Below, one piece after another: positions 1 to 64,000 of a stretch of 64,000 bases of DNA. Every line of letters starts with the position of its first letter. Positions within the stretch are counted from its first letter, which is position 1. Source of the stretch: Ruminococcus flavefaciens (GTDB lineage Bacteria; Bacillota; Clostridia; Oscillospirales; Ruminococcaceae); assembly GCA_023662725.1 (NCBI GenBank), contig JAMPIL010000004.1, positions 1 to 64,000 on the forward strand. The letters run 5' to 3'. A program made the position numbers and the translations under genes. The notes beneath the pieces were generated by a model that was given only the letters and a program-made list of their open reading frames with translations, did not search any database and was not told the origin of the DNA.

Positions 1-1
1 A

Positions 2-76
2 AACCATGGCTGGCTTGTCATGGATTTAACGACTAATTTTATTATAGTAGGTGATGCTATAATTAAATTATATTAA
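2..76 (+). CDS. Possible C-terminal tail of an upstream gene (partial)
   Basis: An open frame enters from the left edge and ends at TAA (74-76). It encodes about 24 residues, mostly hydrophobic (WLVMDLTTNFIIVGD is visible). No start lies in the window. It may be the end of a gene cut by the window or chance open sequence; the family cannot be named. Confidence 0.3.
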   Translation, partial: NHGWLVMDLTTNFIIVGDAIIKLY

Positions 77-124
77 GATTGCATTGCCAATCAAATGAAA
101 GGAATGGTTTTATTATAAAAAATT

Positions 125-609
125 ATGGCGCTTATTCTTGCACTCACTATGACTATTATCTTTGTTGGATACGAGAAAAATCGGAGAAAGAAACGTCTGA
201 ATCTTTAGCATTAGACGTCACACCGGAGGATTTAGAGAATATGTTTCGTAAATCCGATAACTACGGAGCAGAATTTATATACGAACTTGTTGATGCATTA
301 GAACGTGACAGTCATAGAATTACAGAGCTTATTATATATGGTAGCAAGTGAAATCGTATACGACTATAATTCCCTATACTCAAGTATGTTCGTTGACCAT
401 GAAGTTTCAGCATACTCTGTAATATTAAGCAGCATCTTTGATATAAGTCAGGAGGAGGGCGAAAGATTGATAAGCGACGGTGACACAACCACCGACGAAT
501 TAAAAAGGAAAAAATATTATATTATAACCAAAAAAGTGATGATGATATCGTTACATTTATAACAACATTTGAGGATGAAGGTAAATTATTGGAGCATCTG
601 AAATCCTGA
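125..609 (+). pseudogene. Decayed small membrane-anchored protein gene
   Basis: Coding-like sequence hops between frames. The frame from ATG 125 encodes a hydrophobic N-terminus followed by a basic stretch and stops near 208. A second frame continues from about 180 to 351 with acidic, helix-like sequence (TPEDLENMF, ELVDALERDS). A third segment runs from about 305 to 560 (SSIFDISQEEGERLISDG), and a last one ends at TGA 607-609 (DDDIVTFITTFEDEG). Read together the pieces resemble one protein of about 160 residues with an N-terminal membrane anchor, broken by at least three frameshifts. The family was not recognised. Two short independent ORFs are the alternative, but the hydrophobic start and continuing acidic composition favour one broken gene. 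Confidence 0.5.
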
Positions 610-668
610 TAATGAGTAAAAGTTTTTCTCATAACTTCCAGGCATAAGCGGCTATTGATTTAAAGTAT

Positions 669-697
669 TTGCAATTCCGATAAATTTGTGATATAAT
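669..697 (+). promoter_or_regulatory. Sigma-A-type promoter of the DUF3737 gene
   Basis: A -35 box TTGCAA (669-674) and a perfect -10 box TATAAT (692-697) are separated by 17 bases, 45 bases before the start codon. Confidence 0.6.
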
Positions 698-741
698 ATA
701 TTCAGAAAAATTTTTTGAATATATGAAAGGAATTGTGACGA

Positions 742-1590
742 ATGAAATTTATTGAAAATAAAACTTTTGATGAAGAAAGGGCGCTTTATGGTGAAAAGGA
801 TTTAGAAATTTCATACTGCCATTTCGATGGCCCGGCTGACGGTGAAAGCGCATTGAAGGAATCTGAAAATATATCGGCGGACAATTGTTTTTTCAATCTT
901 CGCTATCCTTTCTGGCATGACAAAGGATTGAACATAAGTAATTCTGAAATGACAGAATTATGTCGTGCCGCATTATGGTATTCAGAGGATATAACTATCA
1001 CAAATACCCGAATGCACGGTATAAAAGCTCTGAGAGAATGTTCGGGAATTAAGATAAGCGACTGTGATATTATTTCGCCTGAATTCAGCTGGTTTTCAAA
1101 AAATATTGTTATGGAAAATTCAATCGTACAAAGTGAATATTGCATGATGAGATCGTCCGATATTAATTTTAATAATATCAATTTCAAGGGAAAGTATTCA
1201 TTTCAATACATAGAAAATGCCGTGTTTACGAACTGTATTTTTGACACAAAAGACGCTTTTTGGCACGGGAAAAACGTTACGGTAAAAGACAGTATAATAA
1301 AAGGGGAATATCTTGCATGGTATTCAGATGGACTTACTCTGATAAACTGCAAGATAAGCGGAACTCAACCGTTTTGCTATTGTAGGAATTTAAAACTTAT
1401 CAACTGCGAAATGATTGACGCTGACTTATGTTTTGAGAAATCCGAAGTGGACGCAGAAATAACGACTGATGTCATCAGCATAAAGAATCCGTTAAGCGGA
1501 ATGATAACCCTTCCTGCTGTCGGTGAGATCATCATGGACGATGAAAATGCAAATGGAATAGTAAAAATCATGAAAAAAGCAGTTTGCTAA
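742..1590 (+). CDS. DUF3737 family right-handed beta-helix protein
   Basis: The 282-residue product matches my memory of DUF3737 proteins. It begins with KTFDEERALYG and then runs through imperfect repeats of about 20 residues rich in N, D, F and W (for example FWHDKGLNISNS, FWHGKNVTVKDS, AWYSDGLTLINC), as in a parallel beta-helix. No signal peptide or membrane segment is seen, so it should be cytosolic. The biochemical role of the family is unknown. The start is supported by AAAGGA about nine bases upstream and a good promoter at 669-697. It is monocistronic and ends at a shared terminator. Confidence 0.85.
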   Translation: MKFIENKTFDEERALYGEKDLEISYCHFDGPADGESALKESENISADNCFFNLRYPFWHDKGLNISNSEMTELCRAALWYSEDITITNTRMHGIKALRECSGIKISDCDIISPEFSWFSKNIVMENSIVQSEYCMMRSSDINFNNINFKGKYSFQYIENAVFTNCIFDTKDAFWHGKNVTVKDSIIKGEYLAWYSDGLTLINCKISGTQPFCYCRNLKLINCEMIDADLCFEKSEVDAEITTDVISIKNPLSGMITLPAVGEIIMDDENANGIVKIMKKAVC

Positions 1591-1597
1591 TGATATC

Positions 1598-1635
1598 AAA
1601 AAGGACGAACCATAACATATTGGTTCGTCCTTTTT
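1598..1635. terminator. Bidirectional terminator between convergent genes
   Basis: Inverted repeat with arms AAAGGACGAACCA and TGGTTCGTCCTTT, flanked by A-runs on the left and T-runs on the right. It can therefore end both the DUF3737 gene and the leftward ABC operon. Confidence 0.85.
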
Positions 1636-1661
1636 AGGGTGTGGAAATTCTATTTCATTGA

Positions 1662-4343
1662 TCAGATATTTTCATTTTTCAGTGCGTCAATAGGATTATC
1701 CTTTTTGATTTTGCTCATAGAATACATCATTGTTGCGAAAACAACGATAAATACACTTGAAACAGCGATGGCAATTGCTTTCCATGGAAGCTGGAAGTTG
1801 GTTACGAATCCTTCGGAAACGGAGTGATATATCCAGTAGGTGATAGCAATTGAGACAGGAAGTCCATATAACAGGGACTTTATTCCGTAAAGAACGCACT
1901 CAAAATTCATCATGCGGTTGAATCCCTTGCCGGTCATACCGATAGATTTCAGCATAGCGAACTCACGTCTTCTGAGACTGATATTGGTCGAAATGGTATT
2001 GAAAACATTTGCGGCGGCAATAAGAGAAATAAGAACGATAAATCCATATGCAAATACCTGAACTATTGTAACGATATTTCTGTCAGCTTCAGCCATTTCA
2101 GCGTAATCAGTAATTCCTCCGGCGGGAAGAAGCTTACTGTCAATAAGTCCTGTTAAAGCCGTGTAGCAGTCGGAATGATTTTCGGACTGGATTCTGAAAC
2201 TGAAATACGATCCGATTTCGGCATTTTCGGGAATAATGGCTTCTCTTAAGCTAAATGGATAGATAAGCGCAATATTACCATAGTTTTCAACAAAGAACGG
2301 TGATTCGTGAAGTGTTTTTCCTGATTTGAGATTTGTTGTAATATATGATTCTTCAGATTTTATTTTCAATGAATCTTCAGGATCGTCATTATTTCTGTAA
2401 ACAATATACTCGTTATTTTCTTCGTCATAGTCATATGTTTCAAAGTAGTAGCCATCGACTTTCTTTACCAGGGTATAGTCCGCTTCAAGTTTATCGGAAT
2501 TAAGACCATTGAAAACAAGCATTTTTTGTTTTTCGTAATCAAAAGATGAAAGATTGTCGACAGCAACCGCCTGAGGAGATTCAGGGTTCATAAAATCTTC
2601 TTTATCGAGATGGTTTTCGTCAAGCAGCTTGATAAATTCGTCATCATTTACAAAACAAAGGTTGATAGGCACACCGTTTTCTTCATAGTCAACGAAGTTA
2701 TTTTTCATTTCATCTGAAAGATATTCTCCGTCAATAAAAGCCGAATTGTTAATATTATTGGTATAAACCGCATGATCTACAGTTTCTTCATTTCTTATCG
2801 TTTTAAGAACTTCGTCCTTATCAAATCCTGATAAATCAGCCCATTCAGGTCTATAGACAAGGTCATATCCGTATGAATTGAAAACGCTGTCTGCCATATC
2901 GACAAGATAACCTGTAAATGCAGTTGAGGGAATAAACAGAACAATGCTCATGAAAAGGCTTACTACAGTTGCACGGTATTTCTTTTTGCTTCTCTTATAA
3001 TATTTATGAGCAAGCAGACCGGGAAGTCCGAAAATTTTGCCGATTATCTTAGGAGTTTTAACTGCTCTTTTTTCAGTTTTGATATCATTGCTCTGCCGGA
3101 TAGCTTCAACAGCAGAAATTTTTGTTGCTCTTTTTGACGGTATCCATGATGAGATCAGAACTGTCACAAGCGCTACTATGCAGGCTATCACTACAGCTAT
3201 AAGAGAAACGCAGAGCTTCATTTTAACCGCTCCCGATGCCTGACCTGTAAATGTATCAAATTTATCGCTTATAAGAGTGAGTGTTGTACCGATTCCGGCA
3301 ATTCCGACAATTATTCCAAGCGGAATTCCTATAAGGCTGACTATGCCTGCTTCAAAAAAGACAGTGCGGCGGAGCTGTTTTTTTGTTGCGCCGATAGACG
3401 AAAGAAGTCCGAATTGTTTTGTTCTTTCTGAAACGGATATTGAGAAAGCGTTGTAGATGAGTGAAACAGAGCCGAACATTATTAACAGGATAACAAACGC
3501 CGCAAGACTATAGAGAACGTTGGTGAAACCGTCATACCGCACTACGCCCATACAAGCAAGCAGTTCGTTATTGGTATCACAGTCAAGATGATTGTTCTCA
3601 ATAAATTTGTAAATATCCTTCGGTTTTTTCATACTGAAATAAACGTCATACTGAAAGGATTCCATGTTGTCCATGTCGGGAGCTGTTATAGCGGTAAATC
3701 CGGGAGCAAACCAGCCTTCAAATCCCGGACGCTGAAACAATCCGACAACGGTAAATGTTCTTTTCGCATTAATTTCTATCCTTTCAGCGTCGTCAACAGG
3801 ATTACCGTTGTCATCATAAGCTCGATAAGGATTATTTTGTCCAAGAACATATCCGTCGCTGTCTATACGCTGACCTATTTCAAGCTCAATAGTATCACCG
3901 ACAGAGTAAACAAGTCCGGCATTGCTTGAAAGATGACTCGGCAAAATAATTTCGTTTCCGTTTTCAGGAAGTCTGCCGGATGTAAGATGAATAGAAACCG
4001 TTTCGGCGAAATTTTTATCAGCTCCGAGAATATACATATACGGTTTATCGTCATTTTCACTTTCAATTTTTGCATAGCCTATCTGCTGGGCAAATACGGA
4101 ATCCGAAATCTCTCCTGAATCGTTAATAAGATTGTAAGAATCAAAATCAGCGCCGAGAACATTTCCCTGCCAGTTTCCGTCCTGATAGATAATATTTCTT
4201 TTCATGTAATCAAGAAAGCTTGATATGGACGTTGTTACGGCGCAGATAAGAGCAGTTGAAAGAATTATTCCGATTATCGTAACGATAGTTCGGGTTCTGT
4301 TCTTTTTAAGAGATTGCAGAGTGACTCTATGAAAAATATTCAT
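1662..4343 (-). CDS. FtsX-type ABC transporter permease
   Basis: This 893-residue permease has the MacB/FtsX layout. One membrane segment sits near residues 17-40 after a basic N-terminus (LQSLKKNRTRTIVTIIGIIL). A long outside domain follows, then three membrane segments at about 265-420. A second copy comprises a short TM near 470, another outside domain and three TMs near 755-880. FtsX-type motifs such as ERTKQFGLLSSIGATKKQLR and RRREFAMLKSIGMTGKGF appear after each outside domain. Its start overlaps the ATPase stop by four bases (ATGA), so the two are translationally coupled. Such two-domain permeases beside two-component systems usually export or sense antimicrobial peptides or lipids. 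The substrate cannot be told from sequence. Confidence 0.9.
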   Translation of the reverse strand: MNIFHRVTLQSLKKNRTRTIVTIIGIILSTALICAVTTSISSFLDYMKRNIIYQDGNWQGNVLGADFDSYNLINDSGEISDSVFAQQIGYAKIESENDDKPYMYILGADKNFAETVSIHLTSGRLPENGNEIILPSHLSSNAGLVYSVGDTIELEIGQRIDSDGYVLGQNNPYRAYDDNGNPVDDAERIEINAKRTFTVVGLFQRPGFEGWFAPGFTAITAPDMDNMESFQYDVYFSMKKPKDIYKFIENNHLDCDTNNELLACMGVVRYDGFTNVLYSLAAFVILLIMFGSVSLIYNAFSISVSERTKQFGLLSSIGATKKQLRRTVFFEAGIVSLIGIPLGIIVGIAGIGTTLTLISDKFDTFTGQASGAVKMKLCVSLIAVVIACIVALVTVLISSWIPSKRATKISAVEAIRQSNDIKTEKRAVKTPKIIGKIFGLPGLLAHKYYKRSKKKYRATVVSLFMSIVLFIPSTAFTGYLVDMADSVFNSYGYDLVYRPEWADLSGFDKDEVLKTIRNEETVDHAVYTNNINNSAFIDGEYLSDEMKNNFVDYEENGVPINLCFVNDDEFIKLLDENHLDKEDFMNPESPQAVAVDNLSSFDYEKQKMLVFNGLNSDKLEADYTLVKKVDGYYFETYDYDEENNEYIVYRNNDDPEDSLKIKSEESYITTNLKSGKTLHESPFFVENYGNIALIYPFSLREAIIPENAEIGSYFSFRIQSENHSDCYTALTGLIDSKLLPAGGITDYAEMAEADRNIVTIVQVFAYGFIVLISLIAAANVFNTISTNISLRRREFAMLKSIGMTGKGFNRMMNFECVLYGIKSLLYGLPVSIAITYWIYHSVSEGFVTNFQLPWKAIAIAVSSVFIVVFATMMYSMSKIKKDNPIDALKNENI

Positions 4344-5023
4344 CTGCGGATCACCTCGTCCTTTTTGATTTTACCGTCCTCAACAGTAAGAATACGGTCT
4401 GCCTGTAAGGCGATATTTTCGTCATGAGTGATAACAATGAGAGTCTGATTGTATTTTTCATTTGAGTATTTGAGAAGTTCCATGATTTCCTGACTGTTTT
4501 TGCTGTCGAGGTTTCCTGTAGGTTCGTCGGCAAGAACTACAGCCGGAGCGTTCATAAGCGCTCTTCCGATAGAAACTCGCTGCTGCTGTCCGCCTGAAAG
4601 CTGATTAGGAAGATGATTTTCACGTCCGCTGAGCTTTAGCGTTGTAATAAGTTCTTTCAGTCTTTCTTTATTTACTTTCTGACCGTCCATAAGAACCGGA
4701 AGGGTGATGTTTTCCGTAACGTTCAGAACAGGAATAAGATTATAGAACTGATAGATAAGTCCGACCTGTCTGCGACGGAAAATAGCAAGCTGTTCCTCAT
4801 TCTGAGCGTAAACGTCGCAGCCGTCCATAAAAACCTTTCCGCTTGTAGGCCTGTCTACGCCGCCAAGTATATGAAGCAGGGTAGATTTTCCCGAACCGGA
4901 AGGACCGATTATCGCCACAAATTCTCCTTTGTTTACAGAAAATGAAACATGATCGAGCGCATGAACGATATTTTCGCCCTTTCCATAAGTTTTGCATAGA
5001 TTTTCAACTTTTAAAATTTCCAT
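4340..5023 (-). CDS. ABC transporter ATP-binding protein (LolD/MacB type)
   Basis: This 227-residue ATPase has Walker [10 protein letters not shown] near residue 40, the Q-loop, signature [15 protein letters not shown] near 142, Walker [14 protein letters not shown] and a switch histidine (VITHDE). It energises the FtsX-type permease whose gene overlaps its stop. Length and motifs are normal for the family. The start follows AGGAGAAC closely. It is transcribed from a promoter at about 5053-5084, separated from the histidine kinase gene by a hairpin. Confidence 0.95.
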
Positions 5024-5052
5024 AGCTGTTCTCCTTTTTTGATTATGTCTGT

Positions 5053-5084
5053 ATTATAACACGCTTAAATGACATTGAAGTGAC
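5053..5084 (-). promoter_or_regulatory. Promoter and candidate response-regulator site for the ABC operon
   Basis: On the minus strand a perfect -10 TATAAT (5058-5053) lies behind a weak -35 region (ACTTCA). Two GTCA units (plus-strand TGAC at 5070-5073 and 5081-5084) are spaced 11 bases apart across the -35. That is the direct-repeat pattern OmpR-family regulators often bind. A weak -35 with repeats suggests activation by the adjacent regulator, which is an inference. Confidence 0.5.
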
Positions 5085-5107
5085 TTTAAAATTACAAAAA
5101 TGTCACA

Positions 5108-5137
5108 TAAGAGCGTGCTGATGTCAACACGCTCTTA
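5108..5137. terminator. Hairpin after the histidine kinase gene
   Basis: Perfect 10-bp arms TAAGAGCGTG / CACGCTCTTA with a 10-base loop lie in the gap between the kinase stop and the ABC promoter. There is no immediate T-run on the minus strand (TGTGACATTTTTG follows), so it may be a weak terminator or an mRNA-stabilising hairpin. Confidence 0.5.
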
Positions 5138-5146
5138 GAATAAATA

Positions 5147-6148
5147 TCAAATTACTTCTTTATAGAATCTTATGACGAATTTAGCTCCGCCTGAAAGCTG
5201 ATTTTCCGCTTTGATAGTACCGTTCTGATTGGTGATTATCATTCTTGCAAGGTTAAGTCCGATTCCGAAGCTGTTGTCATCGGAATCCTTACCCTTATAG
5301 AAACGCTCAAAAATATGAGGAAGATCATCTGCTGAAATTCCGCTTCCATTATCGCAGACGCATATTTCGGAAAAAAGAGGATTTTCTTCAGCAGTTACAG
5401 AAATCATTCCGCCTTCGGGAGTATGCTCGATACAATTTTTAACGATATTACCGATAGCTTCGCAGCTCCACGAAATATCTCCGATAAAATTTCCGGAAGC
5501 GTTTATATTCAAGGTTTGTCCACGCAGGTCGATCGAAACAAGCAGGGGAGCGCAGGATTTGCTGATAAGCTCCTCAAGCGTAAATTTTTCCTGATTAAAA
5601 GTGATAGTTCCGGCGTCAAGCTTTGAGATTTTCAAAAGCGAAGTTATAAGCCAGTCTATTCTTGAAAGCATCTGACGGAGTTCAAGGCATAGCTGACAAC
5701 GGCGTTCTTCGTCAAGATTCGGTTTTGAAAGAAGCTGAACCAGAAGATTTATCGAGGTAAGCGGAGTTCTTATTTGGTGGGAGATGTCGGCTATAGAATC
5801 GGCAAGATAGATTTTGTCGCTGATAAGCTTCTGTCCCTGTTCACGCAGACAAACGGTCATTTTATATATCTCGCTCTGTAAAAGTGCAAGTTCTCCCTCA
5901 TCATACGAATTAAGTTCAATATGATTATCGCCGTGAAGAATGCTGTCTATACCGGCAGCAAGATCGTTTATCTTACGATAACGTTTCCATGTTATCAAAA
6001 CATGAATAAGAATAAAAATAAGACAGAGAACAGCAGTAAACGTTCCGAAACGTAATCCTATGGACAAAGCTTTGCTGACAGCGATGACTGAAATTATAAT
6101 ATATACTGAAATTCCTTTTAAAACCTCTGTATTTCGCAGTAATTTCAT
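5147..6148 (-). CDS. Sensor histidine kinase with a minimal outside loop
   Basis: The 333-residue protein has two N-terminal membrane segments (about 13-55) joined by only a few residues. A linker follows, then the H-box ISHQIRTPLTSINLL (phospho-acceptor His near 125) and the ATP-binding N, G1 and G2 boxes (NIVKNCIEH, DNGSGI, FGIGLNL). The near absence of an outside domain is typical of kinases that sense through an associated ABC transporter (BceS type), which suits its neighbours. The start abuts the regulator gene, with the regulator's stop overlapping by one base. Confidence 0.92.
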   Translation of the reverse strand: MKLLRNTEVLKGISVYIIISVIAVSKALSIGLRFGTFTAVLCLIFILIHVLITWKRYRKINDLAAGIDSILHGDNHIELNSYDEGELALLQSEIYKMTVCLREQGQKLISDKIYLADSIADISHQIRTPLTSINLLVQLLSKPNLDEERRCQLCLELRQMLSRIDWLITSLLKISKLDAGTITFNQEKFTLEELISKSCAPLLVSIDLRGQTLNINASGNFIGDISWSCEAIGNIVKNCIEHTPEGGMISVTAEENPLFSEICVCDNGSGISADDLPHIFERFYKGKDSDDNSFGIGLNLARMIITNQNGTIKAENQLSGGAKFVIRFYKEVI

Positions 6149-6819
6149 TATGCCTCCACCCTGTAGCCTATTCCGCGGACTGTTTTTATGATTGAAGGAT
6201 TCTGCGGATCTTTTTCTATTTTGTCCCTTAAACGCTTTATATAAACGGTAAGGGTGTTATCGTTTACAAATTCTCCTGCAACGTCCCATATGGATTCAAG
6301 AAGCTGATTTCTTGAAAGAACTGCGCCTCGGTTATTAATAAATGTAAGAAGAAGTCTGTATTCAAGCGCCGAAAGGTACAAGTCTTTTCCGTTTCTGAGA
6401 GCAGTCCCCTTTATCGTATCAACAGTTACATCGCCGAGCTGGATAACAGCTCCTATGTTTCCTGTCAAGCGGAGAATATTCTTGATTCTTGACACAAGTT
6501 CACGGGGACGGAACGGTTTTGGAATATAATCATCCGCACCAAGATCAAATCCGGTAACAGTGCTGTATTCGTCTCCGGAAGCAGTAAGAAAAATTACAGG
6601 AATATTATAATTGCTTTTTATTGCCGAACATACTGCAAATCCGTTTCCGTCTGCTAAAGAAACATCAAGCAGAACAAGATCGGGAAGTTCTTCTTCAACA
6701 GATGCAAGAGCGGCTTTCTGACCGGAGGCTGTTCTGACATAAAAGCCTTCGGTTGTAAGAAATTCGCTTAAATTTGATACAATACTTCTATCGTCTTCAA
6801 CTACAAGAATTTTTGTCAT
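6148..6819 (-). CDS. OmpR-family response regulator
   Basis: The 223-residue protein has an N-terminal receiver with the acidic pair (EDD, residues 8-10), phospho-acceptor Asp in LVLLDVSLADG (near 53), the conserved Thr/Ser and Lys (FLTASG, IPKPF), and a C-terminal winged helix ending in KTVRGIGYRVE. It forms an operon with the kinase and most likely controls the downstream ABC transporter. A consensus promoter lies just upstream. Confidence 0.95.
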   Translation of the reverse strand: MTKILVVEDDRSIVSNLSEFLTTEGFYVRTASGQKAALASVEEELPDLVLLDVSLADGNGFAVCSAIKSNYNIPVIFLTASGDEYSTVTGFDLGADDYIPKPFRPRELVSRIKNILRLTGNIGAVIQLGDVTVDTIKGTALRNGKDLYLSALEYRLLLTFINNRGAVLSRNQLLESIWDVAGEFVNDNTLTVYIKRLRDKIEKDPQNPSIIKTVRGIGYRVEA

Positions 6820-6855
6820 AATTATTTTCCTTTCATGAAATGACTTACAAAGAAT

Positions 6856-6884
6856 ATTATACCTTTAATTACCATTAATGTCAA
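6856..6884 (-). promoter_or_regulatory. Consensus promoter of the two-component operon
   Basis: Minus-strand TTGACA (6884-6879), a 17-base spacer and TATAAT (6861-6856), 37 bases before the regulator start. Both boxes are perfect consensus. Confidence 0.75.
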
Positions 6885-7091
6885 ACTAAAAAATAAAAAT
6901 TAAGAACAAATTAAAAAATATGAATAAAATTTTATGTGAGAGTTTTTTTGTTGAACATACGACAAAGCTATAGAAATTTGCTGTGATTTTGCTGAAACAT
7001 CTATTTTGGCGAATATCATTTCAGAATCACGGCAAAATATGAAGGGTATATCATAATTTTCCATTGATATATCGAAAGGAGAATTGAAAAA

Positions 7092-8327
7092 ATGGGAAAA
7101 AACAAATCAAAAAAATATAAACCCGAAATGAGCAGGAATTCTGTGAAAAATTCAGAATCATCTTCTCCGCCTGATGAGTCAGCAGCGGCAGCGGTGCTGT
7201 CTAATAAGCTGAACAAGCCTTATTATGCCGGAATTGACATTATAAAAATTCTTGCCGCATTTTTCGTTGTTTCCATTCATTTCTTTTTGTACAGCGGAGT
7301 ATATTATGTTCCTATCCAAAGCAAAGAATATATAGCTCCCATTGCAATGAGGTGGCTGGTTTACACCTGTGTTCCGCTTTTTATGATCGCAACCGGTTAT
7401 CTTATGAAAAACAAGAAGTTCAGCGGAAAATATTACCTTGGTCTAATAAAAATAATCGTTATTTATATTGTGGTAAGCATTCCGTGCATGATGAAGGACA
7501 AAGAAGTTTTTAATAAAGAATTTACCCCTTGGACTACGCTTAAAGGTTTCCTTGAATTCACTAATGCTCAGTACAGCTGGTATGTTAACTTTTATATTGC
7601 CCTCTTCCTGCTGATACCTTTTCTCAACCTTGCTTTTAATGGACTTAAAAATAAAAAACAGCACCTTGCTCTAGTTATTACAATAACTACTTTAACAATA
7701 GTTGCAAGAAGCCTTTATATCGGTTTTGACAGAGAAACTCAATCAAGACTTATTCCTGATTACATGAATGCACTCTGGCCTCTGGCATATTATTATGTTG
7801 GAGCGTTTATCCGTGAATATCCAATTAAAAAGAAGGTAACGGGAAAACTTATCGCATTCGTTATTCTCGTTGCAGATATGATCTTCCTGACAATGAGTAC
7901 CTATCATCAGACGATAAACAATACATTTGATGAAAATCCTGATTTCCATTACCGCTTCCTTTCATATCATTTCAATGATTACGGAACTTATCCAATTTTC
8001 ATCGCTGCCGTATGTATTTTCGTACTTCTCTGTGATATCAAAACGACAAACAAGGTTGTCAAATTTGTACTCCGTCAGCTTGGAAACACAACTCTTGCGC
8101 TTTATCTGCTGTCATATGTCTTCGACCGAAAGATTTATCCCGATTTCTCGGTAAAATATCCCGATATCCTTGACAGATGCAAGCATTGCTTCGAGCCAAT
8201 AGGATATGTTTTTATTCACGCATTATTCTGGGCATTGATAATCCAGAATGTTTATGATATAATTCTTAGCTTAATAAGAATAGCAAGTTCCAAGATAAAG
8301 AAAAAGAGAATAGAAACTGCTTCATAA
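7092..8327 (+). CDS. Membrane acyltransferase, acyltransferase-3 family
   Basis: The 411-residue integral membrane protein starts with about 45 polar, Ser/Ala-rich residues. The acyltransferase-3 signature then follows: GIDIIKILAAFFVVSIHFF with the catalytic-type His at about residue 64, and about ten membrane segments (for example PLFMIATGYLM, WYVNFYIALFLLIPFL). Family members O-acylate sugars, peptidoglycan or polysaccharides. The substrate here is unknown, and no polysaccharide genes adjoin apart from a ruined UDP-glucose dehydrogenase 2 kb downstream. AAAGGAG precedes the start. The gene is monocistronic. Confidence 0.88.
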   Translation: MGKNKSKKYKPEMSRNSVKNSESSSPPDESAAAAVLSNKLNKPYYAGIDIIKILAAFFVVSIHFFLYSGVYYVPIQSKEYIAPIAMRWLVYTCVPLFMIATGYLMKNKKFSGKYYLGLIKIIVIYIVVSIPCMMKDKEVFNKEFTPWTTLKGFLEFTNAQYSWYVNFYIALFLLIPFLNLAFNGLKNKKQHLALVITITTLTIVARSLYIGFDRETQSRLIPDYMNALWPLAYYYVGAFIREYPIKKKVTGKLIAFVILVADMIFLTMSTYHQTINNTFDENPDFHYRFLSYHFNDYGTYPIFIAAVCIFVLLCDIKTTNKVVKFVLRQLGNTTLALYLLSYVFDRKIYPDFSVKYPDILDRCKHCFEPIGYVFIHALFWALIIQNVYDIILSLIRIASSKIKKKRIETAS

Positions 8328-8329
8328 CA

Positions 8330-8363
8330 ACAAGCTGCCATACTTTTAAGTACGGCAGCTTGT
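8330..8363. terminator. Bidirectional terminator
   Basis: Arms ACAAGCTGCC / GGCAGCTTGT (extendable through the GTAC-like core) followed by TTTTATT. It sits between the convergent acyltransferase and RNA methylase genes. Confidence 0.8.
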
Positions 8364-8367
8364 TTTA

Positions 8368-9183
8368 TTAGAATTTTCTTCTTAGCTGCCAGAAAGCAAC
8401 TGCGCTTGCAGCAGCAACATTAAGCGAATCAACTCCGTTTGCCATAGGAATTTTAACTGTATAGTCGCAGCTTTCTATAGTTGAGGATTTAAGCCCCTCT
8501 CCCTCCGTACCAAGTATAACAGCAATTTTCTCAATTGATTCAAATACGGGATCATCTATATCTACGGTATTGCTGTGCAGAGCCATAGCAACAGTAGTAA
8601 AACCTGAATTTTTAAGATGAGAAATATAATCAATATTATCATCAAAATAGGTCCACGGAATTTTAAAAACATTTCCCATGCTCACACGAACAGAGCGGCG
8701 GTAAAGAGGATCGCTGCTTGCCGGAGTCATCAGAACAGCGTCAAATCCTAAAGCGGCGGCGGAACGTATAACTGCACCAATGTTAGTTTGATTCATAACA
8801 TCCTCAAGAACAGCAACTCTTGAAGCATTTTTCAATATTTCTTCAGCATAAGGAAGTTTTTTTCGGCGCATAGCACACAAAACTCCCTGAGTTAACTTAA
8901 ATCCTGTAAGCTGAGTAAGAATATCACTGTCAGCAGTATAAACAGGGATACTGCCGCATCTTTCAAGAATATCTTTTGCCTGACCGTTTATATATTTTCT
9001 TTCTATAAGTATAGAAATCGGTTCGTATTCGGCATCGAGGGCAAGACGGATGACTTTTGGACTTTCAGCAATGAAGATACCGATATCAGGTACAAAAAAG
9101 CGTTTGAGCTGAACCTCGGAACTTGAAACAAAGGGGATAAGTTCTTGTAGTGAAAGGTCATTTATTTCAATAATTTCCGGCAT
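8368..9183 (-). CDS. TrmH/SpoU-family RNA 2'-O-methyltransferase
   Basis: The 271-residue protein has an N-terminal substrate-binding region and a C-terminal SPOUT domain with the three family motifs: LEDVMNQTNIGAVIRSAAALG (motif 1, Asn and Arg), VILGTEGEGL (motif 2) and VKIPMANGVDSLNVAAASAVAF (motif 3). These make the trefoil knot that binds S-adenosylmethionine. It methylates a ribose in rRNA or tRNA; the exact target cannot be predicted. An AAGGAG site precedes the ATG. Confidence 0.92.
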   Translation of the reverse strand: MPEIIEINDLSLQELIPFVSSSEVQLKRFFVPDIGIFIAESPKVIRLALDAEYEPISILIERKYINGQAKDILERCGSIPVYTADSDILTQLTGFKLTQGVLCAMRRKKLPYAEEILKNASRVAVLEDVMNQTNIGAVIRSAAALGFDAVLMTPASSDPLYRRSVRVSMGNVFKIPWTYFDDNIDYISHLKNSGFTTVAMALHSNTVDIDDPVFESIEKIAVILGTEGEGLKSSTIESCDYTVKIPMANGVDSLNVAAASAVAFWQLRRKF

Positions 9184-9353
9184 AATTTTCTCCTTGTTAT
9201 TTTATTTTAATACATTATATCATATTTTGGCGAATATTTCAAGAGAGATGTTATTGATTGCGAATAGTGACGAATATGTTATATTAAAGTCACCGCAGTG
9301 TAATTTTCTATTGATATAATAAATTTGCAATTTTAATAAAAGGAGCATTAAAA

Positions 9354-9515
9354 ATGAAGAAAATCAATTTTAAAAAGGGATTATCCTATTTTGTTTTAAG
9401 CATAGTTACTGCGGTCATAGGAATTCTTTTGATACCGGTCGGGATAATTATTTTTGTTGTCAATCTGATCTGGAAGCTGACAGATAAGACAATAAAACGC
9501 TTTGGAAGGGAGTAA
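9354..9515 (+). CDS. Small membrane protein, 53 residues
   Basis: A short ORF begins at ATG 9354 after AAAAGGAG and ends at TAA 9513-9515, six bases before the glycosyltransferase start. It encodes a basic N-terminus (KKINFKKG), one long hydrophobic stretch (about residues 11-40, broken by IPVG) and a basic tail (KLTDKTIKRFGRE). The close spacing suggests a two-gene operon with the peptidoglycan glycosyltransferase. No family was recognised; a helper for membrane localisation is a guess. Confidence 0.65.
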   Translation: MKKINFKKGLSYFVLSIVTAVIGILLIPVGIIIFVVNLIWKLTDKTIKRFGRE

Positions 9516-9521
9516 CGATTT

Positions 9522-10253
9522 ATGAAAAAGAAATCATTTCCTATCGGCAAAGTAATTCTGAGGATATTTGCTGTTATTTTTATTCTAACAGTCCTTTTTA
9601 TAGGATTTTTCGGAATAAAAGGATATAATATGTATAAAAAAGCAACAGAAAAAAGGACAATTGAAGAGATAGTTGAATCAATCCGCTCTCAGGATAATTT
9701 TATTCTTTACGAAGAATTACCGAAAATATACATAGATGCGGTGATATCAGTTGAAGATAAGCGTTTTGAAAAACATTCAGGAATAGATATAAAGGCAATA
9801 GGACGAGCTGTTTTAACAGATATAAAAACAATGTCAGCGGCAGAAGGCGGAAGTACTATCACTCAGCAGATAGCCAAGAATCTTATTTTCACTCAGGAAA
9901 AGCACATTGAACGTAAATTTGCGGAAATATTCGCCGCATTTGCGCTTGAAAAAGAATATACAAAAAAAGAACTTTTCGAGATATATGTTAATACGATTTA
10001 TTTCGGAAGCGGATATTACGGTATTTACGAGGCTTCACAGGGATATTTCAACAAAATACCATCGGAACTTTCGGATTATGAAGCGGTTATGCTTGCAGGA
10101 ATTCCGAATGCGCCATCTGATTATTCTTTGGATAACAACAAAAAACTTGCGGAAAAAAGAATGACATACGTTTTAAAATGTATGGAACGAAACAAAAAGA
10201 TTACACTGGAAGAAGCTGCTGATATTTTGAATCAAGCGGATTCCGATACTTGA
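9522..10253 (+). CDS. Monofunctional peptidoglycan glycosyltransferase (GT51)
   Basis: The 243-residue protein has one N-terminal membrane anchor (about 11-32) and a GT51 domain. The catalytic Glu is in SVEDKRFEKHSGID, the second motif is EGGSTITQQIAKNL, and the third is ELFEIYVNTIYFGSGYYGIYEAS. It polymerises lipid II glycan outside the membrane. The transpeptidase domain of class A PBPs is absent and the protein ends normally, so it is a monofunctional enzyme (MtgA-like) rather than a truncated PBP1. A GGAAGGGAG site lies just upstream. Confidence 0.9.
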   Translation: MKKKSFPIGKVILRIFAVIFILTVLFIGFFGIKGYNMYKKATEKRTIEEIVESIRSQDNFILYEELPKIYIDAVISVEDKRFEKHSGIDIKAIGRAVLTDIKTMSAAEGGSTITQQIAKNLIFTQEKHIERKFAEIFAAFALEKEYTKKELFEIYVNTIYFGSGYYGIYEASQGYFNKIPSELSDYEAVMLAGIPNAPSDYSLDNNKKLAEKRMTYVLKCMERNKKITLEEAADILNQADSDT

Positions 10254-10278
10254 CAACTCTGGTTATTTGTGTTAAAAT
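10250..10278 (+). promoter_or_regulatory. Promoter of the ruined UDP-glucose dehydrogenase
   Basis: TTGACA (10250-10255), a 17-base spacer and TAAAAT (10273-10278), overlapping the stop codon of the upstream gene. The promoter outlived its gene. Confidence 0.6.
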
Positions 10279-10329
10279 TATATGAGAACAAGTTTTAATG
10301 CATCCGAAAGGAAACTTGATATAAGTAAA

Positions 10330-11148
10330 ATGAAAATTGCAGTTGCAGGAATCGGTTATGTCGGATTATCAATAGCAACTTTGCTTGCATAGCATAATCA
10401 GGTTGTTGTCGTTGATATGAATGATGAAAATCTTTTAAATGCAGCTCACATTTTCGCAGGACTTCTCCAGCAAGGAGCAGTTAAAGAAAATATTGATACT
10501 CTGTTTATGGGATTTGCTGAAGCTGTTAAGCTTTTTGTCAATACCTACTTTGCACTTCGTGTGTCATATTTTAATGAACTTGACACCTACGCTGAATTGA
10601 AAGGACTTGATACCCGTCAGATCGTCAACGTAGTCTGCCTTGATCCAAGAATCGGAACGCATTATAACAATCCAGCTTCAGCTACGGCGGATATTGTCTG
10701 CCTAAAGATACAAAATAGCTTCTTGCCAATTATGAAGATGTTTCGCAGAATATATGTCTGCAATAGTCGAATCAAACCGCACTCGCAAAGATTTTATAGC
10801 CGATCGTGTTCTTGAAATGGCAGGATATTACAGCTACAGCGATAAAAATAACTGGGATGCCGAATCAGAAAAACAGTTACTATCGGCGTGTATCGGCTCA
10901 CAATGAAATCTAAATCCGATAATTTCCGTCAAAACTCCATTCAAGGTGTTATGAAGAGAATTAAGGCAAAAGGCGATTTGGTGATTATATATGAATCAAC
11001 TATCGAGGACGGAACAACCTTTTTCGGAAGCAGAGTTGTGAACGATTTTGATAAATTTAAAGAAATAACTCAGGCTATAATTGCAAACAGGTATGATAAA
11101 TCACTTGATGATGTAAAAGATAAGGTGTATACAAGAGACATCTTTTAA
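10330..11148 (+). pseudogene. UDP-glucose 6-dehydrogenase pseudogene
   Basis: The N-terminus KIAVAGIGYVGLSIATLLA is the Rossmann start of UDP-sugar dehydrogenases. A TAG at 10390-10392 interrupts the frame where the family has Gln. A large internal stretch is then missing. From 10417 the central-domain sequence resumes ([40 protein letters not shown]). A frameshift near 10740 and another near 10880 follow. The C-terminal signature ([47 protein letters not shown]) ends at 11148. About 270 codons remain of roughly 390-400. It would have made UDP-glucuronate; it is clearly non-functional. Confidence 0.88.
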
Positions 11149-11189
11149 AGAGATTGAGGCTTTGAAAAATAACGGCAAGGAGGAGAAAA

Positions 11190-12383
11190 ATGCCGGATCT
11201 TATAAGTCAGGAACAGCATCGTGCAGAAGTTACTGCACTTAATCACGAAATATACAGACTTACAAAACAAATTGAAGAAACAGAACGTAATCGGGCAGAA
11301 AAATGTGTTATCGATCCGCATGATCCGTTTAATAATCCAACCGAATACCATTCTTACAATGGAGATTATACAGAGATTCTTCCGCAGATAACTATTCCCG
11401 AATATAGTATTGATCTGAATCCGAGCTATGAAGAGCGAAAAAGAATAAAACAATATTATTCTTTCGGAGGCTGGTGTGCGATACTTCAGTTTGTTCTGCC
11501 GGTTTTTGCCAGGATAACTGTAATGAATCTGATAATGAGTATTTTTGCATATATATATCCCAATATAGATTCAGTTTCGATCGATACCTATATCAGGGCT
11601 TCTTCGATAACGATAAGTTTGAATATGCTTATATATATTCTTTCAAATGTCGGAATAGGCTTCTTGGGCATAAAAATATCGAAAACACATTTTTCAGATC
11701 TTGTTAAAACTCATGATTTTTATTTCGGAAATGCAGTTCAATATTGCTTTATCGCATTATTTTTATGGGTATCTTCAACATTTATTGCATTTGGTTTAGA
11801 TAATGTTTTTGATAAGTTAGGTTATTCCGTTAACGTTTCAGGTACAAATGGATTAGGCGTTACAGCTTTTGGAATGGCAATTTCAATAATTTACCAATGC
11901 ATAATTGCTCCTGTTACAGAAGAATTTTTCTTTCGTGGAGCTTTATTAAGATTATTTTCAAAATCGAATCAGAGATTTGCGGTATTTATAACTGCCGTTT
12001 TTTTTGGCCTGGCTCACAGAAATTTAAATCAGTTTATACTCGCATTTTTTACCGGAATTTTTCTTGCTCACATCACTCTTAAACATTGCTCGATCATTCC
12101 TTCGATTATTGTTCATATTTTTGTGAACACATTATCGGTAGGAATAAATCTGCTTAGTCTGACAGTTAATGAACAGACTATTTTATGGCGTTTTATGTAT
12201 GTTATAGCGGCTATAGGAGCTTTAATGTTGCTCATATTCATTGTTCACGATAGACTCCCTCAGACTACTCCGGCTCAGGTTCAGCGAGGCGGAGTTATCG
12301 CAATAGGAACGATTAGCGTTGTTCTTGCCTTTACTGTTGAGATTTTCTATTTAATATATCTTGTATACGCAAACAGCATATAA
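11190..12383 (+). CDS. CPBP-family intramembrane metalloprotease
   Basis: The 397-residue protein has a polar N-terminus with a short coiled-coil-like stretch (about 10-36) and eight or so membrane segments from residue 95. The CPBP (CAAX protease/bacteriocin processing) motifs are EEFFFRG near 244-250, FGLAHRNLNQF near 275, and HIFVN near 310. These supply the glutamates and histidines of the intramembrane zinc site. Family members include bacteriocin self-immunity proteins and protein-processing enzymes; no bacteriocin gene was seen nearby. AAGGAGGAG precedes the ATG. The polar extension of about 90 residues is longer than usual. Confidence 0.88.
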   Translation: MPDLISQEQHRAEVTALNHEIYRLTKQIEETERNRAEKCVIDPHDPFNNPTEYHSYNGDYTEILPQITIPEYSIDLNPSYEERKRIKQYYSFGGWCAILQFVLPVFARITVMNLIMSIFAYIYPNIDSVSIDTYIRASSITISLNMLIYILSNVGIGFLGIKISKTHFSDLVKTHDFYFGNAVQYCFIALFLWVSSTFIAFGLDNVFDKLGYSVNVSGTNGLGVTAFGMAISIIYQCIIAPVTEEFFFRGALLRLFSKSNQRFAVFITAVFFGLAHRNLNQFILAFFTGIFLAHITLKHCSIIPSIIVHIFVNTLSVGINLLSLTVNEQTILWRFMYVIAAIGALMLLIFIVHDRLPQTTPAQVQRGGVIAIGTISVVLAFTVEIFYLIYLVYANSI

Positions 12384-12387
12384 TGAA

Positions 12388-12472
12388 TACTCTGCCACCG
12401 GGTAGAGAATCGAAAGCATTCGTTACACATCGTTAGGTCTTTGAAGATGTGTAAACGGATGCTATTTTATTT
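12388..12472 (+). promoter_or_regulatory. Two-hairpin leader before pnuC
   Basis: The gap between the protease and pnuC can form two stems. The first is a 7-bp hairpin (CTCTGCC / GGGTAGAG). The second is long: GCATTCGTT plus ACACATC pairing with GATGTGT plus AACGGATGC, 16 bp with one bulge. It is followed by TATTTTATTTT and then the GGAGG of pnuC. The second stem plus U-rich tract looks like a terminator or attenuator. PnuC genes are controlled by riboswitches in some bacteria, but I do not recognise a known aptamer here. Confidence 0.45.
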
Positions 12473-12485
12473 TGGAGGTATTTAT

Positions 12486-13184
12486 ATGTTATCAAAAAAA
12501 ATCAAATCAATTGCCGGTTATTTTTCAAAAAGTGAGATCATACTGTGGTGTATATCTATTATACTGATAGTCGTGTCATTCGTTATATTTGACCGAGAAA
12601 GCTTTCTTACTCTTGCCGCTTCACTAATAGGAGTTACATCATTGATATTCAATGCAAAGGGTAATCCATTCGGACAATTTCTGATGGTCATATTCAGTGT
12701 ACTATACGGCATTATCTCTTTTAAATGCGCTTATTACGGAGAAATGATAACATACCTGGGCATGACAGCTCCAATGGCCGTTTTCTCACTTATTTCATGG
12801 CTCAGAAATCCATATAACGGAAACAAATCAGAAGTTAAGGTCAATAGCATTAAAGTAAAGGAAGGTATTTTTATGCTGCTTCTGACAGCAATTGTCACAT
12901 TAATATTTTATTATATTCTTGAGCTTTTTCACACATACAATTTGATACCGAGTACGATATCCGTTACAACAAGCTTCATTGCCGTTTATTTAACATTCAG
13001 AAGAAGCGCATTTTATGCTATAGGTTATGCCGCAAATGATATCATACTTATTGTTCTGTGGATAACGGCGTCATTTTCTGATATTTCATATTTATCTGTT
13101 ACAGTTTGCTTTATTATATTTTTAGCAAATGATATTTATGGTTTTATAAGTTGGTCAAAAATGCAGAAAAGACAGAGATCCTAA
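12486..13184 (+). CDS. pnuC: PnuC-type vitamin/nucleoside transporter
   Basis: The 232-residue protein has seven to eight membrane segments and PnuC-type sequence (GNPFGQFLMVIFSVLYGIISF, YGEMITYLGMTAPMAVFSLISWLRNPY, WxxxxxNDIYGFISW at the end). PnuC proteins facilitate uptake of nicotinamide riboside; relatives carry riboflavin or thiamine. I chose ATG 12486 because GGAGG lies seven bases before it. The upstream in-frame start at 12441 would lie inside the structured leader. Confidence 0.85.
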   Translation: MLSKKIKSIAGYFSKSEIILWCISIILIVVSFVIFDRESFLTLAASLIGVTSLIFNAKGNPFGQFLMVIFSVLYGIISFKCAYYGEMITYLGMTAPMAVFSLISWLRNPYNGNKSEVKVNSIKVKEGIFMLLLTAIVTLIFYYILELFHTYNLIPSTISVTTSFIAVYLTFRRSAFYAIGYAANDIILIVLWITASFSDISYLSVTVCFIIFLANDIYGFISWSKMQKRQRS

Positions 13185-13186
13185 AG

Positions 13187-13223
13187 AAAAAGGCTGCCGT
13201 ACATTAAGTACGGCAGCCTTTTT
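13187..13223. terminator. Bidirectional terminator
   Basis: Arms AAAAAGGCTGCCGTAC / GTACGGCAGCCTTTTT with a five-base loop, giving U-runs on both strands between convergent pnuC and the GH44 gene. Confidence 0.9.
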
Positions 13224-13286
13224 CTGAATTTGTTCCCCTTACAGAACATTTTTATTTAGAACCTTTCTTGTGCAGAAGAAAAGTTA

Positions 13287-15545
13287 TCAAGCATTTTGAA
13301 TAATTAACTTACGCAAAAAAACCATATCAAACGAGTCAATACTCTGGTCAGTATACAGATCTGCATTTTTCCAGCTTTTCAGTGTACCGGTTCCAAGCAG
13401 GAATTTTTGCAGCGTAACTACATCGGCAATGTTTACTTTTCCGTCAGCATTAACGTCGCCAAGCAGATCGGAAGAGATACCCTCGTATTCGTAAACGACC
13501 TGAACGTTTGTATACTTAACAGTAATTATATCTTCAATATCCTGTTCCTGTTTTTCTGATGCATCCCACCACTTTTGGAGTTCGATCTTACCGTCAGCAA
13601 TAACAGCTGGAACATCCTCATCGTCTTTACTAAATGTTCCGTCAAACTTTATAGTAGCAGTCGCACCGTTTCCAAGTCCGAGGCTATAACCTTTGGATGT
13701 CCAGAAATCCGTTCCGTTTTCGTCAACGGCGTTTATTGAAACGGCGCATCCTGCTGTTCCCCAGCTTGAACCTGCACTTGAAATTACATCAGCAGTAAGA
13801 ATAACTTGTTTAAGATGTTCCGGATCATCAATCGGAATCTCAACGTATCCGTTTGCGTTTATCATTGACATAGGATCTTCAAACGTAACAGTCTTAGTTT
13901 CTTTTTTATTCTCGTCATCTGTTTTCAGATTATCAAATTCATCCGCATTTTCTGATACAACGACCATAGCTGCCGAGAATGCCGGAAGTTTGACATTAAG
14001 ATTATTTTTGTCGATATTTTTTACAACATCAAGAAGCCTTATTTCGTCAGAATCTCCATATATAGCATAAACTGCTGCTGATTTATAATCCTTTTCAGCA
14101 TTTTTGAATACAACAGAAGCATTCTCGCTTTCAGTCATATTTTTATTAGTGATCATAATCGTAACTTTGGTCTCGTCACCGGCATCAGAAGCCGCATAAG
14201 CGCTTGAAAGCGAAACGTCATCAGTTATTGTAGGAATGAGCATATCACCGAAGCTGCCGCCCTTACCGTCATAGTTCGTGTAAAGATTCAGCGCAGAAAG
14301 GGTATAGCCGCTGCCGCCCCAGAGTGAAGCGAAATAAACATCGTGATCTGCATAACAGCCTAATGCCTCAGCCTGTGCGATTGCACCTGATGCGTCATCA
14401 TCACCACCGAAATGATACTCGGTAATACCAAGCTTTGTTCCGGGATAATATTTATCGATCGAGGCCTGAATAGTCGGCAGAATGGGAACATTTTGCTGAC
14501 ACCACTGACCTATCCAGCTGTTTTCCACAAAACCTTTTTCGTAAAGAGTACGAACCGACTGAACTCTGTCTTCTGCACTAACTCTTGCAGACTCGGAATA
14601 ATAATGGATATCAAGAACATCGAGCAGCCGTGCACCTTCTTTATCCGAAGCCTTTTTCATTGAATCAAGATAATAGTCGATATACCAGTTATAATTGTTT
14701 GCGGATTTTATCTCTTCCCACTCATTACTATTGTCATCGTCGGCAAGATGATCGTATGCTGTATATCCGAACAGCGCCGGACCAAAAATCTCGGCATTCG
14801 GATCAAGCTTCTTGACGGCGGACGACATAGCAATAGACTTTTCCGCAAGTTCAGCAATAGTGACCTTTTGTGGATGAATGCGTGGATGTGTACTTGCCCA
14901 GAGTGCAGGCTCATTATCAAGGCTGTAACCTTGAATACCTGTAGCGGACTGAGAATCGCCGAGTTTCTTTATAATGTAGTTAACATATTCGTCCATATAA
15001 ACATTGCCGTCAGTAAGATCAGGCTCATCATCGAACGGCGCATTTTTTGTAATAACAGCCTTGTTCCATCTGTCAGAAGGAGCAGCTTCCGATTCGGTAA
15101 CTATACCGTTCTTATCGGCGGAAACATAACCTGCAAGCTGAAGAGTTGTCAGCTTATAATCAATACCATATTTCTTTGCTTCATCCGAAAGAACCTGAAC
15201 GCAGTCAGCAGGTCTGTCTGATTTTGAAAGATTATCATCTGAAGTGTGCTTCCAGTCCGCACCTGCATTTGAAGCGTTATTCTCCCAGTTATAGGCGACC
15301 ATACGGTTTCCGCCCTGACGGACAGCGTTAACGCTGATATTTTTGTAATCGTCCTGATGACCATACTGGTTGATTCCGTAAATATATGGACTTATCTCTT
15401 TCCGCTTGCCTGACATATCAACAGTTATATCCATATTGTAGCCGTCGGCTGCGTTTGCCATGTTTTTAATATTGCTGCTCACCGGAGAAATAAATGTATA
15501 ACTCGTAATAACCAGAGCAGAAATAAATGCTGCTGTTTTTTTCAT
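13287..15545 (-). CDS. Cellulosomal GH44 endoglucanase with CBM-like module and dockerin
   Basis: The 752-residue secreted enzyme has a signal peptide (about 1-33) and a GH44 catalytic domain (about 38-530). The acid/base Glu is E212 in YSLDNEPALW and the nucleophile is E376 in GITEYHFGG. An acidic linker leads to a beta-rich module (about 550-690), possibly the CBM type described for Ruminococcus flavefaciens GH44 (from memory). A type I dockerin follows (696-752; first calcium loop in GDVNADGKVNIADVVTLQKFLL). GH44 enzymes cut cellulose, xyloglucan and related beta-1,4-glucans, and the dockerin docks it onto a scaffoldin. ATG 15545 is chosen for its signal peptide and AGGAGG site. It lies 17 bases after an XRE regulator gene and is probably co-transcribed. 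Confidence 0.95.
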   Translation of the reverse strand: MKKTAAFISALVITSYTFISPVSSNIKNMANAADGYNMDITVDMSGKRKEISPYIYGINQYGHQDDYKNISVNAVRQGGNRMVAYNWENNASNAGADWKHTSDDNLSKSDRPADCVQVLSDEAKKYGIDYKLTTLQLAGYVSADKNGIVTESEAAPSDRWNKAVITKNAPFDDEPDLTDGNVYMDEYVNYIIKKLGDSQSATGIQGYSLDNEPALWASTHPRIHPQKVTIAELAEKSIAMSSAVKKLDPNAEIFGPALFGYTAYDHLADDDNSNEWEEIKSANNYNWYIDYYLDSMKKASDKEGARLLDVLDIHYYSESARVSAEDRVQSVRTLYEKGFVENSWIGQWCQQNVPILPTIQASIDKYYPGTKLGITEYHFGGDDDASGAIAQAEALGCYADHDVYFASLWGGSGYTLSALNLYTNYDGKGGSFGDMLIPTITDDVSLSSAYAASDAGDETKVTIMITNKNMTESENASVVFKNAEKDYKSAAVYAIYGDSDEIRLLDVVKNIDKNNLNVKLPAFSAAMVVVSENADEFDNLKTDDENKKETKTVTFEDPMSMINANGYVEIPIDDPEHLKQVILTADVISSAGSSWGTAGCAVSINAVDENGTDFWTSKGYSLGLGNGATATIKFDGTFSKDDEDVPAVIADGKIELQKWWDASEKQEQDIEDIITVKYTNVQVVYEYEGISSDLLGDVNADGKVNIADVVTLQKFLLGTGTLKSWKNADLYTDQSIDSFDMVFLRKLIIQNA

Positions 15546-15562
15546 AAAAACCTCCTTAAAAA

Positions 15563-16465
15563 TTAAAGTTCGTCTTCTTTCCACCAGGAAACCTGTGGAA
15601 CGATTTCATCCTTCTCGCCATCGTTTCTTCTGAATGCGCCGTACTGCCAGAGTTCAATAATGGGATTCTTAAATTTCAGATAATTAGTAATACTTTTTGC
15701 AATTGTAAGAATGAAAACAAGCGGAATACTGCTCGTATGAGAGAAACCGTAAAGAATAGTCGGCACATCAGAAATATCTGCCGATACACGCCATACGATG
15801 CCAAAACGGTCCAATCGGTCTATGACATACTGAACACTGCTTTCCGGAATATCCAACTTCTGAGATACCTGAGCAACAGAAAACATTTTATTGCGTACTC
15901 CACTCCCAAGATAGGTTATGATTTTTATTGCGTTGTCGTCAGCAAGAGTATTGAAAAGGCGTATCATATTCTTAGTATCTCCGAAATATGAATTCACGCC
16001 ATTTTCAGGTACATCAAGAAAACAGAAATACCTCAGATCGCTGTTAAGACGTGATAAAGCTATTTCAGAATCTGTTTTAAGAATAGCAAACGTTTCACAG
16101 TCGAAATCATCTCTAAGACGTCCGACTGTATTGAAATTCGGGTTGTATGCACAAAGTGCAGAATACATAATACGCATGAAAATTTCAGCACGTTTTTCGG
16201 GAACAGCAGTGCGTATTTCATCGTTCACAAGACTTTCAATATCCAGTTCGCTGTCCTTGATCTTAATTCCGAAAAGAGAGTCAAGAGAAGTGTTCAGCGC
16301 TTTAGCAAGCTGCGGAAGCAACTCGCCATCCGGATAACTGGAGTTTTCCCACTTGGATACAGCCTGAGGTGAAACGTTCATGCGTGCTGCAAGCTGTTCC
16401 TGAGTGAGCCCCAATTCCTTTCTGCGTTTTACCAGATTAATTCTGAAAATATTATTTTTATCCAT
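15563..16465 (-). CDS. XRE-family regulator co-transcribed with the GH44 gene
   Basis: The 300-residue protein has an N-terminal XRE helix-turn-helix (about 10-62; LVKRRKELGLTQEQLAARMNVSPQAVSKWENSSYP). A middle domain of unknown fold (about 75-170) comes next, then a second DNA-binding-like region (about 175-235; FNTLADDNAIKIITYL, FSVAQVSQKLDIPESSVQYVIDRL) that resembles an ArsR-type winged helix. ATG 16465 is chosen for GGAG eight bases upstream; the longer frame would start at TTG without a site. Two DNA-binding modules in one protein next to a cellulase suggest a dedicated regulator, perhaps sensing a sugar or protein through the middle domain. The target is inferred from position only. 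Confidence 0.85.
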   Translation of the reverse strand: MDKNNIFRINLVKRRKELGLTQEQLAARMNVSPQAVSKWENSSYPDGELLPQLAKALNTSLDSLFGIKIKDSELDIESLVNDEIRTAVPEKRAEIFMRIMYSALCAYNPNFNTVGRLRDDFDCETFAILKTDSEIALSRLNSDLRYFCFLDVPENGVNSYFGDTKNMIRLFNTLADDNAIKIITYLGSGVRNKMFSVAQVSQKLDIPESSVQYVIDRLDRFGIVWRVSADISDVPTILYGFSHTSSIPLVFILTIAKSITNYLKFKNPIIELWQYGAFRRNDGEKDEIVPQVSWWKEDEL

Positions 16466-16729
16466 TATTTTACTCCGAAGTATTTTAAAATAAACCCTCG
16501 TCCTTTTCAAAATTATGGCACGCCGCTCTCTGAAAAGGATTTATACGTTCCTCTACTTTTACATTATATCACAACATGAAGTAGAATTCAAGATAAATTA
16601 TTTCTAACAAAATCAACTAACAGTTTATCTGATAAACTTCAATTTATTCGGATTTTACAGTTATCTATGTAACATAGGTTGAATAATTTTAATGCTTGTG
16701 TTAGAATATGATCAAAGGAGATGAATATT

Positions 16730-17329
16730 ATGAACAATTATGTTACAGGTTCAACGATCAAAGCTTTAAGAGAGGCAAAAAAACTGACTCAATCGCAGCT
16801 TGCTGATATTATTTCAGTGAGCGATAAAGCTGTTTCACGCTGGGAAACAGGAAAAGGATTTCCGGATACATCTTTGCTTGAACCGCTGTCGAAAGCGCTT
16901 GGAATATCGGTTATAGAGCTTATTTCAGGAGAATGTATTACCAACAAAAATATTTCGAGTAATATGCAGCGTTCGAAATTTTATGTCTGTCCCATATGCG
17001 GCAATGTAATTCATTCCATGGGAGAAACACTTGTGAGCTGCTGCGGAATAAAGCTGCCTGTGCTGGAGTCAGAAGAAACTGATAATGTTCATTACATGAA
17101 TATTGAATATATTGAGGATGAATCATATATTACGATCAAACATGAAATGACAAAACAGCATTATATTTCATTTATCGCATATATTACATCCGATAAAATT
17201 GAAATAAAAAAGCTTTATCCAGAAGGGAATGCCGAATCAAGATTTTTGATAAGAGGCGATGGTGAGCTTTATTGCTATTGTAATCATCACGGTTTATTCA
17301 AACAAAAATTCAAAAGAAAAAGGGGATAG
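16730..17329 (+). CDS. XRE regulator fused to a complete desulfoferrodoxin (superoxide reductase-like)
   Basis: The 199-residue protein has an XRE helix-turn-helix (about 7-65; IKALREAKKLTQSQLADIISVSDKAVSRWETGKGFP). It is followed by what aligns by eye with class I desulfoferrodoxin. A desulforedoxin-like rubredoxin site has Cys 87, 90, 104 and 105 (YVCPICG...SCCG). A superoxide-reductase-like core has His121, His138, His144, Cys184 and His187 (HYMNIEY, KHEMTKQHYI, CNHHGLF). The active-site Lys of true enzymes (EKH) is replaced (NVH). I infer an iron-based redox sensor controlling transcription. ATG 16730 is chosen because AAAGGAG lies nine bases before it; ATG 16721 abuts that site. It is divergent from the GH44 regulator. 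Confidence 0.88.
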   Translation: MNNYVTGSTIKALREAKKLTQSQLADIISVSDKAVSRWETGKGFPDTSLLEPLSKALGISVIELISGECITNKNISSNMQRSKFYVCPICGNVIHSMGETLVSCCGIKLPVLESEETDNVHYMNIEYIEDESYITIKHEMTKQHYISFIAYITSDKIEIKKLYPEGNAESRFLIRGDGELYCYCNHHGLFKQKFKRKRG

Positions 17330-17416
17330 TATTTTGAGGATTTCTCCGTTTATCAAAGTCAAATCATTTTTACTATAATTATTTTTTGATAAAATGAAAA
17401 AAATTTCAGATTTCTA

Positions 17417-17445
17417 TGGACAAATGAAAAAAAATGTAGTATAAT
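17417..17445 (+). promoter_or_regulatory. Promoter of the foldase-like lipoprotein gene
   Basis: TGGACA (17417-17422), a 17-base spacer and TATAAT (17440-17445), leaving a leader of about 90 bases. Confidence 0.65.
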
Positions 17446-17543
17446 AAATTTATATATGTAAAACTTGAGATGTGAGTCTGCAAAAATATAGTTTAAAAGG
17501 GATTTTGCGGATAAATTTTCTTAATTTAATCGGAGGAATTCAA

Positions 17544-18812
17544 ATGAAAAAAATTAATAGGTTTGCTGCTGCCGCTCTTGCATTTGCTATGGCGACAACT
17601 GCTGCCGGATGTTCAGCTCCCGGCGCTATAACAATCGGAAACGGAACAAAATATGCTCTTACAGTTGACGGATACGAAGTACCGGCAGGTATTTTTATTA
17701 ATAATGAAATAAATGCATACCGTACAGCTATGTATCAAATTGCAATGACCAATAACTCTATTCCAACATTCGAGGAAATGAAAAAGCTTCATATCGGTAC
17801 AATGGAGGCTGAGGATTGGATTCAGGAAGAGGCTACCGAAACCTGTAAAAGATTTGTCGCTATAGAAAAAGAGTTTGACAAGATCGGCGGACAGCTTACT
17901 CAAGAGGAAGAGGTCGAAATCACCAATTATATCAAATCTTTAGATAAAGAATTTACAGAGGAAAACGGTATCGGAGAGGAATCTCTTCTTATTGCACAGA
18001 GAAATACTTATAAGCAGAATTATCTTTTCAAGCATTATTATGGAATCGACAGCGAAAGAGGATGCTCAGAAGACGAACTGAAACAGTATTTTTCGGATAA
18101 TACCGCAAGAATAAAGTATATCGCTATTAAAACGACAGATGCTGATGGTGCTGCTCTTAGTGAAGATGAAAAAAGAGAGCTTGATAATATGATCGATGAT
18201 TATATAAAAGAGATCAATTCCGAGACTGATAATCAGGCTAAAATGCAAAAAGTTGACGAGGTAAAAGAAGAATATAACGAATATCTTGCCGCTCAGACAA
18301 CGCCTGCCGCAGAGGACGGTTCTGCAGCAACTACTACGACTACCACGACTACCACAACTTCAGCTTCTTCCGACAGTGATTCAACAACTACCACTACAAC
18401 AGTTGATCCTTATGCAAATGAAGTTACAGTAACAAAGTATACCACTACTGCTCCATCAGAGGACAGTGCGGTAACTACAACTCAGGCAGAAGAAACTGAA
18501 GCTCAGAAAGCTGAAAAAGCTCTTAATGAAAAAATCTTTGGTGATCTTCCAACTTATGAAGCCGTTAAGTATCAGTATGACGACGATACAATATACATCC
18601 TTATCAAGGGCGATATCACAGATCGTCTGACTGACGACGATCTATGGAGTGAAGAACAGGTACTCACTGTTCTTACACAACGTTACGGACAGGATTTCAT
18701 CGACTGGATCAAAAGTATAACTGAAAGTTATACAGTAGAAAAAAATAATTCAGCATACAAGAGATATGCTCCTTTTAAGCTTGATATTGAAGATGTTTCA
18801 CTGTTTGGTTAA
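17544..18812 (+). CDS. Secreted lipoprotein, SurA/PrsA-like without a clear PPIase domain
   Basis: The 422-residue protein has a lipoprotein signal peptide with lipobox TAAGC (Cys near 23). A helical region at about 35-205 resembles the N-terminal chaperone part of SurA/PrsA foldases (GYEVPAGIFINNEINAYRTA, KQYFSDNTARIKYIAIKT). A low-complexity Thr/Ser linker spans about 265-335 and a C-terminal acidic/aromatic segment follows. A recognisable parvulin domain is not obvious, so the linker may interrupt it or it may be a chaperone only. It should sit on the outer face of the membrane. GGAGG eight bases before ATG 17544 decides the start. Confidence 0.75.
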   Translation: MKKINRFAAAALAFAMATTAAGCSAPGAITIGNGTKYALTVDGYEVPAGIFINNEINAYRTAMYQIAMTNNSIPTFEEMKKLHIGTMEAEDWIQEEATETCKRFVAIEKEFDKIGGQLTQEEEVEITNYIKSLDKEFTEENGIGEESLLIAQRNTYKQNYLFKHYYGIDSERGCSEDELKQYFSDNTARIKYIAIKTTDADGAALSEDEKRELDNMIDDYIKEINSETDNQAKMQKVDEVKEEYNEYLAAQTTPAAEDGSAATTTTTTTTTTSASSDSDSTTTTTTVDPYANEVTVTKYTTTAPSEDSAVTTTQAEETEAQKAEKALNEKIFGDLPTYEAVKYQYDDDTIYILIKGDITDRLTDDDLWSEEQVLTVLTQRYGQDFIDWIKSITESYTVEKNNSAYKRYAPFKLDIEDVSLFG

Positions 18813-18817
18813 AAAAC

Positions 18818-18848
18818 AAGGACTGCTGCAAAAATTGCGGCAGTCCTT
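18818..18848. terminator. Bidirectional terminator
   Basis: A 14-bp stem (AAGGACTGC...GCAGTCCTT, one G-U pair) with flanking A- and T-runs, between the convergent lipoprotein and radical SAM genes. Confidence 0.85.
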
Positions 18849-18859
18849 TTAATTTTTAT

Positions 18860-19759
18860 TCAATCCAATCCTGAAAAATCAAAATCAGGAACATATTCTG
18901 TTGAAGCAGATGATTTTTCCTGTATAAATCCATTTAATCCAAGCTCGGCAGCATGGTCAACGACACTTCGATACTCCATTTTCGTTACCTTTCTCTTAAT
19001 TTCAGAGTATTTATCGCTTATAAAATCGAATGGAGTATACTGGTTCATAATGCTTACCAGAACTGAATCAGAGCTGGTGTTTTCTACTATCCAATCCATA
19101 ATTTTCATTGAATCATGACGTTGATTCGGAAGTATCAGGTGGCGTATAATCGTTCCGCGAATAAGACCGCAGTCAGAATTATATTGAAGTTTGCCAACCT
19201 GATCTATCATTTTAAGAATTGCCTTTGATGCAAATTGAAAATAGTCGGGAGCATGAGAGTAACGCTCAGATATTTCGGCTGAATAATATTTAATATCCGG
19301 CATATAGACTTCGATATAACCATTCAGCATATCAATTGTTTTCTCAAGCTCATATCCGCTGCTGTTGTAAATAACAGGAATATTCAGCTTATGTTTTACC
19401 AAATCAAGTGCGTTGATGATCTGTGGTACAAAATGAGTCGGAGTAACAAGCTCAATATTATCTGCACCTTTATCCTGCAAGGAAAGAAAAATATCCGAAA
19501 GCTTTTCTACGCTAATAATTTTTCCGGAGTATTCATTGCTGATAGAATTATTCTGACAGAAACAGCAATGGAGATTACATCCGGAGAAAAAGACAGTTCC
19601 GGCGCCGTTTTTATATGAAATGCAAGGTTCTTCCCATAAATGAAGGGAAGCTCTTGCAGCAGAGATTTCTGCTCCCATTCCGCATAATCCGATTGAATTA
19701 TACCTATCTGCTCCGCACATTCTCGGACAAAGACGGCAATTTGCTAAAAAATCGTCCAC
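18860..19759 (-). CDS. PflX-like radical SAM protein
   Basis: The 299-residue protein begins with a Cys-rich segment (CRLCPRMCGADR, GLCGMG). The radical SAM cluster motif CxxxCxxC follows in SGCNLHCCFCQN near residues 55-64, then ELVTPTHFVPQI and VIYNSSGYE. This is the layout of the PflX group (COG1313), annotated as putative pyruvate formate-lyase activating enzymes whose true substrate is uncertain. The extra N-terminal cysteines could hold a second cluster. No glycyl-radical enzyme is nearby, so activation of PFL is doubtful. Confidence 0.85.
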   Translation of the reverse strand: MDDFLANCRLCPRMCGADRYNSIGLCGMGAEISAARASLHLWEEPCISYKNGAGTVFFSGCNLHCCFCQNNSISNEYSGKIISVEKLSDIFLSLQDKGADNIELVTPTHFVPQIINALDLVKHKLNIPVIYNSSGYELEKTIDMLNGYIEVYMPDIKYYSAEISERYSHAPDYFQFASKAILKMIDQVGKLQYNSDCGLIRGTIIRHLILPNQRHDSMKIMDWIVENTSSDSVLVSIMNQYTPFDFISDKYSEIKRKVTKMEYRSVVDHAAELGLNGFIQEKSSASTEYVPDFDFSGLD

Positions 19760-19830
19760 TGAAAATCCTCCTATTATCAGATATTTATATTATAGTATTA
19801 TTTTACCTCACTGTCAAGATGAAAAATTTC

Positions 19831-19859
19831 TTGACAAAATCTAAAAATGAGATTATAAT
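19831..19859 (+). promoter_or_regulatory. Consensus promoter of the sortase operon
   Basis: TTGACA (19831-19836), a 17-base spacer and TATAAT (19854-19859), 49 bases before the first gene. Both boxes are perfect consensus. Confidence 0.75.
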
Positions 19860-19908
19860 ATAAAGTGTATAATTATATTCATACGAAATAAAATCGGAGG
19901 AATTATAT

Positions 19909-20769
19909 ATGATAAAAAAAATATTGATAACTGCCTTATGTTCAGTTGCGGCTGTATTCGGTGCAGCGGCATATTCGCTTAACGCAAATGCTACAACTGT
20001 TGAGGACGTTATGGCAGAAGCCCGTTATTGGGGATATCCTGAAAGTACGATTCAAGATGCTTATAATTACTACCTTCAAAGTCCTGAATCATATCATGAA
20101 GAAGAATTTGATATGGCGATAAAATATCTTAGAGATGCAGGAAAAAATTTAGTAACAACAAATGCGCAGCAGCACGATAAGATTGTTGGGACGACTACGA
20201 CCACTACAACAACATCTGATGCATCGCAAACAAATAATTCCGGAAGCACTTCCACAAAACCTAATAACGAAAACAATGATACTCCGGCTTCGTCAAACAT
20301 GATTACTTTGACCATGCCGGACGGAACAAAATTTGACCGCATAAGCAAAGATGACTTCATCAAGCTAAGCTACGATGAAAAAATGGCATATATTAGTTTA
20401 TTTACTCCCAATCAGCAGCAGGTTATTATTGATAATCTTTCTCCGGAGGAGCGCAGAAGTATTCTTAAACAGCTTCCGGTCGATCAAAAGGTTGACGTTG
20501 TAAATGGCCTTTCAGACGCCATGAAAACAATGGGTTTAAATATTTCTATTGAGGAAGTCAGCGATGATTCTCTTGAGCTTTCTATGAGAAATGAAAGCGG
20601 AGAACTTGTAAGTGTTTCAAATGCCGTTACTCTTGTTGAAGAAACAGGTTACGACAGAAGAAAAATTTTTGCTGTCGCCGGAGCATTATTCGCAGTTTCT
20701 GCTATAGGCTTGTATATTTTAATACACCAAACGTTTAACCGCAAAGAAATCGGGGAGGAAAATGAATAA
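19909..20769 (+). CDS. Surface protein, probable partner or substrate of the adjacent sortase
   Basis: The 286-residue protein has a signal peptide (about 1-28), a small helical domain (30-85), a Thr/Ser/Asn-rich linker (about 94-130) and a second domain (131-240; LSPEERRSILKQLPVDQKVDVVNGL). It ends in VEETG (243-247), a charged YDRRK stretch, a membrane segment (253-272) and a tail containing NRKE. The order motif, hydrophobic segment, charged tail resembles an LPxTG sorting signal with a degenerate motif. Its stop overlaps the sortase start by eight bases. A GGAGG site precedes the ATG. If not cleaved it would simply be a single-pass membrane protein. Confidence 0.75.
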   Translation: MIKKILITALCSVAAVFGAAAYSLNANATTVEDVMAEARYWGYPESTIQDAYNYYLQSPESYHEEEFDMAIKYLRDAGKNLVTTNAQQHDKIVGTTTTTTTTSDASQTNNSGSTSTKPNNENNDTPASSNMITLTMPDGTKFDRISKDDFIKLSYDEKMAYISLFTPNQQQVIIDNLSPEERRSILKQLPVDQKVDVVNGLSDAMKTMGLNISIEEVSDDSLELSMRNESGELVSVSNAVTLVEETGYDRRKIFAVAGALFAVSAIGLYILIHQTFNRKEIGEENE

Positions 20770-21460
20770 CACTAAAAAAAATACAGGAAACAATATCCTT
20801 ATATATGCCGTTACACCGTTGATTGTTCTGGCATTTTGTATTGGAATAATTATGATCGCTCTTATAAAGCCGTCTGATAAGTTGAAAGTTTATAAAAATC
20901 TTATTTTCATGGATGATTTAAAAATGGATCCGGATGATACCAATATTGGACTTATAATCAAGGATAACGAAATTACAGAAGATTATTCCGGTAAAACCTA
21001 TGAAACGGGAGAGTTAATCCGTCCTGTGTACGGTGAGATGTATGCTATAATGAAAAGTGATGCTCTCGAACTTGACGTTCCAGTATACTGGGGCAGCGAT
21101 GTTGAGCTTTTTGAAAGAGGAGCTTGTCAGGCATCCAGTTCTGCCGTTATAGGAGACAATGGAAACACAGTCATCAGCGCTCATGTTGATACTTTCTTTT
21201 CAGATCTGGAGAAACTTAGAGAAGGGGACAGTATCACTCTTTTAACCAATTATGGTGAATTCACGTATACTGTTAAAGAACTTATTTCTTTTAAGAGCAG
21301 CAATAATAAATACGTTAATCCCTCTCAAAATGAGGACAAGCTCACGCTTTATACCTGTAAAAAAGATATTCTTGGGGCATCTGATGAACGTATCGGAGTT
21401 ATCTGCGAACTTGCAGAAAGAAAATTTTATAAAGTTTCAGAGGAGGGGAATGTAAATTGA
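20762..21460 (+). CDS. Sortase family transpeptidase
   Basis: The 232-residue protein has an N-terminal membrane anchor (about 13-35) and a sortase barrel with the catalytic triad: His141 in VISAHVDTFF, Cys199 in LTLYTC and Arg210 in DERIGVIC. The TLxTC type cysteine motif is shared by class C, D and E sortases; assignment to a class needs a tree. It cleaves sorting signals and links proteins to the wall or to each other. It lies in a tight three-gene operon with overlapping ends, so it probably serves the upstream surface protein. Confidence 0.9.
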   Translation: MNNTKKNTGNNILIYAVTPLIVLAFCIGIIMIALIKPSDKLKVYKNLIFMDDLKMDPDDTNIGLIIKDNEITEDYSGKTYETGELIRPVYGEMYAIMKSDALELDVPVYWGSDVELFERGACQASSSAVIGDNGNTVISAHVDTFFSDLEKLREGDSITLLTNYGEFTYTVKELISFKSSNNKYVNPSQNEDKLTLYTCKKDILGASDERIGVICELAERKFYKVSEEGNVN

Positions 21461-22377
21461 AAAAAGTTGCGACATATCTTCCTTCGTTAATGCTTTCAAT
21501 TATTCTGGTTTTATGTTTTATAGCAAGTATAACTGTAATAATTGTAGATATAAATATTACGGAAAATAGTGCAGTTGCACTTACTGAAAAGAAAGAACTC
21601 GCTTCAAAATCAATGTCTCAGATAGAAAAAGGTTTTAAAGAAAAATCAGGTTCAACCGGAATTCCGGCATCTGTTTATACAGATGCAATAGATGATGAAT
21701 ATATTAAAGAGGTTATTGAAATTTATATCACCCACACTTTTAAATTATTTACTGCACCAGAATTAGGAAGCGGATATGATCCAATAGTTCCTAACAGCAA
21801 ACTTGAATCTTCCATAGACGCATTTTTTAATGAACAAGCTGAAAAAAATAGCTATGAAAAAGATGAAGTATTTATGAAAAAGCTGGAAGCAACGAAAAAT
21901 AATGCCTATAAAATAATCGGAAACAACTGCGATGTTTATAAATTATCATCTTTATACAACCATGGCGCTATGCCGAAAATTTCAAAGCTTTATAAAATGC
22001 GTCCGCTTCTCACTTTTGCTTCAACCGGAGCTGTTGTTCTTCTGATTCTGTTTTTATTAGCAATAAATCGTAAGGACAAGAAAGTATTTCTGTACTGGAC
22101 GGGCATTTCCGCTATTATTTCCGGTGTTATCGGAACTGTTCCGAGCGCTTATCTGCTTGCAACAAAATATTTTAATGCATTTTCAATCAAACAACCTCAG
22201 GTTTTCGCTGCCTACACCGGAGCGATGTATAAAATCACAGAAGCATTCATGGCGGCAAGCATTGCGTTAATAGTTGTTGGAATTTCATTTATCGTTCTTT
22301 ACGCAGTATTCTGTAGTAAAAATAAAATTACCGAGCAGAAAATAGAAGTTATTAATAATTCCGAATCTGATAAATAA
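21457..22377 (+). CDS. Membrane protein of the sortase operon, function unknown
   Basis: The 306-residue protein starts at TTG 21457, overlapping the sortase TGA by two bases, with AGGAGGGG at 21441. It has an N-terminal membrane segment (about 7-32) and an outside domain of about 150 residues rich in Lys and Glu. Three C-terminal membrane segments (about 187-208, 213-235 and 262-290) and a charged tail follow. I do not recognise a family. Conserved coupling with the sortase suggests a role in the same surface pathway, perhaps anchoring or regulating it. Confidence 0.75.
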   Translation: MKKVATYLPSLMLSIILVLCFIASITVIIVDINITENSAVALTEKKELASKSMSQIEKGFKEKSGSTGIPASVYTDAIDDEYIKEVIEIYITHTFKLFTAPELGSGYDPIVPNSKLESSIDAFFNEQAEKNSYEKDEVFMKKLEATKNNAYKIIGNNCDVYKLSSLYNHGAMPKISKLYKMRPLLTFASTGAVVLLILFLLAINRKDKKVFLYWTGISAIISGVIGTVPSAYLLATKYFNAFSIKQPQVFAAYTGAMYKITEAFMAASIALIVVGISFIVLYAVFCSKNKITEQKIEVINNSESDK

Positions 22378-22380
22378 ACG

Positions 22381-22417
22381 AAAGCTCTTAGTTTTGAAAA
22401 TGAACTAAGAGCTTTTT
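22381..22417. terminator. Bidirectional terminator
   Basis: Perfect 13-bp arms AAAGCTCTTAGTT / AACTAAGAGCTTT with T- and A-runs, between the sortase operon and the convergent CmpB-like gene. Confidence 0.88.
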
Positions 22418-22420
22418 GTA

Positions 22421-23260
22421 TCATTTTTTATTTTCATGTCGTTCATTGATTTCTTCTTTTAAATCGAGAAGATATTGTTTCAGTGTTTTTTCATTATCAA
22501 ATTTGAGCTTTGGGAAGGACTTTTCAATTCGTCTGATATTAAAACTGTGTTTTTCAATTTGATTTTTATATTTTTCACGAAGTTCTTCAGTTTTTTTATG
22601 CAGTTCATTACGTCTTTCATCAAGTGCATCTTTACGGATTTTGATTTCCTCGACAGTATCAAATATCTTTTCACCTGTTTTGTCGGAGATCTTACGCATT
22701 TCTGCTGAAATCCCTTCCAGAACACGAACCTTCTTTTTGAAATTAATAATTGCTAGAACTGTGAAAATCATATCCGAAACAAAGCATAGCATTATAACAG
22801 AAATAACTATAAGTCCCAAAGTATGAGGAATTTTGCTGACGAAAACCGCTATCAGCGGATGAATCAATCTTACAACAATCAGACATGCCACTCCCCATAG
22901 CAAAGAAAATTTAAGACAAATGTATCCGTGAAGATTAAACTTTTCCTGAGAATAATCCCACCATTTCATGTTAAAGATCTTTTCCAGAATGAATCCGGTA
23001 AAAAATTCAAGAAGCGAAGTGAGAATCATTGAGCCAAGATAAAGAATAATAAGATTATTTTTAATCGGCTCAAGCATTCCTACAACAATAACTACTCCAA
23101 ACCCATAAATCGGACAATACGGACCATTCAGGAATCCCCTGTTAATAAATTTTCCGTGTTCAACAGCTTGATAAACGACTTCGAGACTCCATCCAAAGAA
23201 TGCATAAATTATGAAATATGAAATAATATTATAAAAATTCAGGTAATCTATTGGAAACAC
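22421..23260 (-). CDS. CmpB-like putative ABC-transporter type IV membrane protein
   Basis: The 279-residue protein starts at GTG. Five or so membrane segments fill residues 10-170, with the family motif YAFFGWSLEVVYQAVEHGKFINRGFLNGPYCPIYGFG near 18-53 and WWDYSQEKFNLHGYICLKFSLLWG near 100. A long charged coiled coil follows (about 185-279). This matches the CmpB family (Pfam ABC_trans_CmpB), whose function is unproven. It starts three bases after the LUD-domain gene, so the two are an operon. Confidence 0.82.
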   Translation of the reverse strand: MFPIDYLNFYNIISYFIIYAFFGWSLEVVYQAVEHGKFINRGFLNGPYCPIYGFGVVIVVGMLEPIKNNLIILYLGSMILTSLLEFFTGFILEKIFNMKWWDYSQEKFNLHGYICLKFSLLWGVACLIVVRLIHPLIAVFVSKIPHTLGLIVISVIMLCFVSDMIFTVLAIINFKKKVRVLEGISAEMRKISDKTGEKIFDTVEEIKIRKDALDERRNELHKKTEELREKYKNQIEKHSFNIRRIEKSFPKLKFDNEKTLKQYLLDLKEEINERHENKK

Positions 23261-23263
23261 CCC

Positions 23264-23935
23264 TTAATATCCAAGCTCTTCGCCAACAATAATTACTTTT
23301 ATGCGTCCTTTATGACGCTGTTGAGCTGAAATAAGATAATTGCAGCAGATTCTGCCGTCTCCGGAACATCCGTCATATATTTGTCGGTCATTTTTAAGAA
23401 GAGAGACGCATTCGCCGTTTTCCTTACAGTAAGTTGGACAATTCAGTCTCACACAGTTAGGAGGAGCGGCTTCGGTTTTTACACGAAGCTCCGCTTCTTT
23501 AAGGTCACGGACAATTTTATTATATCCGGCAATAATAATTACCGATTCAGGACCAAAAGCGATTGCAGCAATTCTGTTGCTGTTTCCGTCAACATTGTAA
23601 AGAACGCCGTCCTCAGTGATAGCGTTAGTGCTTGATATATAAACATCTGCCGAAAAAGCCTGCCTGTAAATTTTCTTTACCTCCTCGGGCGAATTTGCCT
23701 TAGAACGGTCGAGATATGTATATTCAGGAGAGCTGATAAGTTCATTAATACCGCATTCAGCCATTGAAACAGTTCCGCCGTGAGTTATAACGTCGCCTTC
23801 TTTTAAAAGCGATTTAACGATTTCCGGGACATCATTTTTGGTTTCGGCGTAATAGAACTCCATATTATTTTTCCTGATTTTCTCGCCGATCTTGTCTATC
23901 TTCTTTTTAAGAAGTATTTTTTTATTTTCATTCAT
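23264..23935 (-). CDS. LUD-domain protein (LutC/YkgG-like)
   Basis: The 223-residue protein carries the LUD fold signatures GDVITHGGTVSMAECGI, DVYISSTNAITEDGVLYNVDG and AFGPESVIIIAGYNKIV. It ends with a Cys-rich segment (NCVRLNCPTYCKENGECVS, CSGDGRICCNY) that may bind an iron-sulfur cluster. LUD proteins include subunits of LutABC lactate oxidation, but LutA and LutB are absent here. Stand-alone members with this Cys tail are common in Clostridia and their role is unknown. A leader hairpin and HPF gene lie upstream. Confidence 0.87.
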   Translation of the reverse strand: MNENKKILLKKKIDKIGEKIRKNNMEFYYAETKNDVPEIVKSLLKEGDVITHGGTVSMAECGINELISSPEYTYLDRSKANSPEEVKKIYRQAFSADVYISSTNAITEDGVLYNVDGNSNRIAAIAFGPESVIIIAGYNKIVRDLKEAELRVKTEAAPPNCVRLNCPTYCKENGECVSLLKNDRQIYDGCSGDGRICCNYLISAQQRHKGRIKVIIVGEELGY

Positions 23936-23956
23936 GATAAACAGTCCTTTCTAAAT

Positions 23957-23981
23957 AAAAGCGGGACATATACAGTCCCGC
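23957..23981 (-). terminator. Terminator after the HPF gene
   Basis: Minus-strand arms GCGGGAC / GTCCCGC with a seven-base loop followed by TTTTATTT. Confidence 0.8.
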
Positions 23982-23999
23982 AGAATTGATTGAATTTTA

Positions 24000-24527
24000 T
24001 TAGTCGTTATCAGGCTCAAGAACAGCATAATTGCCGTCCTCACGCTTATAAACGACATTTGTTTCACCTGTTTCGGCATTAGAGAACATAAAGAATTTAT
24101 GTCCAAGCATATTCATCTGCAAAATAGCTTCTTCAACGTGCATCGGACGCATTTTGAACTTTTTATGCTTGATTACCTCATAATCAGATACATCAGAAAC
24201 AGGCTCGGCAAAAGACTCCTTAAAGGCTGTATCTTTGAGTTTTTTCTCAATACGAGTTTTGTTTTTACGAATCTGTCTGATAATCTTATCTATAGCGTCA
24301 TCAAGAGCGACCATTTTATCTTCAGCGCTGCGTTCAGCACGATAGATCATGCTATTATACTTAACTGTAAGTTCAAGTTCGATCTGATTTTTGAATTCTT
24401 TGATAACAATTTTGGCCTCAGCCTCTTCGCCGAAGAATTTTCCAAGTCTTGAGTCAATTCTCGAAACTGCGTGTTCTGAAAAATTTTGTGGAATCTGCAT
24501 TTTTTTTGCTGTGATAGTTGTTTTCAT
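24000..24527 (-). CDS. hpf: Long-form ribosome hibernation promoting factor
   Basis: The 175-residue protein has an N-terminal S30AE domain (about 1-100; VSRIDSRLGKFFGEEAEAKIVIKE, AVALDDAIDKIIRQIRKNK) and a C-terminal dimerisation domain (about 120-175; VIKHKKFKMRPMHVEEAILQMNMLGHKFFMF). The long form joins two 70S ribosomes into inactive 100S dimers in stationary phase. AGGAGGA precedes the ATG. Confidence 0.95.
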   Translation of the reverse strand: MKTTITAKKMQIPQNFSEHAVSRIDSRLGKFFGEEAEAKIVIKEFKNQIELELTVKYNSMIYRAERSAEDKMVALDDAIDKIIRQIRKNKTRIEKKLKDTAFKESFAEPVSDVSDYEVIKHKKFKMRPMHVEEAILQMNMLGHKFFMFSNAETGETNVVYKREDGNYAVLEPDND

Positions 24528-24666
24528 AGATTGTCCTCCTTAGGCTTTGAAAAACAAAGCATAAACTTCATGTTTATATTATACCATAGATTTCCGATTT
24601 ATACAAGCCTTTTTGTGAAGTTTGTGGATAATGTATAATCTGACAAACTTTATTTGTTAATTTTAA

Positions 24667-26025
24667 CTAATCACGACTTAAAGCGTCTAACATAACCTGA
24701 GCAATGTTTTCAGTTTTAAGCGATGTACTATTTTTATCCTCGATAAGAATACAGAAAGCCACAGGAAAGTCAGGATCGTCTACAAATCCTACAAGAAGGG
24801 AATTTTCCGTGTTTCCCTCATTAACCTGAGCAGTACCGCTTTTTACGCCGAGCTTATATCCGGTTATCAGATTTGCATAGTGATTTTCTCCGTTAGTGAG
24901 AAGAATTTGTTTAACCGTTTCAGCCGTATCGTCAGAAAAAAGTCTGTCGCTGAACTGCGTTTTAGCGTCATCGTTTATTTTTCCGTAAACATCAGTCGTG
25001 TGGTCTATCAGATGAGGAATAGTCATTTCTCCTGACTCGTTGGCAATTGCGCTCTGCCACATCATAAGCTGGATAGGACTGACAAGCGTATCGCCTTGAC
25101 CAATGCATCCCCACTGAGTTTTGAATTCATAAGGATCATTTAAAGTTGTGGAAGCCTTCTGACAACGTATTCCGTCAATATCGAAATATTCCTCTTCATC
25201 GTCATTAACAGCATATCCAAGCTTTTCATAAACTTTTTTTACCTGACTAAGCGGAAGGTCTTCATCCTCGATAAGCTGGGCGAAGAACGGATTACAGCTA
25301 TTTTCAACTGCTTGCTGAATATTCTGTGTTCCGTGACCGTAAGCGTTATGACAATCAATATTATTTCCGCCTTTATTCATATAGGTTCCGCTACATGAGA
25401 AACTTTTTGAGAACAGAGTATCTGCTCCCATTATTTCCAATGCCGCAATGACTGTGGAAACCTTTTGTGTTGAACCCGGAACAGTTCCATAAAGCGTCTT
25501 TGATATAAGCGTACCCGACTTAAAATCTGAAATATTTTCATATCCTTTTGTAACATCAAGTGACGGCAGGCTAGTACAAATGAGAATTTCTCCTGTTTTG
25601 TAATTATATGCAACAGCGCATCCGTCCTGATTTCCAAACGCATTGTAAACGGCACGGTTGGCCTTATGATTGAGAGTAGTGTAAATTGCTGCCTTGCCGC
25701 CTTCTCTTACAAGTCCGGCTGAAAAGCTGTAATTGTTAAGTTTTTCGAGATTCTGAGCTACGAGTGTATTGGTCATTTGTCCCTTATCATCGCCAATAAG
25801 ATTACCGACATCTATAAAATAATTGTCCTCGTATGCTCCGTTGCCCGAACCGTCAAAAAGCACATCCCCGTTTCTGTCATAAACCATTCCAAGCTCATGG
25901 CTGTCGGAATGCATCATGTAAAATGAAGCCTCACGCTGGATTTTTATTACAAGTGCGATCATTCCGACAACGAAAAATACGAGAAACAAACTTATTATTC
26001 CCTGACAACGTTTTATGCTTTTCAT
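24667..26025 (-). CDS. Penicillin-binding protein, PbpA-type transpeptidase
   Basis: The 452-residue class B-like PBP has one N-terminal membrane anchor (about 9-29), a short pedestal and a transpeptidase domain. The catalytic Ser is in STQK (near 181), SCN is near 239 and KSGTA is near 393. It cross-links peptidoglycan outside the membrane. Its start overlaps the FtsW-like gene by four bases, and an FHA gene precedes both. The FHA-FtsW-PbpA order is a recurrent unit in Actinobacteria and Clostridia. Length is shorter than classical PBP2, as usual for PbpA types. Confidence 0.92.
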   Translation of the reverse strand: MKSIKRCQGIISLFLVFFVVGMIALVIKIQREASFYMMHSDSHELGMVYDRNGDVLFDGSGNGAYEDNYFIDVGNLIGDDKGQMTNTLVAQNLEKLNNYSFSAGLVREGGKAAIYTTLNHKANRAVYNAFGNQDGCAVAYNYKTGEILICTSLPSLDVTKGYENISDFKSGTLISKTLYGTVPGSTQKVSTVIAALEIMGADTLFSKSFSCSGTYMNKGGNNIDCHNAYGHGTQNIQQAVENSCNPFFAQLIEDEDLPLSQVKKVYEKLGYAVNDDEEEYFDIDGIRCQKASTTLNDPYEFKTQWGCIGQGDTLVSPIQLMMWQSAIANESGEMTIPHLIDHTTDVYGKINDDAKTQFSDRLFSDDTAETVKQILLTNGENHYANLITGYKLGVKSGTAQVNEGNTENSLLVGFVDDPDFPVAFCILIEDKNSTSLKTENIAQVMLDALSRD

Positions 26026-27323
26026 GCTTTTCGCCTCCTGAGATTAAAACTTGATATTTTTTTATGAGGTTTCGGCGGTTTAAAAACAGGCGACTGGCTT
26101 GCCACAAGCATTCCGGTCATGAATCCGCTGGTCATAAGCGAACTTCCTCCTGATGAAATAAATGGAATTGTAACTCCTGTAAATGGAATCATATTGCATG
26201 AGCCGAAAATATTAAGAGCCATTTGAACGGTGAATGCTGCGCATACTCCGGCGGTCATGGTGCTATGAAAATACGAACGTGGAGGATTGATAAGCGGAAG
26301 CATCACTATAATAAGAATTGCCAGAACCATCATCAGAGCATAAAGCAATCCCCATTCTTCTGAAATAGTTGCAAAAACAATATCGTTTTCGTGAGCAAAT
26401 ACATTATGAAGAAATCCGTATCCCGGACCTTTTCCAAACCAACCGCCGTTAGCTATTCCGATAAGAGCCTGCGACTGCTGATATCCGTTTCCGTTTATAT
26501 CGTTCCATATGTCAGCGTGAAGACGTTCCTGAACATATGCCGGAGCGAATTTCATACCAATAATAGCCACTACAAGAAGTACGATTCCTGCGCCAATAAG
26601 TTTCTTTTTAGAAAATTTCGCTTTAGGATAACAAATTCTCAAAAGGAATCCGCAGGCATAAATGCCAATAAAAGTCGGGAGACTTCCAAGATCACGACAC
26701 CACCATTGTAAAAGACATATAGCAGCCGTAATTCCCATTAAGGCGAAATTTTCGTAAACCACATGAAAACAGAGAATTTTGTGTTTTTTCTGCTGTTCAG
26801 CGATAGATGTTGCACAGGCGAGAACAAACAATGGCTTGATAAATTCAGACGGCTGTAAAGTAATCGGGCCGAGATAAATCCACATACTTCTGCTGTCCGT
26901 TAATGTGAATATTACAAGCATAAGTATTCCGATACCGATGTAAAAATATTTTTTCTGCATCTGAAGCCATTTATGATTGCGGCAAAGCAGATATCCGACT
27001 CTGCAAGCGATAAGAGCAGTGATACAAGTTATATAATGCTTGACAGAAAGATGTACGCCGCCGAAACAAGATTGAAATATAACGCTCATATTCAAAACGA
27101 GAAGAAGAAGAAAATCAATAGTAAAAGTTGACTGTTTGAAAAATGGCATTATGATAAAATAAATAAGATCAAGACCAATAACTGCTCCTGAAAGAACAAT
27201 TATATCGGCAAGATCAGAATAATTGCCGTTTAAGAAAACGTTCAGAAGCATTCCGGCGTGAGCCAGTAAAACGAAGATAGCAGAAAAGACATAAGAACAT
27301 TTATTACTTGACATTTGCATCAC
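26022..27323 (-). CDS. FtsW/RodA/SpoVE family lipid II polymerase
   Basis: The 433-residue SEDS protein has about ten membrane segments. Signatures include WIYLGPITLQPSEFIKPLFVLA, GNGYQQSQALIGIANGGWFGKGPGYGF, HENDIVFATISEEWG and IPFTGVTIPFISSGGSSLMTSG. SEDS proteins polymerise glycan strands with a partner PBP, here the overlapping downstream gene. The N-terminus overlaps the FHA gene end by about 20 bases. Whether it acts in division, elongation or sporulation cannot be told. Confidence 0.93.
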   Translation of the reverse strand: MMQMSSNKCSYVFSAIFVLLAHAGMLLNVFLNGNYSDLADIIVLSGAVIGLDLIYFIIMPFFKQSTFTIDFLLLLVLNMSVIFQSCFGGVHLSVKHYITCITALIACRVGYLLCRNHKWLQMQKKYFYIGIGILMLVIFTLTDSRSMWIYLGPITLQPSEFIKPLFVLACATSIAEQQKKHKILCFHVVYENFALMGITAAICLLQWWCRDLGSLPTFIGIYACGFLLRICYPKAKFSKKKLIGAGIVLLVVAIIGMKFAPAYVQERLHADIWNDINGNGYQQSQALIGIANGGWFGKGPGYGFLHNVFAHENDIVFATISEEWGLLYALMMVLAILIIVMLPLINPPRSYFHSTMTAGVCAAFTVQMALNIFGSCNMIPFTGVTIPFISSGGSSLMTSGFMTGMLVASQSPVFKPPKPHKKISSFNLRRRKA

Positions 27324-27723
27324 TCCTTCTTCTGAAAATCAATCGTCTGTTGCCAAGAGTTATAATATCGTTTTCTCTAAGCTGAATCTGCTTAACGAGA
27401 TTTCCGTTGACAAAAACTCCCGATTTTGAACCAATATCAGTAATGGTCCAGATACCGTTTGAAATTGTCAGCATTGCATGATATCTTGAAACGGAAAGAT
27501 CAGGCAGCCGTATATCGGCTGAAGCGTGTCTGCCGATAAGTATTTCATCGCAACCAAGAGGATATCTTGTGTTGTAATCTGCAAGTTCCATGAAGCTAGT
27601 CATTCTGTTCCATCGTTTTTTTCCTGTACTTCGTTCGTGGTAAGCTGCTAAGATCAAAACAAGAGCGCATATATCCAGTGAAGCGGCAGCAACAGCGCAA
27701 AGAATCAGCTTTAACGAATCCAT
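27304..27723 (-). CDS. Membrane-anchored FHA-domain protein
   Basis: The 139-residue protein has one N-terminal membrane segment (about 8-27) and a forkhead-associated domain (about 58-130) with the phosphothreonine-binding signature IGRHASADIRLPDLSVSRYHAML and DIGSKSGVFVNGN. It probably recruits a Thr-phosphorylated partner and so ties wall synthesis by the following FtsW and PBP genes to a Ser/Thr kinase. No kinase is in the window. Confidence 0.88.
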   Translation of the reverse strand: MDSLKLILCAVAAASLDICALVLILAAYHERSTGKKRWNRMTSFMELADYNTRYPLGCDEILIGRHASADIRLPDLSVSRYHAMLTISNGIWTITDIGSKSGVFVNGNLVKQIQLRENDIITLGNRRLIFRRRSDANVK

Positions 27724-27764
27724 GAAAATACCTCCATATTTAATTATTCTTATTTTACAATATA

Positions 27765-27793
27765 ATTATAGCATATCATTCCAGCAATTGCAA
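27765..27793 (-). promoter_or_regulatory. Promoter of the FHA-FtsW-PBP operon
   Basis: Minus strand TTGCAA (27793-27788), a 17-base spacer and TATAAT (27770-27765), about 42 bases before the FHA start. Confidence 0.6.
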
Positions 27794-27846
27794 CCTTAGT
27801 TGATAAGATTTAACCAATTGTTACATAACCGTAATTATTATAAAAC

Positions 27847-27876
27847 AAGGCTGTTACACTTTAATGCAACAGCCTT
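27847..27876 (-). terminator. Terminator after ftsH
   Basis: Arms AAGGCTGTT / AACAGCCTT with a 12-base loop, followed on the minus strand by GTTTTAT. It closes the leftward housekeeping block. Confidence 0.75.
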
Positions 27877-27882
27877 TTCAAA

Positions 27883-29802
27883 TTATTCAGCATTTTCCGA
27901 TGCTTCGTCTTTTTTCTCTACCGCATCATCATTAAGAATTGATTCTGAAACAAGACCTTTCATGATCTTTTCAAATTCAGCTCCGTCAATTTTCTCAAAT
28001 TTAAGGAGGTATTTAGCAACAAAATGAAGCTTATCAATATTATCTTTAAGAATTTCAGCACAATCGCTGTAGGCCTTTTCGATGATAAGTTTAACTTCCT
28101 CATCGATCTGAGCTGCAACAGATTCGCTGTAGTTTCTTGTATGACCGTAATCCTTTCCGAGGAAAACTTCGTCATTATCAGAACCGTAAACAACAGTTCC
28201 AAGCTTTTTGGAGAAGCCGTATTTTGTTATCATATTGCGAGCCGTTGATGTAGCTCTTTCAATATCGTTTGAAGCGCCTGTACAGATATCATCAAGAACG
28301 AGTTCTTCTGCAACACGTCCGCCGAGAAGCATTATAATGTTTTCACGCATCTGATTTCTCGAAACGTGCTGGTCATTTGAATCGGGACGTGTAACAGTCA
28401 GTCCGGCAGCCATTCCACGCTGAATAATAGTAACCTGATGCACCTTATCCTGTGTTGGAAGATTATAAGCTGCTATCGCATGACCTGCCTCGTGATATGC
28501 AGTAACACGTCTGTCGTGTTCAGAAACGATGCGGGATTTCTTTTCAGGACCTGCAATGACCTTCATAGTTGCTTCTTCAATATCAGCCTCTGTAACAGCC
28601 ATTCTGTTGCTTCTTGCAGCGAGCAGAGCAGCTTCATTGAGAAGATTTTCAAGGTCAGCACCAGTAAATCCCTGAGTAGTCTGAGCGATTATCTTCAGAT
28701 CCACATCCGGACCGAGCGGCTTATTTTTCGCATGAACACGAAGAATCTCTTCACGTCCCTTAACGTCAGGATATCCAACAACGATCTGTCTGTCGAATCT
28801 ACCCGGACGGAGAAGAGCCGGATCAAGGATATCACGTCTGTTTGTAGCGGCAATAACAATAACGCTTTCATTGCCCGTGAAACCGTCCATTTCAACGAGA
28901 AGCTGGTTAAGAGTCTGTTCACGTTCATCGTGACCGCCTCCAAGACCTGCACCTCTGTGACGGCCTACAGCGTCGATCTCATCGATAAATATAATTGCCG
29001 GAGCGTGTTTTTTAGCCTGTTCAAAAAGATCTCTCACACGTGAAGCTCCTACGCCGACAAACATTTCTACGAAATCAGAACCGGAAATCGGGAAGAACGG
29101 ACATCCTGCCTCACCCGCAACAGCTCTGGCGAGGAGCGTTTTACCTGTTCCGGGAGGTCCGAGGAGAAGCACGCCCTTAGGAACTTTAGCGCCGATCTCT
29201 TTATACTTATTAGGATGTTTCAAGAAATCAACAATTTCCTCAAGCTCTTGTTTTTCCTCGTCAGCGCCGGCAACATCTTTAAACGTAGCTTTCCTTGCAC
29301 TTGCTTGATTTTTTAGATTAGCCTTGCCGAAAGATGAATATTTTCCGCCGCCGCCGCTCTGCTTCATCATGAAATACAGGATAGCACATCCGAGAATAAC
29401 CGTTATAATAACAGGAATAAGCGAATATATCCATGATCTGTCAGTTATTTTAATATAATTCTGATTGAGAGTCGTTTCTTCAGATAAATATTTTCGGTTA
29501 TAGAGTTTTCTGTAATCTTCGGTATCTTCAAGGAAAACGCTTACATTTGGAACATCGTATTTATATTCCTTATCGTCACCTCTGAGCTTATAGGTAAGTT
29601 CTCCTGTTCCGAGATCCAGTTCGTAATCGGAAACCTCGAAATTATCGAAATGTACCATTACTTTACTGTAGTTTGTTTTAGCAGAATTCTTTGCAATTTT
29701 TGAGCTTACAAAATAAATGCAGCCGATTGCAAGAAGAATTATGATAAGGTAGGTAAAAATGCCCTTATTCTTTTTTGGTGTCAAATCATCCACTCCAATC
29801 AA
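27883..29802 (-). CDS. ftsH: ATP-dependent zinc metalloprotease FtsH
   Basis: The 639-residue protein has two N-terminal membrane segments (about 14-34 and 127-147) flanking a small outside domain. An AAA domain (Walker A GPPGTGKT near 217, Walker [12 protein letters not shown] ending [11 protein letters not shown]) and an M41 protease domain with HEAGH near 435 follow. It degrades damaged membrane proteins and regulators. The start overlaps the end of tilS by 17 bases, the usual Firmicute pairing. Length is normal. Confidence 0.97.
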
Positions 29803-31129
29803 TTATAGCTATATTTAAGATTCTTACTGTATCACAGCCGGGTTTTACTCTGTCTGCAATACCAATTGCCTCTGCGAAAATCGTTCCGACTTCGTCCTCA
29901 ATAAAATGAAGTGATGAACGCTGTTCTTTAGTAACAGTTTCGTTTATCAGTTTTTTTACAGACGAGTTAAATGTTCTGCCGCAAAGCTGAATTTTATCTC
30001 CGAACCGACGATTACGCACGATTGCTCTTCCTATTATTTTATCATAATCAAGAGAGTAAAATGTTGATTTTTTGTGAACATCTTCAATTTTCTTTAAATT
30101 TTCACATTCATCCAGTGTACAATACATTATTTTATCTGGAAATATTTTATTTTCTCCTAAAACAAGTTCTGCTGAAAGGTTTGCAGCTTCATTTGGCGGA
30201 GAAATTTTTCTGATTTCAATGCTATTTCCATCGGATATAAGAAAAATATCCCGAGATAAATTCATTTTTCCGCCGCTGAGCAGAATATCGTCCGCCATTG
30301 TCAGCCTTTCCGATGAATAGGGGAGAGAATTATCGCTGAAAAGCCGTGCAAGACATCGCCGGCGAATAACCTGATCGTATTTGCTAAGCCTGGAAAATGA
30401 GTTTCCATGTCTGCAATTTTTCATTGCCTTTCTTACCTCATAATCAATAAACTCGTTTTCAGATCGAACAGCTCCGATAGCTCCTATAGATGTTTTTACA
30501 ACAGAGCCGTTTATCTCCTGAAGCTGGGGAATGATCTTATGACGGATTTTATTTCGTGTATAATTATCAGAAAGATTCGTGCTGTCGGTAACAAAGTTCT
30601 GATTTCGAGATGAAAGAAAATCCTCTATTTCGTTGCGGGTTACAGTCAGAAGAGGTCTTATGATATTATCTCTGATCGGCGGGATTCCGGCAAGACCTTT
30701 TATTGCCGAACCTCTTGTGAGATTCAGTATAACAGTTTCAAGATTATCGTTTGCGTTATGAGCAGTAGCGATTTTTTTATCAATTGAATTTCTCCAAAAA
30801 ATCTCATATCGAAGGATTCTTGCTGCTTCCTCATCGGAAAGACCATTCTCTGCGGCATATTTTTTTACGTTGCATCTTTCAGCTTTAAATTGTATATCCA
30901 ATTTTTTACAGAGTTTACGGCAAAATTCTTCATCGGAATCGCTTTCGCTTCCCCTGAGAGAATGATTAACGTGCAGCGCTTCAACGCTTATATTGAATTT
31001 TTCACGCATCTCAGACAAAACGAGCAAAAGACAAACACTGTCTGCTCCTCCGGAAAGACCGCAGACAACACAATCGCCGTTTTCAAGCATTTTGTTTTCA
31101 CTGATGAATTGATAAATTTTGTTTATCAT
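29786..31129 (-). CDS. tilS: tRNA(Ile)-lysidine synthetase
   Basis: The 447-residue protein has the PP-loop [11 protein letters not shown] near residue 26 and the N-type ATPase core ([29 protein letters not shown]). A C-terminal TilS domain ([24 protein letters not shown]) follows. It converts C34 of the AUA-reading tRNA-Ile to lysidine and is essential. It lies between dnaB and ftsH, overlapping the latter. Confidence 0.95.
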
Positions 31130-31133
31130 ATGT

Positions 31134-32492
31134 TTATCCCTCTGGAGGAGAATTATATTCTGGATTTGAAAATCTTGTATACTGACCGTCCCAGATCAGC
31201 TCAACAGTACCTGTTTCACCATGACGATTTTTAGCGACTATGCATTCAGAAATATTTTGCCGCTGACTTTCCTTATTGTAATATGCTTCACGGTAAAGAA
31301 AAAGAACAATATCGGCATCCTGTTCGATAGAACCTGATTCACGAAGATCTGAAAGCATCGGTCTTTTATCAGTACGGCTTTCGACGGCACGGGAGAGCTG
31401 TGAAAGAAGAATCACCGGAACATTAAGCTCCTTTGCCATAACTTTAAGCTGTCTTGTGATCTCGGAAATAACGACAACTCGGTTATCCGAGCGTGAGGTA
31501 GATTCCATGAGCTGAAGATAGTCGATAATAACAAGACCGAGATTTTTTGTACGGCGGAGCTTTGCTTTCATCTGCTGAACAGTCATGCTTGCCGTATCGT
31601 CAATATAAAGCGGAAGTGTACTTAAATATCCTGCGCTTGTTGCAAGCTTTACCCAATCGTCTCCGGAGATTCTTCCGTTTCTCAGTGAATTTGAATCAAC
31701 GAGAGCCTCTGTCGAAAGAACTCTTGTTGCCAGCTGTTCCTTAGACATTTCGAGGTTGAATGTTACAACTTCCTTTTCGGAATGTCTTGCAACGTTAGTG
31801 GCGATATTCATGGCAAAAGAGGTTTTTCCCATACCGGGACGAGCTGCAATGATTATCAGATCAGACTTATTAAGTCCGGAAGTAATGCTGTCGAGAAGAG
31901 TGAATCCGGTTCGTGCGCCGACATACTTTTCTTTATCAGGACCTGAGATTTTGCCCAGTCTGTCGTAAGCCTCAGCGATAGCTTCGGAAATTGGAATAAG
32001 TCCACGGACGTCACGTCCCTGACGTATATCGTAAATTTTCTGTTCTGCCGCATCAAGCAGAAGCTGAGAGTCGCTTTCACCGGATTGGATATCTTCAAGG
32101 ATAGTTCTTGCAGCATATCCGAGACTTCGTATAAAATATTTATCTGCAACGATTTTGCAGTAGCTTTCAATATTTGAAGTTGAGGGGAGCGTTTCTCCTA
32201 TTTCGGAAAGATAACGACGTCCCTCTGCTGAACTTTCAAAAATATGAAGTTTTTCCGCCTCGTTGAGAACTGTTATAATATCAACGGGAGAACCTGTTGA
32301 AAACATTCTTAAAATTATTGAATAAATAGCTTTATGCTGTTCGCTGTAAAAAAACTCCGGCTTTATTTTTTCAACAACAATAGGCAGAATTGAAGAATCG
32401 GCAATTACAGCTCCTAAAACGGATTGCTCCGCCTCGATACTGTGCGGCAGTTCTCTGGCGGAGCCATTGAAATTATAATCATCCATAACCAA
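31134..32492 (-). CDS. dnaB: Replicative DNA helicase DnaB (DnaC of Bacillus)
   Basis: The 452-residue protein has an N-terminal DnaB domain (about 10-115; LPHSIEAEQSVLGAVI) and a RecA-like helicase domain with Walker A ARPGMGKTSFA near 222 and Walker B LVIIDYLQLM. ESGSIEQDADIVLFLYR comes near the end. Hexameric helicase of the fork. It follows rplI by nine bases, the conserved gdpP-rplI-dnaB order of Firmicutes. Confidence 0.97.
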   Translation of the reverse strand: MVMDDYNFNGSARELPHSIEAEQSVLGAVIADSSILPIVVEKIKPEFFYSEQHKAIYSIILRMFSTGSPVDIITVLNEAEKLHIFESSAEGRRYLSEIGETLPSTSNIESYCKIVADKYFIRSLGYAARTILEDIQSGESDSQLLLDAAEQKIYDIRQGRDVRGLIPISEAIAEAYDRLGKISGPDKEKYVGARTGFTLLDSITSGLNKSDLIIIAARPGMGKTSFAMNIATNVARHSEKEVVTFNLEMSKEQLATRVLSTEALVDSNSLRNGRISGDDWVKLATSAGYLSTLPLYIDDTASMTVQQMKAKLRRTKNLGLVIIDYLQLMESTSRSDNRVVVISEITRQLKVMAKELNVPVILLSQLSRAVESRTDKRPMLSDLRESGSIEQDADIVLFLYREAYYNKESQRQNISECIVAKNRHGETGTVELIWDGQYTRFSNPEYNSPPEG

Positions 32493-32501
32493 TTACCGGA
32501 A

Positions 32502-32948
32502 TCAGCCCACAATAACCTCAACGTCGATAGTTTCAGAAATGCCGTTATAAAGTTTAACAACAGCGGTATAAGAACCAAAATTCTTTATATCGGCACTGAG
32601 GACGATCTTCTTTTTATCGACTTTAACTTCAAGCTGTTCGCTTATTGCGTCTGCAACGTTACTTGCAGTAACTGATCCGAAAAGCTTTCCGTTCGAACCT
32701 GCTTTAGCTTTGACGTTTACTTTTTGGCCGTTGATCTTGGCAGCAGCTTCTTTAGCAGCCTGAATTTCGAGATCGATCTTATGCTGAGCAGATGACTGCT
32801 GTCCCTGAAGCTTGCTCATATTCTGTGCAGTTGCTTCAACAGCGTAACCCTTAGGAAGAAGCATATTTCTTGCATATCCATCAGCAACGTTTTTAACTTC
32901 TCCTTTTTTGCCGGAACCTTTTACATCCTGTAAAAAAATAACTTTCAT
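32502..32948 (-). CDS. rplI: Ribosomal protein L9
   Basis: The 148-residue protein starts with the L9 signature [39 protein letters not shown], then a connecting helix and a C-terminal domain ([15 protein letters not shown]). It binds 23S rRNA in the 50S subunit. An AAAGG site lies 10 or so bases before the ATG; gdpP is 21 bases upstream. Confidence 0.97.
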
Positions 32949-32969
32949 TATAAATCAGCCTTTCTATAA

Positions 32970-34943
32970 TTATGTATTATTTAACGCCAGACGATCGTCA
33001 ATAGCGTGTATCAGCAGTTTCACCGCTTCCTGAATCGTTTTGTTTTCAAGCTGTACGGCAGCCATAGTCTGATGACCGCCGCCGCCAAGCTGTTCCATTA
33101 TGACCTGAACATTAACAGCTCCGAGCGATCTTGCGGAAATATTGATTGTATTTCCTGTTTTATACAAGACGAATGAGGCGTCAACGTCAGAGATTCCAAG
33201 CAGCTCATCAGCAGCCTGAGGTGCGACAATGCGTATATCGTCCGACTTGAAATCGGCAGCAGCAATTGCGCATTTATGGTGAATTTTAGCCGAAGAGACT
33301 ATTTGTGTTTTTCTTTTATATGAATCTATCGAGTTTGAGAAAAGAAGCTTTACAGCAACCGTATCTGCGCCAAGTTTTTTAAGGTATGCCGCAGCTTCAA
33401 ATGTACGGACACCGGTTCGCATAACGAAATTTTTCGTATCGAGCATGATTCCGGCAAGAAGAGCCTCTGCGTAGCAATTAGGAAATCTTTCATCAGTATT
33501 GAATCTGAAATACTGAATGATCTCAGTAACCATTTCCGAAGCCGAAGAAGCGTAAGGCTCATGGTGGAAAATGACCGCATTGTCAATGAAATTGACAGTT
33601 TTTCTGTGATGATCAATGACTACAACAGATTTTGTCCTTTCATAAAGACGAGGACTTTCAATGAAATCTTTATTGTGAGTGTCAACAATAATAAGCAGGT
33701 CGTTTTCTTCAAATATATCCTCTGCTTCTTCCGGTGTGATAAAGAGAGAATTATCGGTCTGTTCTTCAACAATATCAATGAGATGGGATGCAAGGTTTTT
33801 AGAACGATCAACAACGATATGAACTTCCTTGCCAAGCAGACGTACTGCTCCTGCCATACCACACGAAGCTCCGACAGAATCAAGATCGCCGAATCGGTGT
33901 CCCATAATGAAGATCTTTCCGGAACCGGTTATGAGATCCTGCAAAGCATTTGCGATTACTCTTGTTTTAGCATGAGAACGTTTTTCAATTCCCTTTGAAA
34001 CTCCGCCGAAAAATCTGTAGCCATTCTCAGTTTTAACAACAGCCTGATCGCCGCCCCTTCCAAGAGCCATATCAATACACTGTTTTGCAATTTTCTCACT
34101 TTCTGCGAGCGAATCGGCGCCAAGACCGACTCCGATTGAAAAAGTCAGCGGATATTTTGCAGATATTTTTATATTGCGTGCAAGATCGAGAATCTTGAAT
34201 TTTTCGTCGATTATCTGCTTCATGTGACGATTTTCAATGACAGCATAGAAAGTATTTGACGAGGTCTTTTTTATAAAACCGTTGGTGTTGTTCATAAAAT
34301 TCTCGATAAGCTTTTCAGTTTCAACTGACGTCTGAGATTTTTCACTTTCTTTGGCGTTGTTCATTATTTCGTCATAATTGTCAATAGTTATAATAACAAC
34401 GTTCGGATGAGATTCGTCACAAGTCTTTTTAAGCATGAAATAATTCGTATCGTCATGAAAGTAAAGAACGAGAAAACTCATATCATGCCTGTCAAACTTT
34501 TCCACCGCAACCTGATATACGCACCCGTTTATAGGACAGACAGCAGTTCCGTTTTCAGAAAGTGAAGATATATCTATATTGACAAAGCTTTCAAAATTCA
34601 AACCGTAAACATCCTGTCCCATGCCGATTTTTTCAGCAAATATCTGGTTATACCAGACAAACTGACGATTTCCGTCTATAACGGCGATAGGCGCAGGGAG
34701 AGAATTCATATATTCCGCAGCAGAATTTTCAAGATGAGAATTCATTTTTGAAATGTGTCTTATAGAATTCTTTGAATAAACTAAATAAAACGCTATACAG
34801 ACAGCAGCAAGGATAAAAGCCGAAATAAAGCATAAAAAACCAAGATTGCTGTTATATTTATGAAGCAAAAACGCTGATGCGGCAACATCTGTGAGAAGCA
34901 GAAGCTGTATCACGAGCAATGCGGCCGAGAATTTGTTTTTCAC
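32970..34943 (-). CDS. gdpP: GdpP-type cyclic-di-AMP phosphodiesterase
   Basis: The 657-residue protein has two N-terminal membrane segments (about 8-52), a PAS-like domain (65-160) and a degenerate GGDEF domain (175-310). A DHH/DHHA1 phosphodiesterase follows (about 335-650; MGHRFGDLDSVGA, IVDTHNKDF, VVIDHHRKT, GGGGHQTMAA). It hydrolyses c-di-AMP and so affects wall and potassium homeostasis. All metal-binding motifs seem intact. Operon with rplI and dnaB. Confidence 0.94.
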   Translation of the reverse strand: MKNKFSAALLVIQLLLLTDVAASAFLLHKYNSNLGFLCFISAFILAAVCIAFYLVYSKNSIRHISKMNSHLENSAAEYMNSLPAPIAVIDGNRQFVWYNQIFAEKIGMGQDVYGLNFESFVNIDISSLSENGTAVCPINGCVYQVAVEKFDRHDMSFLVLYFHDDTNYFMLKKTCDESHPNVVIITIDNYDEIMNNAKESEKSQTSVETEKLIENFMNNTNGFIKKTSSNTFYAVIENRHMKQIIDEKFKILDLARNIKISAKYPLTFSIGVGLGADSLAESEKIAKQCIDMALGRGGDQAVVKTENGYRFFGGVSKGIEKRSHAKTRVIANALQDLITGSGKIFIMGHRFGDLDSVGASCGMAGAVRLLGKEVHIVVDRSKNLASHLIDIVEEQTDNSLFITPEEAEDIFEENDLLIIVDTHNKDFIESPRLYERTKSVVVIDHHRKTVNFIDNAVIFHHEPYASSASEMVTEIIQYFRFNTDERFPNCYAEALLAGIMLDTKNFVMRTGVRTFEAAAYLKKLGADTVAVKLLFSNSIDSYKRKTQIVSSAKIHHKCAIAAADFKSDDIRIVAPQAADELLGISDVDASFVLYKTGNTINISARSLGAVNVQVIMEQLGGGGHQTMAAVQLENKTIQEAVKLLIHAIDDRLALNNT

Positions 34944-34968
34944 TTTTTTACGCTCCTTTCAGGAACTA

Positions 34969-36819
34969 TCAGGTTTCCATTATAATAGGAAGGATCATAG
35001 GACTTCTTTTTGTTTTCTGATATATATAATCGGAAAGAGCGTCACGAAGTTTTCCTTTAAGGGCATTCCATTCTCTTAATTCAGCATAAGAGCATGATGT
35101 AAGAACGCTGTTTAAAAGAAGTTTTGCTTCAACCATAAGTTCCTCGGATTCTCTCACATAGACAAATCCTCGTGAAATAATATCAGGTCCGGCAACGATT
35201 TCATTGGAAGCACGTTCTATTCCAATAACTATTATAATAAGACCGTCCTGAGCAAGATGTTTTCTGTCACGAAGCACTATCGAACCGACATCGCCGACTC
35301 CGAGTCCGTCAACAAGAACTCTTCCTGCCGGAACTTGTGAAACGATACTCATACGGCTTCCGTCTGTTTCAATAACGTTACCGATTTCAGCGATAATAAC
35401 ATTATTGTCCGGAATTCCCATTTGAAGAGCAAGACCGGCGTGTTTTTTCAGATGCTTATATTCGCCGTGAACGGGTATGAAGAACTTTGGCTTAGTCAAA
35501 GCGAGCAGAAGCTTCAGCTCTTCCTGACAAGCGTGACCGGAAACGTGAACCTCATACATTGCTTCGTAAACTACCTCGGCACCGGATTTCATAAGTTCGT
35601 TGACAACACGTGTAACAAACTTTTCATTTCCTGGAATAGGAGTAGCAGAGATGATAATGAAATCCATTGGAGTGATGTTTACTTTTTTATGGTCGTTCAT
35701 AGCCATTCTGGTAAGCGCAGACATAGGCTCGCCCTGACTTCCGGTCGTGATAAGAACGATTCTTTCGCTTTCATAGCGGTTCATCATTTCAATGTCAATG
35801 ATGATTCCTTCCGGCACTTTAAGATAACCGAGTTCGATCGCCGTATTTATGACGTTTATCATGCTTCTTCCGAAAACAGCAACTTTTCTGCCATATCTTT
35901 CCGCAGAGTTGATAATCTGCTGAACACGGTGAATATTTGAAGAGAAAGTTGCTATGATGATTCTTTTGCCCTCACCCATTTTGAAGAGTCTGTCGAATGA
36001 TTCTCCGACAGTTCGCTCTGAATGAGTATACCCAGGACGCTCAGCATTTGTCGAATCCGCCATAAGGGCAAGAACTCCTCTGCTTCCGAGTTCACCGAAT
36101 CTTGCAAGATCAATAATTTCGCCGTCGATAGGGGAGTAATCCACCTTGAAATCGCCTGTGTGGACAATAATTCCTGCCGGAGTATGAATAGCCATACCAA
36201 CAGCGTCAGGAATAGAATGGTTTACCTTTATAAATTCGACTGCCATGCATCCCATTTTAACGGTCTTTTTAGGCTGAACAACGTTCAGCGTGACTTTGCC
36301 GTAAAGACCGTGTTCACGGAGCTTGCCTTCAATAAGACCTATAGTAAGCCTTGTTCCGTAAACAGGAACATTGATTTTTTTAAGAAGATAAGCAAGACCG
36401 CCGATATGGTCTTCATGTCCGTGAGTAATAACGATTCCTCTTATTTTCTCTTTATTACGCTCAACATAGGTAAAATCCGGTATAACTATATCAACTCCGG
36501 GCATATCAGCATCAGGAAATGCAAGTCCGCAGTCGAGAATAAAAATATCGTTGGAGCATTCAAAAACGGTCATATTTTTTCCGATCTCGTTCAATCCGCC
36601 GAGAGGAATTATCTTTACCGGAGTCCTTTTTATTTCTTTAGGCTGTTTCGGGCGTGATTTTGCTGGGATTAACGAAATCTGTGTTTCGTTTGCATTGACA
36701 TTATTATTCTGCGGAGCCGATGATTTTGACGGCTTTTTATAATATCTTTTATGTGCAGATGAAGGATTTCCATAATTGTTTCTGCGTGTATACTTCTTAT
36801 TATTTTCTTTTTCGTTCAC
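34969..36819 (-). CDS. rnjA: Ribonuclease J
   Basis: The 616-residue protein starts at GTG. A basic, Asn/Lys-rich extension of about 65 residues precedes the metallo-beta-lactamase core (IPLGGLNEIGKNMTVFEC, zinc motif VITHGHEDHIGGL, VHTGDFKVD). The beta-CASP domain (STNAERPGYTHSE, IIATFSSNIHRVQQII, ITTGSQGEPMSALTRMA, VSGHACQEELKL) and a C-terminal domain follow. It processes and degrades RNA from the 5' end and by internal cuts. The N-terminal extension is longer than in Bacillus RNase J1. A leader of about 365 bases precedes it. Confidence 0.95.
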   Translation of the reverse strand: MNEKENNKKYTRRNNYGNPSSAHKRYYKKPSKSSAPQNNNVNANETQISLIPAKSRPKQPKEIKRTPVKIIPLGGLNEIGKNMTVFECSNDIFILDCGLAFPDADMPGVDIVIPDFTYVERNKEKIRGIVITHGHEDHIGGLAYLLKKINVPVYGTRLTIGLIEGKLREHGLYGKVTLNVVQPKKTVKMGCMAVEFIKVNHSIPDAVGMAIHTPAGIIVHTGDFKVDYSPIDGEIIDLARFGELGSRGVLALMADSTNAERPGYTHSERTVGESFDRLFKMGEGKRIIIATFSSNIHRVQQIINSAERYGRKVAVFGRSMINVINTAIELGYLKVPEGIIIDIEMMNRYESERIVLITTGSQGEPMSALTRMAMNDHKKVNITPMDFIIISATPIPGNEKFVTRVVNELMKSGAEVVYEAMYEVHVSGHACQEELKLLLALTKPKFFIPVHGEYKHLKKHAGLALQMGIPDNNVIIAEIGNVIETDGSRMSIVSQVPAGRVLVDGLGVGDVGSIVLRDRKHLAQDGLIIIVIGIERASNEIVAGPDIISRGFVYVRESEELMVEAKLLLNSVLTSCSYAELREWNALKGKLRDALSDYIYQKTKRSPMILPIIMET

Positions 36820-37183
36820 TATATAACCTCTCTTTCGTTGTCCGAGGAGCTTCTGAACTGGAACGAACGTGTTCAGGAAAACTCCGATTTATGTATATAC
36901 GAATGGATTTCCGAATAAATTAAAGTTTTTATTTTGTAAAAATGTGTGATTCATCATTTTTGAACATGAAAAAATTCGAATATGCTTCTAAGAGGAAGAA
37001 GGATATCAGTAAATTATGTATAAAACGTTTATATTCGGAGAAAAGAGAAGAAAAACTTCTCTTAAAATATATTTAATGGCAGTTCTGTATGCCAATAAAG
37101 TCTTGAAAATACGGATTTATCATTTGAAAGCTGAATATAAAGTGTAGCGGAGCAGTATATTCAGCTTTCATCAAAAAAATATA
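36820..37183 (-). ncRNA. Long structured 5' leader of rnjA
   Basis: From the predicted transcription start near 37184 to the GTG there are about 365 noncoding bases. They hold a 14-bp perfect hairpin (37126-37169, arms GAAAGCTGAATATA), an 8-bp hairpin AAGAGAAG / CTTCTCTT (37043-37063) followed by TTCTCC, and a third imperfect stem (GGAG..CTGAAC / GTTCAG..CTCC, about 36845-36890) just before the GAGAGG ribosome site. No ORF longer than chance is present. This covers the whole gap between rnjA and the next gene. Confidence 0.5.
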
Positions 37184-37190
37184 CAATATA

Positions 37191-37219
37191 ATTATACAAA
37201 GATTTTAGTGAAATGTCAA
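37191..37219 (-). promoter_or_regulatory. Consensus promoter of the rnjA operon
   Basis: Minus strand TTGACA (37219-37214), a 17-base spacer and TATAAT (37196-37191); both perfect. Confidence 0.7.
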
Positions 37220-37324
37220 TAGAAAAACAGATTGTTTTTTAACATTATGCATAATAAATAAAATTTGCATACTATTTTCATTTTTATAAGAACTTGTGTT
37301 CATGCAGAAAATACCGTGTTTACT

Positions 37325-38431
37325 TCACATATCGTCGTATAAGTTTATCCTGCGTAGTTTTTCTGACCATGAATGGCAAAGTTCTGAAGCAGTTTCGGAA
37401 TTATATGCCTGTGCAACAAGTGTTATCCTGTTTTTTCCGCTTCTTGAGATCAGAATTTTTCCTCCGTTTTCGGAATAAGCTTTTTTTATCGGTATTTTTT
37501 CTGCATTATCAAGAGTCACTTCACGTTTGACTGAAGCAAACTGCGGAAGTTTTTTTATTGTATCAATTAATTTTTTTCTGTCTGATGCAAGCTTTACACA
37601 CATATAAAGGGGATCGTAGAGAAATCGCTGAGCTGCCGCTTTTTCCGGGATCGGATCTTCATAAGAAAATCTAACCAACTTCAATTTATTTTCATCATTG
37701 ATAAAATCTGCAGCATAATGAAAATCTGACGGAATATAAATCTCTTTTTCCTTTTCTGAAAGAATAACAGCATAGGTCAGAATAAGTTTTTCATGTGAAA
37801 TGAAGCCGACCTCATTTGAATAAGCGTTTACACGCTGACCATCGTCCGATATCTGAAAGACGATTTTCTCATCATCTCCGGTAAAAAATTCGTTCCAAAG
37901 CGAGCGGACAGAACGATTTCCGCAGCTTATTCCAGCCGGAATTGACGCATTTATATTATTAATAGAATCTGCAATATTGTCGATGTAAATGCTCCGAAAT
38001 GAAGTGACCGCAGTTATTTTTCCGTTTTTTTCAGATATTTCTGCCGGAGAACCATTCATTATGTTTTTTAGCTGACGTCCGTTTATCGGAAAACGATTAC
38101 CATTGAAAATTGATATTTTTACGCTGTTTCCGCATCCGCTCACATAAATTCCACAATCTGCTGAAAGCAGGGGAAATCCGAATCTGAATGACGGCAGATC
38201 AGTATTTTCGCAGACATACACATCACGTCCGCATTCTGAAATTCCACAGCAGACCGCATATAGAATGTGATTATGACCGAAACCGTCGCATCCTATGCTG
38301 AAACGTTTGAAGTGAGCCGACAAAATCCGTCCGAATTCAGCCGCAGCAGAAGAGCTTAAGGTAACATTCGGAAGAGATTCGCAAGTTCCGTCTTTAAAAC
38401 TAAAATATTTGTTTTCTCCTGAATAGCTCAT
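37325..38431 (-). CDS. Phosphohexomutase-superfamily pseudoenzyme
   Basis: The 368-residue protein resembles phosphomannomutase/phosphoglucosamine mutase in layout but lacks the catalytic motifs. Near residue 47 the GCDGFGHNHILYAVCCGISECGRDVYVCEN stretch parallels the family's GRD...GL...G.dV region. The catalytic TASHNP serine loop is replaced by YVSGCGNSVKISIFNG. The metal loop DxDGDR becomes SDDGQR near 195. The C-terminal phosphate loop RPSGTEP is replaced by SRSGKNR, followed by the family's EA-type helix. I infer a non-catalytic homologue that may bind sugars or regulate a partner. It is transcribed alone. Confidence 0.65.
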   Translation of the reverse strand: MSYSGENKYFSFKDGTCESLPNVTLSSSAAAEFGRILSAHFKRFSIGCDGFGHNHILYAVCCGISECGRDVYVCENTDLPSFRFGFPLLSADCGIYVSGCGNSVKISIFNGNRFPINGRQLKNIMNGSPAEISEKNGKITAVTSFRSIYIDNIADSINNINASIPAGISCGNRSVRSLWNEFFTGDDEKIVFQISDDGQRVNAYSNEVGFISHEKLILTYAVILSEKEKEIYIPSDFHYAADFINDENKLKLVRFSYEDPIPEKAAAQRFLYDPLYMCVKLASDRKKLIDTIKKLPQFASVKREVTLDNAEKIPIKKAYSENGGKILISRSGKNRITLVAQAYNSETASELCHSWSEKLRRINLYDDM

Positions 38432-38456
38432 ATTTTTCCTCCTTAAAACCTGTAAC

Positions 38457-38684
38457 TAGAGCGTGTTCACATAAAAATAAATATGCGGATTTTCGAGCAT
38501 AATTTTAGCGAATACAAGGGTGCGGATGTCCGGTGGACATCTCTGCGAAGCAGAAGCACCGACCGAGACGACAGTCGAGACTCGAAAATATGCAGGCAAG
38601 CTGTCGCTTAGCAAATATTTTCAACGCAGTAGTCGTCAAAATTTGCCGAAAATACGTGCGTTGTATTTATGTGAACACGCTCTA
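38457..38684. mobile_element. MITE-like element with 20-bp terminal inverted repeats
   Basis: A 228-base segment is bounded by TAGAGCGTGTTCACATAAAA on the left and its reverse complement on the right (19 of 20 bases match). It starts and ends with TA, as expected for insertion at a TA target by IS630/Tc1-type transposases. It encodes no protein and has internal short palindromes (GTCCGGTGGAC). It lies between a gene start and a convergent gene's end. It fills most of the gap 38432-38723. Confidence 0.7.
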
Positions 38685-38723
38685 ATACTTTAATATTCTA
38701 TTAATTGACGTTTTCAGGAGGTT

Positions 38724-39971
38724 TTATTCCTTTTTAACTTTTTTGATAAGCAAAATAAGTCCCAGGAGATTTGGAAAAGCCATTAAGCCGTTAAAAATAT
38801 CCGATAGAATCCATATTGTATTCAGCGACAGGATAGCTCCAAGCGATGCTGCGACAGAAAAAATTAACGAAAAATTTTTACCGGATAGCCTTCCGGTAAG
38901 AAATCTATATGCCGTTTCTCCGCAGTAATACCATCCTATAACAGTGCAGAAAGCGAATACTGCCATTTCAAATGAAAGAAACAGATCGCTGTAACTGCCG
39001 AGTACACGGGAAAAAGCTCCTGCAACAGAGCCGTCCGGTGAAGCGGACAAAATGACAAGAGCCGTCAAGGTACAGCATATCATCGTATCAAAAAATACCT
39101 CGAACATACTCCACATTCCCTGAAGCTTGGGAGAATCACTTTCAGCAGCGCTATGAAGAATAGGCGAGCTTCCAAGTCCGGCTTCATTGGAAAAGATTCC
39201 TCTTCTGATACCGACTGAAACAGCATATCCGACAGTTCCGCCCGAAACCTGTCTTAATCCAAAAGCCTGAGAGAATATCGAAACGAAAGCAGATGAAAAG
39301 CTATTCCTGAATTTAATTAGAAGAATTATACAAACTATCGTATAAAGAACGGAAGCAAGCGGCAAAAGTGTTTGCGCAGCAGAACCGATACGTTTTGCGC
39401 CTCCGCTTGTAACTGCGAAAATAATAAGGAAAATTATTACGGCCGCAGCATATTTATTTACATCCGCACATCTGCTTATACTTTCTGTTAAAGAACTTAC
39501 CTGAACCATTCCGCCCATTCCGAAAGCTGCTCCGAGACACATTACTGCAAAAAATACTGCGAGCAGATGGGAACCTACTCCTTTGCTGAGATACGCCATA
39601 GGACCTTTAAAGTCGGAATCACTGTAAATAACAGATAAACTGTTTTCGGCGTAAACAAGAGCCATACCAAGAAGGGCTGAAATCCACATCCAGAAAATAG
39701 CTCCGGCTCCTCCCAGCGCTAAAGCAGAAGCAACTCCTGTTATGTTTCCTGTTCCCATAGCTGTTCCGAGCGACATACAAACAGTTTTCCACTGAGAGAT
39801 TCCTTCTTTATCAGATTTGTTTTCATTTTTGGAATGCTTTATAAGATAGGGGAGGGTTTTAAGCTGAATAAATCCAAGTTTAATGGTATAAACAGCTCCT
39901 GTAAAGAGAAGAAGAAAAATCAATCCTCCGCCCCAGACATGTGAACTGAGCTTTTCAAGAAAAATTATCAT
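38724..39971 (-). CDS. Sodium:alanine symporter (AGCS family)
   Basis: The 415-residue protein has ten or so membrane segments. AGCS signatures are SLGTAMGTGNITGVASALALGGAGAIFWMW near 75, AGLGSSPILHSAA near 270 and the Trp-rich end. It imports alanine or glycine with sodium. I chose ATG 39971, which follows GGAGG; the longer frame adds 11 unsupported residues. The divergent PH-domain operon begins about 100 bases away. Confidence 0.92.
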   Translation of the reverse strand: MIIFLEKLSSHVWGGGLIFLLLFTGAVYTIKLGFIQLKTLPYLIKHSKNENKSDKEGISQWKTVCMSLGTAMGTGNITGVASALALGGAGAIFWMWISALLGMALVYAENSLSVIYSDSDFKGPMAYLSKGVGSHLLAVFFAVMCLGAAFGMGGMVQVSSLTESISRCADVNKYAAAVIIFLIIFAVTSGGAKRIGSAAQTLLPLASVLYTIVCIILLIKFRNSFSSAFVSIFSQAFGLRQVSGGTVGYAVSVGIRRGIFSNEAGLGSSPILHSAAESDSPKLQGMWSMFEVFFDTMICCTLTALVILSASPDGSVAGAFSRVLGSYSDLFLSFEMAVFAFCTVIGWYYCGETAYRFLTGRLSGKNFSLIFSVAASLGAILSLNTIWILSDIFNGLMAFPNLLGLILLIKKVKKE

Positions 39972-40011
39972 GAATAAACCTCCGGGAATATTTATTTTCT
40001 GCAAAAAGTGG

Positions 40012-40040
40012 TATACAGTACAAGATATTTGTGGTATAAT
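40012..40040 (+). promoter_or_regulatory. Promoter of the PH-domain operon
   Basis: A -10 TATAAT (40035-40040) is preceded at 17 bases by TATACA (40012-40017). Confidence 0.55.
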
Positions 40041-40068
40041 AGTTTTATACCAATTAAGGAGGCAGAAA

Positions 40069-40509
40069 GTGAAACGTTTTTATCCTGACAACAATTCTCT
40101 TACAGTTTTGAGAATGATTATAACTATATTTATTTTAACCATTATAGCAGCAATGAAATATTACATTCCTTCAGCCAAATTTGTTCTTATCACAGGAATA
40201 ATACTTGCAGCGATCGGTTTTATTATCATGTTTGTTTACCTGCCGATATATTTTTCCTCGATAAAATATATCGTTACTGATTCTGAAATCACCAAAACCT
40301 GCGGAGTGTTTATAAAAACTCATCAGACGGTACGCTTCTCTTCGATTCAGTATACAACTATCATCCGAACTCCGTTTTCAAAATACACAGGAATTAATAT
40401 CATTATTTTTTTTGTTTTCGGGGGACAGCTCCGTCTTACATTTATCGGTTATAACGATATGCTTGAAATCATTAAACTTACAGGAAGCGTCAGCGGAAAG
40501 GAGATATGA
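40069..40509 (+). CDS. Bacterial PH-domain membrane protein (YdbS-like)
   Basis: The 146-residue protein starts at GTG 40069 after AAGGAGG. It has two membrane segments (about 13-60) followed by a bPH2 domain (YIVTDSEITKTCGVFIKTHQTVRFSSIQYTTI). In Bacillus, YdbS and YdbT form a pair that affects resistance to some bacteriocins; the exact role is uncertain. It overlaps the next gene by four bases (ATGA), a larger homologue of the YdbT type. An in-frame start at 39970 lies in the divergent promoter region and is rejected. Confidence 0.82.
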   Translation: MKRFYPDNNSLTVLRMIITIFILTIIAAMKYYIPSAKFVLITGIILAAIGFIIMFVYLPIYFSSIKYIVTDSEITKTCGVFIKTHQTVRFSSIQYTTIIRTPFSKYTGINIIIFFVFGGQLRLTFIGYNDMLEIIKLTGSVSGKEI

Positions 40510-41969
40510 AAATGCATCACGAACATCCGCTTAGAATACTTCGGTATTCAGCCAAAAATATATGGCTTTTAATCTTCCCGCTTTTAAGAGGTCTTCGTTT
40601 TATAAGATTTAGTAAGGATTGGTTTTATAACTGGGTAAAAGGAGCGTGGTTTGATATTCTGGTGGTCGGAACAATCATTATGTTCGGTCTTGTAAGGTGG
40701 TATTGCTCGACAATTGAAATTTCTGATTCAGCTATAATTCACAATGATGGGCTTTTCTTTCGGTTAAGCAAAGCAATTCCGTATTCAAAGGTCAGTTCAG
40801 CAACAACCGAACGTCCATTTTATCTGCTTCCGTTTAATGCGGTTAAGCTGAGTTGTGATACTCGTGCGGGAATTTTTAAATCAACTGACATGAAGCTTTT
40901 GATAACCGAAAAAACTTGTACAGAAATAATGAAAAAAATGCCTCGTGTCAATGAGGAAAATAAAATAGAAAATATACCTAAACCTACTGCTCTTTCTATA
41001 ATTTTATTTTCAGTCTTCTTCTCAAGCGGCTTTTCAGGCACGATTTACATTGCGGCTTTTTTCTTTCAGGGAGGAAACATTGCAAGAAACATTATAGGAG
41101 CGTCGCTTAGCCGTATTACCGAAGAAACATCTAAATTTACTCACAAATGGGTAAATAAAATTCCGGATGCAGCTATAATTGCCGGAGTTTTCTTTATCTG
41201 CGCATGGATTCTTTCTTTTATTGTAAATTTACTTCGTTATTCAAGATTTTCTGTTAGCTGTGATAATAAATGTTTTTACACATCATACGGCGTTCTTACA
41301 AAAAAGGAGCATCAGATAACCGCTTCTCATATTAATTATACAGATCTTCGTCAGAATCTTATTATGAAATTTTTTGAAGCTGTTGCCGTTCATATAAGCT
41401 GTGCAGGATATGGAGTAAGCAAGAGAAGTTTACCGGTTCTTCTTCCTGTAAGAAAAGAAAAAAATATCGGAAAAGATCTTGAAGCGATAGGAGTTCTCAG
41501 CGGAATTAAGAATGATTTCAAACCAAAAATGAATGGATTATGGCAATATATCTGGCAGCCGGTTATTTTGTCGGCTTCTCTTTTTCCGATTCACTTTACT
41601 GTTTCATATTTTTTTCCAAGCTTTTCGAAACTTACATTATTTGCTGCAATTATGCTGTCAATTCCGTCAATATGGTTTATAATAGTTAAAATCGCAGCTT
41701 TTTTTACAAGCGGAATATCAATATATGATGATAAAATTATGATAAGATGCTGTAAATGGACAGGTTTTCATACGGTTGTGGCTGAAAGAAAAAAGCTCGT
41801 TAAAACAGGTTTTGAACAGACTATTTTTCAGAAAATGGGTGGCAGATGCAGCGTTAGCTTTTGGTTTGAAGGAGAAGAACGTATAAAATATAAAGTCAAG
41901 GCAATTGATATAAGAAATGCTGTTAGAATTTCTGAACTGCTTGATCATAATATTGGAAAATCTTTATAA
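40506..41969 (+). CDS. Bacterial PH-domain membrane protein (YdbT-like)
   Basis: The 487-residue protein has repeated units of paired membrane segments and bPH2 domains: about 45-155 (IEISDSAIIHNDGLFFRLSKAIPYSKVSS), 215-330 (FSVSCDNKCFYTSYGVLTKKEHQITASHINYTDLRQNL) and 365-487 (GISIYDDKIMIRCCKWTGFHTVVAERKKL). Three PH units and a C-terminal region match YdbT. Overlap with the YdbS-like gene supports a complex. Location is the cell membrane. Confidence 0.82.
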   Translation: MKMHHEHPLRILRYSAKNIWLLIFPLLRGLRFIRFSKDWFYNWVKGAWFDILVVGTIIMFGLVRWYCSTIEISDSAIIHNDGLFFRLSKAIPYSKVSSATTERPFYLLPFNAVKLSCDTRAGIFKSTDMKLLITEKTCTEIMKKMPRVNEENKIENIPKPTALSIILFSVFFSSGFSGTIYIAAFFFQGGNIARNIIGASLSRITEETSKFTHKWVNKIPDAAIIAGVFFICAWILSFIVNLLRYSRFSVSCDNKCFYTSYGVLTKKEHQITASHINYTDLRQNLIMKFFEAVAVHISCAGYGVSKRSLPVLLPVRKEKNIGKDLEAIGVLSGIKNDFKPKMNGLWQYIWQPVILSASLFPIHFTVSYFFPSFSKLTLFAAIMLSIPSIWFIIVKIAAFFTSGISIYDDKIMIRCCKWTGFHTVVAERKKLVKTGFEQTIFQKMGGRCSVSFWFEGEERIKYKVKAIDIRNAVRISELLDHNIGKSL

Positions 41970-42010
41970 ATTATAATTTGAAATTTTTTTCATTTTCTTA
42001 TAAAAAATAC

Positions 42011-42039
42011 TTGACAAACCTATTTTGATGTGATATAAT
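42011..42039 (+). promoter_or_regulatory. Consensus promoter of tRNA-Pro
   Basis: TTGACA (42011-42016), a 17-base spacer and TATAAT (42034-42039), about 30 bases before the tRNA. Confidence 0.8.
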
Positions 42040-42068
42040 ATATATCGTTGATTGATTAACTACGTTGT

Positions 42069-42144
42069 CTGGGTGTGGCGCAGTTGGTAGCGCGCTACCT
42101 TGGGGTGGTAGAGGCCGTGGGTTCAAGTCCCGTCACTCAGACCA
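42069..42144 (+). tRNA. tRNA-Pro (anticodon GGG)
   Basis: A full cloverleaf can be folded: acceptor CTGGGTG / CACTCAG, D-stem GCGC with loop AGTTGGTA, anticodon stem CTACC / GGTAG with loop TTGGGGT (anticodon GGG at 42102-42104), T-stem GTGGG / CCCGT with loop TTCAAGT, discriminator A and encoded CCA (42142-42144). It borders the prophage. Confidence 0.95.
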
Positions 42145-42174
42145 TAATCGTATCAGCAATGATACAATGTAAGA

Positions 42175-42205
42175 AATGCACTCACTTGGTGGGTGCATTT
42201 TTTTC
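42175..42205 (+). terminator. Terminator after tRNA-Pro
   Basis: Arms ATGCACTCAC / GTGGGTGCAT (one G-U pair) with a three-base loop, followed by seven T. Confidence 0.75.
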
Positions 42206-42251
42206 GTGCTTGGGTGCAAAATCAAACGATTACAATACCCGATGCACCCAC
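42189..42251. other. Candidate prophage attachment region
   Basis: GTGGGTGCAT (42189-42198) recurs inverted as ATGCACCCAC (42242-42251), with a third related copy TTGGGTGCA between. The repeats lie between tRNA-Pro and the recombinase cassette, where the left attachment site should be. Without the other junction the core cannot be fixed. Confidence 0.3.
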
Positions 42252-42268
42252 TAAACGTTTGACAGCAA

Positions 42269-42309
42269 AAACTCCCTTAACAGCGTAATTTTCGCTGTTA
42301 AGGGAGTTT
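42269..42309. terminator. Terminator of the recombinase operon
   Basis: Perfect 17-bp arms AAACTCCCTTAACAGCG / CGCTGTTAAGGGAGTTT with a seven-base loop and flanking T-run on the minus strand, ten bases after the recombinase stop. Confidence 0.88.
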
Positions 42310-42318
42310 GTTGTTTAT

Positions 42319-43779
42319 TCAGATTTTGATTTCCGTGCCGTCCTTGAACAGAAACACCATACTGCCGTCGTGAAAAACGGTCAACGTTTCAACAAAAGCC
42401 GTCCAGATATTCTCATCAAAAGTTTCAAGAATAGAATCAGATTTTTTCAGCACACGCAGAATTTCCTGCATCTTGGCAATTCTGCCCTTTCGTTCAACCT
42501 CAATCTGTTCTTCGGCATCAATTTGTGCGGCGATTTCCTCGAATTCCGCCTGCAGTTCAACATTGTGTTCATCCTGCATTTTCAGCTGATTCAGCACAAA
42601 CTGGCAATTCCTGATAACTACATCTCTCTGCTCGAAATATCGGGAAAAAGCGTTCAGAAATTTCTGCTGGATTTCATGTTCGTATAAGTGCGGCGTTGTA
42701 CAAAAGTGCTCACCCTTGAACTTTGAATTGCACTGGTAAATCACACGGCGATATTTTGAGTTGGAATGCCATACTTTCGCACCAAAATAGCTGCCGCAGT
42801 CACCGCAAATCATTTTCGATGCAAAAATACTTGTACTGCTGTACTGTTTACCGGCATTTTCACGTTTTAGAAATTCTTCTTGCACAAGATCAAATTCTTC
42901 CGGGCTGATGATTGCAGGGTGACTGTTTTCAACGTAATATTGCGTAATTTCTCCCTCATTGATTTTCTGTTTTTTGGTCAGAAAATCAACCGTGAACTTC
43001 TTCTGGAGCAGTGCGTCGCCCTTGTATTTTTCGTTGGTGAGAATGCTTTTTATTGTACGGCTCGCCCATTTTTCCTTGCCTGCCGGAGTTGGAACGCCTT
43101 GTGCGGTAAGCTCTGCTGCGATTTTATACGGCGTAAGCCCTGCGATGAATTTTCTGTAGATATATCGCACAATTTCGGCTTCCTCCGGCACGATTTCGGG
43201 AAGTCCGTCCGCACCTTTTCTGTAGCCTAAAAATGATTTGTACGGCAGGCTGACTTTTCCGTCTGCAAAACGTTTTCGCTGTCCCCAAGTGACGTTCTCG
43301 GAAATCGAACGGCTTTCCTCCTGAGCAAGCGAGCTGAGAATACTTATCATCAGTTCGCCTTTGCTGTCAAATGTAAAAATATTTTCCTTTTGGAAATAAA
43401 CCTCCACATCGTGCTCTTTCAGAAGTCGTATTGTACTAAGCGAATCTACGGTATTTCGGGCAAAACGGCTGACGGATTTTGTAATAATTAAATTGATTTT
43501 TCCGTCAAGAGCATCCACAACCATCTGCTGAAATCCCTCACGCTTTTTGGTAGAAGTTCCGCTGATTCCCTCGTCCGTGTAGACTTTTACGAAATCCCAG
43601 TCCTCACGCTCCTTGATGAACTTTGTATAATAGTCAACTTGTGCTTTATAAGAGGTTACCTGTTCTTCCAAATCCGTGGAAACACGAGCATATGCAGCAA
43701 CCTTTCTTTTCTCGATGTGTGCCGTTGGCATATGAGTTTCGGGGTTGAACGTTGATGGAATGACCGTTATTTTTGGCAT
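42319..43779 (-). CDS. Large serine recombinase (second of a tandem pair)
   Basis: The 486-residue protein has an N-terminal resolvase domain with nucleophile Ser in AAYARVSTDLEEQVTSYKAQ near residue 35, ITKSVSRFARNTVDSL near 105 and SLAQEESRSISENVTWG. A recombinase domain (about 180-290), a zinc ribbon (CGDCGSYFGAKVW...YQCNSKFKGEHFCTTPH) and a C-terminal coiled coil follow. It cuts and rejoins DNA at att sites. Its start overlaps the other recombinase by 13 bases. It lies nearest the tRNA and is a candidate integrase. Confidence 0.93.
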   Translation of the reverse strand: MPKITVIPSTFNPETHMPTAHIEKRKVAAYARVSTDLEEQVTSYKAQVDYYTKFIKEREDWDFVKVYTDEGISGTSTKKREGFQQMVVDALDGKINLIITKSVSRFARNTVDSLSTIRLLKEHDVEVYFQKENIFTFDSKGELMISILSSLAQEESRSISENVTWGQRKRFADGKVSLPYKSFLGYRKGADGLPEIVPEEAEIVRYIYRKFIAGLTPYKIAAELTAQGVPTPAGKEKWASRTIKSILTNEKYKGDALLQKKFTVDFLTKKQKINEGEITQYYVENSHPAIISPEEFDLVQEEFLKRENAGKQYSSTSIFASKMICGDCGSYFGAKVWHSNSKYRRVIYQCNSKFKGEHFCTTPHLYEHEIQQKFLNAFSRYFEQRDVVIRNCQFVLNQLKMQDEHNVELQAEFEEIAAQIDAEEQIEVERKGRIAKMQEILRVLKKSDSILETFDENIWTAFVETLTVFHDGSMVFLFKDGTEIKI

Positions 43780-45053
43780 GATTGCTTCCTCGCTTTCTCA
43801 CGCATTTCGGCAGTCCAGCTCTCGGAGCGTGACCGCATCTGCCAGTGTTTTGTTTTCTCGTGACCGTCTGCAAAATGAAACTTCACAACGTAATCATCGC
43901 AGATGTCTATTTTCTCAATCTGCTCACCGAAAATTTCAGCGTTGAACTCCGTTAGACCAAGAACCTCCGCCGACAGCTTTTCTAAAGTGATTTCAGGAAT
44001 CTGTCTTGATGGGCAGGCTGATTTCCCCTCACGGTTGAATGTACTGCAAATCCAAACATAACCTGCTGCTGTTTTCTTACGCTGATAGTGCTTGCCGCAA
44101 CAGCTGCAAACCAGTTTTCCCGTGAATGGATAAACCTGCTTTTTGCCGTTACTGCGGTTGTAATGCTCGGTACGACGATTCATTTCAGCCTGCACGGCAA
44201 GGTACTGTTCCATTGGAATAATCGCCTCGTGAGCGTCCTCAACATGATATTTCGGTAATTGCCCCTCGTTTTTCATCGGTTTTTTTGTGATGTGATTTTC
44301 AAGAAAAGTCGTCTGCAAAAGCAGATTACCTGTATATGTATAGTTGCAGATAATTTTTGTAACCGAGTTTTTGTGCCATTTACAGCCTTTTCTTGTGATT
44401 TTTCCCTGTGCATTAAGTTCATTGGCAATCTTCTGAGTTCCTGCACCGTCCAGATACGAATCGAAGATAAACCGCACAACTTCCGCTTCTTCTGGTTCAA
44501 CAATCAGCACGCCGTTTTCGTAGCGATAGCCCAAAAGTGTGGCATTCCAAGGCATACCCTCTTTAAAATTTGTCTGAATCCGCCATTTCATATTATCGCT
44601 GACCGATTTGCTCTCCTCTTGTGCGAAACTCGCTAAAATACTTAACATAAGTTCTCCGTCACCCGAAATTGAATGCAGATTCTCTTTCTCAAACCACACA
44701 TCAACTCCCAGATTTTTCAGTTCCCTGACGGTTTCAAGAAGTGTAACAGTATTTCTTGCGAATCTTGAAATTGCTTTTGTGATAATCAGTTCTACCTCGT
44801 GATTCCGGCATTTTTCAAGCATTCTCTGAAACTGCGGACGTTCCTCTTTCGTACCTGTCATGGCTTCATCAGCGTACACACCGCAAAATTCCCAGCCTGC
44901 ATGATTTTTTATCAGATTCTGAAAATAGTCAATCTGAGATGCGAGCGAGTGGAGCATGGCATCTTTTCCGCTTGAAACTCGTGCATAGCCCACTACACGG
45001 AGCATTTTCGGCTTCGGCGGACGTTTATTAACAAGATGTACTTTGCGTTCCAT
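43767..45053 (-). CDS. Large serine recombinase (first of a tandem pair)
   Basis: The 428-residue protein has catalytic Ser in VVGYARVSSGKDAMLHSLASQ, ITKAISRFARNTVTLLETV, a recombinase domain (about 175-275) and zinc ribbon (CSCCGKHYQRKKTAAGYVWICSTFNREGKSACPS). A short C-terminal region follows, lacking the long coiled coil of its neighbour. ATG 45053 is chosen; upstream in-frame sequence has no site. Two different recombinases in one operon suggest a heteromeric recombinase or separate integration and excision roles. Confidence 0.9.
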   Translation of the reverse strand: MERKVHLVNKRPPKPKMLRVVGYARVSSGKDAMLHSLASQIDYFQNLIKNHAGWEFCGVYADEAMTGTKEERPQFQRMLEKCRNHEVELIITKAISRFARNTVTLLETVRELKNLGVDVWFEKENLHSISGDGELMLSILASFAQEESKSVSDNMKWRIQTNFKEGMPWNATLLGYRYENGVLIVEPEEAEVVRFIFDSYLDGAGTQKIANELNAQGKITRKGCKWHKNSVTKIICNYTYTGNLLLQTTFLENHITKKPMKNEGQLPKYHVEDAHEAIIPMEQYLAVQAEMNRRTEHYNRSNGKKQVYPFTGKLVCSCCGKHYQRKKTAAGYVWICSTFNREGKSACPSRQIPEITLEKLSAEVLGLTEFNAEIFGEQIEKIDICDDYVVKFHFADGHEKTKHWQMRSRSESWTAEMREKARKQSCQK

Positions 45054-45109
45054 AGACTTCACCTTCCTATTTAATAGTACTACTATATTCGCTCTGAATC
45101 GGCAAAAAG

Positions 45110-45268
45110 TCAAGGAATTTCACGGAATATACTGCACAAAGATAAGCCGCATTTTTTGGCTAATATCTGTTCAGAAAGTCTGAATTCTTCGGCGGTCAGA
45201 AGTCCTGTTTTCAGGAAATTCCGCATCATAGCAAGCGATAATTTGTATTCTAAAATCTTCTCATTCAT
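45110..45268 (-). CDS. Small protein of the recombinase cassette
   Basis: The 52-residue protein begins at ATG 45268 (NEKILEYKLSLAMMRNFLKTGLLTAEEF). The segment LLTAEEFRLSEQILAKKCGL resembles SHOCT-type short helical domains. Its start overlaps the upstream zinc protein gene. It recurs beside tandem serine recombinases in clostridial elements, as I recall; role unknown, perhaps a recombination directionality factor. Confidence 0.65.
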   Translation of the reverse strand: MNEKILEYKLSLAMMRNFLKTGLLTAEEFRLSEQILAKKCGLSLCSIFREIP

Positions 45269-45629
45269 GGCAGGCTCTCCCTTTTGCGGCACACTCCCGT
45301 GAACAGAAACGGCGTGGCTTTTTGCGGTAACTTAAAACGTCCTTGCCGCAAACTTCACATTGAATAATTACAGAATTGGTGTGCGTCATTTCGTTTTGGT
45401 GTACATTCCAGTAGTGCATACGACATTTATCGGAACAGAATTTTTTCCTTTTCTTGTGCGGAGTATGTGTGAGAACAGCGCCGCAGTTCAGGCATACATC
45501 CGCTGTCTTTTTCCGCTGAAGATAGGACTTGATTGTATTTTTTGATATTTTTAATATTTCCGAAATTTCAGCAACAGACATTCCTTTGTCATTCATGCTG
45601 ATAATTACGTTTTTTTCTATATTTGTCAT
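45261..45629 (-). CDS. HTH and zinc-knuckle protein of the recombinase cassette
   Basis: The 122-residue protein has an N-terminal helix-turn-helix (KGMSVAEISEILKISKNTIKSYLQR, about 14-40) followed by two zinc-binding pairs: CLNCGAVL...KFCSDKCR near 46-69 and CEVCGKDV...RFCSREC near 91-115. It heads the four-gene recombinase operon. It could regulate the operon or help the recombinases find their sites; neither is shown by the sequence. Confidence 0.75.
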   Translation of the reverse strand: MTNIEKNVIISMNDKGMSVAEISEILKISKNTIKSYLQRKKTADVCLNCGAVLTHTPHKKRKKFCSDKCRMHYWNVHQNEMTHTNSVIIQCEVCGKDVLSYRKKPRRFCSRECAAKGRACHE

Positions 45630-45734
45630 ATCAACACCTCCACATTAAAGAAAGCGGAGACTATAAAATGTCTACTGCAAAGTCTAAAATCGTTAATTTG
45701 CACAGAAATAACAGCAGAAAATATCTGTTATATA

Positions 45735-45769
45735 CAAAAAAACCGGACACCTCAAAAAGAGATGTCCGG
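45735..45769 (-). terminator. Terminator after the lysis module
   Basis: Arms CCGGACA..CTC / GAG..TGTCCGG, followed on the minus strand by seven to eight T (45742-45735), nine bases past the amidase stop. Confidence 0.9.
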
Positions 45770-45777
45770 AGAAAGCA

Positions 45778-46776
45778 TTAAATATCAGATTTGTTTACCC
45801 AACCAGTTACATAGTAACCAATCGGAGTTTTGCCACAGTTTTTCTTGTCGTTTGTAACTCTCACTTTGCCGTTGACCACCGTTCCGTCATAGATGTAGTA
45901 AGTACCAGAACATTTACTGCCGTTTTCAGCGGAAGATGAAGCATAAAGTGCTGCGTTCTTCAGTACAATTTCCGCCCCCTTTGTATAGGATTTCACGGCA
46001 TTGGTGAATACAGCATTACCGTTCTCATCATAGACCGTATATCCTGATTTGCAGGCATTTTTCGCATTCTCCAAGGAAGAAAACGCTCCGATCTGGGACT
46101 TCGCATCACTCCAGCTTTTGCGAACACGGTAAAGCTGTGCAGTAGTAGTACTTGCCGATGTTGATGTGCCGGATTTCATGTAGGACTGCACCTTTTTCTT
46201 GAATGCAGACCAGTGTGGAAGAATATACAGCGGACACATTTTATAGCTATTTTTCGCCGTATTCAGGTAATCCACACTGCCGGATTTTCCGTCACGGACA
46301 TTCAGCCAATGCGTGTGGGTATAGAGATGGTCGATGCTGAGATTATACTTTTTCAACAGAGCCGCCGCCAGTTTTGCAGCGTTATCCTCGGATTTTTTAT
46401 CAGTAGAATTGTATGCAGAACTCATAATGCACTCGATAGCAATCGTTCTTCTGTTGCCGTTTCCGGATCCGTCAGCAGCGTGCCAGCCTGAAAGAGTAAG
46501 CGGAAGATTCTGCCATGCACAGATGTTGTCAACATAATAATGCACACGAACGTCTTTCATGTTGCCATTTACGGTTGCACGAGTGTATTGCTCCGCAGGA
46601 GTTGTGCCACTTGCAACGGAAATCCAGTCCGTGTTATGGATGGTGATGCCAATAATTTTGCCCTCCATAGAAGCGGAGGGCATATCGATTCTATTGGGAT
46701 TGTGTCTTGTTAGCAGATACTCATTGACGGTCACACCGCCAAAATTCGTAGTTTTATCGGGTTTTAAGATTGCCAT
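45778..46776 (-). CDS. Phage endolysin, N-acetylmuramoyl-L-alanine amidase
   Basis: The 332-residue protein has an amidase-2 domain (about 30-195; ITIHNTDW, VHYYVDNICAWQNLPLTLSGWHAADG, RTIAIECIMS, LYTHTHWLNVRDGKSGS, CPLYIL). Zinc ligands are the His residues in IHNT and in THTHW plus Cys near 175. A Ser/Thr linker, an SPOR-like repeat (YRVRKSWSDAKSQIGAFSSLENAKNAC) and a C-terminal SH3-like wall-binding region follow. It cuts host peptidoglycan at lysis. ATG 46776 follows GGAGGACGAATA; the upstream frame is rejected because it lies in the holin gene. Confidence 0.92.
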   Translation of the reverse strand: MAILKPDKTTNFGGVTVNEYLLTRHNPNRIDMPSASMEGKIIGITIHNTDWISVASGTTPAEQYTRATVNGNMKDVRVHYYVDNICAWQNLPLTLSGWHAADGSGNGNRRTIAIECIMSSAYNSTDKKSEDNAAKLAAALLKKYNLSIDHLYTHTHWLNVRDGKSGSVDYLNTAKNSYKMCPLYILPHWSAFKKKVQSYMKSGTSTSASTTTAQLYRVRKSWSDAKSQIGAFSSLENAKNACKSGYTVYDENGNAVFTNAVKSYTKGAEIVLKNAALYASSSAENGSKCSGTYYIYDGTVVNGKVRVTNDKKNCGKTPIGYYVTGWVNKSDI

Positions 46777-46777
46777 A

Positions 46778-47227
46778 TTATTCGTCCTCCTTGTTAGTTC
46801 CTTTTTCTTCAATTCTGCCGACCTTTGTCTGCAAAACATCGATTGCTTTCTTGATTGCAGGCGGATAAGGGATGCCCATAAGTGACGTATTTTCCACGAT
46901 TGACAGCAGTTCATTCAGGCAAAAACTGATACAGACTGCGTCACGGATATATGTTGTTCCGAGCAAAATATCCATTCTGACAGCGACGGCAATCAACATC
47001 AAGGTGCATACCTTTTTTGCAAGTCCGAACCAGCCAGCTTTTGACGATAAGCCGCCGCTGGCTGTGTGCTTTGACTTCTTCATAGCAGCAGTGACGATTC
47101 CGGTGAAAAAGTCAATTGCCATGAAGATCACAAGTGTGACCAGTGCGGAGTCCCAACCGCCAAAAATAGCGGCTATGAAGCCGCCGATCAGTCCTGCGAT
47201 TGTACAGATTGTTTCTTTCATTTTCAT
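46778..47227 (-). CDS. Phage holin, toxin-secretion/lysis type
   Basis: The 149-residue protein has an N-terminal membrane segment pair (TICTIAGLIGGFIAAIFGGWDSALVTLVIFMAIDFFTGIVTAAM, about 6-50) and the family motif SKAGWFGLAKKVCTLMLIAVAVRMD with a third segment. A charged tail follows. This matches phage_holin_4 (TcdE/UtxA-like). It opens the membrane for the endolysin, whose ATG comes one base after its stop. Confidence 0.92.
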   Translation of the reverse strand: MKMKETICTIAGLIGGFIAAIFGGWDSALVTLVIFMAIDFFTGIVTAAMKKSKHTASGGLSSKAGWFGLAKKVCTLMLIAVAVRMDILLGTTYIRDAVCISFCLNELLSIVENTSLMGIPYPPAIKKAIDVLQTKVGRIEEKGTNKEDE

Positions 47228-48876
47228 CCCTCCAAAATTTTAATTGATTTAATTTGCGGATGCGAATTATTGGAACGCCCGGCAAAGGCAAAATAATACG
47301 TACCTTTGCCGACATTGCAATCGGATAAAGTAGTGACAAAAGTTTCGGAATACAGCCATTGAAACGGAATTTTTACCGCCGTGCCATTCTGAATTTGCGT
47401 GTAAACATACACCGAAATTGGCACGTCACTGTGTTCAGGTTTCGGCACAAGATACAGATCGCCGGATTCCGTTGCGCCGGACTTGTAACACATAGAAATC
47501 TGCGAATTACCGGATAGATTCAGTTCCTTGGTGCAGACAACATAAACCACGCCGTCCCAGCCAAAATCGTCCATAGAAAAATGCATCTGATAATCATTGT
47601 CAGCAGAAAGAAAATGGGGATAATTCGCCGAAAAATCAGCTAGAGAATTGTAGGCATTGTTGTAAATCGTGAACAGCTCAGCGCCATATTTTGAAACTGC
47701 ATCGCTGCCTGACGAGAACAGCGTAATACCGTTGTTGTGCAGCGATTCCAGAACGGTGATTCTGTTTTCAAGCATTAAAATGGCATCGTTCTGATTCTGC
47801 TGGTCGTATTGCGTGGAATCACGGAACTGCTGAAATTCAATATCAATGTCAGAAGTTTTATCCCATTTTGCCATTTTCGCCGCAGTAATACTGTTGAGTA
47901 GCGTCAGATTATGATGCCAATGCGCCTGCGAAATGACAGGCTCAACAGATTCCTTGACCGTCCGGATCTCACGATTGACAGAGTCCTCAAATTCCTGCAA
48001 GCCGCCAATTGCCGTCACAAATTCCTCTGTGATTTTTTCAAGCGTCCCAAGATTACTATGATCATGCTTTGACACATTCAGCACATCAATTGCCAAGGCA
48101 AGCACATAGTTCGCCACGGGGTTGCTGCTCATTTCATCAAGATGCGTGTCAATCGCCGTTATGCTGTCCAAAATATCTTGATTTTCATGATTATGGCCGC
48201 TCTCCAAAATCGGAGCAATCTGCGTTTCGATCAGTTTTTCGACATCCGTCGTTTTAGGATAATCCGACATATCAGGCGTTTCGCCGTCCTTGCCATCACG
48301 ACCATCGACGCCGTTTTTACCGTCTGCTCCGTCTTTTCCGTCAACACCATTGACACCATCTTTTCCCGGCATCCCATCCGCCCCTTTCAGACTTTCCAGC
48401 CACTCCGCAAGCGTCCCCACAAAGCCGTTTTCCTGTGCCAATTCATAAGCCGATAGACCGTCCTTACCGTTGACACCTGCCTGAATTTCGGCAATTTTCT
48501 GCAACAACTGCGTATACAGATCGGGAGTGGGTGGAATTGGTGTATCATCATCGCCCACAAATCCCGATGGGCGAATATTCAGCGTAATGGGAACAGTTGT
48601 CGCTCTCACGGTCGTGTCAGATGCCGCATCATAGCCGAAAACCGACATCTTTACCGCACCTGCATGAAGCTCCGCAGGAAGCTTGCAGGACGTTCCGTCA
48701 AAGCCTAAAACGATATTGTAAACCTCATCGCACTGGGAAAACTGCACAACCTTGTGAAACTTTTTCCAATCGCTGTCAAAGGTAAATTTCAGATTGACGA
48801 AAGCAATCTGATGATCGGCTATTACTTCACGCTCCAGAACCTCGATTTTCTGCTGTTTTACGAGAAATTTCCACAT
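47224..48876 (-). CDS. BppU-like baseplate protein with collagen-like repeats
   Basis: The 550-residue protein has an N-terminal BppU domain (about 1-110; QKIEVLEREVIADHQIAFVNLKFTFDSDW, IVLGFDGTSCKLPAELHAGAVKMSVFGYD). A collagen-like Gly-X-Y run spans about 165-200, a coiled-coil/His-rich stalk (about 205-385; HNHENQDILDSI, HDHSNLGTLEKI) follows, and a C-terminal beta-rich domain is probably receptor-binding. The HxH motifs in the stalk could bind metal as in trimeric fibres. Its start overlaps the fibre gene stop by one base. Confidence 0.85.
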   Translation of the reverse strand: MWKFLVKQQKIEVLEREVIADHQIAFVNLKFTFDSDWKKFHKVVQFSQCDEVYNIVLGFDGTSCKLPAELHAGAVKMSVFGYDAASDTTVRATTVPITLNIRPSGFVGDDDTPIPPTPDLYTQLLQKIAEIQAGVNGKDGLSAYELAQENGFVGTLAEWLESLKGADGMPGKDGVNGVDGKDGADGKNGVDGRDGKDGETPDMSDYPKTTDVEKLIETQIAPILESGHNHENQDILDSITAIDTHLDEMSSNPVANYVLALAIDVLNVSKHDHSNLGTLEKITEEFVTAIGGLQEFEDSVNREIRTVKESVEPVISQAHWHHNLTLLNSITAAKMAKWDKTSDIDIEFQQFRDSTQYDQQNQNDAILMLENRITVLESLHNNGITLFSSGSDAVSKYGAELFTIYNNAYNSLADFSANYPHFLSADNDYQMHFSMDDFGWDGVVYVVCTKELNLSGNSQISMCYKSGATESGDLYLVPKPEHSDVPISVYVYTQIQNGTAVKIPFQWLYSETFVTTLSDCNVGKGTYYFAFAGRSNNSHPQIKSIKILEG

Positions 48877-49988
48877 CAGTCAGCACCTCCGTTCGCCTTA
48901 TCGTTCAGATATTTTTCCCAGCCGTTCTCATCGTTGGTGTAATTTCCTGCACCGCAATTTGCTGAAAATGAAAGGGCAATGGACGCATCAGCTGCCGTAA
49001 CAGCACCGTCGCCGTCTGCATCGGGATAATTCACACACCTTGATTCCGTCGCTGCACCGTAGCTGTCAAACCAGTAACGCTTGCCGTCAATGGTGCGGTG
49101 CTGATTGACCAGCTTGCCCTCCGAAAGCGAAATGTAGTACATATTTTCGCCATATTCCACCCAGCCCAGCTGAATATTTCCGTTCTGCGGATCGTAGTAA
49201 TATCGTTTGCCAAATACAGTCCGCCAACCGGTTTTCAGCACGCCATTTGTGGCAAATTGATAGGGAATACCGCCGATTTCCTGTTCACCTGTGAGAGGAT
49301 TTCCGGCAGAATCGTAATAAAAAAGTTCGCCGTCGGCATTGGATGTAAATCGGATCCTGTCAGCGTTATTGAATAGATATTGCCGCAACTTTTTGACTTC
49401 TGCGGTCAGCGTTCCGTCCTTCAAACCGCTGACCTCCTGCTTGATTTGTTCCATTTCATCGAGCATTTCCGAAACCTTACACTTGCCCAGAATGCACCTG
49501 ACATAGCCGCATCTGCTTGTATTTGCCCGATAATCCGTGATATTTGACTGCTTGATCTCAGTTGCTCCTGCATTCAGGCGAACGGCTGCGAGGGTGAGGT
49601 AGGTTCTTGTCTGTGTGTTTGTGAAAGTCGGAATTTGAGGCGTGGTTGCCGCCGTTCCCGCCTTGATTTCAATGTCGCACTTGCGGTAGGTGTCATCTGT
49701 ATCGCAGTAAATTCCGATGATGAGATACTTGCTCATGGATTCGTCTACATATCGGGATAAATCCAGTGTGTAAGAGGAATCGTTGATAAAATAATGCCCA
49801 TTGATCCACGCTTTTCCACGCCCGACCGTGACTTTCAGACCTGTTGCAGCCGCTGTCAATTTGAAGCAGTCGCCGTAATTATCCTGAATCCCGTTGCAGA
49901 TTAGACTGCCGAGATAGTCGCAGAAATTCTCTGCTGTATAGGTTCTGTCGAGCCCTTTCGAGTTGAAAAATCCAAATGAAAATGCCAT
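48876..49988 (-). CDS. Phage fibre-like protein with wall-binding repeats and a dockerin-like loop
   Basis: The 370-residue protein has an N-terminal phage structural part (about 1-200; FFNSKGLDRTYTAENFCDYLGSLICNGI, typical of gut-phage tail proteins). Repeats resembling choline/cell-wall-binding units cover about 238-316 (GWRTVFGKRYYYDPQNGNIQLGW, TIDGKRYWFDSYGAAT). A C-terminal segment at 322-342 contains a perfect EF-type calcium loop: Asp323, Asp325, Asp327 and Asp334 in DADGDGAVTAAD, followed by a dockerin-like helix. Only the first half of a dockerin is clear; the second (about 348-365) is degenerate. It probably binds the host surface. Confidence 0.8.
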   Translation of the reverse strand: MAFSFGFFNSKGLDRTYTAENFCDYLGSLICNGIQDNYGDCFKLTAAATGLKVTVGRGKAWINGHYFINDSSYTLDLSRYVDESMSKYLIIGIYCDTDDTYRKCDIEIKAGTAATTPQIPTFTNTQTRTYLTLAAVRLNAGATEIKQSNITDYRANTSRCGYVRCILGKCKVSEMLDEMEQIKQEVSGLKDGTLTAEVKKLRQYLFNNADRIRFTSNADGELFYYDSAGNPLTGEQEIGGIPYQFATNGVLKTGWRTVFGKRYYYDPQNGNIQLGWVEYGENMYYISLSEGKLVNQHRTIDGKRYWFDSYGAATESRCVNYPDADGDGAVTAADASIALSFSANCGAGNYTNDENGWEKYLNDKANGGAD

Positions 49989-49990
49989 AT

Positions 49991-51112
49991 TTATACCTCC
50001 CTGAATGTTGGTGTCAGGCTTATGCCGTTCTGATCGAAGCTCTCAACCATGCCAATCAACTGTATTTTCGGCTGTATCAAGCCAAATCGCTGATGCTCTA
50101 CCATCACATAATCGCCGACGAAATAATCCGCATTGTAGCGAAACTGCGTGGATTGTACAGCAATCTGCGATTCCGAAGCTGTCAACGGTAAAATAATATT
50201 TTCCTTGCCACGCTCTTTCAGCAGTTCAATATACTCGGATTCAGAAATCGGCTTAGATTCACCATTTTCCTGTTGCTCATCCGCCATGTCTTTAGCGTCT
50301 ACATAGATCTCATAACGCTCTAAAAAAGACGGCTCATCGCCGTCGCAATATGTGGTGCGTTTTCGTTCTTCACCCTCTCCTTTTCCCAGAACATAGGCGA
50401 AATTCTGCTGTGCGGAAATGTCAGAGGAATATGTGAACGACAGCAGATTTGTGTATCTGTCAGAAAAAATGATGTGCGGATTTTCTTCCTGCAAAATGCT
50501 TCTGTCTGCACCTTGTGACAACTCAAAAACCATTCTATATTGACTGCTTGACGGAGTAATTTCCTGCAGACGAATATTTGCCGTGCCGCCGACAAGCGTA
50601 CAAATTTTGTATACCCACTCCATGAGATTTTTGTAGCTGATTTGCATTTGCGTTGTTTTTGCCCAGCATTCACCGAAAACCTCGCCTTTGACAAGTCCCG
50701 GTATCTTGCGGACGCTGTTTTCCATCATGGCGTTTGCGGTGACGACAGCTCTGACGATTGCACCATAGCTCATGGATTGTTGAAAAAGGAACGTCGGATA
50801 AATGATTCGCCGGGACAGCAGTGACATCAGAAATCTGCCTGTTATCGTCAGATAATCGCCGTTTTCTGCGTCGGTTTCAAGCCTGACAGATTCGATGATG
50901 CCATAGTGATTTTTGTCATCATTGCGACTGACAATTTTGCCGATTTTAAACATTTGCAGATTCTGCGGATCGGCTGCAATGTAAATTTCAAACGCTCCGC
51001 ACTGGTAATATTCTACGTCCCAAAGGAGCGAAGAAAAGCTGTCACAGATTGCTTCAAGCGTTATCGTCAAGTCATTTTCATTTGCTGTCATTTTGTAAAT
51101 TTCTATCTGCAT
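49991..51112 (-). CDS. Phage tail protein, Gp37-like (ReqiPepy6 type)
   Basis: The 373-residue protein (WDVEYYQCGAFEIYIAADPQNLQMFKIGKIVSRNDDKNHYGIIESVRLETDAENGDYLTITGRFLMSLLSRRIIYP) matches the Gp37-like family, the tail-tip protein following Dit in many Gram-positive siphophages. Later residues (EVFGECW, YKNLMEWVYKIC) continue the fold. ATG 51112 is preferred because GGAG lies eight bases upstream; the GTG at 51118 is too close to it. Confidence 0.85.
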   Translation of the reverse strand: MQIEIYKMTANENDLTITLEAICDSFSSLLWDVEYYQCGAFEIYIAADPQNLQMFKIGKIVSRNDDKNHYGIIESVRLETDAENGDYLTITGRFLMSLLSRRIIYPTFLFQQSMSYGAIVRAVVTANAMMENSVRKIPGLVKGEVFGECWAKTTQMQISYKNLMEWVYKICTLVGGTANIRLQEITPSSSQYRMVFELSQGADRSILQEENPHIIFSDRYTNLLSFTYSSDISAQQNFAYVLGKGEGEERKRTTYCDGDEPSFLERYEIYVDAKDMADEQQENGESKPISESEYIELLKERGKENIILPLTASESQIAVQSTQFRYNADYFVGDYVMVEHQRFGLIQPKIQLIGMVESFDQNGISLTPTFREV

Positions 51113-51114
51113 AA

Positions 51115-51966
51115 TCACACTCCTAAATAAGCGTTGCGGTGAATAAGCCGGACTTTCAGATTGGAAATACCACCCGATGCACGGAGATAAAATTTGTTTT
51201 CACCCTCTCGCAAGGTTAGCCAAGTTGAACCCGATACAAGCCGATTGATGATATTTGTTGTCACGCCTTCACGCTCCAGCATAACCGTTTTATTGCCGGT
51301 TTTCGTGGTGATCCGGATAATATCTCCCTCCTCAATATCGCCGAGAATCTGCATATATTCGTCGGTTTCAGCGTTGTACAAAGTAGGATTTTTGGCAGGT
51401 CCTCCGCTGATTTCAAGCGTGAACCCAGTTTCATCACCATCGTTCTGAATCGTCATCATGTTCTGTGTGTTGTATTTGCCAAGCGGAAATGGCTTGTCGT
51501 CATCGGGAAAAATGAAGTGAAAAGCACCGAAAACCTGCGAATATTCGGCAATTTGCGTTTCTGTGGAGTACCAATAAATATCCGGGCAGATAATCGAAAT
51601 CTGACCGCTTGTGAACTGCTCGAAATTGCTGATTTCGCAGGTTTCCACGTATCCCTCTGTGTACACATCAATGTTGGGTGTGCGGTAGTAAATCTTGATA
51701 TATCGGGAAGTTTTTACAACTCTGTACAGTTCGTGACGTCGTTTTTCAATACCGATGCCACGCATCTGAAAGGTAATCACAAGGTTACGTTTTTCGATGA
51801 ATGCGTTGTTCAGATAACTGCCGTTCATGCCTGCGTAAGTCGATGTGCTGATCGTTCCGTTTGGAGGATACAGACCGTCTATTTTGGAGGTCATGTACTG
51901 GTTGGCGGTGGTTGTCATATTAAGCTGTTCGCCGTTTTCGTTTTCTAAAATTAAGGTGAATCGCAT
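51115..51966 (-). CDS. Phage distal tail protein (Dit)
   Basis: The 283-residue protein begins with the Dit-type beta-barrel (MRFTLILENENGEQLNMTTTANQYMTSKIDGLYPPNGTISTSTYAGMNGSYLNNAFIEKRNLVITFQM). A C-terminal half similar to galectin-like Dit domains (FTLEISGGPAKNPTLYNAETDEYMQILGDIEEGDIIRI) follows. Dit forms the hub joining tail tube and tip. In a standard phage it directly follows the tape measure gene; here the TetR-GH9 cassette lies between them. GGAGG precedes the ATG. Confidence 0.9.
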   Translation of the reverse strand: MRFTLILENENGEQLNMTTTANQYMTSKIDGLYPPNGTISTSTYAGMNGSYLNNAFIEKRNLVITFQMRGIGIEKRRHELYRVVKTSRYIKIYYRTPNIDVYTEGYVETCEISNFEQFTSGQISIICPDIYWYSTETQIAEYSQVFGAFHFIFPDDDKPFPLGKYNTQNMMTIQNDGDETGFTLEISGGPAKNPTLYNAETDEYMQILGDIEEGDIIRITTKTGNKTVMLEREGVTTNIINRLVSGSTWLTLREGENKFYLRASGGISNLKVRLIHRNAYLGV

Positions 51967-52143
51967 GGATTTGACCTCCTTTCTGAAGATTGACTTTTTC
52001 GAGGATGGGTGTATACTGTAAAAGTGTAAGTTCTCAATAAGTCAAAATTTACATATTATTTTAAGACAAAGGTATTTCACAGTGTTATATTAATTAGCTT
52101 GAAAAATAACGGAATCTACCTACTTTTGATACACTTGATTGGT

Positions 52144-52194
52144 AAAAATAGTAAAAGACATGTTCTCTGAGAAGTCATGTCTTTTACTATTTTT
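52144..52194. terminator. Terminator of the TetR-GH9 cassette
   Basis: Perfect 19-bp arms (52144-52162 and 52176-52194; AAAAATAGTAAAAGACATG on the left) with A/T flanks, overlapping the GH9 stop codon by two bases. It works on either strand and isolates the cassette from Dit. Confidence 0.85.
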
Positions 52195-54556
52195 AATGAT
52201 TCATTTGTCGAATTAAAAGTTGTTTCATAAGGCACAAGTCAAACACATTTAGCATTTCATCTTCACATAAATCTCCTGCTTTCCAGTCAACAAGATGAAC
52301 ATCAGGTACAGCTAACAGCCACTTCTGCATTATGACAACATCCGCAACAGAAAATTTACCGTCTGCATTCACATCTCCCTCTACTCTGGTTGCACTGTAA
52401 GTTTCTGTAAATGAAAGAAGATAAGTAAGCGGAGAGTTCCAGTAAATCGTTACTTCATTAGTGGAATAGCTTTCCTGATTATCAACATAACATTTTCCTG
52501 TAGGCAAACCCGAACAATATGCCTGTGCAGCACTGTCTTCAAGATACGGATGTACTCCGCCGACAAGCATTCCTTTCATGGACTGTTCTTTTGCTATTGA
52601 TGGTCTGTGGTGAGGGTGTTCGGGCGAAACAGTTCCATAGCCTGTAAAATAACATATACCAATCGGATTACAGCCCATAAGATAATTAAGGTTAGAGTTT
52701 GCAGCTTTAATATATTTACTGTCACCTGTGAGAAGATAAGCATTTCCGAGGATAATTCCCTGATTTGCGGCAGTCATATTACTGCCCCAACCGCCTTTGT
52801 AATGCTGAACAACAGACAAACCATAGGGACTTTTTTCTGCATTTCTTACATGAGTATCTGCTCTGCTGATAATTGCATTTTTTGCATTGATATATACAGA
52901 AGATGTTTTATCAATATCTTCCATAGTCGCAATTGCAATATTACCGTAATCACCGAAATTCGCAGAATCAAGTCCGTCCTCCACCGTCATATTTTCAAGT
53001 TTTGTCAGATAGACAGCTTCACCTGTAGCACGCCACATCTGTGCTACTGCCCAGTATCTTTCATCTTTATCGGAACTGTCGCCGTATGAACCCGTTACAA
53101 TATCGGAGGGATTTTCAAAAATAAAATTAGGATTATCCTCTAAGAACTGCCATGCTTTTTCAGCAGAGGAAAGACATTTTTCGGCAAATTCTGTATCAAT
53201 ATCCTGATAAATTTCATAAGCAAGTGCCATTGTACCACAGAAATTCGCCGTTGCAGTTGTGGAAACAGGCGTAACAATCAATTCATCTGTTTCCTCCTCC
53301 GGCATAACATATCCGGGAAATGCCGCACAGGTGACTTTATGATACACACCGCCTGACGAATCCTGCATTTTCAGCATCCATTCAATTTCATATCTTGCCT
53401 CGTCCAGTACGTCGGGAATACCATTTCCGCTTTCAGAAATGCCGATATTGTCACTGAATAATGATGGTGAATTATCATAGGCATAAAGCAAATCAGCAAC
53501 AGTTTTCGCACCTGTTACAGTATATCTGCCGTAATCTCCTGCATCGTGCCAACCACCACTGACATCGATAGTTTTGCTTGTTCCGTAAATCGTTGCTTTG
53601 CTTGTATGACACGCTTTGTGTCCAAAAGTATCATCCTCAACTTCACAACCGCATCTCTGCAAATAAAGCATACGTACAGAATCATCAAGCACTGAATTAT
53701 AAACAGAGTCTGATATTTCAAAAGTATATGAGTTGTCAAGATTTCCGCAAGCAATATAATATTTGCCTGCTTCCTTAACCTGCGTAAAATCTCCCGTTCT
53801 GTTATTTTCACCCGAAAAATCACAGTAATTTTCTTTGGAGAGTTCACCAGTATAAACTACTTCATTTGTATCGGCATTCACAACAGAAAATTCAGTTTCA
53901 TCACCTGCATTGCTGAATACTGCCGTCTTGACAGAATCAGTATGATAACCTACCTGATTTGTAACAATTGACGGCTCATAACGTTTGAATCCTGAATAAT
54001 CAACGTTACTGTCATCAACCAGTTCAACAACAACATTATCAAGATAAATTGTATGTGCTGGTATATCGTCACCGTAGTTGCCACAGTTGAATACAAGCCT
54101 TGACATAATATCCGTGTCATATTCCATTGTGAACGTATAATCAACAGTCTGCGTTTCAGATGTAAGGGAAAGGTCCTCCCAAGTATAAGCCTGATAATTA
54201 CCGCCGTTCTGCTGAATACCGCCCTGTACAGTACAATCTTTATCAGAAGATATGTCATAACTGATACGGTAAACGCCGTTTTTATACAGCGGAATAATAT
54301 CATAAAAAAGCTGTACAGAATAGCTTACTGTGCCTGCCGATGCCACATTAAGTGCAAGTTGTCCGTTTTTCGATGTAACAGAACATTCTCCTCCGCTTTG
54401 ATAATATGTACCCCAACCGCTTGTATTGTAATCGAAAGTTGAATTGCTGACAAGATTTTCATTCTCCGCTGAAACTGGAACAAAGGTAACCACGCTGCTT
54501 ATCATAGCAGCTGCACACAGAAGAGAAATACATTTTTTTAGTACTTTATGCTTCAT
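52193..54556 (-). CDS. Cellulosomal GH9 cellulase (CBM4-like, Ig-like, GH9, dockerin) inside the prophage
   Basis: The 787-residue secreted enzyme has a signal peptide (about 1-30), a CBM4/9-like module (about 33-180; NLVSNSTFDYNTSGWGTYY) and an Ig-like CelD_N domain (about 193-282; IVTNQVGYHTDSVKTAVF). The GH9 catalytic domain is at about 285-718, with Asp338 and Asp341 in SGGWHDAGDYGRY, the His cluster in SPEHPHHRP (near 644-652) and acid Glu701 in NEVTIYWNSPLTYLLSF. A type I dockerin spans 727-787 (GDVNADGKFSVADVVIMQKWLL; second repeat GDLCEDEMLNVFDLCLMKQLLI). All key residues are intact. It hydrolyses cellulose and should join the host cellulosome. It starts by ATGA overlap with a TetR gene. 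Confidence 0.96.
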   Translation of the reverse strand: MKHKVLKKCISLLCAAAMISSVVTFVPVSAENENLVSNSTFDYNTSGWGTYYQSGGECSVTSKNGQLALNVASAGTVSYSVQLFYDIIPLYKNGVYRISYDISSDKDCTVQGGIQQNGGNYQAYTWEDLSLTSETQTVDYTFTMEYDTDIMSRLVFNCGNYGDDIPAHTIYLDNVVVELVDDSNVDYSGFKRYEPSIVTNQVGYHTDSVKTAVFSNAGDETEFSVVNADTNEVVYTGELSKENYCDFSGENNRTGDFTQVKEAGKYYIACGNLDNSYTFEISDSVYNSVLDDSVRMLYLQRCGCEVEDDTFGHKACHTSKATIYGTSKTIDVSGGWHDAGDYGRYTVTGAKTVADLLYAYDNSPSLFSDNIGISESGNGIPDVLDEARYEIEWMLKMQDSSGGVYHKVTCAAFPGYVMPEEETDELIVTPVSTTATANFCGTMALAYEIYQDIDTEFAEKCLSSAEKAWQFLEDNPNFIFENPSDIVTGSYGDSSDKDERYWAVAQMWRATGEAVYLTKLENMTVEDGLDSANFGDYGNIAIATMEDIDKTSSVYINAKNAIISRADTHVRNAEKSPYGLSVVQHYKGGWGSNMTAANQGIILGNAYLLTGDSKYIKAANSNLNYLMGCNPIGICYFTGYGTVSPEHPHHRPSIAKEQSMKGMLVGGVHPYLEDSAAQAYCSGLPTGKCYVDNQESYSTNEVTIYWNSPLTYLLSFTETYSATRVEGDVNADGKFSVADVVIMQKWLLAVPDVHLVDWKAGDLCEDEMLNVFDLCLMKQLLIRQMNH

Positions 54557-55188
54557 TTCAAATCCTCCTTTAAAAATTGCATCATAAAAGTATATACCGT
54601 ATCACGCACTGTAACGGGATAATAAGGTATTTCTGTAAGCTGTATGGCTTCAATTTGTTTCTGACTTTGCATTACATAAGAATCAAGTCCATATAAAAAC
54701 GTAAAAAAAGATACTTGAAATACTCTCTTTTCAGAGGTAGTCATGGAAGGGAAAAATTTATCCAGACATGAAAGAAAAATTTGAATTGCTTTATAAGTAA
54801 TCTTTTGAACCTCAGAAATACGTTCTGTACGGCTGTTTTCTTCAAGCTCAAGATGATTCCATGAAATCAGTTTCAACATTTTTTTCTTGTTTTCAAGAGT
54901 ATCCGAAACAGCAGATGCAAATTCAGAAGCCGTCATATTTTCATTATTTTCTATTTTATGGAGTTCTTCCACCCAATCAGTCAGTTCCTTACAAGTAAGA
55001 CCGAGAAAAATTTCTTCTTTTGTCTTGAAATAATTGTAAATGGAACTGCGTGTCATGCTGATTTCCTGTTCGATGTCACGCATGGAAATATTGCGAAAAC
55101 TCCTGCTTTGAAACAACTTATCAAAAGCGTTTATGATTTCTTCTTTTCTAAAATCCGTCAATTCAAGTGAACCTCTTGACATTACCAT
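54553..55188 (-). CDS. TetR-family regulator of the GH9 cassette
   Basis: The 211-residue protein has an N-terminal TetR helix-turn-helix (about 12-58; RKEEIINAFDKLFQSRSFRNISMRDIEQEISMTRSSIYNYFKTKEEIFLGL). A helical ligand-binding and dimerisation domain follows (about 70-205; LKLISWNHLELEENSRTERISEVQ). It is translated before and coupled to the GH9 gene (four-base overlap). Twin palindromes overlapping its promoter indicate autoregulation of both genes. The inducer is unknown; a cellulose breakdown product or phage-related signal is speculation. GGAGG precedes the ATG. Confidence 0.93.
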   Translation of the reverse strand: MVMSRGSLELTDFRKEEIINAFDKLFQSRSFRNISMRDIEQEISMTRSSIYNYFKTKEEIFLGLTCKELTDWVEELHKIENNENMTASEFASAVSDTLENKKKMLKLISWNHLELEENSRTERISEVQKITYKAIQIFLSCLDKFFPSMTTSEKRVFQVSFFTFLYGLDSYVMQSQKQIEAIQLTEIPYYPVTVRDTVYTFMMQFLKEDLK

Positions 55189-55216
55189 ATCGCCTCCATG
55201 CTTAATAATTTTTAAA

Positions 55217-55275
55217 TTGACAACTTGTCAGTTTAATTCCTTTTTAATTATACACCTAAACTGACAAGTTGTCAA
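55217..55275 (-). promoter_or_regulatory. Consensus promoter with twin TetR operators
   Basis: Minus strand TTGACA (55275-55270), a 17-base spacer and TATAAT (55252-55247). The -35 box is inside the palindrome TGACAAGTTGTCA (55262-55274). A second copy, TGACAACTTGTCA (55218-55230), lies after the expected start point. The two sites sit in 19-bp perfect inverted arms (55217-55235 and 55257-55275) with centres 44 bases apart, about four helical turns. Confidence 0.88.
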
Positions 55276-55546
55276 TATATATTTTTAAGACCATCTTTTT
55301 GTACAAATTTTGCAAGCAGTTTTTGTGGAAAATCAACACATATAATTTTCAATTACACCTATATACTATAAATTAGCATTTTCGGCAACTCGCACAAATC
55401 AGTGGCACATTTTCGTTGTATAACCTATTTTGAGTGGTGTGCAATAAAAAGTATAAAAATTTGAATATAGATCTATTATTTTACAATTTATATTTTACTA
55501 ATTTTCGATTTTGTAAATCAAAGGGGCGACCAAAAATCGCTCCTTA
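55276..55546. other. Gap between the tape measure gene and the cassette promoter
   Basis: AT-rich sequence with no coding potential. Next to the tape measure stop is an imperfect hairpin (GGAGCGA / TCGCCCC on the minus strand, about 55522-55543, one mismatch) followed by TTTGATTT, a possible weak terminator. Nothing else was recognised. Confidence 0.4.
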
Positions 55547-58500
55547 TTACATTTTCAACGCATTCCTTGTCTGCCGATAAATCTCCAGCCGTGACAGTGA
55601 TTTTGGACTATTATTGGTCTGATTCACCGTCCGGCTGTTGTCATAGTTGTTGATAACCGTTCTGGCAGGATTATTTTTCATAGGCGAAGAAATCCCGTCA
55701 AGGCTCAAACCAATATTGGAATCCAGCGACATCTGCATCGCATCAGCAACACCCTCAACCGCCTTGGAAATTAACTTTTTGCTCTTGTTGATTCCCTCCG
55801 CAAGACCGCCGATGAAGTCCGGCATCCAGCTTTCAAAATCTGTTAGCGGACCCTTTTCGGGAACGGAAAAATGCAGATATTCCCAGATTATATTTGCCAC
55901 GTCGCACACGGAATTGTAGAGGTCGGCGATCATATAGCGAATGCCATTGATAAGGTTCTGCATCAGATCATAACCCCACTGCCATGAGGAATTTGCGATA
56001 TTTTTAATGCAGTCAGCGGCGGAATTCAGTCCGCTTGAAACAGCGTCACGAATGCCGCCGATCCTGTCCCACACGCCATTTTTCACATTATCCCAAATAT
56101 TGAAAACAGTGTCACGGACATTATTCATTGCTCCACGAACTGCATCGGGCATGGCATTCCAAGCAGAAGAAACAGCGGATTTTATCGAGTTTACGGTATT
56201 TTTTACGCTGTCAGAAATACTGCTCCAAGTAGCAGTAATCGTATTTTTCATACTCGTCTGACCGTCAGAAATAAAGTTTTTGATTCCGTTCCACACACTT
56301 GAAATAACATTTTTAATGCCGTTTGTCGCTGTGGCGATTGTGTTCTTAATTAAATCCCAGCCCGATTTCACGCCGTTTCCGATGCCTGTAAGAACAGCGT
56401 CCATATTTGTTTTGATGTTGTTCCAGACGGTTGTAACTTCTGTCAGCGTGTTCTCCATAAACGTCTGCACAGTAGTTACAATATTGGACATGGCGTTCTT
56501 GAATGTGTCCGTCAGAGCCGTTGTGATGTTCGTTCCGAATGTGCTGAGTGCGTTATCCACCATTCCTGCGTTGGCAGTAATTCCGTCCGCAAGTCCTTGC
56601 ATAAAGTCCGGCATCCAGGATTCAAAATCGGTCAGAGGGCCTTCGTCCGGCACGGAAAAATGCAGGAAACTGCGGATTTTGTCCGCCACACCTGTGACAG
56701 CATCAGTTACCTTGCTGATACAGCTTTTAATACCGTCCACAATGCCGTTGATGATATCAGCACCCCAGTTCCACGCCTCACTTGCAAGATTTTTAACAAA
56801 GCTTACAGCATTATTAAAGCCGTTCACAATTGTATCTTTGATACCAGTTATTGTATTGGAAATTGCCGATTTTACGCTGTTCCAGATGTTAGACACAGTT
56901 GTTTTGATGCTGTTCATTACGTTTGTAATGGTCGTTTTGATAGCGTTCCAGATATTCGATACAGTTGTAGAAATGGCATTTAAAATACTTGAAACTGTAC
57001 CGCTAATCGTATTCCAGACTGAAGAAATGACAGACCAGATAGAATTTAAAATGCCCGAAATAAAGCCGGATATAGCAGTCCACACGGTTGAAATTACATT
57101 ATGAACAGTATCCATAGCCGTGGAAATAGCGGTAGAAATTGCATTCCATATCGTTTCAAAGAACGATTTTATGCCTTCAAGAATTGGTGTAATAAATTCA
57201 ACAATAGCGTTCCATATGGTTTGGATTTTTTCGGAAATCCAGTCCATAACATTGCTGATAATAATGTGAATCGCCTGAAAAATGGTTTCAAAAAGGTATT
57301 TAAACGCCTCTAAAAGCGGAGAAATAAACTCATAAATCGTATTCCAGACCGTTGAAATTGTGGTATATATCGCATTCAGCACTGTGGATATTGCCGTAGA
57401 AACAGCGTTCCATACAGTTGTAATTACCGTCTGAATAGCTGTGATTTTCTCCGAAATATAGCCATATATCGTATTCCAGATACCTATAAAGAAGTCTTTA
57501 ATTGCAGTCCAAATGGTGGTGAAAAACGTCTGTATTCCTGTGAAAATATTTGTAACAAAAGCTGTGATGCTGTTCCAGATTCCAACGAAAAAGTCCTTGA
57601 TTGATGTCCAGACCTCGCTCCATGAAGTACCAAACCAACCGAGAAATACATCTGCGATACCTTCGAGGGTGCTTATAATATTGGAAAAGCAATTCTTGAT
57701 AAAGTCCCATATTCCGACAAAAATGCCCTTGATACCGTTCCACATCTGCTCCCAGTCGCCTGTGAACAGCCCGATAAAAATATCCAAAATGCCGAGAATC
57801 ACATCAACGATAACATCGAAAGTTTCCGCAATATATGTGAAAACTCCTTCAAACCAAGGAGCAAGAATATCACACAAGCCCTGCCACACTGATTTTACAA
57901 CATCGCCGAAATCCTCAAAATTAAATCCGAGAGCATTTAATCTATCGACAATTCCCTGCGTCAGATTTGAAAAAGTAGCTTTGATTTTCTCCCAAATCGC
58001 AATGATGCTGTTTCTGAAATCCTCGTTTGTATTCCAAAGATGCACGAAAGCAGCCACAAGAGCCGCAATCGCCGCAACAACAGCAACCACAGGAGCGGAA
58101 ATTCCACCAATCGCACCGCTTAATGCAGTAAATGCACCCTTTACTGATGAGATGATAGCAGGTCCCTTTGCAATTAACTGCATCAGTCCGCCAATGCCGG
58201 ACGTGACTTTTCCAATTACAATTAAGACAGGTCCTAATGCTGCCACAACAGCAGCGATTTTGATAATCATATTTTGTGTTTCAGAATCTAAGCCGTTGAA
58301 CTTGTCAATCCATTCCTGGATTTTCGTAATAATGGGTGTTAAATGCTGTGCCAAAAGCTGTCCTAAAGATGTCATCAGAACATCAATGGACGACTTTAAT
58401 TTCTCAATAGAACCGCCGAAACCGCTCATCATAGCCTCTGCCATTCTGTCCGTTGTGCCGGAGCAGTCGGACAGTGACGTATTTAATTTTCCCACATCTT

Positions 58501-59941
58501 CCGGTGCGGTGTTGATCAAAGCTAACCACGGAGCCATTTGATTTTTACCGAAAATAGCGGACGCCGCAGCGATCTGCTCCGATTCAGAAAGCTTGGAAAA
58601 AGCCTTGTTTAACTCAGATTGAATGGCAACCGAATCCTTCATGGAACCGTCTGCATTTGTTACAGAAATGCCCAGCTGCTCCATCATCGCCGCACCGTCT
58701 TCCGCCGGACTGACAAGTCTTGCAAGACCTGTTTTCAGGGAATTTGCAGCGACGTCCGCCTCAATTCCGTTGTTCGCCATAACGCCCATATATAGGGCTG
58801 CGTCGTTGATATTGTAGCCTGCTGATGAGAAAATCGGGGCTGCAACAGACATCGCACTTGAAAGGCTGTCCACGTCCAAAGCGGAGTTATTGCAGGCTGC
58901 CGCAAACACATCAGCGTAGTCTGCCGCCTCGTCAAAGGAGCCGTGAAATCCGTTGATTGTGGCAACCAATCCGGCGGAAACGGTGTCCAGATTGCCACCC
59001 TCTCCGGCAGTCAGATTCATGGCAGGTGCAAGGGCAGAAGCAGCTTGCTCGGCGGTGAGACCGGCTCTTGCAAAATTTAGTGCGGCATTTGCGGCGTCAC
59101 TCATACCAAATGTGGAGTTGGCGGCGGCATTTTTCATCGCCGTATCAAGCATTTCCGCCTGTTCTTCGGTGTTTTCCATGGTGGAGTTGACAAGCTGCAT
59201 GGTCTTATCCACATCGGCAAATTTCTTTGCTGCTGTGCCGCCAAGTGCTGTAATGCCTGCGGTCAAAGGCAATAATTTCTGACCAGTGCCGGAAATTTTA
59301 TCACCGGCATTTTGCAGTTTCCCACCAACATCTCCGATTTTTTCAAGAGCGGATTTAGAGTTTTCCGCCTCACGCTGCAGGTTCTGAAGTGCCTGTTCTG
59401 TTTCTATGATTTCACGTTGGAGAGCGTCATATTGTTCCGGTGAAATGGGGTGACCAAATTCTTCATCGACATCCTGAGCCGCTTTTTTCAGGTTTTCCAA
59501 ATCCGTTTCTGTATCGGAAATTTCCTTTTGCAGAGCGTCGTATTTTTCCTGAGAAATTTCGCCCTTTGCAAGCTGTTCATCGGCATCCTTGGATTTTTCC
59601 TTGAGGTCTTTTAGTTTGGTTTCCGTTTCACTGATTTTTGTTTTCAGTGGGTCGTATTTGGCTTTCCATGCGTCGTATTGATTTGCAGATTTGGCTGCTT
59701 CCTCATTTGCTTTTTTGAGCGTTTCCAGCTTGTCGCCAGTTAAGGAAACTGCATCGGCAAGGAGCTTCTGTTTCTGTGAGAGAAGCTCTGTATTGGTCGG
59801 GTCGAGTTTTAGAAGTTTTTCTACGTCTTTTAGCTGTGTCTGCGTGTTCTTGATATTTTTATTGACGCCTTCGAGAGCCTTACTTAGCTTAGTTGTGTCG
59901 CCGCCGATTTCAACGGTTATCCCTCGAATTCTGTTTGCCGT
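55547..59941 (-). CDS. Phage tail tape measure protein with apparent ACG start
   Basis: The reading frame is open from ACG 59941 to the TAA at 55547, 1464 codons. The first residues after ACG (ANRIRGITVEIGGDTTKLSKALEGVNKNI) are the family's usual N-terminus, which normally starts with Met. GGAGGTG lies seven bases upstream and a TGA closes the frame just before. The protein has a coiled coil (about 20-220), a TMP domain (about 215-420; FADVDKTMQLVNSTMENTEEQAEMLDTA), membrane-like segments near 580, and about 15-20 Trp-containing repeats (IWNAI..VI.TVWNTI type). The block HFSVPxxGPLTDFESWMPDF occurs twice. It sets tail length and forms a channel at infection. No ATG, GTG or TTG occurs before codon 148. 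Confidence 0.9.
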   Translation of the reverse strand, partial: TANRIRGITVEIGGDTTKLSKALEGVNKNIKNTQTQLKDVEKLLKLDPTNTELLSQKQKLLADAVSLTGDKLETLKKANEEAAKSANQYDAWKAKYDPLKTKISETETKLKDLKEKSKDADEQLAKGEISQEKYDALQKEISDTETDLENLKKAAQDVDEEFGHPISPEQYDALQREIIETEQALQNLQREAENSKSALEKIGDVGGKLQNAGDKISGTGQKLLPLTAGITALGGTAAKKFADVDKTMQLVNSTMENTEEQAEMLDTAMKNAAANSTFGMSDAANAALNFARAGLTAEQAASALAPAMNLTAGEGGNLDTVSAGLVATINGFHGSFDEAADYADVFAAACNNSALDVDSLSSAMSVAAPIFSSAGYNINDAALYMGVMANNGIEADVAANSLKTGLARLVSPAEDGAAMMEQLGISVTNADGSMKDSVAIQSELNKAFSKLSESEQIAAASAIFGKNQMAPWLALINTAPEDVGKLNTSLSDCSGTTDRMAEAMMSGFGGSIEKLKSSIDVLMTSLGQLLAQHLTPIITKIQEWIDKFNGLDSETQNMIIKIAAVVAALGPVLIVIGKVTSGIGGLMQLIAKGPAIISSVKGAFTALSGAIGGISAPVVAVVAAIAALVAAFVHLWNTNEDFRNSIIAIWEKIKATFSNLTQGIVDRLNALGFNFEDFGDVVKSVWQGLCDILAPWFEGVFTYIAETFDVIVDVILGILDIFIGLFTGDWEQMWNGIKGIFVGIWDFIKNCFSNIISTLEGIADVFLGWFGTSWSEVWTSIKDFFVGIWNSITAFVTNIFTGIQTFFTTIWTAIKDFFIGIWNTIYGYISEKITAIQTVITTVWNAVSTAISTVLNAIYTTISTVWNTIYEFISPLLEAFKYLFETIFQAIHIIISNVMDWISEKIQTIWNAIVEFITPILEGIKSFFETIWNAISTAISTAMDTVHNVISTVWTAISGFISGILNSIWSVISSVWNTISGTVSSILNAISTTVSNIWNAIKTTITNVMNSIKTTVSNIWNSVKSAISNTITGIKDTIVNGFNNAVSFVKNLASEAWNWGADIINGIVDGIKSCISKVTDAVTGVADKIRSFLHFSVPDEGPLTDFESWMPDFMQGLADGITANAGMVDNALSTFGTNITTALTDTFKNAMSNIVTTVQTFMENTLTEVTTVWNNIKTNMDAVLTGIGNGVKSGWDLIKNTIATATNGIKNVISSVWNGIKNFISDGQTSMKNTITATWSSISDSVKNTVNSIKSAVSSAWNAMPDAVRGAMNNVRDTVFNIWDNVKNGVWDRIGGIRDAVSSGLNSAADCIKNIANSSWQWGYDLMQNLINGIRYMIADLYNSVCDVANIIWEYLHFSVPEKGPLTDFESWMPDFIGGLAEGINKSKKLISKAVEGVADAMQMSLDSNIGLSLDGISSPMKNNPARTVINNYDNSRTVNQTNNSPKSLSRLEIYRQTRNALKM

Positions 59942-59975
59942 GATTGGTCACCTCCGTTCAATTGCATAATATGCC

Positions 59976-60143
59976 TTAAAATCGGTCAAAATCGTCCTGC
60001 GCGGCAATTTCCTTCCAGCCGGAATAGTCGTCCCTTTCTCTTTCGCTATACATATCATTCACCAATCCGATAGTAAGAAGCTCCAGCTCGGAAAGAGAAA
60101 TTCCGAGCTGAACGCATCTCAGGAGAAATAAAGGCGTAGTCAT
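59976..60143 (-). CDS. Tail assembly chaperone, frameshift extension (GT-like)
   Basis: The 55-residue ORF (TTPLFLLRCVQLGISLSELELLTIGLVNDMYSERERDDY...DFDRF) overlaps the upstream chaperone stop (ATGA). It is the typical short downstream protein of siphophage tail chaperones. It could be made alone from ATG 60143, but it is in the -1 frame of the upstream gene downstream of a slippery sequence, so it is more likely the C-terminal part of a frameshift fusion. Confidence 0.8.
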   Translation of the reverse strand: MTTPLFLLRCVQLGISLSELELLTIGLVNDMYSERERDDYSGWKEIAAQDDFDRF

Positions 60144-60520
60144 CGGTCTGTCAGTCTTGCGATGTTTTTTTTAGCTTCCACCTGCGTGGCGGTGTTGAGT
60201 CCCCACAATTCAATGAGCTGCGGAAGAATCTCATAAATACTGAACGTGTTAAACTGCTCCAAAAAGTCGTCAGGATTATCCGGAACATTCTCCGGATCAG
60301 CGTGCTTCGCCATGATGAAAGCGATATTTTCAAAAACCTCCAGACTCTCAATATCAAGCCCGGAGTTCTCTGCATCGCCATCCTTAACATTTTTCTGCAA
60401 AGCGGCGAAATCTCGGTAGATATCACGCCCGAATTTCAAGCGATAAAGACGAGGCACAGCGGCACTCGCCTTAAACGGTACTTCGATTCCGTCTACGATA
60501 ATATTTTTCTTGATAGCCAT
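60140..60520 (-). CDS. Tail assembly chaperone (G-like)
   Basis: The 126-residue protein (KKNIIVDGIEVPFKASAAVPRLYRLKFGRDIYRDFAAL) belongs to the small tail-chaperone group just before the tape measure gene. Codons 118-119 read AAA AAC in the slippery heptamer A AAA AAC (60170-60164). A -1 shift there would fuse 119 residues to the downstream ORF, giving about 181 residues. The chaperones coat the tape measure during tail assembly. Confidence 0.88.
   Translation of the reverse strand: MAIKKNIIVDGIEVPFKASAAVPRLYRLKFGRDIYRDFAALQKNVKDGDAENSGLDIESLEVFENIAFIMAKHADPENVPDNPDDFLEQFNTFSIYEILPQLIELWGLNTATQVEAKKNIARLTDR
60164..60170 (-). other. Programmed -1 frameshift site
   Basis: Heptamer A AAA AAC in the zero frame of the chaperone gene, 20 bases before its stop. 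After the slip the frame reads CAT CGC AAG ACT GAC AGA CCG ATG and runs into the 55-residue ORF without a stop. This is the classical lambda G/GT arrangement. Confidence 0.8.
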
Positions 60521-60532
60521 GCTGTACCTCCG

Positions 60533-61138
60533 TTATGATGTTGTTTTTGCGGTCGTCTTAGCAGCCGTTGAAAAAGTCGGGATATACACGGATTTGTACC
60601 AGTTATCGTAAACCGTCTTATCTGTTTCCTCACAGCTTTTGGACTTCACAAGACCATTTTCAAGGGCAGAAGCGGTCAGCGACAGCGACTCCGTCTTTAC
60701 TTCCTTAGAGTCCTCTGTGGTAGCGGATTCCGTTGCAGGACGTGCTACGGAGCAACGATACATCACATGACGAATGTGGTTTTTATCGCCACAAAACTCG
60801 AAAAACAACGCAAACTCGGCAACTTCCGCGTCATTGCTTTCTACAAGAACGCCCTTGCTGTCCAGTTTCTGTCCCAGAATTTCCGTTGCAAAATCTGTTG
60901 TGACAAGTGCAATTTCGAGCTCCCCTTCATATCCGGAATTGTTATTGCACATATAGTACACGATGTTATCGGCGTAAAACGGTTCATTTTCGCCGCTTGC
61001 ATCGATGCTGAGCGATACCGCACCGGGCAGACGGACGGGCGTAGCATACACCGGCATTCCGTCCTCACCGTAGGACGTGATTTTCGCCCAATGCACCTTA
61101 TTCAGTCCAAATTTGACTTTATTCTTTTCCATAGCCAT
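60533..61138 (-). CDS. Major tail tube protein (phi13-like family)
   Basis: The 201-residue protein (NKVKFGLNKVHWAKITSYGEDGMPVYATPVRLPGAVSLSIDASGENEPFYADNIVYYMCNNNSGYEGELEIALV) is the typical phi13-type major tail protein, with a low-complexity Ala/Thr tail. It polymerises to the tail tube. ATG 61138 lies eight bases after GGAGG. Position before the chaperone genes agrees. Confidence 0.92.
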   Translation of the reverse strand: MAMEKNKVKFGLNKVHWAKITSYGEDGMPVYATPVRLPGAVSLSIDASGENEPFYADNIVYYMCNNNSGYEGELEIALVTTDFATEILGQKLDSKGVLVESNDAEVAEFALFFEFCGDKNHIRHVMYRCSVARPATESATTEDSKEVKTESLSLTASALENGLVKSKSCEETDKTVYDNWYKSVYIPTFSTAAKTTAKTTS

Positions 61139-61141
61139 AAG

Positions 61142-61459
61142 TTATACCTCCATTTTATACAACACTTCATACATCTCCTCAGATGCAATCCATGTTTCAG
61201 TTTTATTGTAAAAAATATGATGCCGCCGCAGAACAGCTTCTATTTCCGCCTCTGTTTCGGGAGATTTTTCATCGGTATATAGCTCAATATCCAGCTTTTT
61301 GAAGCTGTGATACATCCGATTATCCGCTGAAAAAGTATTTTCACCCGGCGACAGAAAAATCAGGAATGGCGGTTTCGGACTTTCGCCCTCACTAAAGTGG
61401 TGATATGCGAATGGCAGCCCCATTTCCAGCATCATTTCGTTAATTTCTTCATAACTCAT
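61142..61459 (-). CDS. Small head-tail joining or tail terminator protein
   Basis: The 105-residue protein (EMGLPFAYHHFSEGESPKPPFLIFLSPGENTFSADNRMYHSFKKLDIELYTDEKSPETEAEIEAVL) occupies the tail-terminator position between the HK97 gp10-like gene and the tube gene. The pattern of a short alpha/beta protein with an early Pro-rich loop fits the tail-terminator fold, but the family is assigned mainly from position. It overlaps the upstream gene by four bases. Confidence 0.7.
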   Translation of the reverse strand: MSYEEINEMMLEMGLPFAYHHFSEGESPKPPFLIFLSPGENTFSADNRMYHSFKKLDIELYTDEKSPETEAEIEAVLRRHHIFYNKTETWIASEEMYEVLYKMEV

Positions 61460-61833
61460 TTTAATTCCTTCTCGATGAGCGATTCCAATAAATCCGCCCC
61501 ATTTTCTTCGGCAGGAGCGATATGCGGCTTGCCTGTAACACGTCCCCCATTTCTTTTTGCATGACCATGCTCCAACAAATGCGCAATCTGATAGCGGTCT
61601 TTGGAATGCACCGTAATTTCAAGGGAATGGCTATTCTCCTTGACTTTTTTCGTCGTCCAGCTTTTCGCATATTTTCCGGTACGTTTCGGAGCATTTGCGG
61701 AAATCTCCTTTTTCACAGATGTTGCAGTCTTGCGGACTGCTTTTTTCATGGCAGTATCCGCAAGGTCTGCATATTCCTGTAATCCTTTCATAATTTCGTC
61801 AGCCATATCGTCAATAGATGTCATCTGGGGCAC
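61456..61833 (-). CDS. HK97 gp10-like head-tail protein
   Basis: The 125-residue protein (YADLADTAMKKAVRKTATSVKKEISANAPKRTGKYAKSWTTKKVKE...YQIAHLLEHGHAKRNGGRVTGKPHIAPAEE) is a clear HK97 gp10 family member, with the APxRTGxY and LLEHGHxxR...PHIxPA motifs. It acts in the head-tail connector. Its start overlaps the head closure gene by 23 bases. Confidence 0.92.
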   Translation of the reverse strand: MPQMTSIDDMADEIMKGLQEYADLADTAMKKAVRKTATSVKKEISANAPKRTGKYAKSWTTKKVKENSHSLEITVHSKDRYQIAHLLEHGHAKRNGGRVTGKPHIAPAEENGADLLESLIEKELK

Positions 61834-62164
61834 CTGCTTTCCTTGCTTTTGCAGTAATTTTCAGATAATCACGATGCTCAAAATTCGGCGATATTCCTAC
61901 AATATCATAAATCGCACCACGAAAAGAAATGCGGTTTGCCGCCGCCCCAATTCCCATTGTCATGCTGTTTTGCCGAATCATAAACTGCAATGTCTGCACC
62001 TCTTTTGTCGTGCCGTTATCGGAATTTTCCACCGAATTTTTTACGGAAACAGAAGCCCAGCAGGAGAATAATTCATCCCACTGAGCCTTGTGATTTCCGA
62101 TATGATCGACACGTGTCGATTGCTCCAGAATCGTGATACGCTGATTTAATTTTCCGATTTCCAC
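61811..62164 (-). CDS. Phage head closure protein
   Basis: The 117-residue protein (LNQRITILEQSTRVDHIGNHKAQWDELFSCWASVSVKNSVENSDNGTTKEVQTLQFMIR) matches the SPP1 gp16-like head closure (head-tail adaptor) family. It plugs the portal after DNA packaging. It overlaps the connector stop by one base. Confidence 0.88.
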   Translation of the reverse strand: MEIGKLNQRITILEQSTRVDHIGNHKAQWDELFSCWASVSVKNSVENSDNGTTKEVQTLQFMIRQNSMTMGIGAAANRISFRGAIYDIVGISPNFEHRDYLKITAKARKAGAPDDIY

Positions 62165-62445
62165 TAAATTACTCCTTCGCGCTGTGCAAATAAAATGGAA
62201 CGCAGAGTGAGCGTCAGCTTATGAAAATCCGCAGTATTTCGGTTTTCGTAGAGATATGATACCGTGAACAGCATCGCTGTTCTAGTCGTATCTTCATTTC
62301 TCTCAAACTTCTCCTCACTCATACGTCCCACGTCCATCACAAGCCGATGCGCTGTGTCGATCAGCGTGAGGATGAGCTTGTCATCCTCACAGTTGTCAAC
62401 ACGGAGATAATTTTTTGCCTCCTGCAATGTTACCACCCTCACCAC
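62164..62445 (-). CDS. Phage head-tail connector protein (gp6-like)
   Basis: The 93-residue protein (VTLQEAKNYLRVDNCEDDKLILTLIDTAHRLVMDVG...RTAMLFTVSYLYENRN) is a gp6-like adaptor, with the typical LxEAKxYLRVD start. It binds the portal below the capsid. It follows the capsid gene by 14 bases. Confidence 0.9.
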   Translation of the reverse strand: MVRVVTLQEAKNYLRVDNCEDDKLILTLIDTAHRLVMDVGRMSEEKFERNEDTTRTAMLFTVSYLYENRNTADFHKLTLTLRSILFAQREGVI

Positions 62446-62459
62446 CGCCTTTCAGAATT

Positions 62460-63638
62460 TTACTGTGTAGATTTTGCAGAAAGCTTCAAAATCTGCACTG
62501 CTTCCGGAAGTACCAGCTTGCCGTCAACACGCTCTTTGGCGACAAATCCGATCATGCCGTTACCTGCAAAAAGTTCGTTGAGCTGCTTGAACGAACGTGA
62601 ACCTCTATCGCCGATGTTGTAATACTTGAAATCACCAAAAGCAACAGCATTTTCAGGTACATAAGCAGACGTGTAAACCGCATAGCCAAGCACCTTATCA
62701 GGCTCACCCATCTGATAGGATGGCTGCCAGAGATACGCACCATTGTTGTCTTTAAGCTTGCGGAGCATTGCAAGAGTCTTATCGTTCATAATGAACGCTG
62801 CATTTTTTCTGTACGGACGCTTAAGTGCATAAACGAGATCGATAATATCATCGGTTTTCACAGCAGCTCCGGCAGTTGCGGCAAGCTGTCCGCCTCCTGT
62901 GGCATTGAAAATACCTGTAGGCTTACCGGTTCCATTACCGTTCAGGAATGCATCCTCTTCGGCATTTGCAAGTGCATTTCCAAACTGTGTGATGATATAG
63001 TTTTCAAGTCCGAAAGCATTATCATAAAGCAGTTCCTCCGTCACCTTGATTGCAACGTGAAGCTTGTGCGCATCCATAAGAATCTGATCGAAAGTTGCAT
63101 CCCCCCAAGTAAGAGCTTCACCTTCTTCAATCCACGCAGCCGCAGGTTTTGTTGCGGCAATATTGATCCTGTGTTCACCGCTTGTGGTGATCCTCGTACC
63201 AAGCCTACGCATGATGTTTTCCTCTTCAAGTACATCAATCAGACGGCGGTCGTATTCAACGGGAACAAGATAACCCCCGTCAGCGTCCACGCCCTCCTGT
63301 AAAATGTTGTTGACCTGCTTGAAATTTGTGCGAAGTGCCTGTAACATACCTTTTCTGTATTCATCAGACGCTCTTCCTGTTTTTTCACTGGGTTCACCGG
63401 ATGCAGGCTTGCCAAGAATCGGCGAACCTACAGGTCTATTCAGTTCTGCATCAAGTGCAGCCTGTCTCTCAAGCCGCTGAATTTCCTTGCCGAGGTCAAC
63501 AATCTGCTTCTCCATTGCATCATACTTTGCTGAGTCCTCTTCGGATAAAAGTCCGCTGTCGTTACGCTTGGAATCGAGGAAATTTCTCGCCTCGTCCCAT
63601 GCCTTCGCTCTTTTTTCTCTCAGTTCCTGAATTGTCAT
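62460..63638 (-). CDS. HK97-type major capsid protein
   Basis: The 392-residue protein has an N-terminal coiled-coil scaffold (about 1-100; LREKRAKAWDEARNFLDSKR, MEKQIVDLGKEIQRLERQ) removed on maturation. The HK97 capsid domain follows (about 110-392; GGYLVPVEYDRRLIDVLEEENIMRRLGTRI, TWGDATFDQILMDAHKLHVAIKVTEELLYD, GNGTGKPTGIFNATGGG). ATG 63638 follows GAGGAAC; the longer frame adds five residues without support. Confidence 0.95.
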   Translation of the reverse strand: MTIQELREKRAKAWDEARNFLDSKRNDSGLLSEEDSAKYDAMEKQIVDLGKEIQRLERQAALDAELNRPVGSPILGKPASGEPSEKTGRASDEYRKGMLQALRTNFKQVNNILQEGVDADGGYLVPVEYDRRLIDVLEEENIMRRLGTRITTSGEHRINIAATKPAAAWIEEGEALTWGDATFDQILMDAHKLHVAIKVTEELLYDNAFGLENYIITQFGNALANAEEDAFLNGNGTGKPTGIFNATGGGQLAATAGAAVKTDDIIDLVYALKRPYRKNAAFIMNDKTLAMLRKLKDNNGAYLWQPSYQMGEPDKVLGYAVYTSAYVPENAVAFGDFKYYNIGDRGSRSFKQLNELFAGNGMIGFVAKERVDGKLVLPEAVQILKLSAKSTQ

Positions 63639-63653
63639 AATCAGTTCCTCCAA

Positions 63654-64000
63654 TCAATATTTTAATAATTCCAGCCTTTTGTCAAGCTGGTCAATGGGTG
63701 TGCCGGATGTTTTTGCAGAGATCTTCTGTAAAAAGGAATCTCTTGTACGATTTGAAGAATACAGCATAGCGGAAATGTTTTCCTCGGGCTTATCGTCTGC
63801 TCCTTCCTCTCCTTTGGATTCTTCCGGCTCATCCTCTTCCGGAATAAACGACTTTTTCTTTTCGTCAAAAAGAATGCCGTCTACGAATCCCAACTGCAAT
63901 GCTTTTTCAGCATTCAGCCATGTTTCATCGTCCATCAGCTTTGAAATTTTATTGCGTGAAAGCCCTGTTTTTCGGACATAAGCATTGATGATGCCCTCCT
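63654..64000 (-). CDS. ClpP-like head maturation protease (C-terminal part)
   Basis: The open frame runs off the right edge. The visible C-terminal part reads IINAYVRKTGLSRNKISKLMDDETWLNAEKALQLGFVDGI, the end of ClpP-type phage prohead proteases. An acidic linker (EEDEPEESKGEEGADDKPEEN) and a short basic helix follow. It cuts the capsid scaffold. The catalytic Ser and His lie beyond the window. The capsid gene follows 15 bases later. Confidence 0.88.
   Translation of the reverse strand, partial: EGIINAYVRKTGLSRNKISKLMDDETWLNAEKALQLGFVDGILFDEKKKSFIPEEDEPEESKGEEGADDKPEENISAMLYSSNRTRDSFLQKISAKTSGTPIDQLDKRLELLKY

Follow-up and report, generated by a model that had tools for sequence, protein, structure and literature searches.

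The stretch of Ruminococcus flavefaciens DNA analysed here (64,000 nucleotides, hereafter the window) carries a siphovirus-type prophage that houses a two-gene operon, encoding a TetR-family regulator and a GH9 cellulase, between the genes of the tape measure protein (TMP) and the distal tail protein (Dit). The prophage genes follow the order capsid, major tail protein, TMP, TetR-GH9 cassette, Dit, Gp37-like protein, fibre, amidase and serine integrase, with TMP (55547..59500, minus strand; the open frame runs on upstream to about 59940) lying upstream of the pair and Dit (51115..51966, minus strand) downstream. Dit, the Gp37-like tail protein (Tal; 49991..51118, minus strand) and the serine integrase (43767..45113, minus strand) were identified by family search. 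Families could be assigned to the integrase, capsid, tail and lysis genes, which form one block with portal and large terminase candidates located beyond the window and named by eye from their translations. Within the window, the ORFs for structural and lysis proteins are long and open, as are the large portal-, terminase- and replication-like ORFs beyond it, and the gene content (integrase, terminase, portal, capsid, tail and lysis) is that predicted for a complete siphovirus prophage. The source genome, a single assembly of 3.1 Mb in 70 contigs (99.96% complete, 1.28% contamination), also contains another, distinct prophage of this type, whose Dit is 92% identical and whose TMP-Dit site holds a different, 477-aa antisense gene.

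The GH9 gene (52193..54556, minus strand) encodes a protein of 787 aa with a signal peptide recognised by eye, a CBM4_9 module, a CelD_N Ig-like domain, the GH9 domain and a C-terminal type I dockerin; the Pfam domains found were CBM_4_9, CelD_N and Glyco_hydro_9 (E 6e-93). Its motifs DAGDYG, HPHHRPS and YSTNEV, which presumably contain the catalytic residues (the Asp pair and the Glu), align to the solved GH9 enzymes 5e2j and 3ez8. The domains, aligned motifs and flanking genes bear out the first-pass annotation, which had described a complete GH9 enzyme with catalytic residues, CBM4-like and dockerin modules between TMP and Dit. The dockerin scored 20 bits in the whole-protein scan, below the cut-off of 22.9, and 26.1 bits, above it, when scanned alone; the best four other dockerin-like stretches in the genome are 59–66% identical to it. 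The type I dockerin marks the enzyme as a predicted cellulosome subunit, and the host genome has eight cohesin matches over the cut-off, with host cohesins at C11:1202438–1208213. A dockerin-like tail on the tail protein at 48876–49988 was judged weak (14.6 bits, one half only), and a regular-expression count of dockerin-like tails (1/71) was too strict to use because it missed the window's own tail. For the cassette, dN/dS was 0.10–0.13 in the three comparisons out of four that yielded a value, with synonymous sites near saturation.

The TetR gene (54553..55188, minus strand; TetR_N and TetR_C_34 domains) ends with a stop codon that overlaps the GH9 start codon, and is preceded by a predicted sigma-70 promoter, TTGACA-17-TATAAT (55247..55275, minus strand), which matches the consensus at 12/12 positions, ranks first among 21 promoter-like sites of the region, where shuffling predicts 13.7, and is conserved at two homologous cassettes. 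Two putative TetR operators with the sequence TGACAANTTGTCA overlap the −35 box (55262..55274) and lie downstream of the −10 box (55218..55230), respectively. These are the only two exact sites in the whole 3.1-Mb genome, where the reversed pattern used as a control occurs once per strand; two operator-type matches within one mismatch were reached in 3/100 shuffles of the window. A wider TetR regulon was rejected, since the genome has no further exact operator, the one-mismatch search having covered the window. The paired palindromes over the gene's own promoter, kept in the homologues, are those of a predicted TetR autorepressor of a local operon.

At the other end of the cassette, a strong AT-rich hairpin starts from the GH9 stop codon (52143..52195) and folds on both strands (dG about −24 kcal/mol; z −7.05 and −6.00); it reads as terminator-like, and a terminator scan of the region did not list it. 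The equipment proposed by the first-pass annotation, namely an own TetR gene, promoter, operators and terminator, was thus recovered as a 12/12 promoter, two exact operators and a stable hairpin on which the terminator scan is silent. Additionally, a second terminator-like hairpin lies just past the TMP stop (55521..55545, plus strand; z −4.29), oriented for an antisense gene; the scan gave three such terminator sites against 2.0 expected. Similar hairpins were seen by eye in loci L044, L079, L122 and L124, and the one in the window is possibly a relic of earlier cargo. A TMP-side terminator was rejected as a general part of the site, as a hairpin with z below −2 occurs in only 15/64 distinct sites.

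The third-position GC content is 0.30 in both GH9 and TetR versus 0.44–0.51 in four phage genes. The pair, together with its promoter and operators, is also present in two other species, with no phage structural genes found near it at either locus, and the promoter-operator unit occurs in 3/125 genomes of the genus, always beside TetR-GH9. The host has a core GH9 that is 63% identical to the cassette GH9; since a 100/100 clade unites the three cassette GH9s apart from this enzyme, in a tree whose bootstrap had not fully settled and in which the L203 row fills half the columns, descent as a vertical copy of the core gene was rejected. Interruption of GH9 in the assemblies of both other copies argues against steady selection for the pair. 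A search of GenBank phages for GH9 gave six records, all below 60% identity and none covering 80% of the query. Three pattern matches to the cassette promoter in IMG/VR proved to be one unrelated sequence seen three times. Overall, these data support a cassette that is complete in itself, with predicted control elements of its own, compositionally unlike the phage and located inside a structural module.

To place the insertion among related phages, 109 loci, including the window, were surveyed, of which seven lacked both flanks and 102 were kept. The TMP-Dit junction was filled in 85 of these, the window included, and empty in 17, so the earlier statement that Dit normally follows the tape measure directly does not apply to this phage group; in Butyrivibrio phage Arian, TMP and the tail protein are adjacent. 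Clustering reduced the filled sites to 64 distinct ones, and their cargo amounted to 112 ORFs in 77 clusters, including transport genes (Na/H exchanger, VanZ, chromate and NMN transporters, TauE), enzymes (glycosyltransferase, NUDIX, flavin reductase) and further genes (Shedu, Fic, PD-(D/E)XK, GIY-YIG), with defence genes among them. GH9 is the cargo in 1/85 filled sites, forming its own cluster, and the window is the only filled site with cargo oriented along the tail operon; L092 seemed to hold cargo in the sense direction only because the longest ORF had been taken, and its cargo gene is likely an antisense flavin reductase. Comparison with related prophages, which had been suggested for locating the junctions, placed both cassette edges at the relatives' cargo edges. 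The cassette thus has the sequence marks of a moron: its own predicted promoter and hairpin, absence from the relatives' site and deviating composition.

It could be argued that an ordinary host gene pair simply landed in a decaying prophage, and that no phage carries it between cells. The host-like GC of the cassette and the finding of the pair in two other species, at loci without identified phage structural genes, agree with this, as does the lack of GH9 relatives in IMG/VR viral contigs in two scans seeded on few exact peptides. Moreover, the conserved N-terminal part of the TMP frame contains no ATG, GTG or TTG, and a 20-bp hairpin stands between TMP and Dit in the late direction, where it could block tail-gene transcription, so that the prophage may be impaired. 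Such a late block would be avoided if the phage antiterminates. Against decay, the insertion is bounded by the edges that also delimit the cargo of the 84 other filled sites, the sequence beside Dit has been kept, and the structural, lysis, portal-, terminase- and replication-like ORFs are all long and open. According to the first-pass annotation, its reading would be refuted by related genomes holding the pair chromosomally at this very spot, with phage genes missing on one side; none was seen, the other copies lying elsewhere in two species. We consider the stranded host gene pair rather unlikely, although it keeps the most weight of the alternatives.

The sequence kept beside Dit includes a predicted antisense promoter, TTGACT-16-TATACT (51990..52017, plus strand), which reads away from Dit and is retained in the window despite cargo in the tail-operon direction. 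Taken alone, it is one of the 21 promoter-like sites in the region. At the same time, a Dit-side promoter score of at least 9.5 was reached in 61/68 distinct filled sites versus 7.3% of shuffles, and in 3/68 on the sense strand used as a control. Among representatives with unrelated cargo, 54/56 have an antisense promoter abutting Dit (score at least 9) that shares an extended motif and reads into the cargo. Promoter presence by itself is weak evidence because no antisense cargo gene could do without one at that spot. Each moron might bring its own, as morons in general do, the similarity then reflecting the sigma-A consensus and phage relatedness; conservation beyond the hexamers is only partial, and the 16 same-cargo pairs, which show greater similarity in all three of promoter, neighbouring stretch and Dit, cannot separate a site-owned from a moron-owned promoter. 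However, in different-cargo pairs the promoter-region identity was 0.572 versus 0.493 for shuffled sequence and 0.467 for the neighbouring stretch, and promoter identity tracks Dit identity (rho 0.23), whereas that of the adjacent cargo stretch does not (0.007), the pairs compared not being independent. The case for a promoter owned by the site is built on the shared motif and a modest link to Dit, and we hold the absence of a site promoter to be unlikely.

That assembly or binning fused a piece of host DNA bearing GH9-TetR with a prophage contig was rejected as the main reading and is very improbable: this is a single assembly of 70 contigs in which cassette and phage differ in composition, but both cassette edges fall at the relatives' cargo edges, each still flanked by homologous frame sequence, and the genome is nearly complete, has little contamination and also carries another such prophage, distinct from this one.

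The reading we prefer is that the TMP-Dit junction in this Ruminococcus siphovirus family would serve as an accessory-gene dock for lysogenic conversion, whose Dit side bears an outward (antisense) sigma-70 promoter and behind which different phages would hold different single genes or small operons. Here, a host-derived TetR-GH9 operon would have replaced the usual antisense cargo in the opposite orientation, bringing its own promoter, operators and terminator. We regard this account as probable, given what the sequence itself shows: where the cassette lies, how variable the site is, that a promoter motif is shared, that the cassette deviates in composition and that it recurs elsewhere. In the lysogen, TetR would repress its own operon through the two operators until an unspecified signal released it; GH9 would then be exported, its dockerin would bind the host cohesin scaffold, and the cellulosome would gain one endoglucanase. 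Homologous recombination within the end of TMP and the start of Dit may exchange the cargo, with partners such as co-resident prophages, for example the second one in this genome. No cargo exchange event was caught among the surveyed loci, and conservation within Dit does not peak in its first 60 bases, which weakens the idea of a recombination anchor there. That the phage supplies both an outward promoter and exchangeable flanks, so that defence, transport and plant-fibre genes, including cellulosome subunits, circulate between hosts, is a broader proposal towards which we lean only slightly.

Morons are accessory genes with their own promoter and terminator in phage operons, and include the lysogenic conversion genes of temperate phages. 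The cassette likewise has its own predicted promoter and terminator, is off-composition, lies between structural genes and is absent from relatives; unlike with typical morons, a single junction within one phage family accommodates dozens of unrelated cargoes, and the promoter seems to be site-owned. Phage and satellite defence hotspots, as Rousset and colleagues are said to have reported in 2022, combine a fixed location with high cargo turnover. The TMP-Dit site is similarly fixed, has a high cargo turnover and contains defence genes, but it lies between TMP and Dit of Ruminococcus siphophages and carries many transport and metabolic genes. The Ruminococcus phages NatCom_23091 (PV036433.1) and NatCom_29429 (PV036441.1), recorded as ‘Ca. 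Heliusvirales’, have the same tail module (Dit 77.9% identical) with one antisense ORF between TMP and Dit, a 150-aa hypothetical protein and not GH9. An integron platform promoter expresses whichever cassette is inserted; its likeness to the dock is a functional analogy only, and exchange here may proceed by homologous recombination.

The first-pass annotation knew of no described phage-borne dockerin cellulase. A phage GH9 is not unprecedented, because a functional GH9 cellulase from an incomplete rumen viral contig has been published, flanked by viral genes, 79.5% identical to a Ruminococcus MAG protein and active on CMC in E. coli (Nat Commun 2023; PMC10465536). That enzyme is, as here, related to Ruminococcus enzymes and has viral neighbours; the word dockerin is absent from the article's main text. 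Compared by description, the prophage module, dock, TetR and dockerin are defined here, whereas the viral-contig GH9 comes without a described site, regulator or dockerin. Within the literature searched, the dockerin, the regulation and the dock appear to be new.

Cellulosome subunits help to decide which gut and rumen bacteria digest fibre, and a prophage with such a subunit, apparently self-regulated, is a concrete possible route for the spread of fibre-digestion genes. The arrangement suggests that these genes could move between gut bacteria via the TMP-Dit slot, and with the TetR-GH9 prophage it can be tested whether a phage alters fibre digestion. Moreover, the approximately 64 distinct filled sites amount, within a single phage family, to a catalogue of genes from which lysogens may profit, many of them without a known family, and inspection of the TMP-Dit interval offers a way to mine it.

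The GH9 gene with a dockerin that the first-pass annotation placed between the tape measure protein (TMP) and distal tail protein (Dit) genes of a siphovirus-type prophage is real and well placed; its domains and the gene order were both found. The prophage occupies the minus strand of the window, on a 99.7-kb contig of the 3.1-Mb genome, in the order serine integrase, amidase, fibre, tail protein, Gp37-like protein, Dit (51115..51966), the TetR-GH9 pair, TMP (55547..59500), major tail protein and capsid; ORFs named by eye as portal, large terminase and replication lie past the window end. The GH9 product (52193..54556, minus strand) comprises CBM4_9, an Ig-like CelD_N, a complete GH9 catalytic domain and a dockerin. 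Its active-site motifs can be aligned with those of solved GH9 enzymes, in keeping with the intact catalytic residues noted in the first-pass annotation. Of its 15 named relatives in genome contigs, 13 are Ruminococcus records, and the other two are an Oscillospiraceae and a Clostridiales record.

The TetR (54553..55188, minus strand) and GH9 frames overlap by a few bases, and GC3 is 0.30 in both, against 0.44–0.51 in the TMP, Dit, Gp37-like and capsid genes. The cassette had also been credited with its own promoter, operators and terminator; a predicted promoter with a score of 12/12 bore this out, as did two exact palindromes TGACAANTTGTCA, putative operators lying over the -35 box and downstream of the -10 box, with no third exact copy in a whole-genome search. 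The terminator was borne out in part: a strong AT-rich hairpin begins at the GH9 stop codon and is absent from the output of a simple terminator scan. Interpretation of the prophage cellulase as a moron is credible.

Several other features of the contig were observed. The TMP frame stays open across its conserved N-terminus up to about 59940, where no ATG, GTG or TTG opens it (59500–59944, minus strand); the first codon of these three kinds lies inside the frame, a TTG at 59500, and the 5' end may reflect either an unusual start or damage. The tail protein (48876–49988, minus strand) contains a choline-binding repeat and, at its C-terminus, half an EF-hand similar to a portion of a dockerin (14.6 bits). 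This end is shared with the second prophage of this genome (L044) and with locus L096; the other complete tail proteins, judged by eye, mostly terminate in another type of repeat. At the left prophage end (42721–45113, minus strand), two tandem recombinase frames, 39% identical over 332 residues, lie near a tRNA-Pro (42069–42144). Close to the contig end, in locus L046 (12742–15679; contig 96741–99678), another dockerin-bearing GH9 adjoins a holin-like gene and an ORF with an amidase-like start and a recombinase-like end (partly by eye); ORFs resembling by eye a type III restriction-modification pair (L046, 5910–10155) lie past a strand switch near the right prophage end.

The expectation that Dit normally follows TMP directly did not hold in this group. 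The Dit search gave matches in 46 of 125 genus genomes, 49 IMG/VR loci and 261 GenBank phage records, only two of which, both Ruminococcus phages, reached at least 60% identity. The site sample of 109 loci, including the window, covers part of the matched genome places, namely those with upstream DNA together with some partial places. Excluding seven loci that lacked both flanks left 102, of which 85 were filled (TMP-Dit distance 374–4825 bp; 73 once exact duplicates were dropped, 64 after clustering) and 17 empty (6–17 bp). TMP and the tail gene at the Dit position are adjacent in Butyrivibrio phage Arian, which we take to be lytic, and in MT835488 Dit is overlapped by a long ORF taken as TMP by place and size. 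Some matches (G022, G027, G002:C43, G044:C76, G043, G008 and others) were confined to stretches within the first 28–73 residues, as if otherwise different Dit proteins had this N-terminal end in common; both flanks were present at five of these loci (L156, L157, L158, L160 and L162), and the site was filled in four and empty in one. The interval separating the tail chaperone gene from TMP is a further variable site (gaps of 182–3365 bp at 64 loci including duplicates); the 202-bp gap of the window (59940–60140) is among the shortest, and phage PV036433.1 carries an antisense gene there.

Most distinct filled sites (61/68) carry, on the opposite strand and within the 75 bases before Dit, a sigma-70 promoter scoring at least 9.5, compared with 7.3% of shuffles and 3/68 on the sense strand. 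Since a promoter alone is expected for any antisense gene, we asked whether it belongs to the cargo or to the site. Representatives with mutually unrelated cargo scored at least 9 in 54 of 56 cases, and these promoters share a motif beyond the hexamers, with the consensus TTGACTTTTT ... ATGTGGTATAAT. Between different-cargo pairs (n = 2262) the promoter stretch was 57.2% identical, against 49.3% when shuffled and 46.7% in the adjacent stretch, and its identity climbed with that of Dit (rho 0.23; adjacent stretch, 0.007). The 16 same-cargo pairs, being few and more alike in every stretch, cannot separate the two kinds of ownership. Near-identical promoters lie beside Dit in L044, L123 and L124, whose cargo is unrelated, and that of the window, with a 16-base spacer, is related to them.

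The cargo ORFs, taken as the longest non-overlapping frames, formed 77 clusters. Scanned singly, 20 of 30 representatives had a Pfam family at E 0.001 (18 above the curated threshold), and a wrongly chosen ORF of L092 was among the ten that gave none; a further 35 scanned as a set gave 29 families, and PADLOC (69 representatives, E 1e-5) gave 54, with SduA, UzuA, SoFic and PD-T4-3 among the matches listed. Defence and non-defence genes are therefore both present among the cargo. No Pfam family at E 0.001 matched the 477-aa product carried at this site by the second prophage (L044, 14295–15725, minus strand). The largest filled site found (L134, 5698–10524) holds eight antisense ORFs in 4.8 kb.

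The promoter-operator unit of the cassette occurs in 3 of 125 genus genomes, always before TetR-GH9: in the window and at L202 and L203 in two other species, in both of which the assembled GH9 is interrupted. The L202 copy has a formate-THF ligase gene on one side and DUF5131, helicase, YunG and YgjP-like genes on the other; the L203 copy neighbours FtsW-type, penicillin-binding and ribosome-hibernation-type genes. Ten scanned neighbours of the two copies matched no PHROGs structural phage family; several at L202 had hits to PHROG families assigned to DNA metabolism or to unknown function, and that copy may therefore lie in a mobile element. In the tree, the three cassette GH9s form a 100/100 clade separate from the host core GH9, which groups with the core copy of another species. 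The dN/dS values (GH9, 0.10 and 0.11 in two of three comparisons, the third saturated; TetR, 0.13) indicate purifying selection on the cassette genes, with synonymous sites near saturation. Remoter TetR kin adjoin aldo-keto reductase and redox genes at the five loci examined, three of which (L212, L216, L217) show by eye a similar upstream layout of paired palindromes with a different palindrome.

Counted on the chosen cargo ORFs, with L092 corrected, cargo is antisense in the 84 other filled sites, and that of the window alone is co-directional with the tail operon. The window nevertheless keeps the Dit-side promoter and a post-TMP hairpin resembling by eye those of L044, L079, L122 and L124. 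The simplest history suggested by these sequences is that the TetR-GH9 unit replaced an antisense cargo. The hairpin past GH9 would block transcription from the old Dit-side promoter into GH9; it also lies in the path of late transcription, and the phage would need antitermination or bear the cost. Conservation of the flanks gives at most a hint that they serve as recombination anchors: the final 90 bases of TMP (0.72–0.85) exceed the preceding 90 (0.51–0.60), with an inner stretch up to 0.69–0.71, and in Dit bases 61–210 reach 0.71–0.79, the first 60 bases 0.60–0.67 and some later stretches 0.70–0.73. We consider it likely that the TMP-Dit junction is a dock for accessory genes, at which TetR-GH9 replaced antisense cargo in the window; two findings weigh slightly against this, namely that TMP-side hairpins are not general (z < -2 in 15 of 64 sites) and that the start of Dit is not the most conserved flank.

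The first-pass annotation knew of no described phage-borne dockerin cellulase. This stands for the dockerin, as no phage-borne dockerin enzyme was found described in the open-licence PMC literature; phage GH9 itself has a precedent, the only close one found, in a rumen viral GH9 (PMC10465536). Another study reports very few viral metabolic genes, none redirecting carbon (PMC6784887). Nor did the open-licence PMC literature yield a description of a TMP-Dit dock equipped with a promoter, and this probable dock is a wider discovery than the cellulase itself.

Follow-up and report, generated by a model that had tools for sequence, protein, structure and literature searches.

Yan et al. (2023, PMC10465536) described active GH9 and GH5 cellulase genes from viral contigs of the rumen. 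According to the parts of that paper available to us, the GH9 enzyme shares 79.5% identity with an enzyme from a Ruminococcus MAG, is flanked by viral genes, and is active on carboxymethylcellulose. The locus described here, found in a 64,000-nucleotide stretch of a Ruminococcus flavefaciens contig (the window), is similar in that a phage-borne GH9 resembling a Ruminococcus enzyme lies among viral genes. It differs in that the published contig is incomplete, whereas our prophage can be followed as far as the repeats at its edges; moreover, the text of PMC10465536 nowhere uses the word "dockerin", and the available passages describe no regulator, slot, or antisense promoter. A preliminary description of our locus knew of no described phage-borne dockerin cellulase, a statement that has to be tempered given that an active GH9 from a viral contig is already in print.

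Prophage morons antisense to lytic genes are also on record (PMC7067206), as are the noncontiguous operons of S. aureus (Tha/Ith; PMC11087260). As far as the available parts of these sources go, both share with the slot analyzed below genes that run counter to a phage operon from their own promoters, with opposed lysogeny and lysis transcripts. What sets our system apart is one fixed slot, between the genes for the tail tape measure protein (TMP) and the distal tail protein (Dit), found across many phages, where an antisense promoter recurs and the cargos are numerous and unrelated. Phage and satellite defence hotspots (Rousset et al. 2022, cited in PMC11364771) are reportedly likewise fixed phage loci, in which defence genes and other cargo turn over, but they concern another phage group and another locus, ours being within the tail module.

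Integrons hold cassette arrays. The slot is comparable in having a promoter beside it, single-gene units in arrays, and an imperfect hairpin repeated at the units, whereas it differs in that slot-type units have their own promoters and their junctions are not fixed. The integron integrase TIGR02249 was above the cut-off in 0/125 genus genomes, with weak matches in 121, and since the controls also gave only weak matches (14/14, none above the cut-off), the search has no positive control. A hairpin is present at the TMP end, and by reading we did not see beside it the motifs GTTRRRY and RYYYAAC of the attC R' and R'' boxes.

A cellulase operon with its own regulator gene within a prophage tail module

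At the prophage edge, next to tRNA-Pro, lies the left copy (42143-42200, no strand) of an exact 58-bp direct repeat, whose right copy is at contig position 96567-96624, beyond the window. PHROGs and Pfam identified genes for a Gp37-like minor tail protein (49991-51118), Dit (51115-51966), and TMP (55547-59500), all on the minus strand. A TetR-GH9 operon is located between the latter two, with phage genes on both sides within one contig. Comparison with the sister phage L026 places the payload at ~52022-55519, and the span given previously, 52144-55275, fits the operon. A second related prophage, decayed, abuts the GH9-bearing one.

The GH9 gene (52193-54556, minus strand) encodes a protein of 787 aa, in which Pfam recognizes CBM_4_9 (CBM4/9), CelD_N (Ig-like), the GH9 catalytic domain, and a C-terminal dockerin. 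The Glyco_hydro_9 model is covered over its whole length (E 6e-93), and D338, D341, and E701, presumably the GH9 catalytic residues, are identical to the residues at the aligned positions of PDB 5e2j. The window enzyme has a full-length GH9 catalytic domain with conserved catalytic residues, and its activity on cellulose is predicted. Its dockerin scored 20.0 bits in a single-protein Pfam scan, below the 22.9 cut-off, and 25 bits, above the cut-off, in the whole-genome scan; a signal peptide was recognized by eye. The start codon of GH9 is overlapped by a bicistronic partner, a gene for a TetR-family regulator (54553-55188, minus strand; 211 aa; TetR_N + TetR_C_34). The idea that this TetR is a usual GH9 partner was rejected, as its relatives at the ~40% level lie near aldo/keto reductase genes in 13/16 loci by eye.

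Transcription of the pair is predicted to start at a sigma-70-type promoter (TTGACA-17-TATAAT, 12/12 consensus match; 55247-55275, minus strand) surrounded by two palindromic operators (55213-55279, minus strand). These contain two exact copies of TGACAASTTGTCA, each within 23-nt inverted repeats (arms 55213-55235 and 55257-55279). No further exact copy exists in the genome, and with at most one mismatch the genome-wide count is 4 per strand, fewer than the 7 per strand of a reversed-pattern control. A terminator hairpin with 20-bp perfect arms follows GH9 (52143-52195, both strands); being equally stable either way (about -24 kcal/mol on either strand; 0/200 shuffles as stable), it should function in both directions. 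With its own promoter and terminator within a phage operon, the unit reads as a moron, as the preliminary description had proposed, and this reading gains support from the self-regulated layout in the tail module, the phage genes on both sides, and the unrelated cargo at the same place in the nearest sisters. Its account of the gene content, namely a complete GH9 with CBM4-like and dockerin modules, TetR, promoter, operators, and terminator between TMP and Dit, was borne out by Pfam, PHROGs, the 5e2j alignment, and motif and hairpin analysis.

A cellulase located in a tail module and oriented so as to permit co-transcription with the late genes might instead serve the phage, e.g., as a tail or lysis-stage depolymerase that clears plant polysaccharide around the host. 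We find this very unlikely in view of the signal peptide (by eye), the dockerin, the operon's own TetR, promoter, and terminator, the absence of a PHROGs phage family matching the GH9 protein, and the same-operator counterparts away from tail genes that are presented below.

Host background and counterparts of the operon

The host genome has 13 GH9 matches (the window's included), 80 dockerin matches, and 8 cohesins above the cut-off in one cluster. A dockerin on the GH9 and a cohesin-bearing host together mark the enzyme as a putative cellulosomal subunit, predicted to bind the host scaffoldin. Since the host is already so rich in GH9 and dockerin matches, any fitness gain from the phage GH9 would likely be modest. 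The next closest GH9 of the host is 63% identical and located on a different contig, indicating that the window GH9 is not a collapsed copy. This argues against a chromosomal TetR-GH9 operon having been misjoined into the prophage contig, as do both borders, which match sister phages and stop doing so close to the start of their unrelated cargo. Such an artefact would be in keeping with a draft genome of 70 contigs and with an operon found in no other phage, yet we regard it as extremely improbable.

TetR-GH9 pairs with the same double-operator layout were found in other Ruminococcus at L144, L234, and L235, where no tail gene was seen; all three contexts, judged by eye from the reading frames, are apparently chromosomal. 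It follows that the operon was probably already complete when the phage acquired it. At the position studied here, the pair was not found in a chromosome with phage genes flanking a single side; the places where it was seen lie elsewhere. The preliminary description had pointed to related prophages as a place to seek the same cassette, and there no second carrier emerged: pattern-based searches of IMG/VR by GH9 or by TetR gave no other phage with the operon, INPHARED had no record covering 80% of it, and TetR-GH9 was present in no other filled slot of our survey. GH9 loci L066-L094 were represented by only about 1.5 kb of flank each.

The TMP-Dit slot and its cargo

Our survey of species-representative genomes, many of them drafts, covered 109 TMP-Dit junctions, 101 of which were resolved and 8 not resolvable. 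Cargo was present in 82/101 resolved junctions, and 19/101 were empty; 3 of the 82 (L037, L039, and L040) lie outside intact phages, and the filled junctions represent 66 distinct slots, some loci being one phage met twice. The assumption that Dit normally follows TMP directly thus fails in this phage group. The cargo comprises 109 ORFs in 77 protein families, including defence genes, with matches to PADLOC models such as SduA, SoFic, and PDC-S26. An antisense gene also occupies the slot in two Ruminococcus phage records that are labelled complete genomes. In the close sister phages L026, L260, L261, and L095, the TetR-GH9 operon is absent from the corresponding site, and unrelated cargo lies between homologous borders at the window's insertion point. 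Nine border-comparison pairs were listed as having different cargo, one of which (L107-L279) does share a gene.

Nearly all cargo (106/109 ORFs) is antisense to the tail operon, and two of the three sense ORFs are the window's TetR and GH9, the one clear sense occupant of the slot. Its orientation led us to reject the window operon as a noncontiguous operon; by orientation, the sister slots fit. Terminal inverted repeats around the cargo were also rejected as a general feature, because their rate (6/66 distinct slots) is close to that of mismatched left/right end pairs (6.75% of 400).

The Dit-side border (51967-52021, no strand) is common to L026 and, within a few bases, L261, and is shorter in L260 and L095. 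Beside Dit, a putative antisense promoter, TTGACT-16-TATACT (51990-52017, plus strand), points into the slot. A score of at least 10 for this promoter was reached by 51/66 distinct right ends, compared with 4/66 on the opposite strand and 8.5% of shuffles. In a promoter alignment anchored on the -10 box, the information at that box is raised by construction. Homology lengths were taken from BLAST extensions, an ungapped test being uninformative owing to small indels. Among pairs with unrelated cargo, 1417/1865 right-border alignments end <30 bp upstream of Dit or inside Dit, a second group (381/1865) stops 40-60 bp away, where the antisense -10 has its far edge (median 42 bp), and 37/1865 extend past 60 bp; L026-L261 homology continues to about 80 bp from Dit. 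These end points show that promoter and cargo descended separately for close relatives only; beyond them, each cargo could have brought its own antisense promoter.

The TMP-side border (55520-55546, no strand), which includes a hairpin (55521-55545), is common to L026, L095, and L261 and not to L260. Where two phages have unrelated cargo, their left-border homology seldom continues past the TMP stop (median end point -6 bp; among 1933 alignments, 4% reach 15 bp), so this post-stop hairpin is common to close relatives only and was rejected as a general border. Another, imperfect hairpin lies within the TMP 3' coding end (55586-55637, minus strand). Measured at synonymous sites against the codon background of five window genes, its DNA-level conservation exceeds the protein's needs, chiefly in cargo-bearing slots, a contrast that may be partly phylogenetic because empty slots come largely from related phages. 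An Rfam search gave nothing meaningful.

Origin of the slot and its contents

Outside intact phages, short TMP-end and Dit-start pieces likewise flank single genes, which lie among apparently chromosomal genes, and short arrays, which show repeated TMP/Dit ends. By reading, junctions at a fixed base were not found in arrays and solo units, where they vary; only parts of loci L342-L345 were read. Variable cargo between conserved ends, these varying junctions, the integrase result (0/125 genomes), and the precedent of noncontiguous operons would all fit a tolerated insertion point open to any gene that spares the late mRNA, with swapping by homologous recombination at the conserved TMP/Dit ends and a TMP hairpin that only stops or protects antisense RNA. 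We consider this explanation of the slot reasonably likely, while noting that by itself it leaves unexplained the single genes bracketed by short TMP/Dit ends, the arrays with repeated ends, and the hairpin retained in 12 of the 17 TMP-end copies that have no long open frame upstream (a count biased upward, as the copies were found by likeness to the hairpin). A tentative and rather doubtful alternative is that the slot is the phage end of a Ruminococcus cassette-exchange system of its own kind. Chromosomes would then store units, alone or as arrays, each consisting of a promoter, a single gene, and a TMP-end hairpin, and these would be exchanged into prophages; the hairpin encoded within the TMP gene would act as the single-stranded exchange site, and TetR-GH9 would have joined this exchange as an operon of chromosomal origin.

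The solo slot-type cassettes outside phages, the abutting decayed relative, and a sense-oriented terminator inside the late operon would also suit an operon that landed in a prophage no longer making virions, a decaying remnant used by its host. This seems unlikely to us, since the recombinase, lysis, tail, head, portal, and terminase-like reading frames appear by eye to be full length and the edge repeats match exactly; no broken prophage gene was seen, with some of the genes checked against relatives.

The explanation that we favor, and consider likely, is that TetR-GH9 is lysogenic-conversion cargo: a self-regulated operon of chromosomal type that a Ruminococcus siphovirus took into a TMP-Dit slot that already existed. 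In the lysogen, TetR would probably repress its own promoter until a ligand relieves repression, and the GH9 would be secreted and attached through its dockerin to the host scaffoldin. In sister phages, the antisense cargo appears to be transcribed from the antisense promoter beside Dit and, by analogy with noncontiguous operons (PMC11087260, as far as available), may be on in lysogeny while the late genes are off. In the window, both slot borders are retained, yet the operon lies in sense and has its own promoter and a terminator that should act in both directions. Against the cargo reading stand this departure from the slot's antisense rule and the single known carrier (IMG/VR, INPHARED, and slot survey). 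Given a sense-oriented operon whose terminator interrupts the course of the late tail operon, carriage may be costly to this phage or impair it.

A phage with a complete, regulated, dockerin-bearing cellulase operon implies that cellulosome parts can travel by phage. What is new here is a slot with an antisense promoter, a DNA-level hairpin inside a structural gene, dozens of unrelated cargos, and border pieces outside phages. The TMP-Dit slot is a place to seek new defence genes, and it poses an experimentally answerable question, namely by which route cargo enters and leaves.

A cargo slot between the tape measure and distal tail genes

We examined 109 junctions between the tape measure gene (TMP) and the distal tail protein gene (Dit), drawn from a first search for relatives (n = 14), IMG/VR (n = 49), a wider search of the genus (n = 45), and the window itself. 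Among the 101 that could be resolved, 82 were filled, at lengths of 371 to 4229 bp, and the other 19 were nearly empty (3 to 14 bp), so the preliminary description, in which Dit normally follows TMP directly, was not borne out in this group. Removal of near-identical ends left 66 distinct filled slots.

The filled slots contain 109 ORFs of at least 70 aa in 77 families, and 106 of these ORFs run antisense to the tail genes; the three sense ORFs are the TetR and GH9 genes of the window and one at locus L113, a doubtful ORF call. A scan of 69 of the 77 family representatives gave PADLOC matches, in a single member per model, to models that include SduA, PD-T4-3, UzuA, SoFic, and PDC-S26. With Pfam, the scan identified transporters, nucleases, and HepT-like, Fic, and NUDIX proteins. 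An antisense gene also occupies the TMP-Dit position in PV036433 and PV036441, both Ruminococcus phage records labelled as complete genomes. In the same records, another antisense gene lies just before TMP (2003-2980 of loci L355 and L356, minus strand) and perhaps marks a second slot. Among the ranked listings of our literature search, with thin coverage of subscription journals, neither a TMP-Dit cargo slot in these phages nor a dockerin cellulase on a prophage was described.

Sequence features at the slot borders

Filled slots have a sigma-70-type promoter within the 100 bp adjoining Dit, pointing away from Dit. It scores at least 10/12 in 51 of the 66 distinct ends, compared with 4 of 66 for the opposite strand and 8.5% of shuffled sequences, and at least 11 in 20 of the 66, versus 0.5% of shuffles. 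Alignment of the ends at the -10 box by construction increases the information there, but it is also high in the -35 zone (0.79 bits per base) and immediately before the -10 box (0.80), dropping to 0.13 once the cargo leader is 25 bases along. When the window was compared with sister phages hosting unrelated cargo, homology ran from Dit through the promoter for 53 to 56 bp and then ended (L026 or L261), ended at 35 bp (L260), or ended at ~15 bp, before reaching the -10 box (L095). All 1865 alignments of unrelated-cargo pairs gave a mixed result, with Dit-side homology ending before 30 bp in 1417, at 40-60 bp in 381, and further on in 37. The window has retained its antisense slot promoter (51990-52017, plus strand), which now faces the GH9 terminator from its far side; this terminator is equally stable on the plus strand.

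At the other border, the 3' coding end of the window's TMP forms an imperfect hairpin (55586-55637). Compared with synonymous-codon resampling, 66 of 81 TMP ends reach the 5% level or fall under it. Mean z values are -5.4 for filled loci (n = 64) versus -1.3 for empty ones (n = 17), and stem pairs are kept in 95.3% versus 70.6% of cells, a contrast to which clade structure among the empty phages may contribute. Read against the codon table, the commonest stem breaks in empty loci fall at synonymous positions.

The GH9 operon and its prophage

The window belongs to a contig of 99,735 bases in a 3.1-Mb genome. Its TetR (54553-55188) and GH9 (52193-54556) genes lie between TMP (55547-59500) and Dit (51115-51966), all on the minus strand. 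The operon has a promoter matching the sigma-70-type consensus at 12/12 positions and bearing two exact operators, and the GH9 terminator has arms that are perfect over 20 bp. The GH9 protein ends in a dockerin and also comprises CBM4/9, Ig-like, and complete catalytic domains; its residues at active-site positions align with PDB 5e2j. Its closest named relatives are from Ruminococcus. A viral contig was reported in 2023 to carry a functional GH9 similar to a Ruminococcus enzyme (PMC10465536); the operon is thus a variant of known phage cargo.

The prophage is delimited by a 58-bp exact direct repeat, with the left copy at 42143-42200, adjoining tRNA-Pro, and the right copy at 96567-96624 of the contig. 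The right copy is embedded in a longer stretch, ~87% alike, of the left end of a second prophage, a decayed relative of the first, and the repeat is therefore no more than a candidate for the precise attachment site. Past this repeat (contig 96741-99678, locus L010), the decayed prophage has the end of a recombinase joined to the start of an amidase, plus a holin, directly beside which a second GH9-dockerin gene is cut by the contig end. Inside the repeats, adjacent to the lysogeny end, two genes (contig 89909-94154, locus L010) resemble by eye a type III restriction-modification pair. In addition, a tail-module protein (48876-49988, minus strand), 88% identical in a sister prophage on contig C2, has choline-binding-like repeats. 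Its end bears, as judged by eye, one dockerin-like calcium-loop repeat; the Pfam dockerin model did not match this protein.

Origin of the operon

Close TetR relatives (E up to 1e-52) were found in just 2 other genomes among the 125 of the genus. Their loci (L234 and L235) and a third found via its GH9 (L144, CANOIR010000038.1; TetR 58%, GH9 72%) share the TetR-GH9 order and the promoter flanked by two operators, although each lies in a different neighbourhood. Both L234 and L235 have a split GH9 frame, and the L235 TetR match spans residues 51-210 only. No tail genes were seen at L144 using tblastn with phage proteins, where the matches besides GH9 were TetR and a weak helicase only, or at L234 and L235 using reading frames (first 9 kb of L235) and TMP-end/Dit-start BLAST. 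Among 109 scanned GH9 loci, 29 of them with only ~1.5 kb of flank, L144 alone has the TetR beside its GH9, and no locus gave a match to TMP, Dit, or the Gp37-like gene. The nearest protein among the matches listed from a 5.8-billion-sequence database shows 88% identity over 83% of the query and lies on a 12.9-kb contig. The counterpart loci, together with the host's next closest GH9 being only 63% identical and on another contig, argue that the operon in the phage is of a chromosomal type and was not copied from the other GH9 genes of the present host.

More distant TetR relatives (~40% identical; L042-L057) have, by eye, aldo/keto reductase genes in the vicinity at 13 of 16 loci, and L045, L049, and L055 have a flavodoxin-like gene with a dockerin-like segment nearby.

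Proposed function and orientation

As predicted from sequence, TetR would most likely repress its own operon in the lysogen until released by a ligand, perhaps a plant-derived compound, and the secreted GH9 would most likely join the host's scaffoldin via its dockerin, to the host's benefit. That benefit is probably incremental, since the host genome already encodes 13 GH9 and 80 dockerin matches along with 8 cohesins that score over the cut-off.

A position antisense to lytic genes has been described as typical of morons (PMC7067206); the operon, preliminarily described as a moron, differs in being sense-oriented. It thereby puts a strong terminator within the late operon, which may be costly to the phage. 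The antisense placement of other cargo may, by analogy, reflect the logic of noncontiguous operons demonstrated in S. aureus prophages (PMC11087260).

Slot pieces outside phages

The last 42 TMP residues were matched in 47 of the 125 genus genomes. The fetched loci contain 27 hairpin-region copies, picked by hairpin likeness; upstream of 17 copies, some perhaps in frame-shifted TMP genes, the open frame is shorter than 50 codons, and the hairpin is retained in 12 of them. In genome G126, a phage slot (L276) contains three adjacent genes that have, by reading, close counterparts beside TMP-end copies on another contig (L335). Unit junctions outside phages vary, and therefore decayed prophages or homologous recombination may account for much of this occurrence. 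No integron integrase scored over the cut-off in the 125 genomes.

Several arrangements were observed at individual loci. In L340, L341, L350, and L040, one or two antisense genes stand between a TMP end and a Dit start, amid genes that by eye look chromosomal, and the solo cassette of L350 adjoins genes resembling, by eye, an anti-plasmid SMC system. Short arrays of at least two such units in tandem, their genes parted by TMP-end and Dit-start pieces, occur in L037 (5229-8368), L335 (6676-9062), L336 (3714-6847), and L338 (4154-8450), the latter two beside TMP-coding sequence; in L037, one join is identical at two places. L269 contains an internal TMP-end copy.

The slot, the hairpin, and their counterparts outside phages are the part of these findings most worth following.
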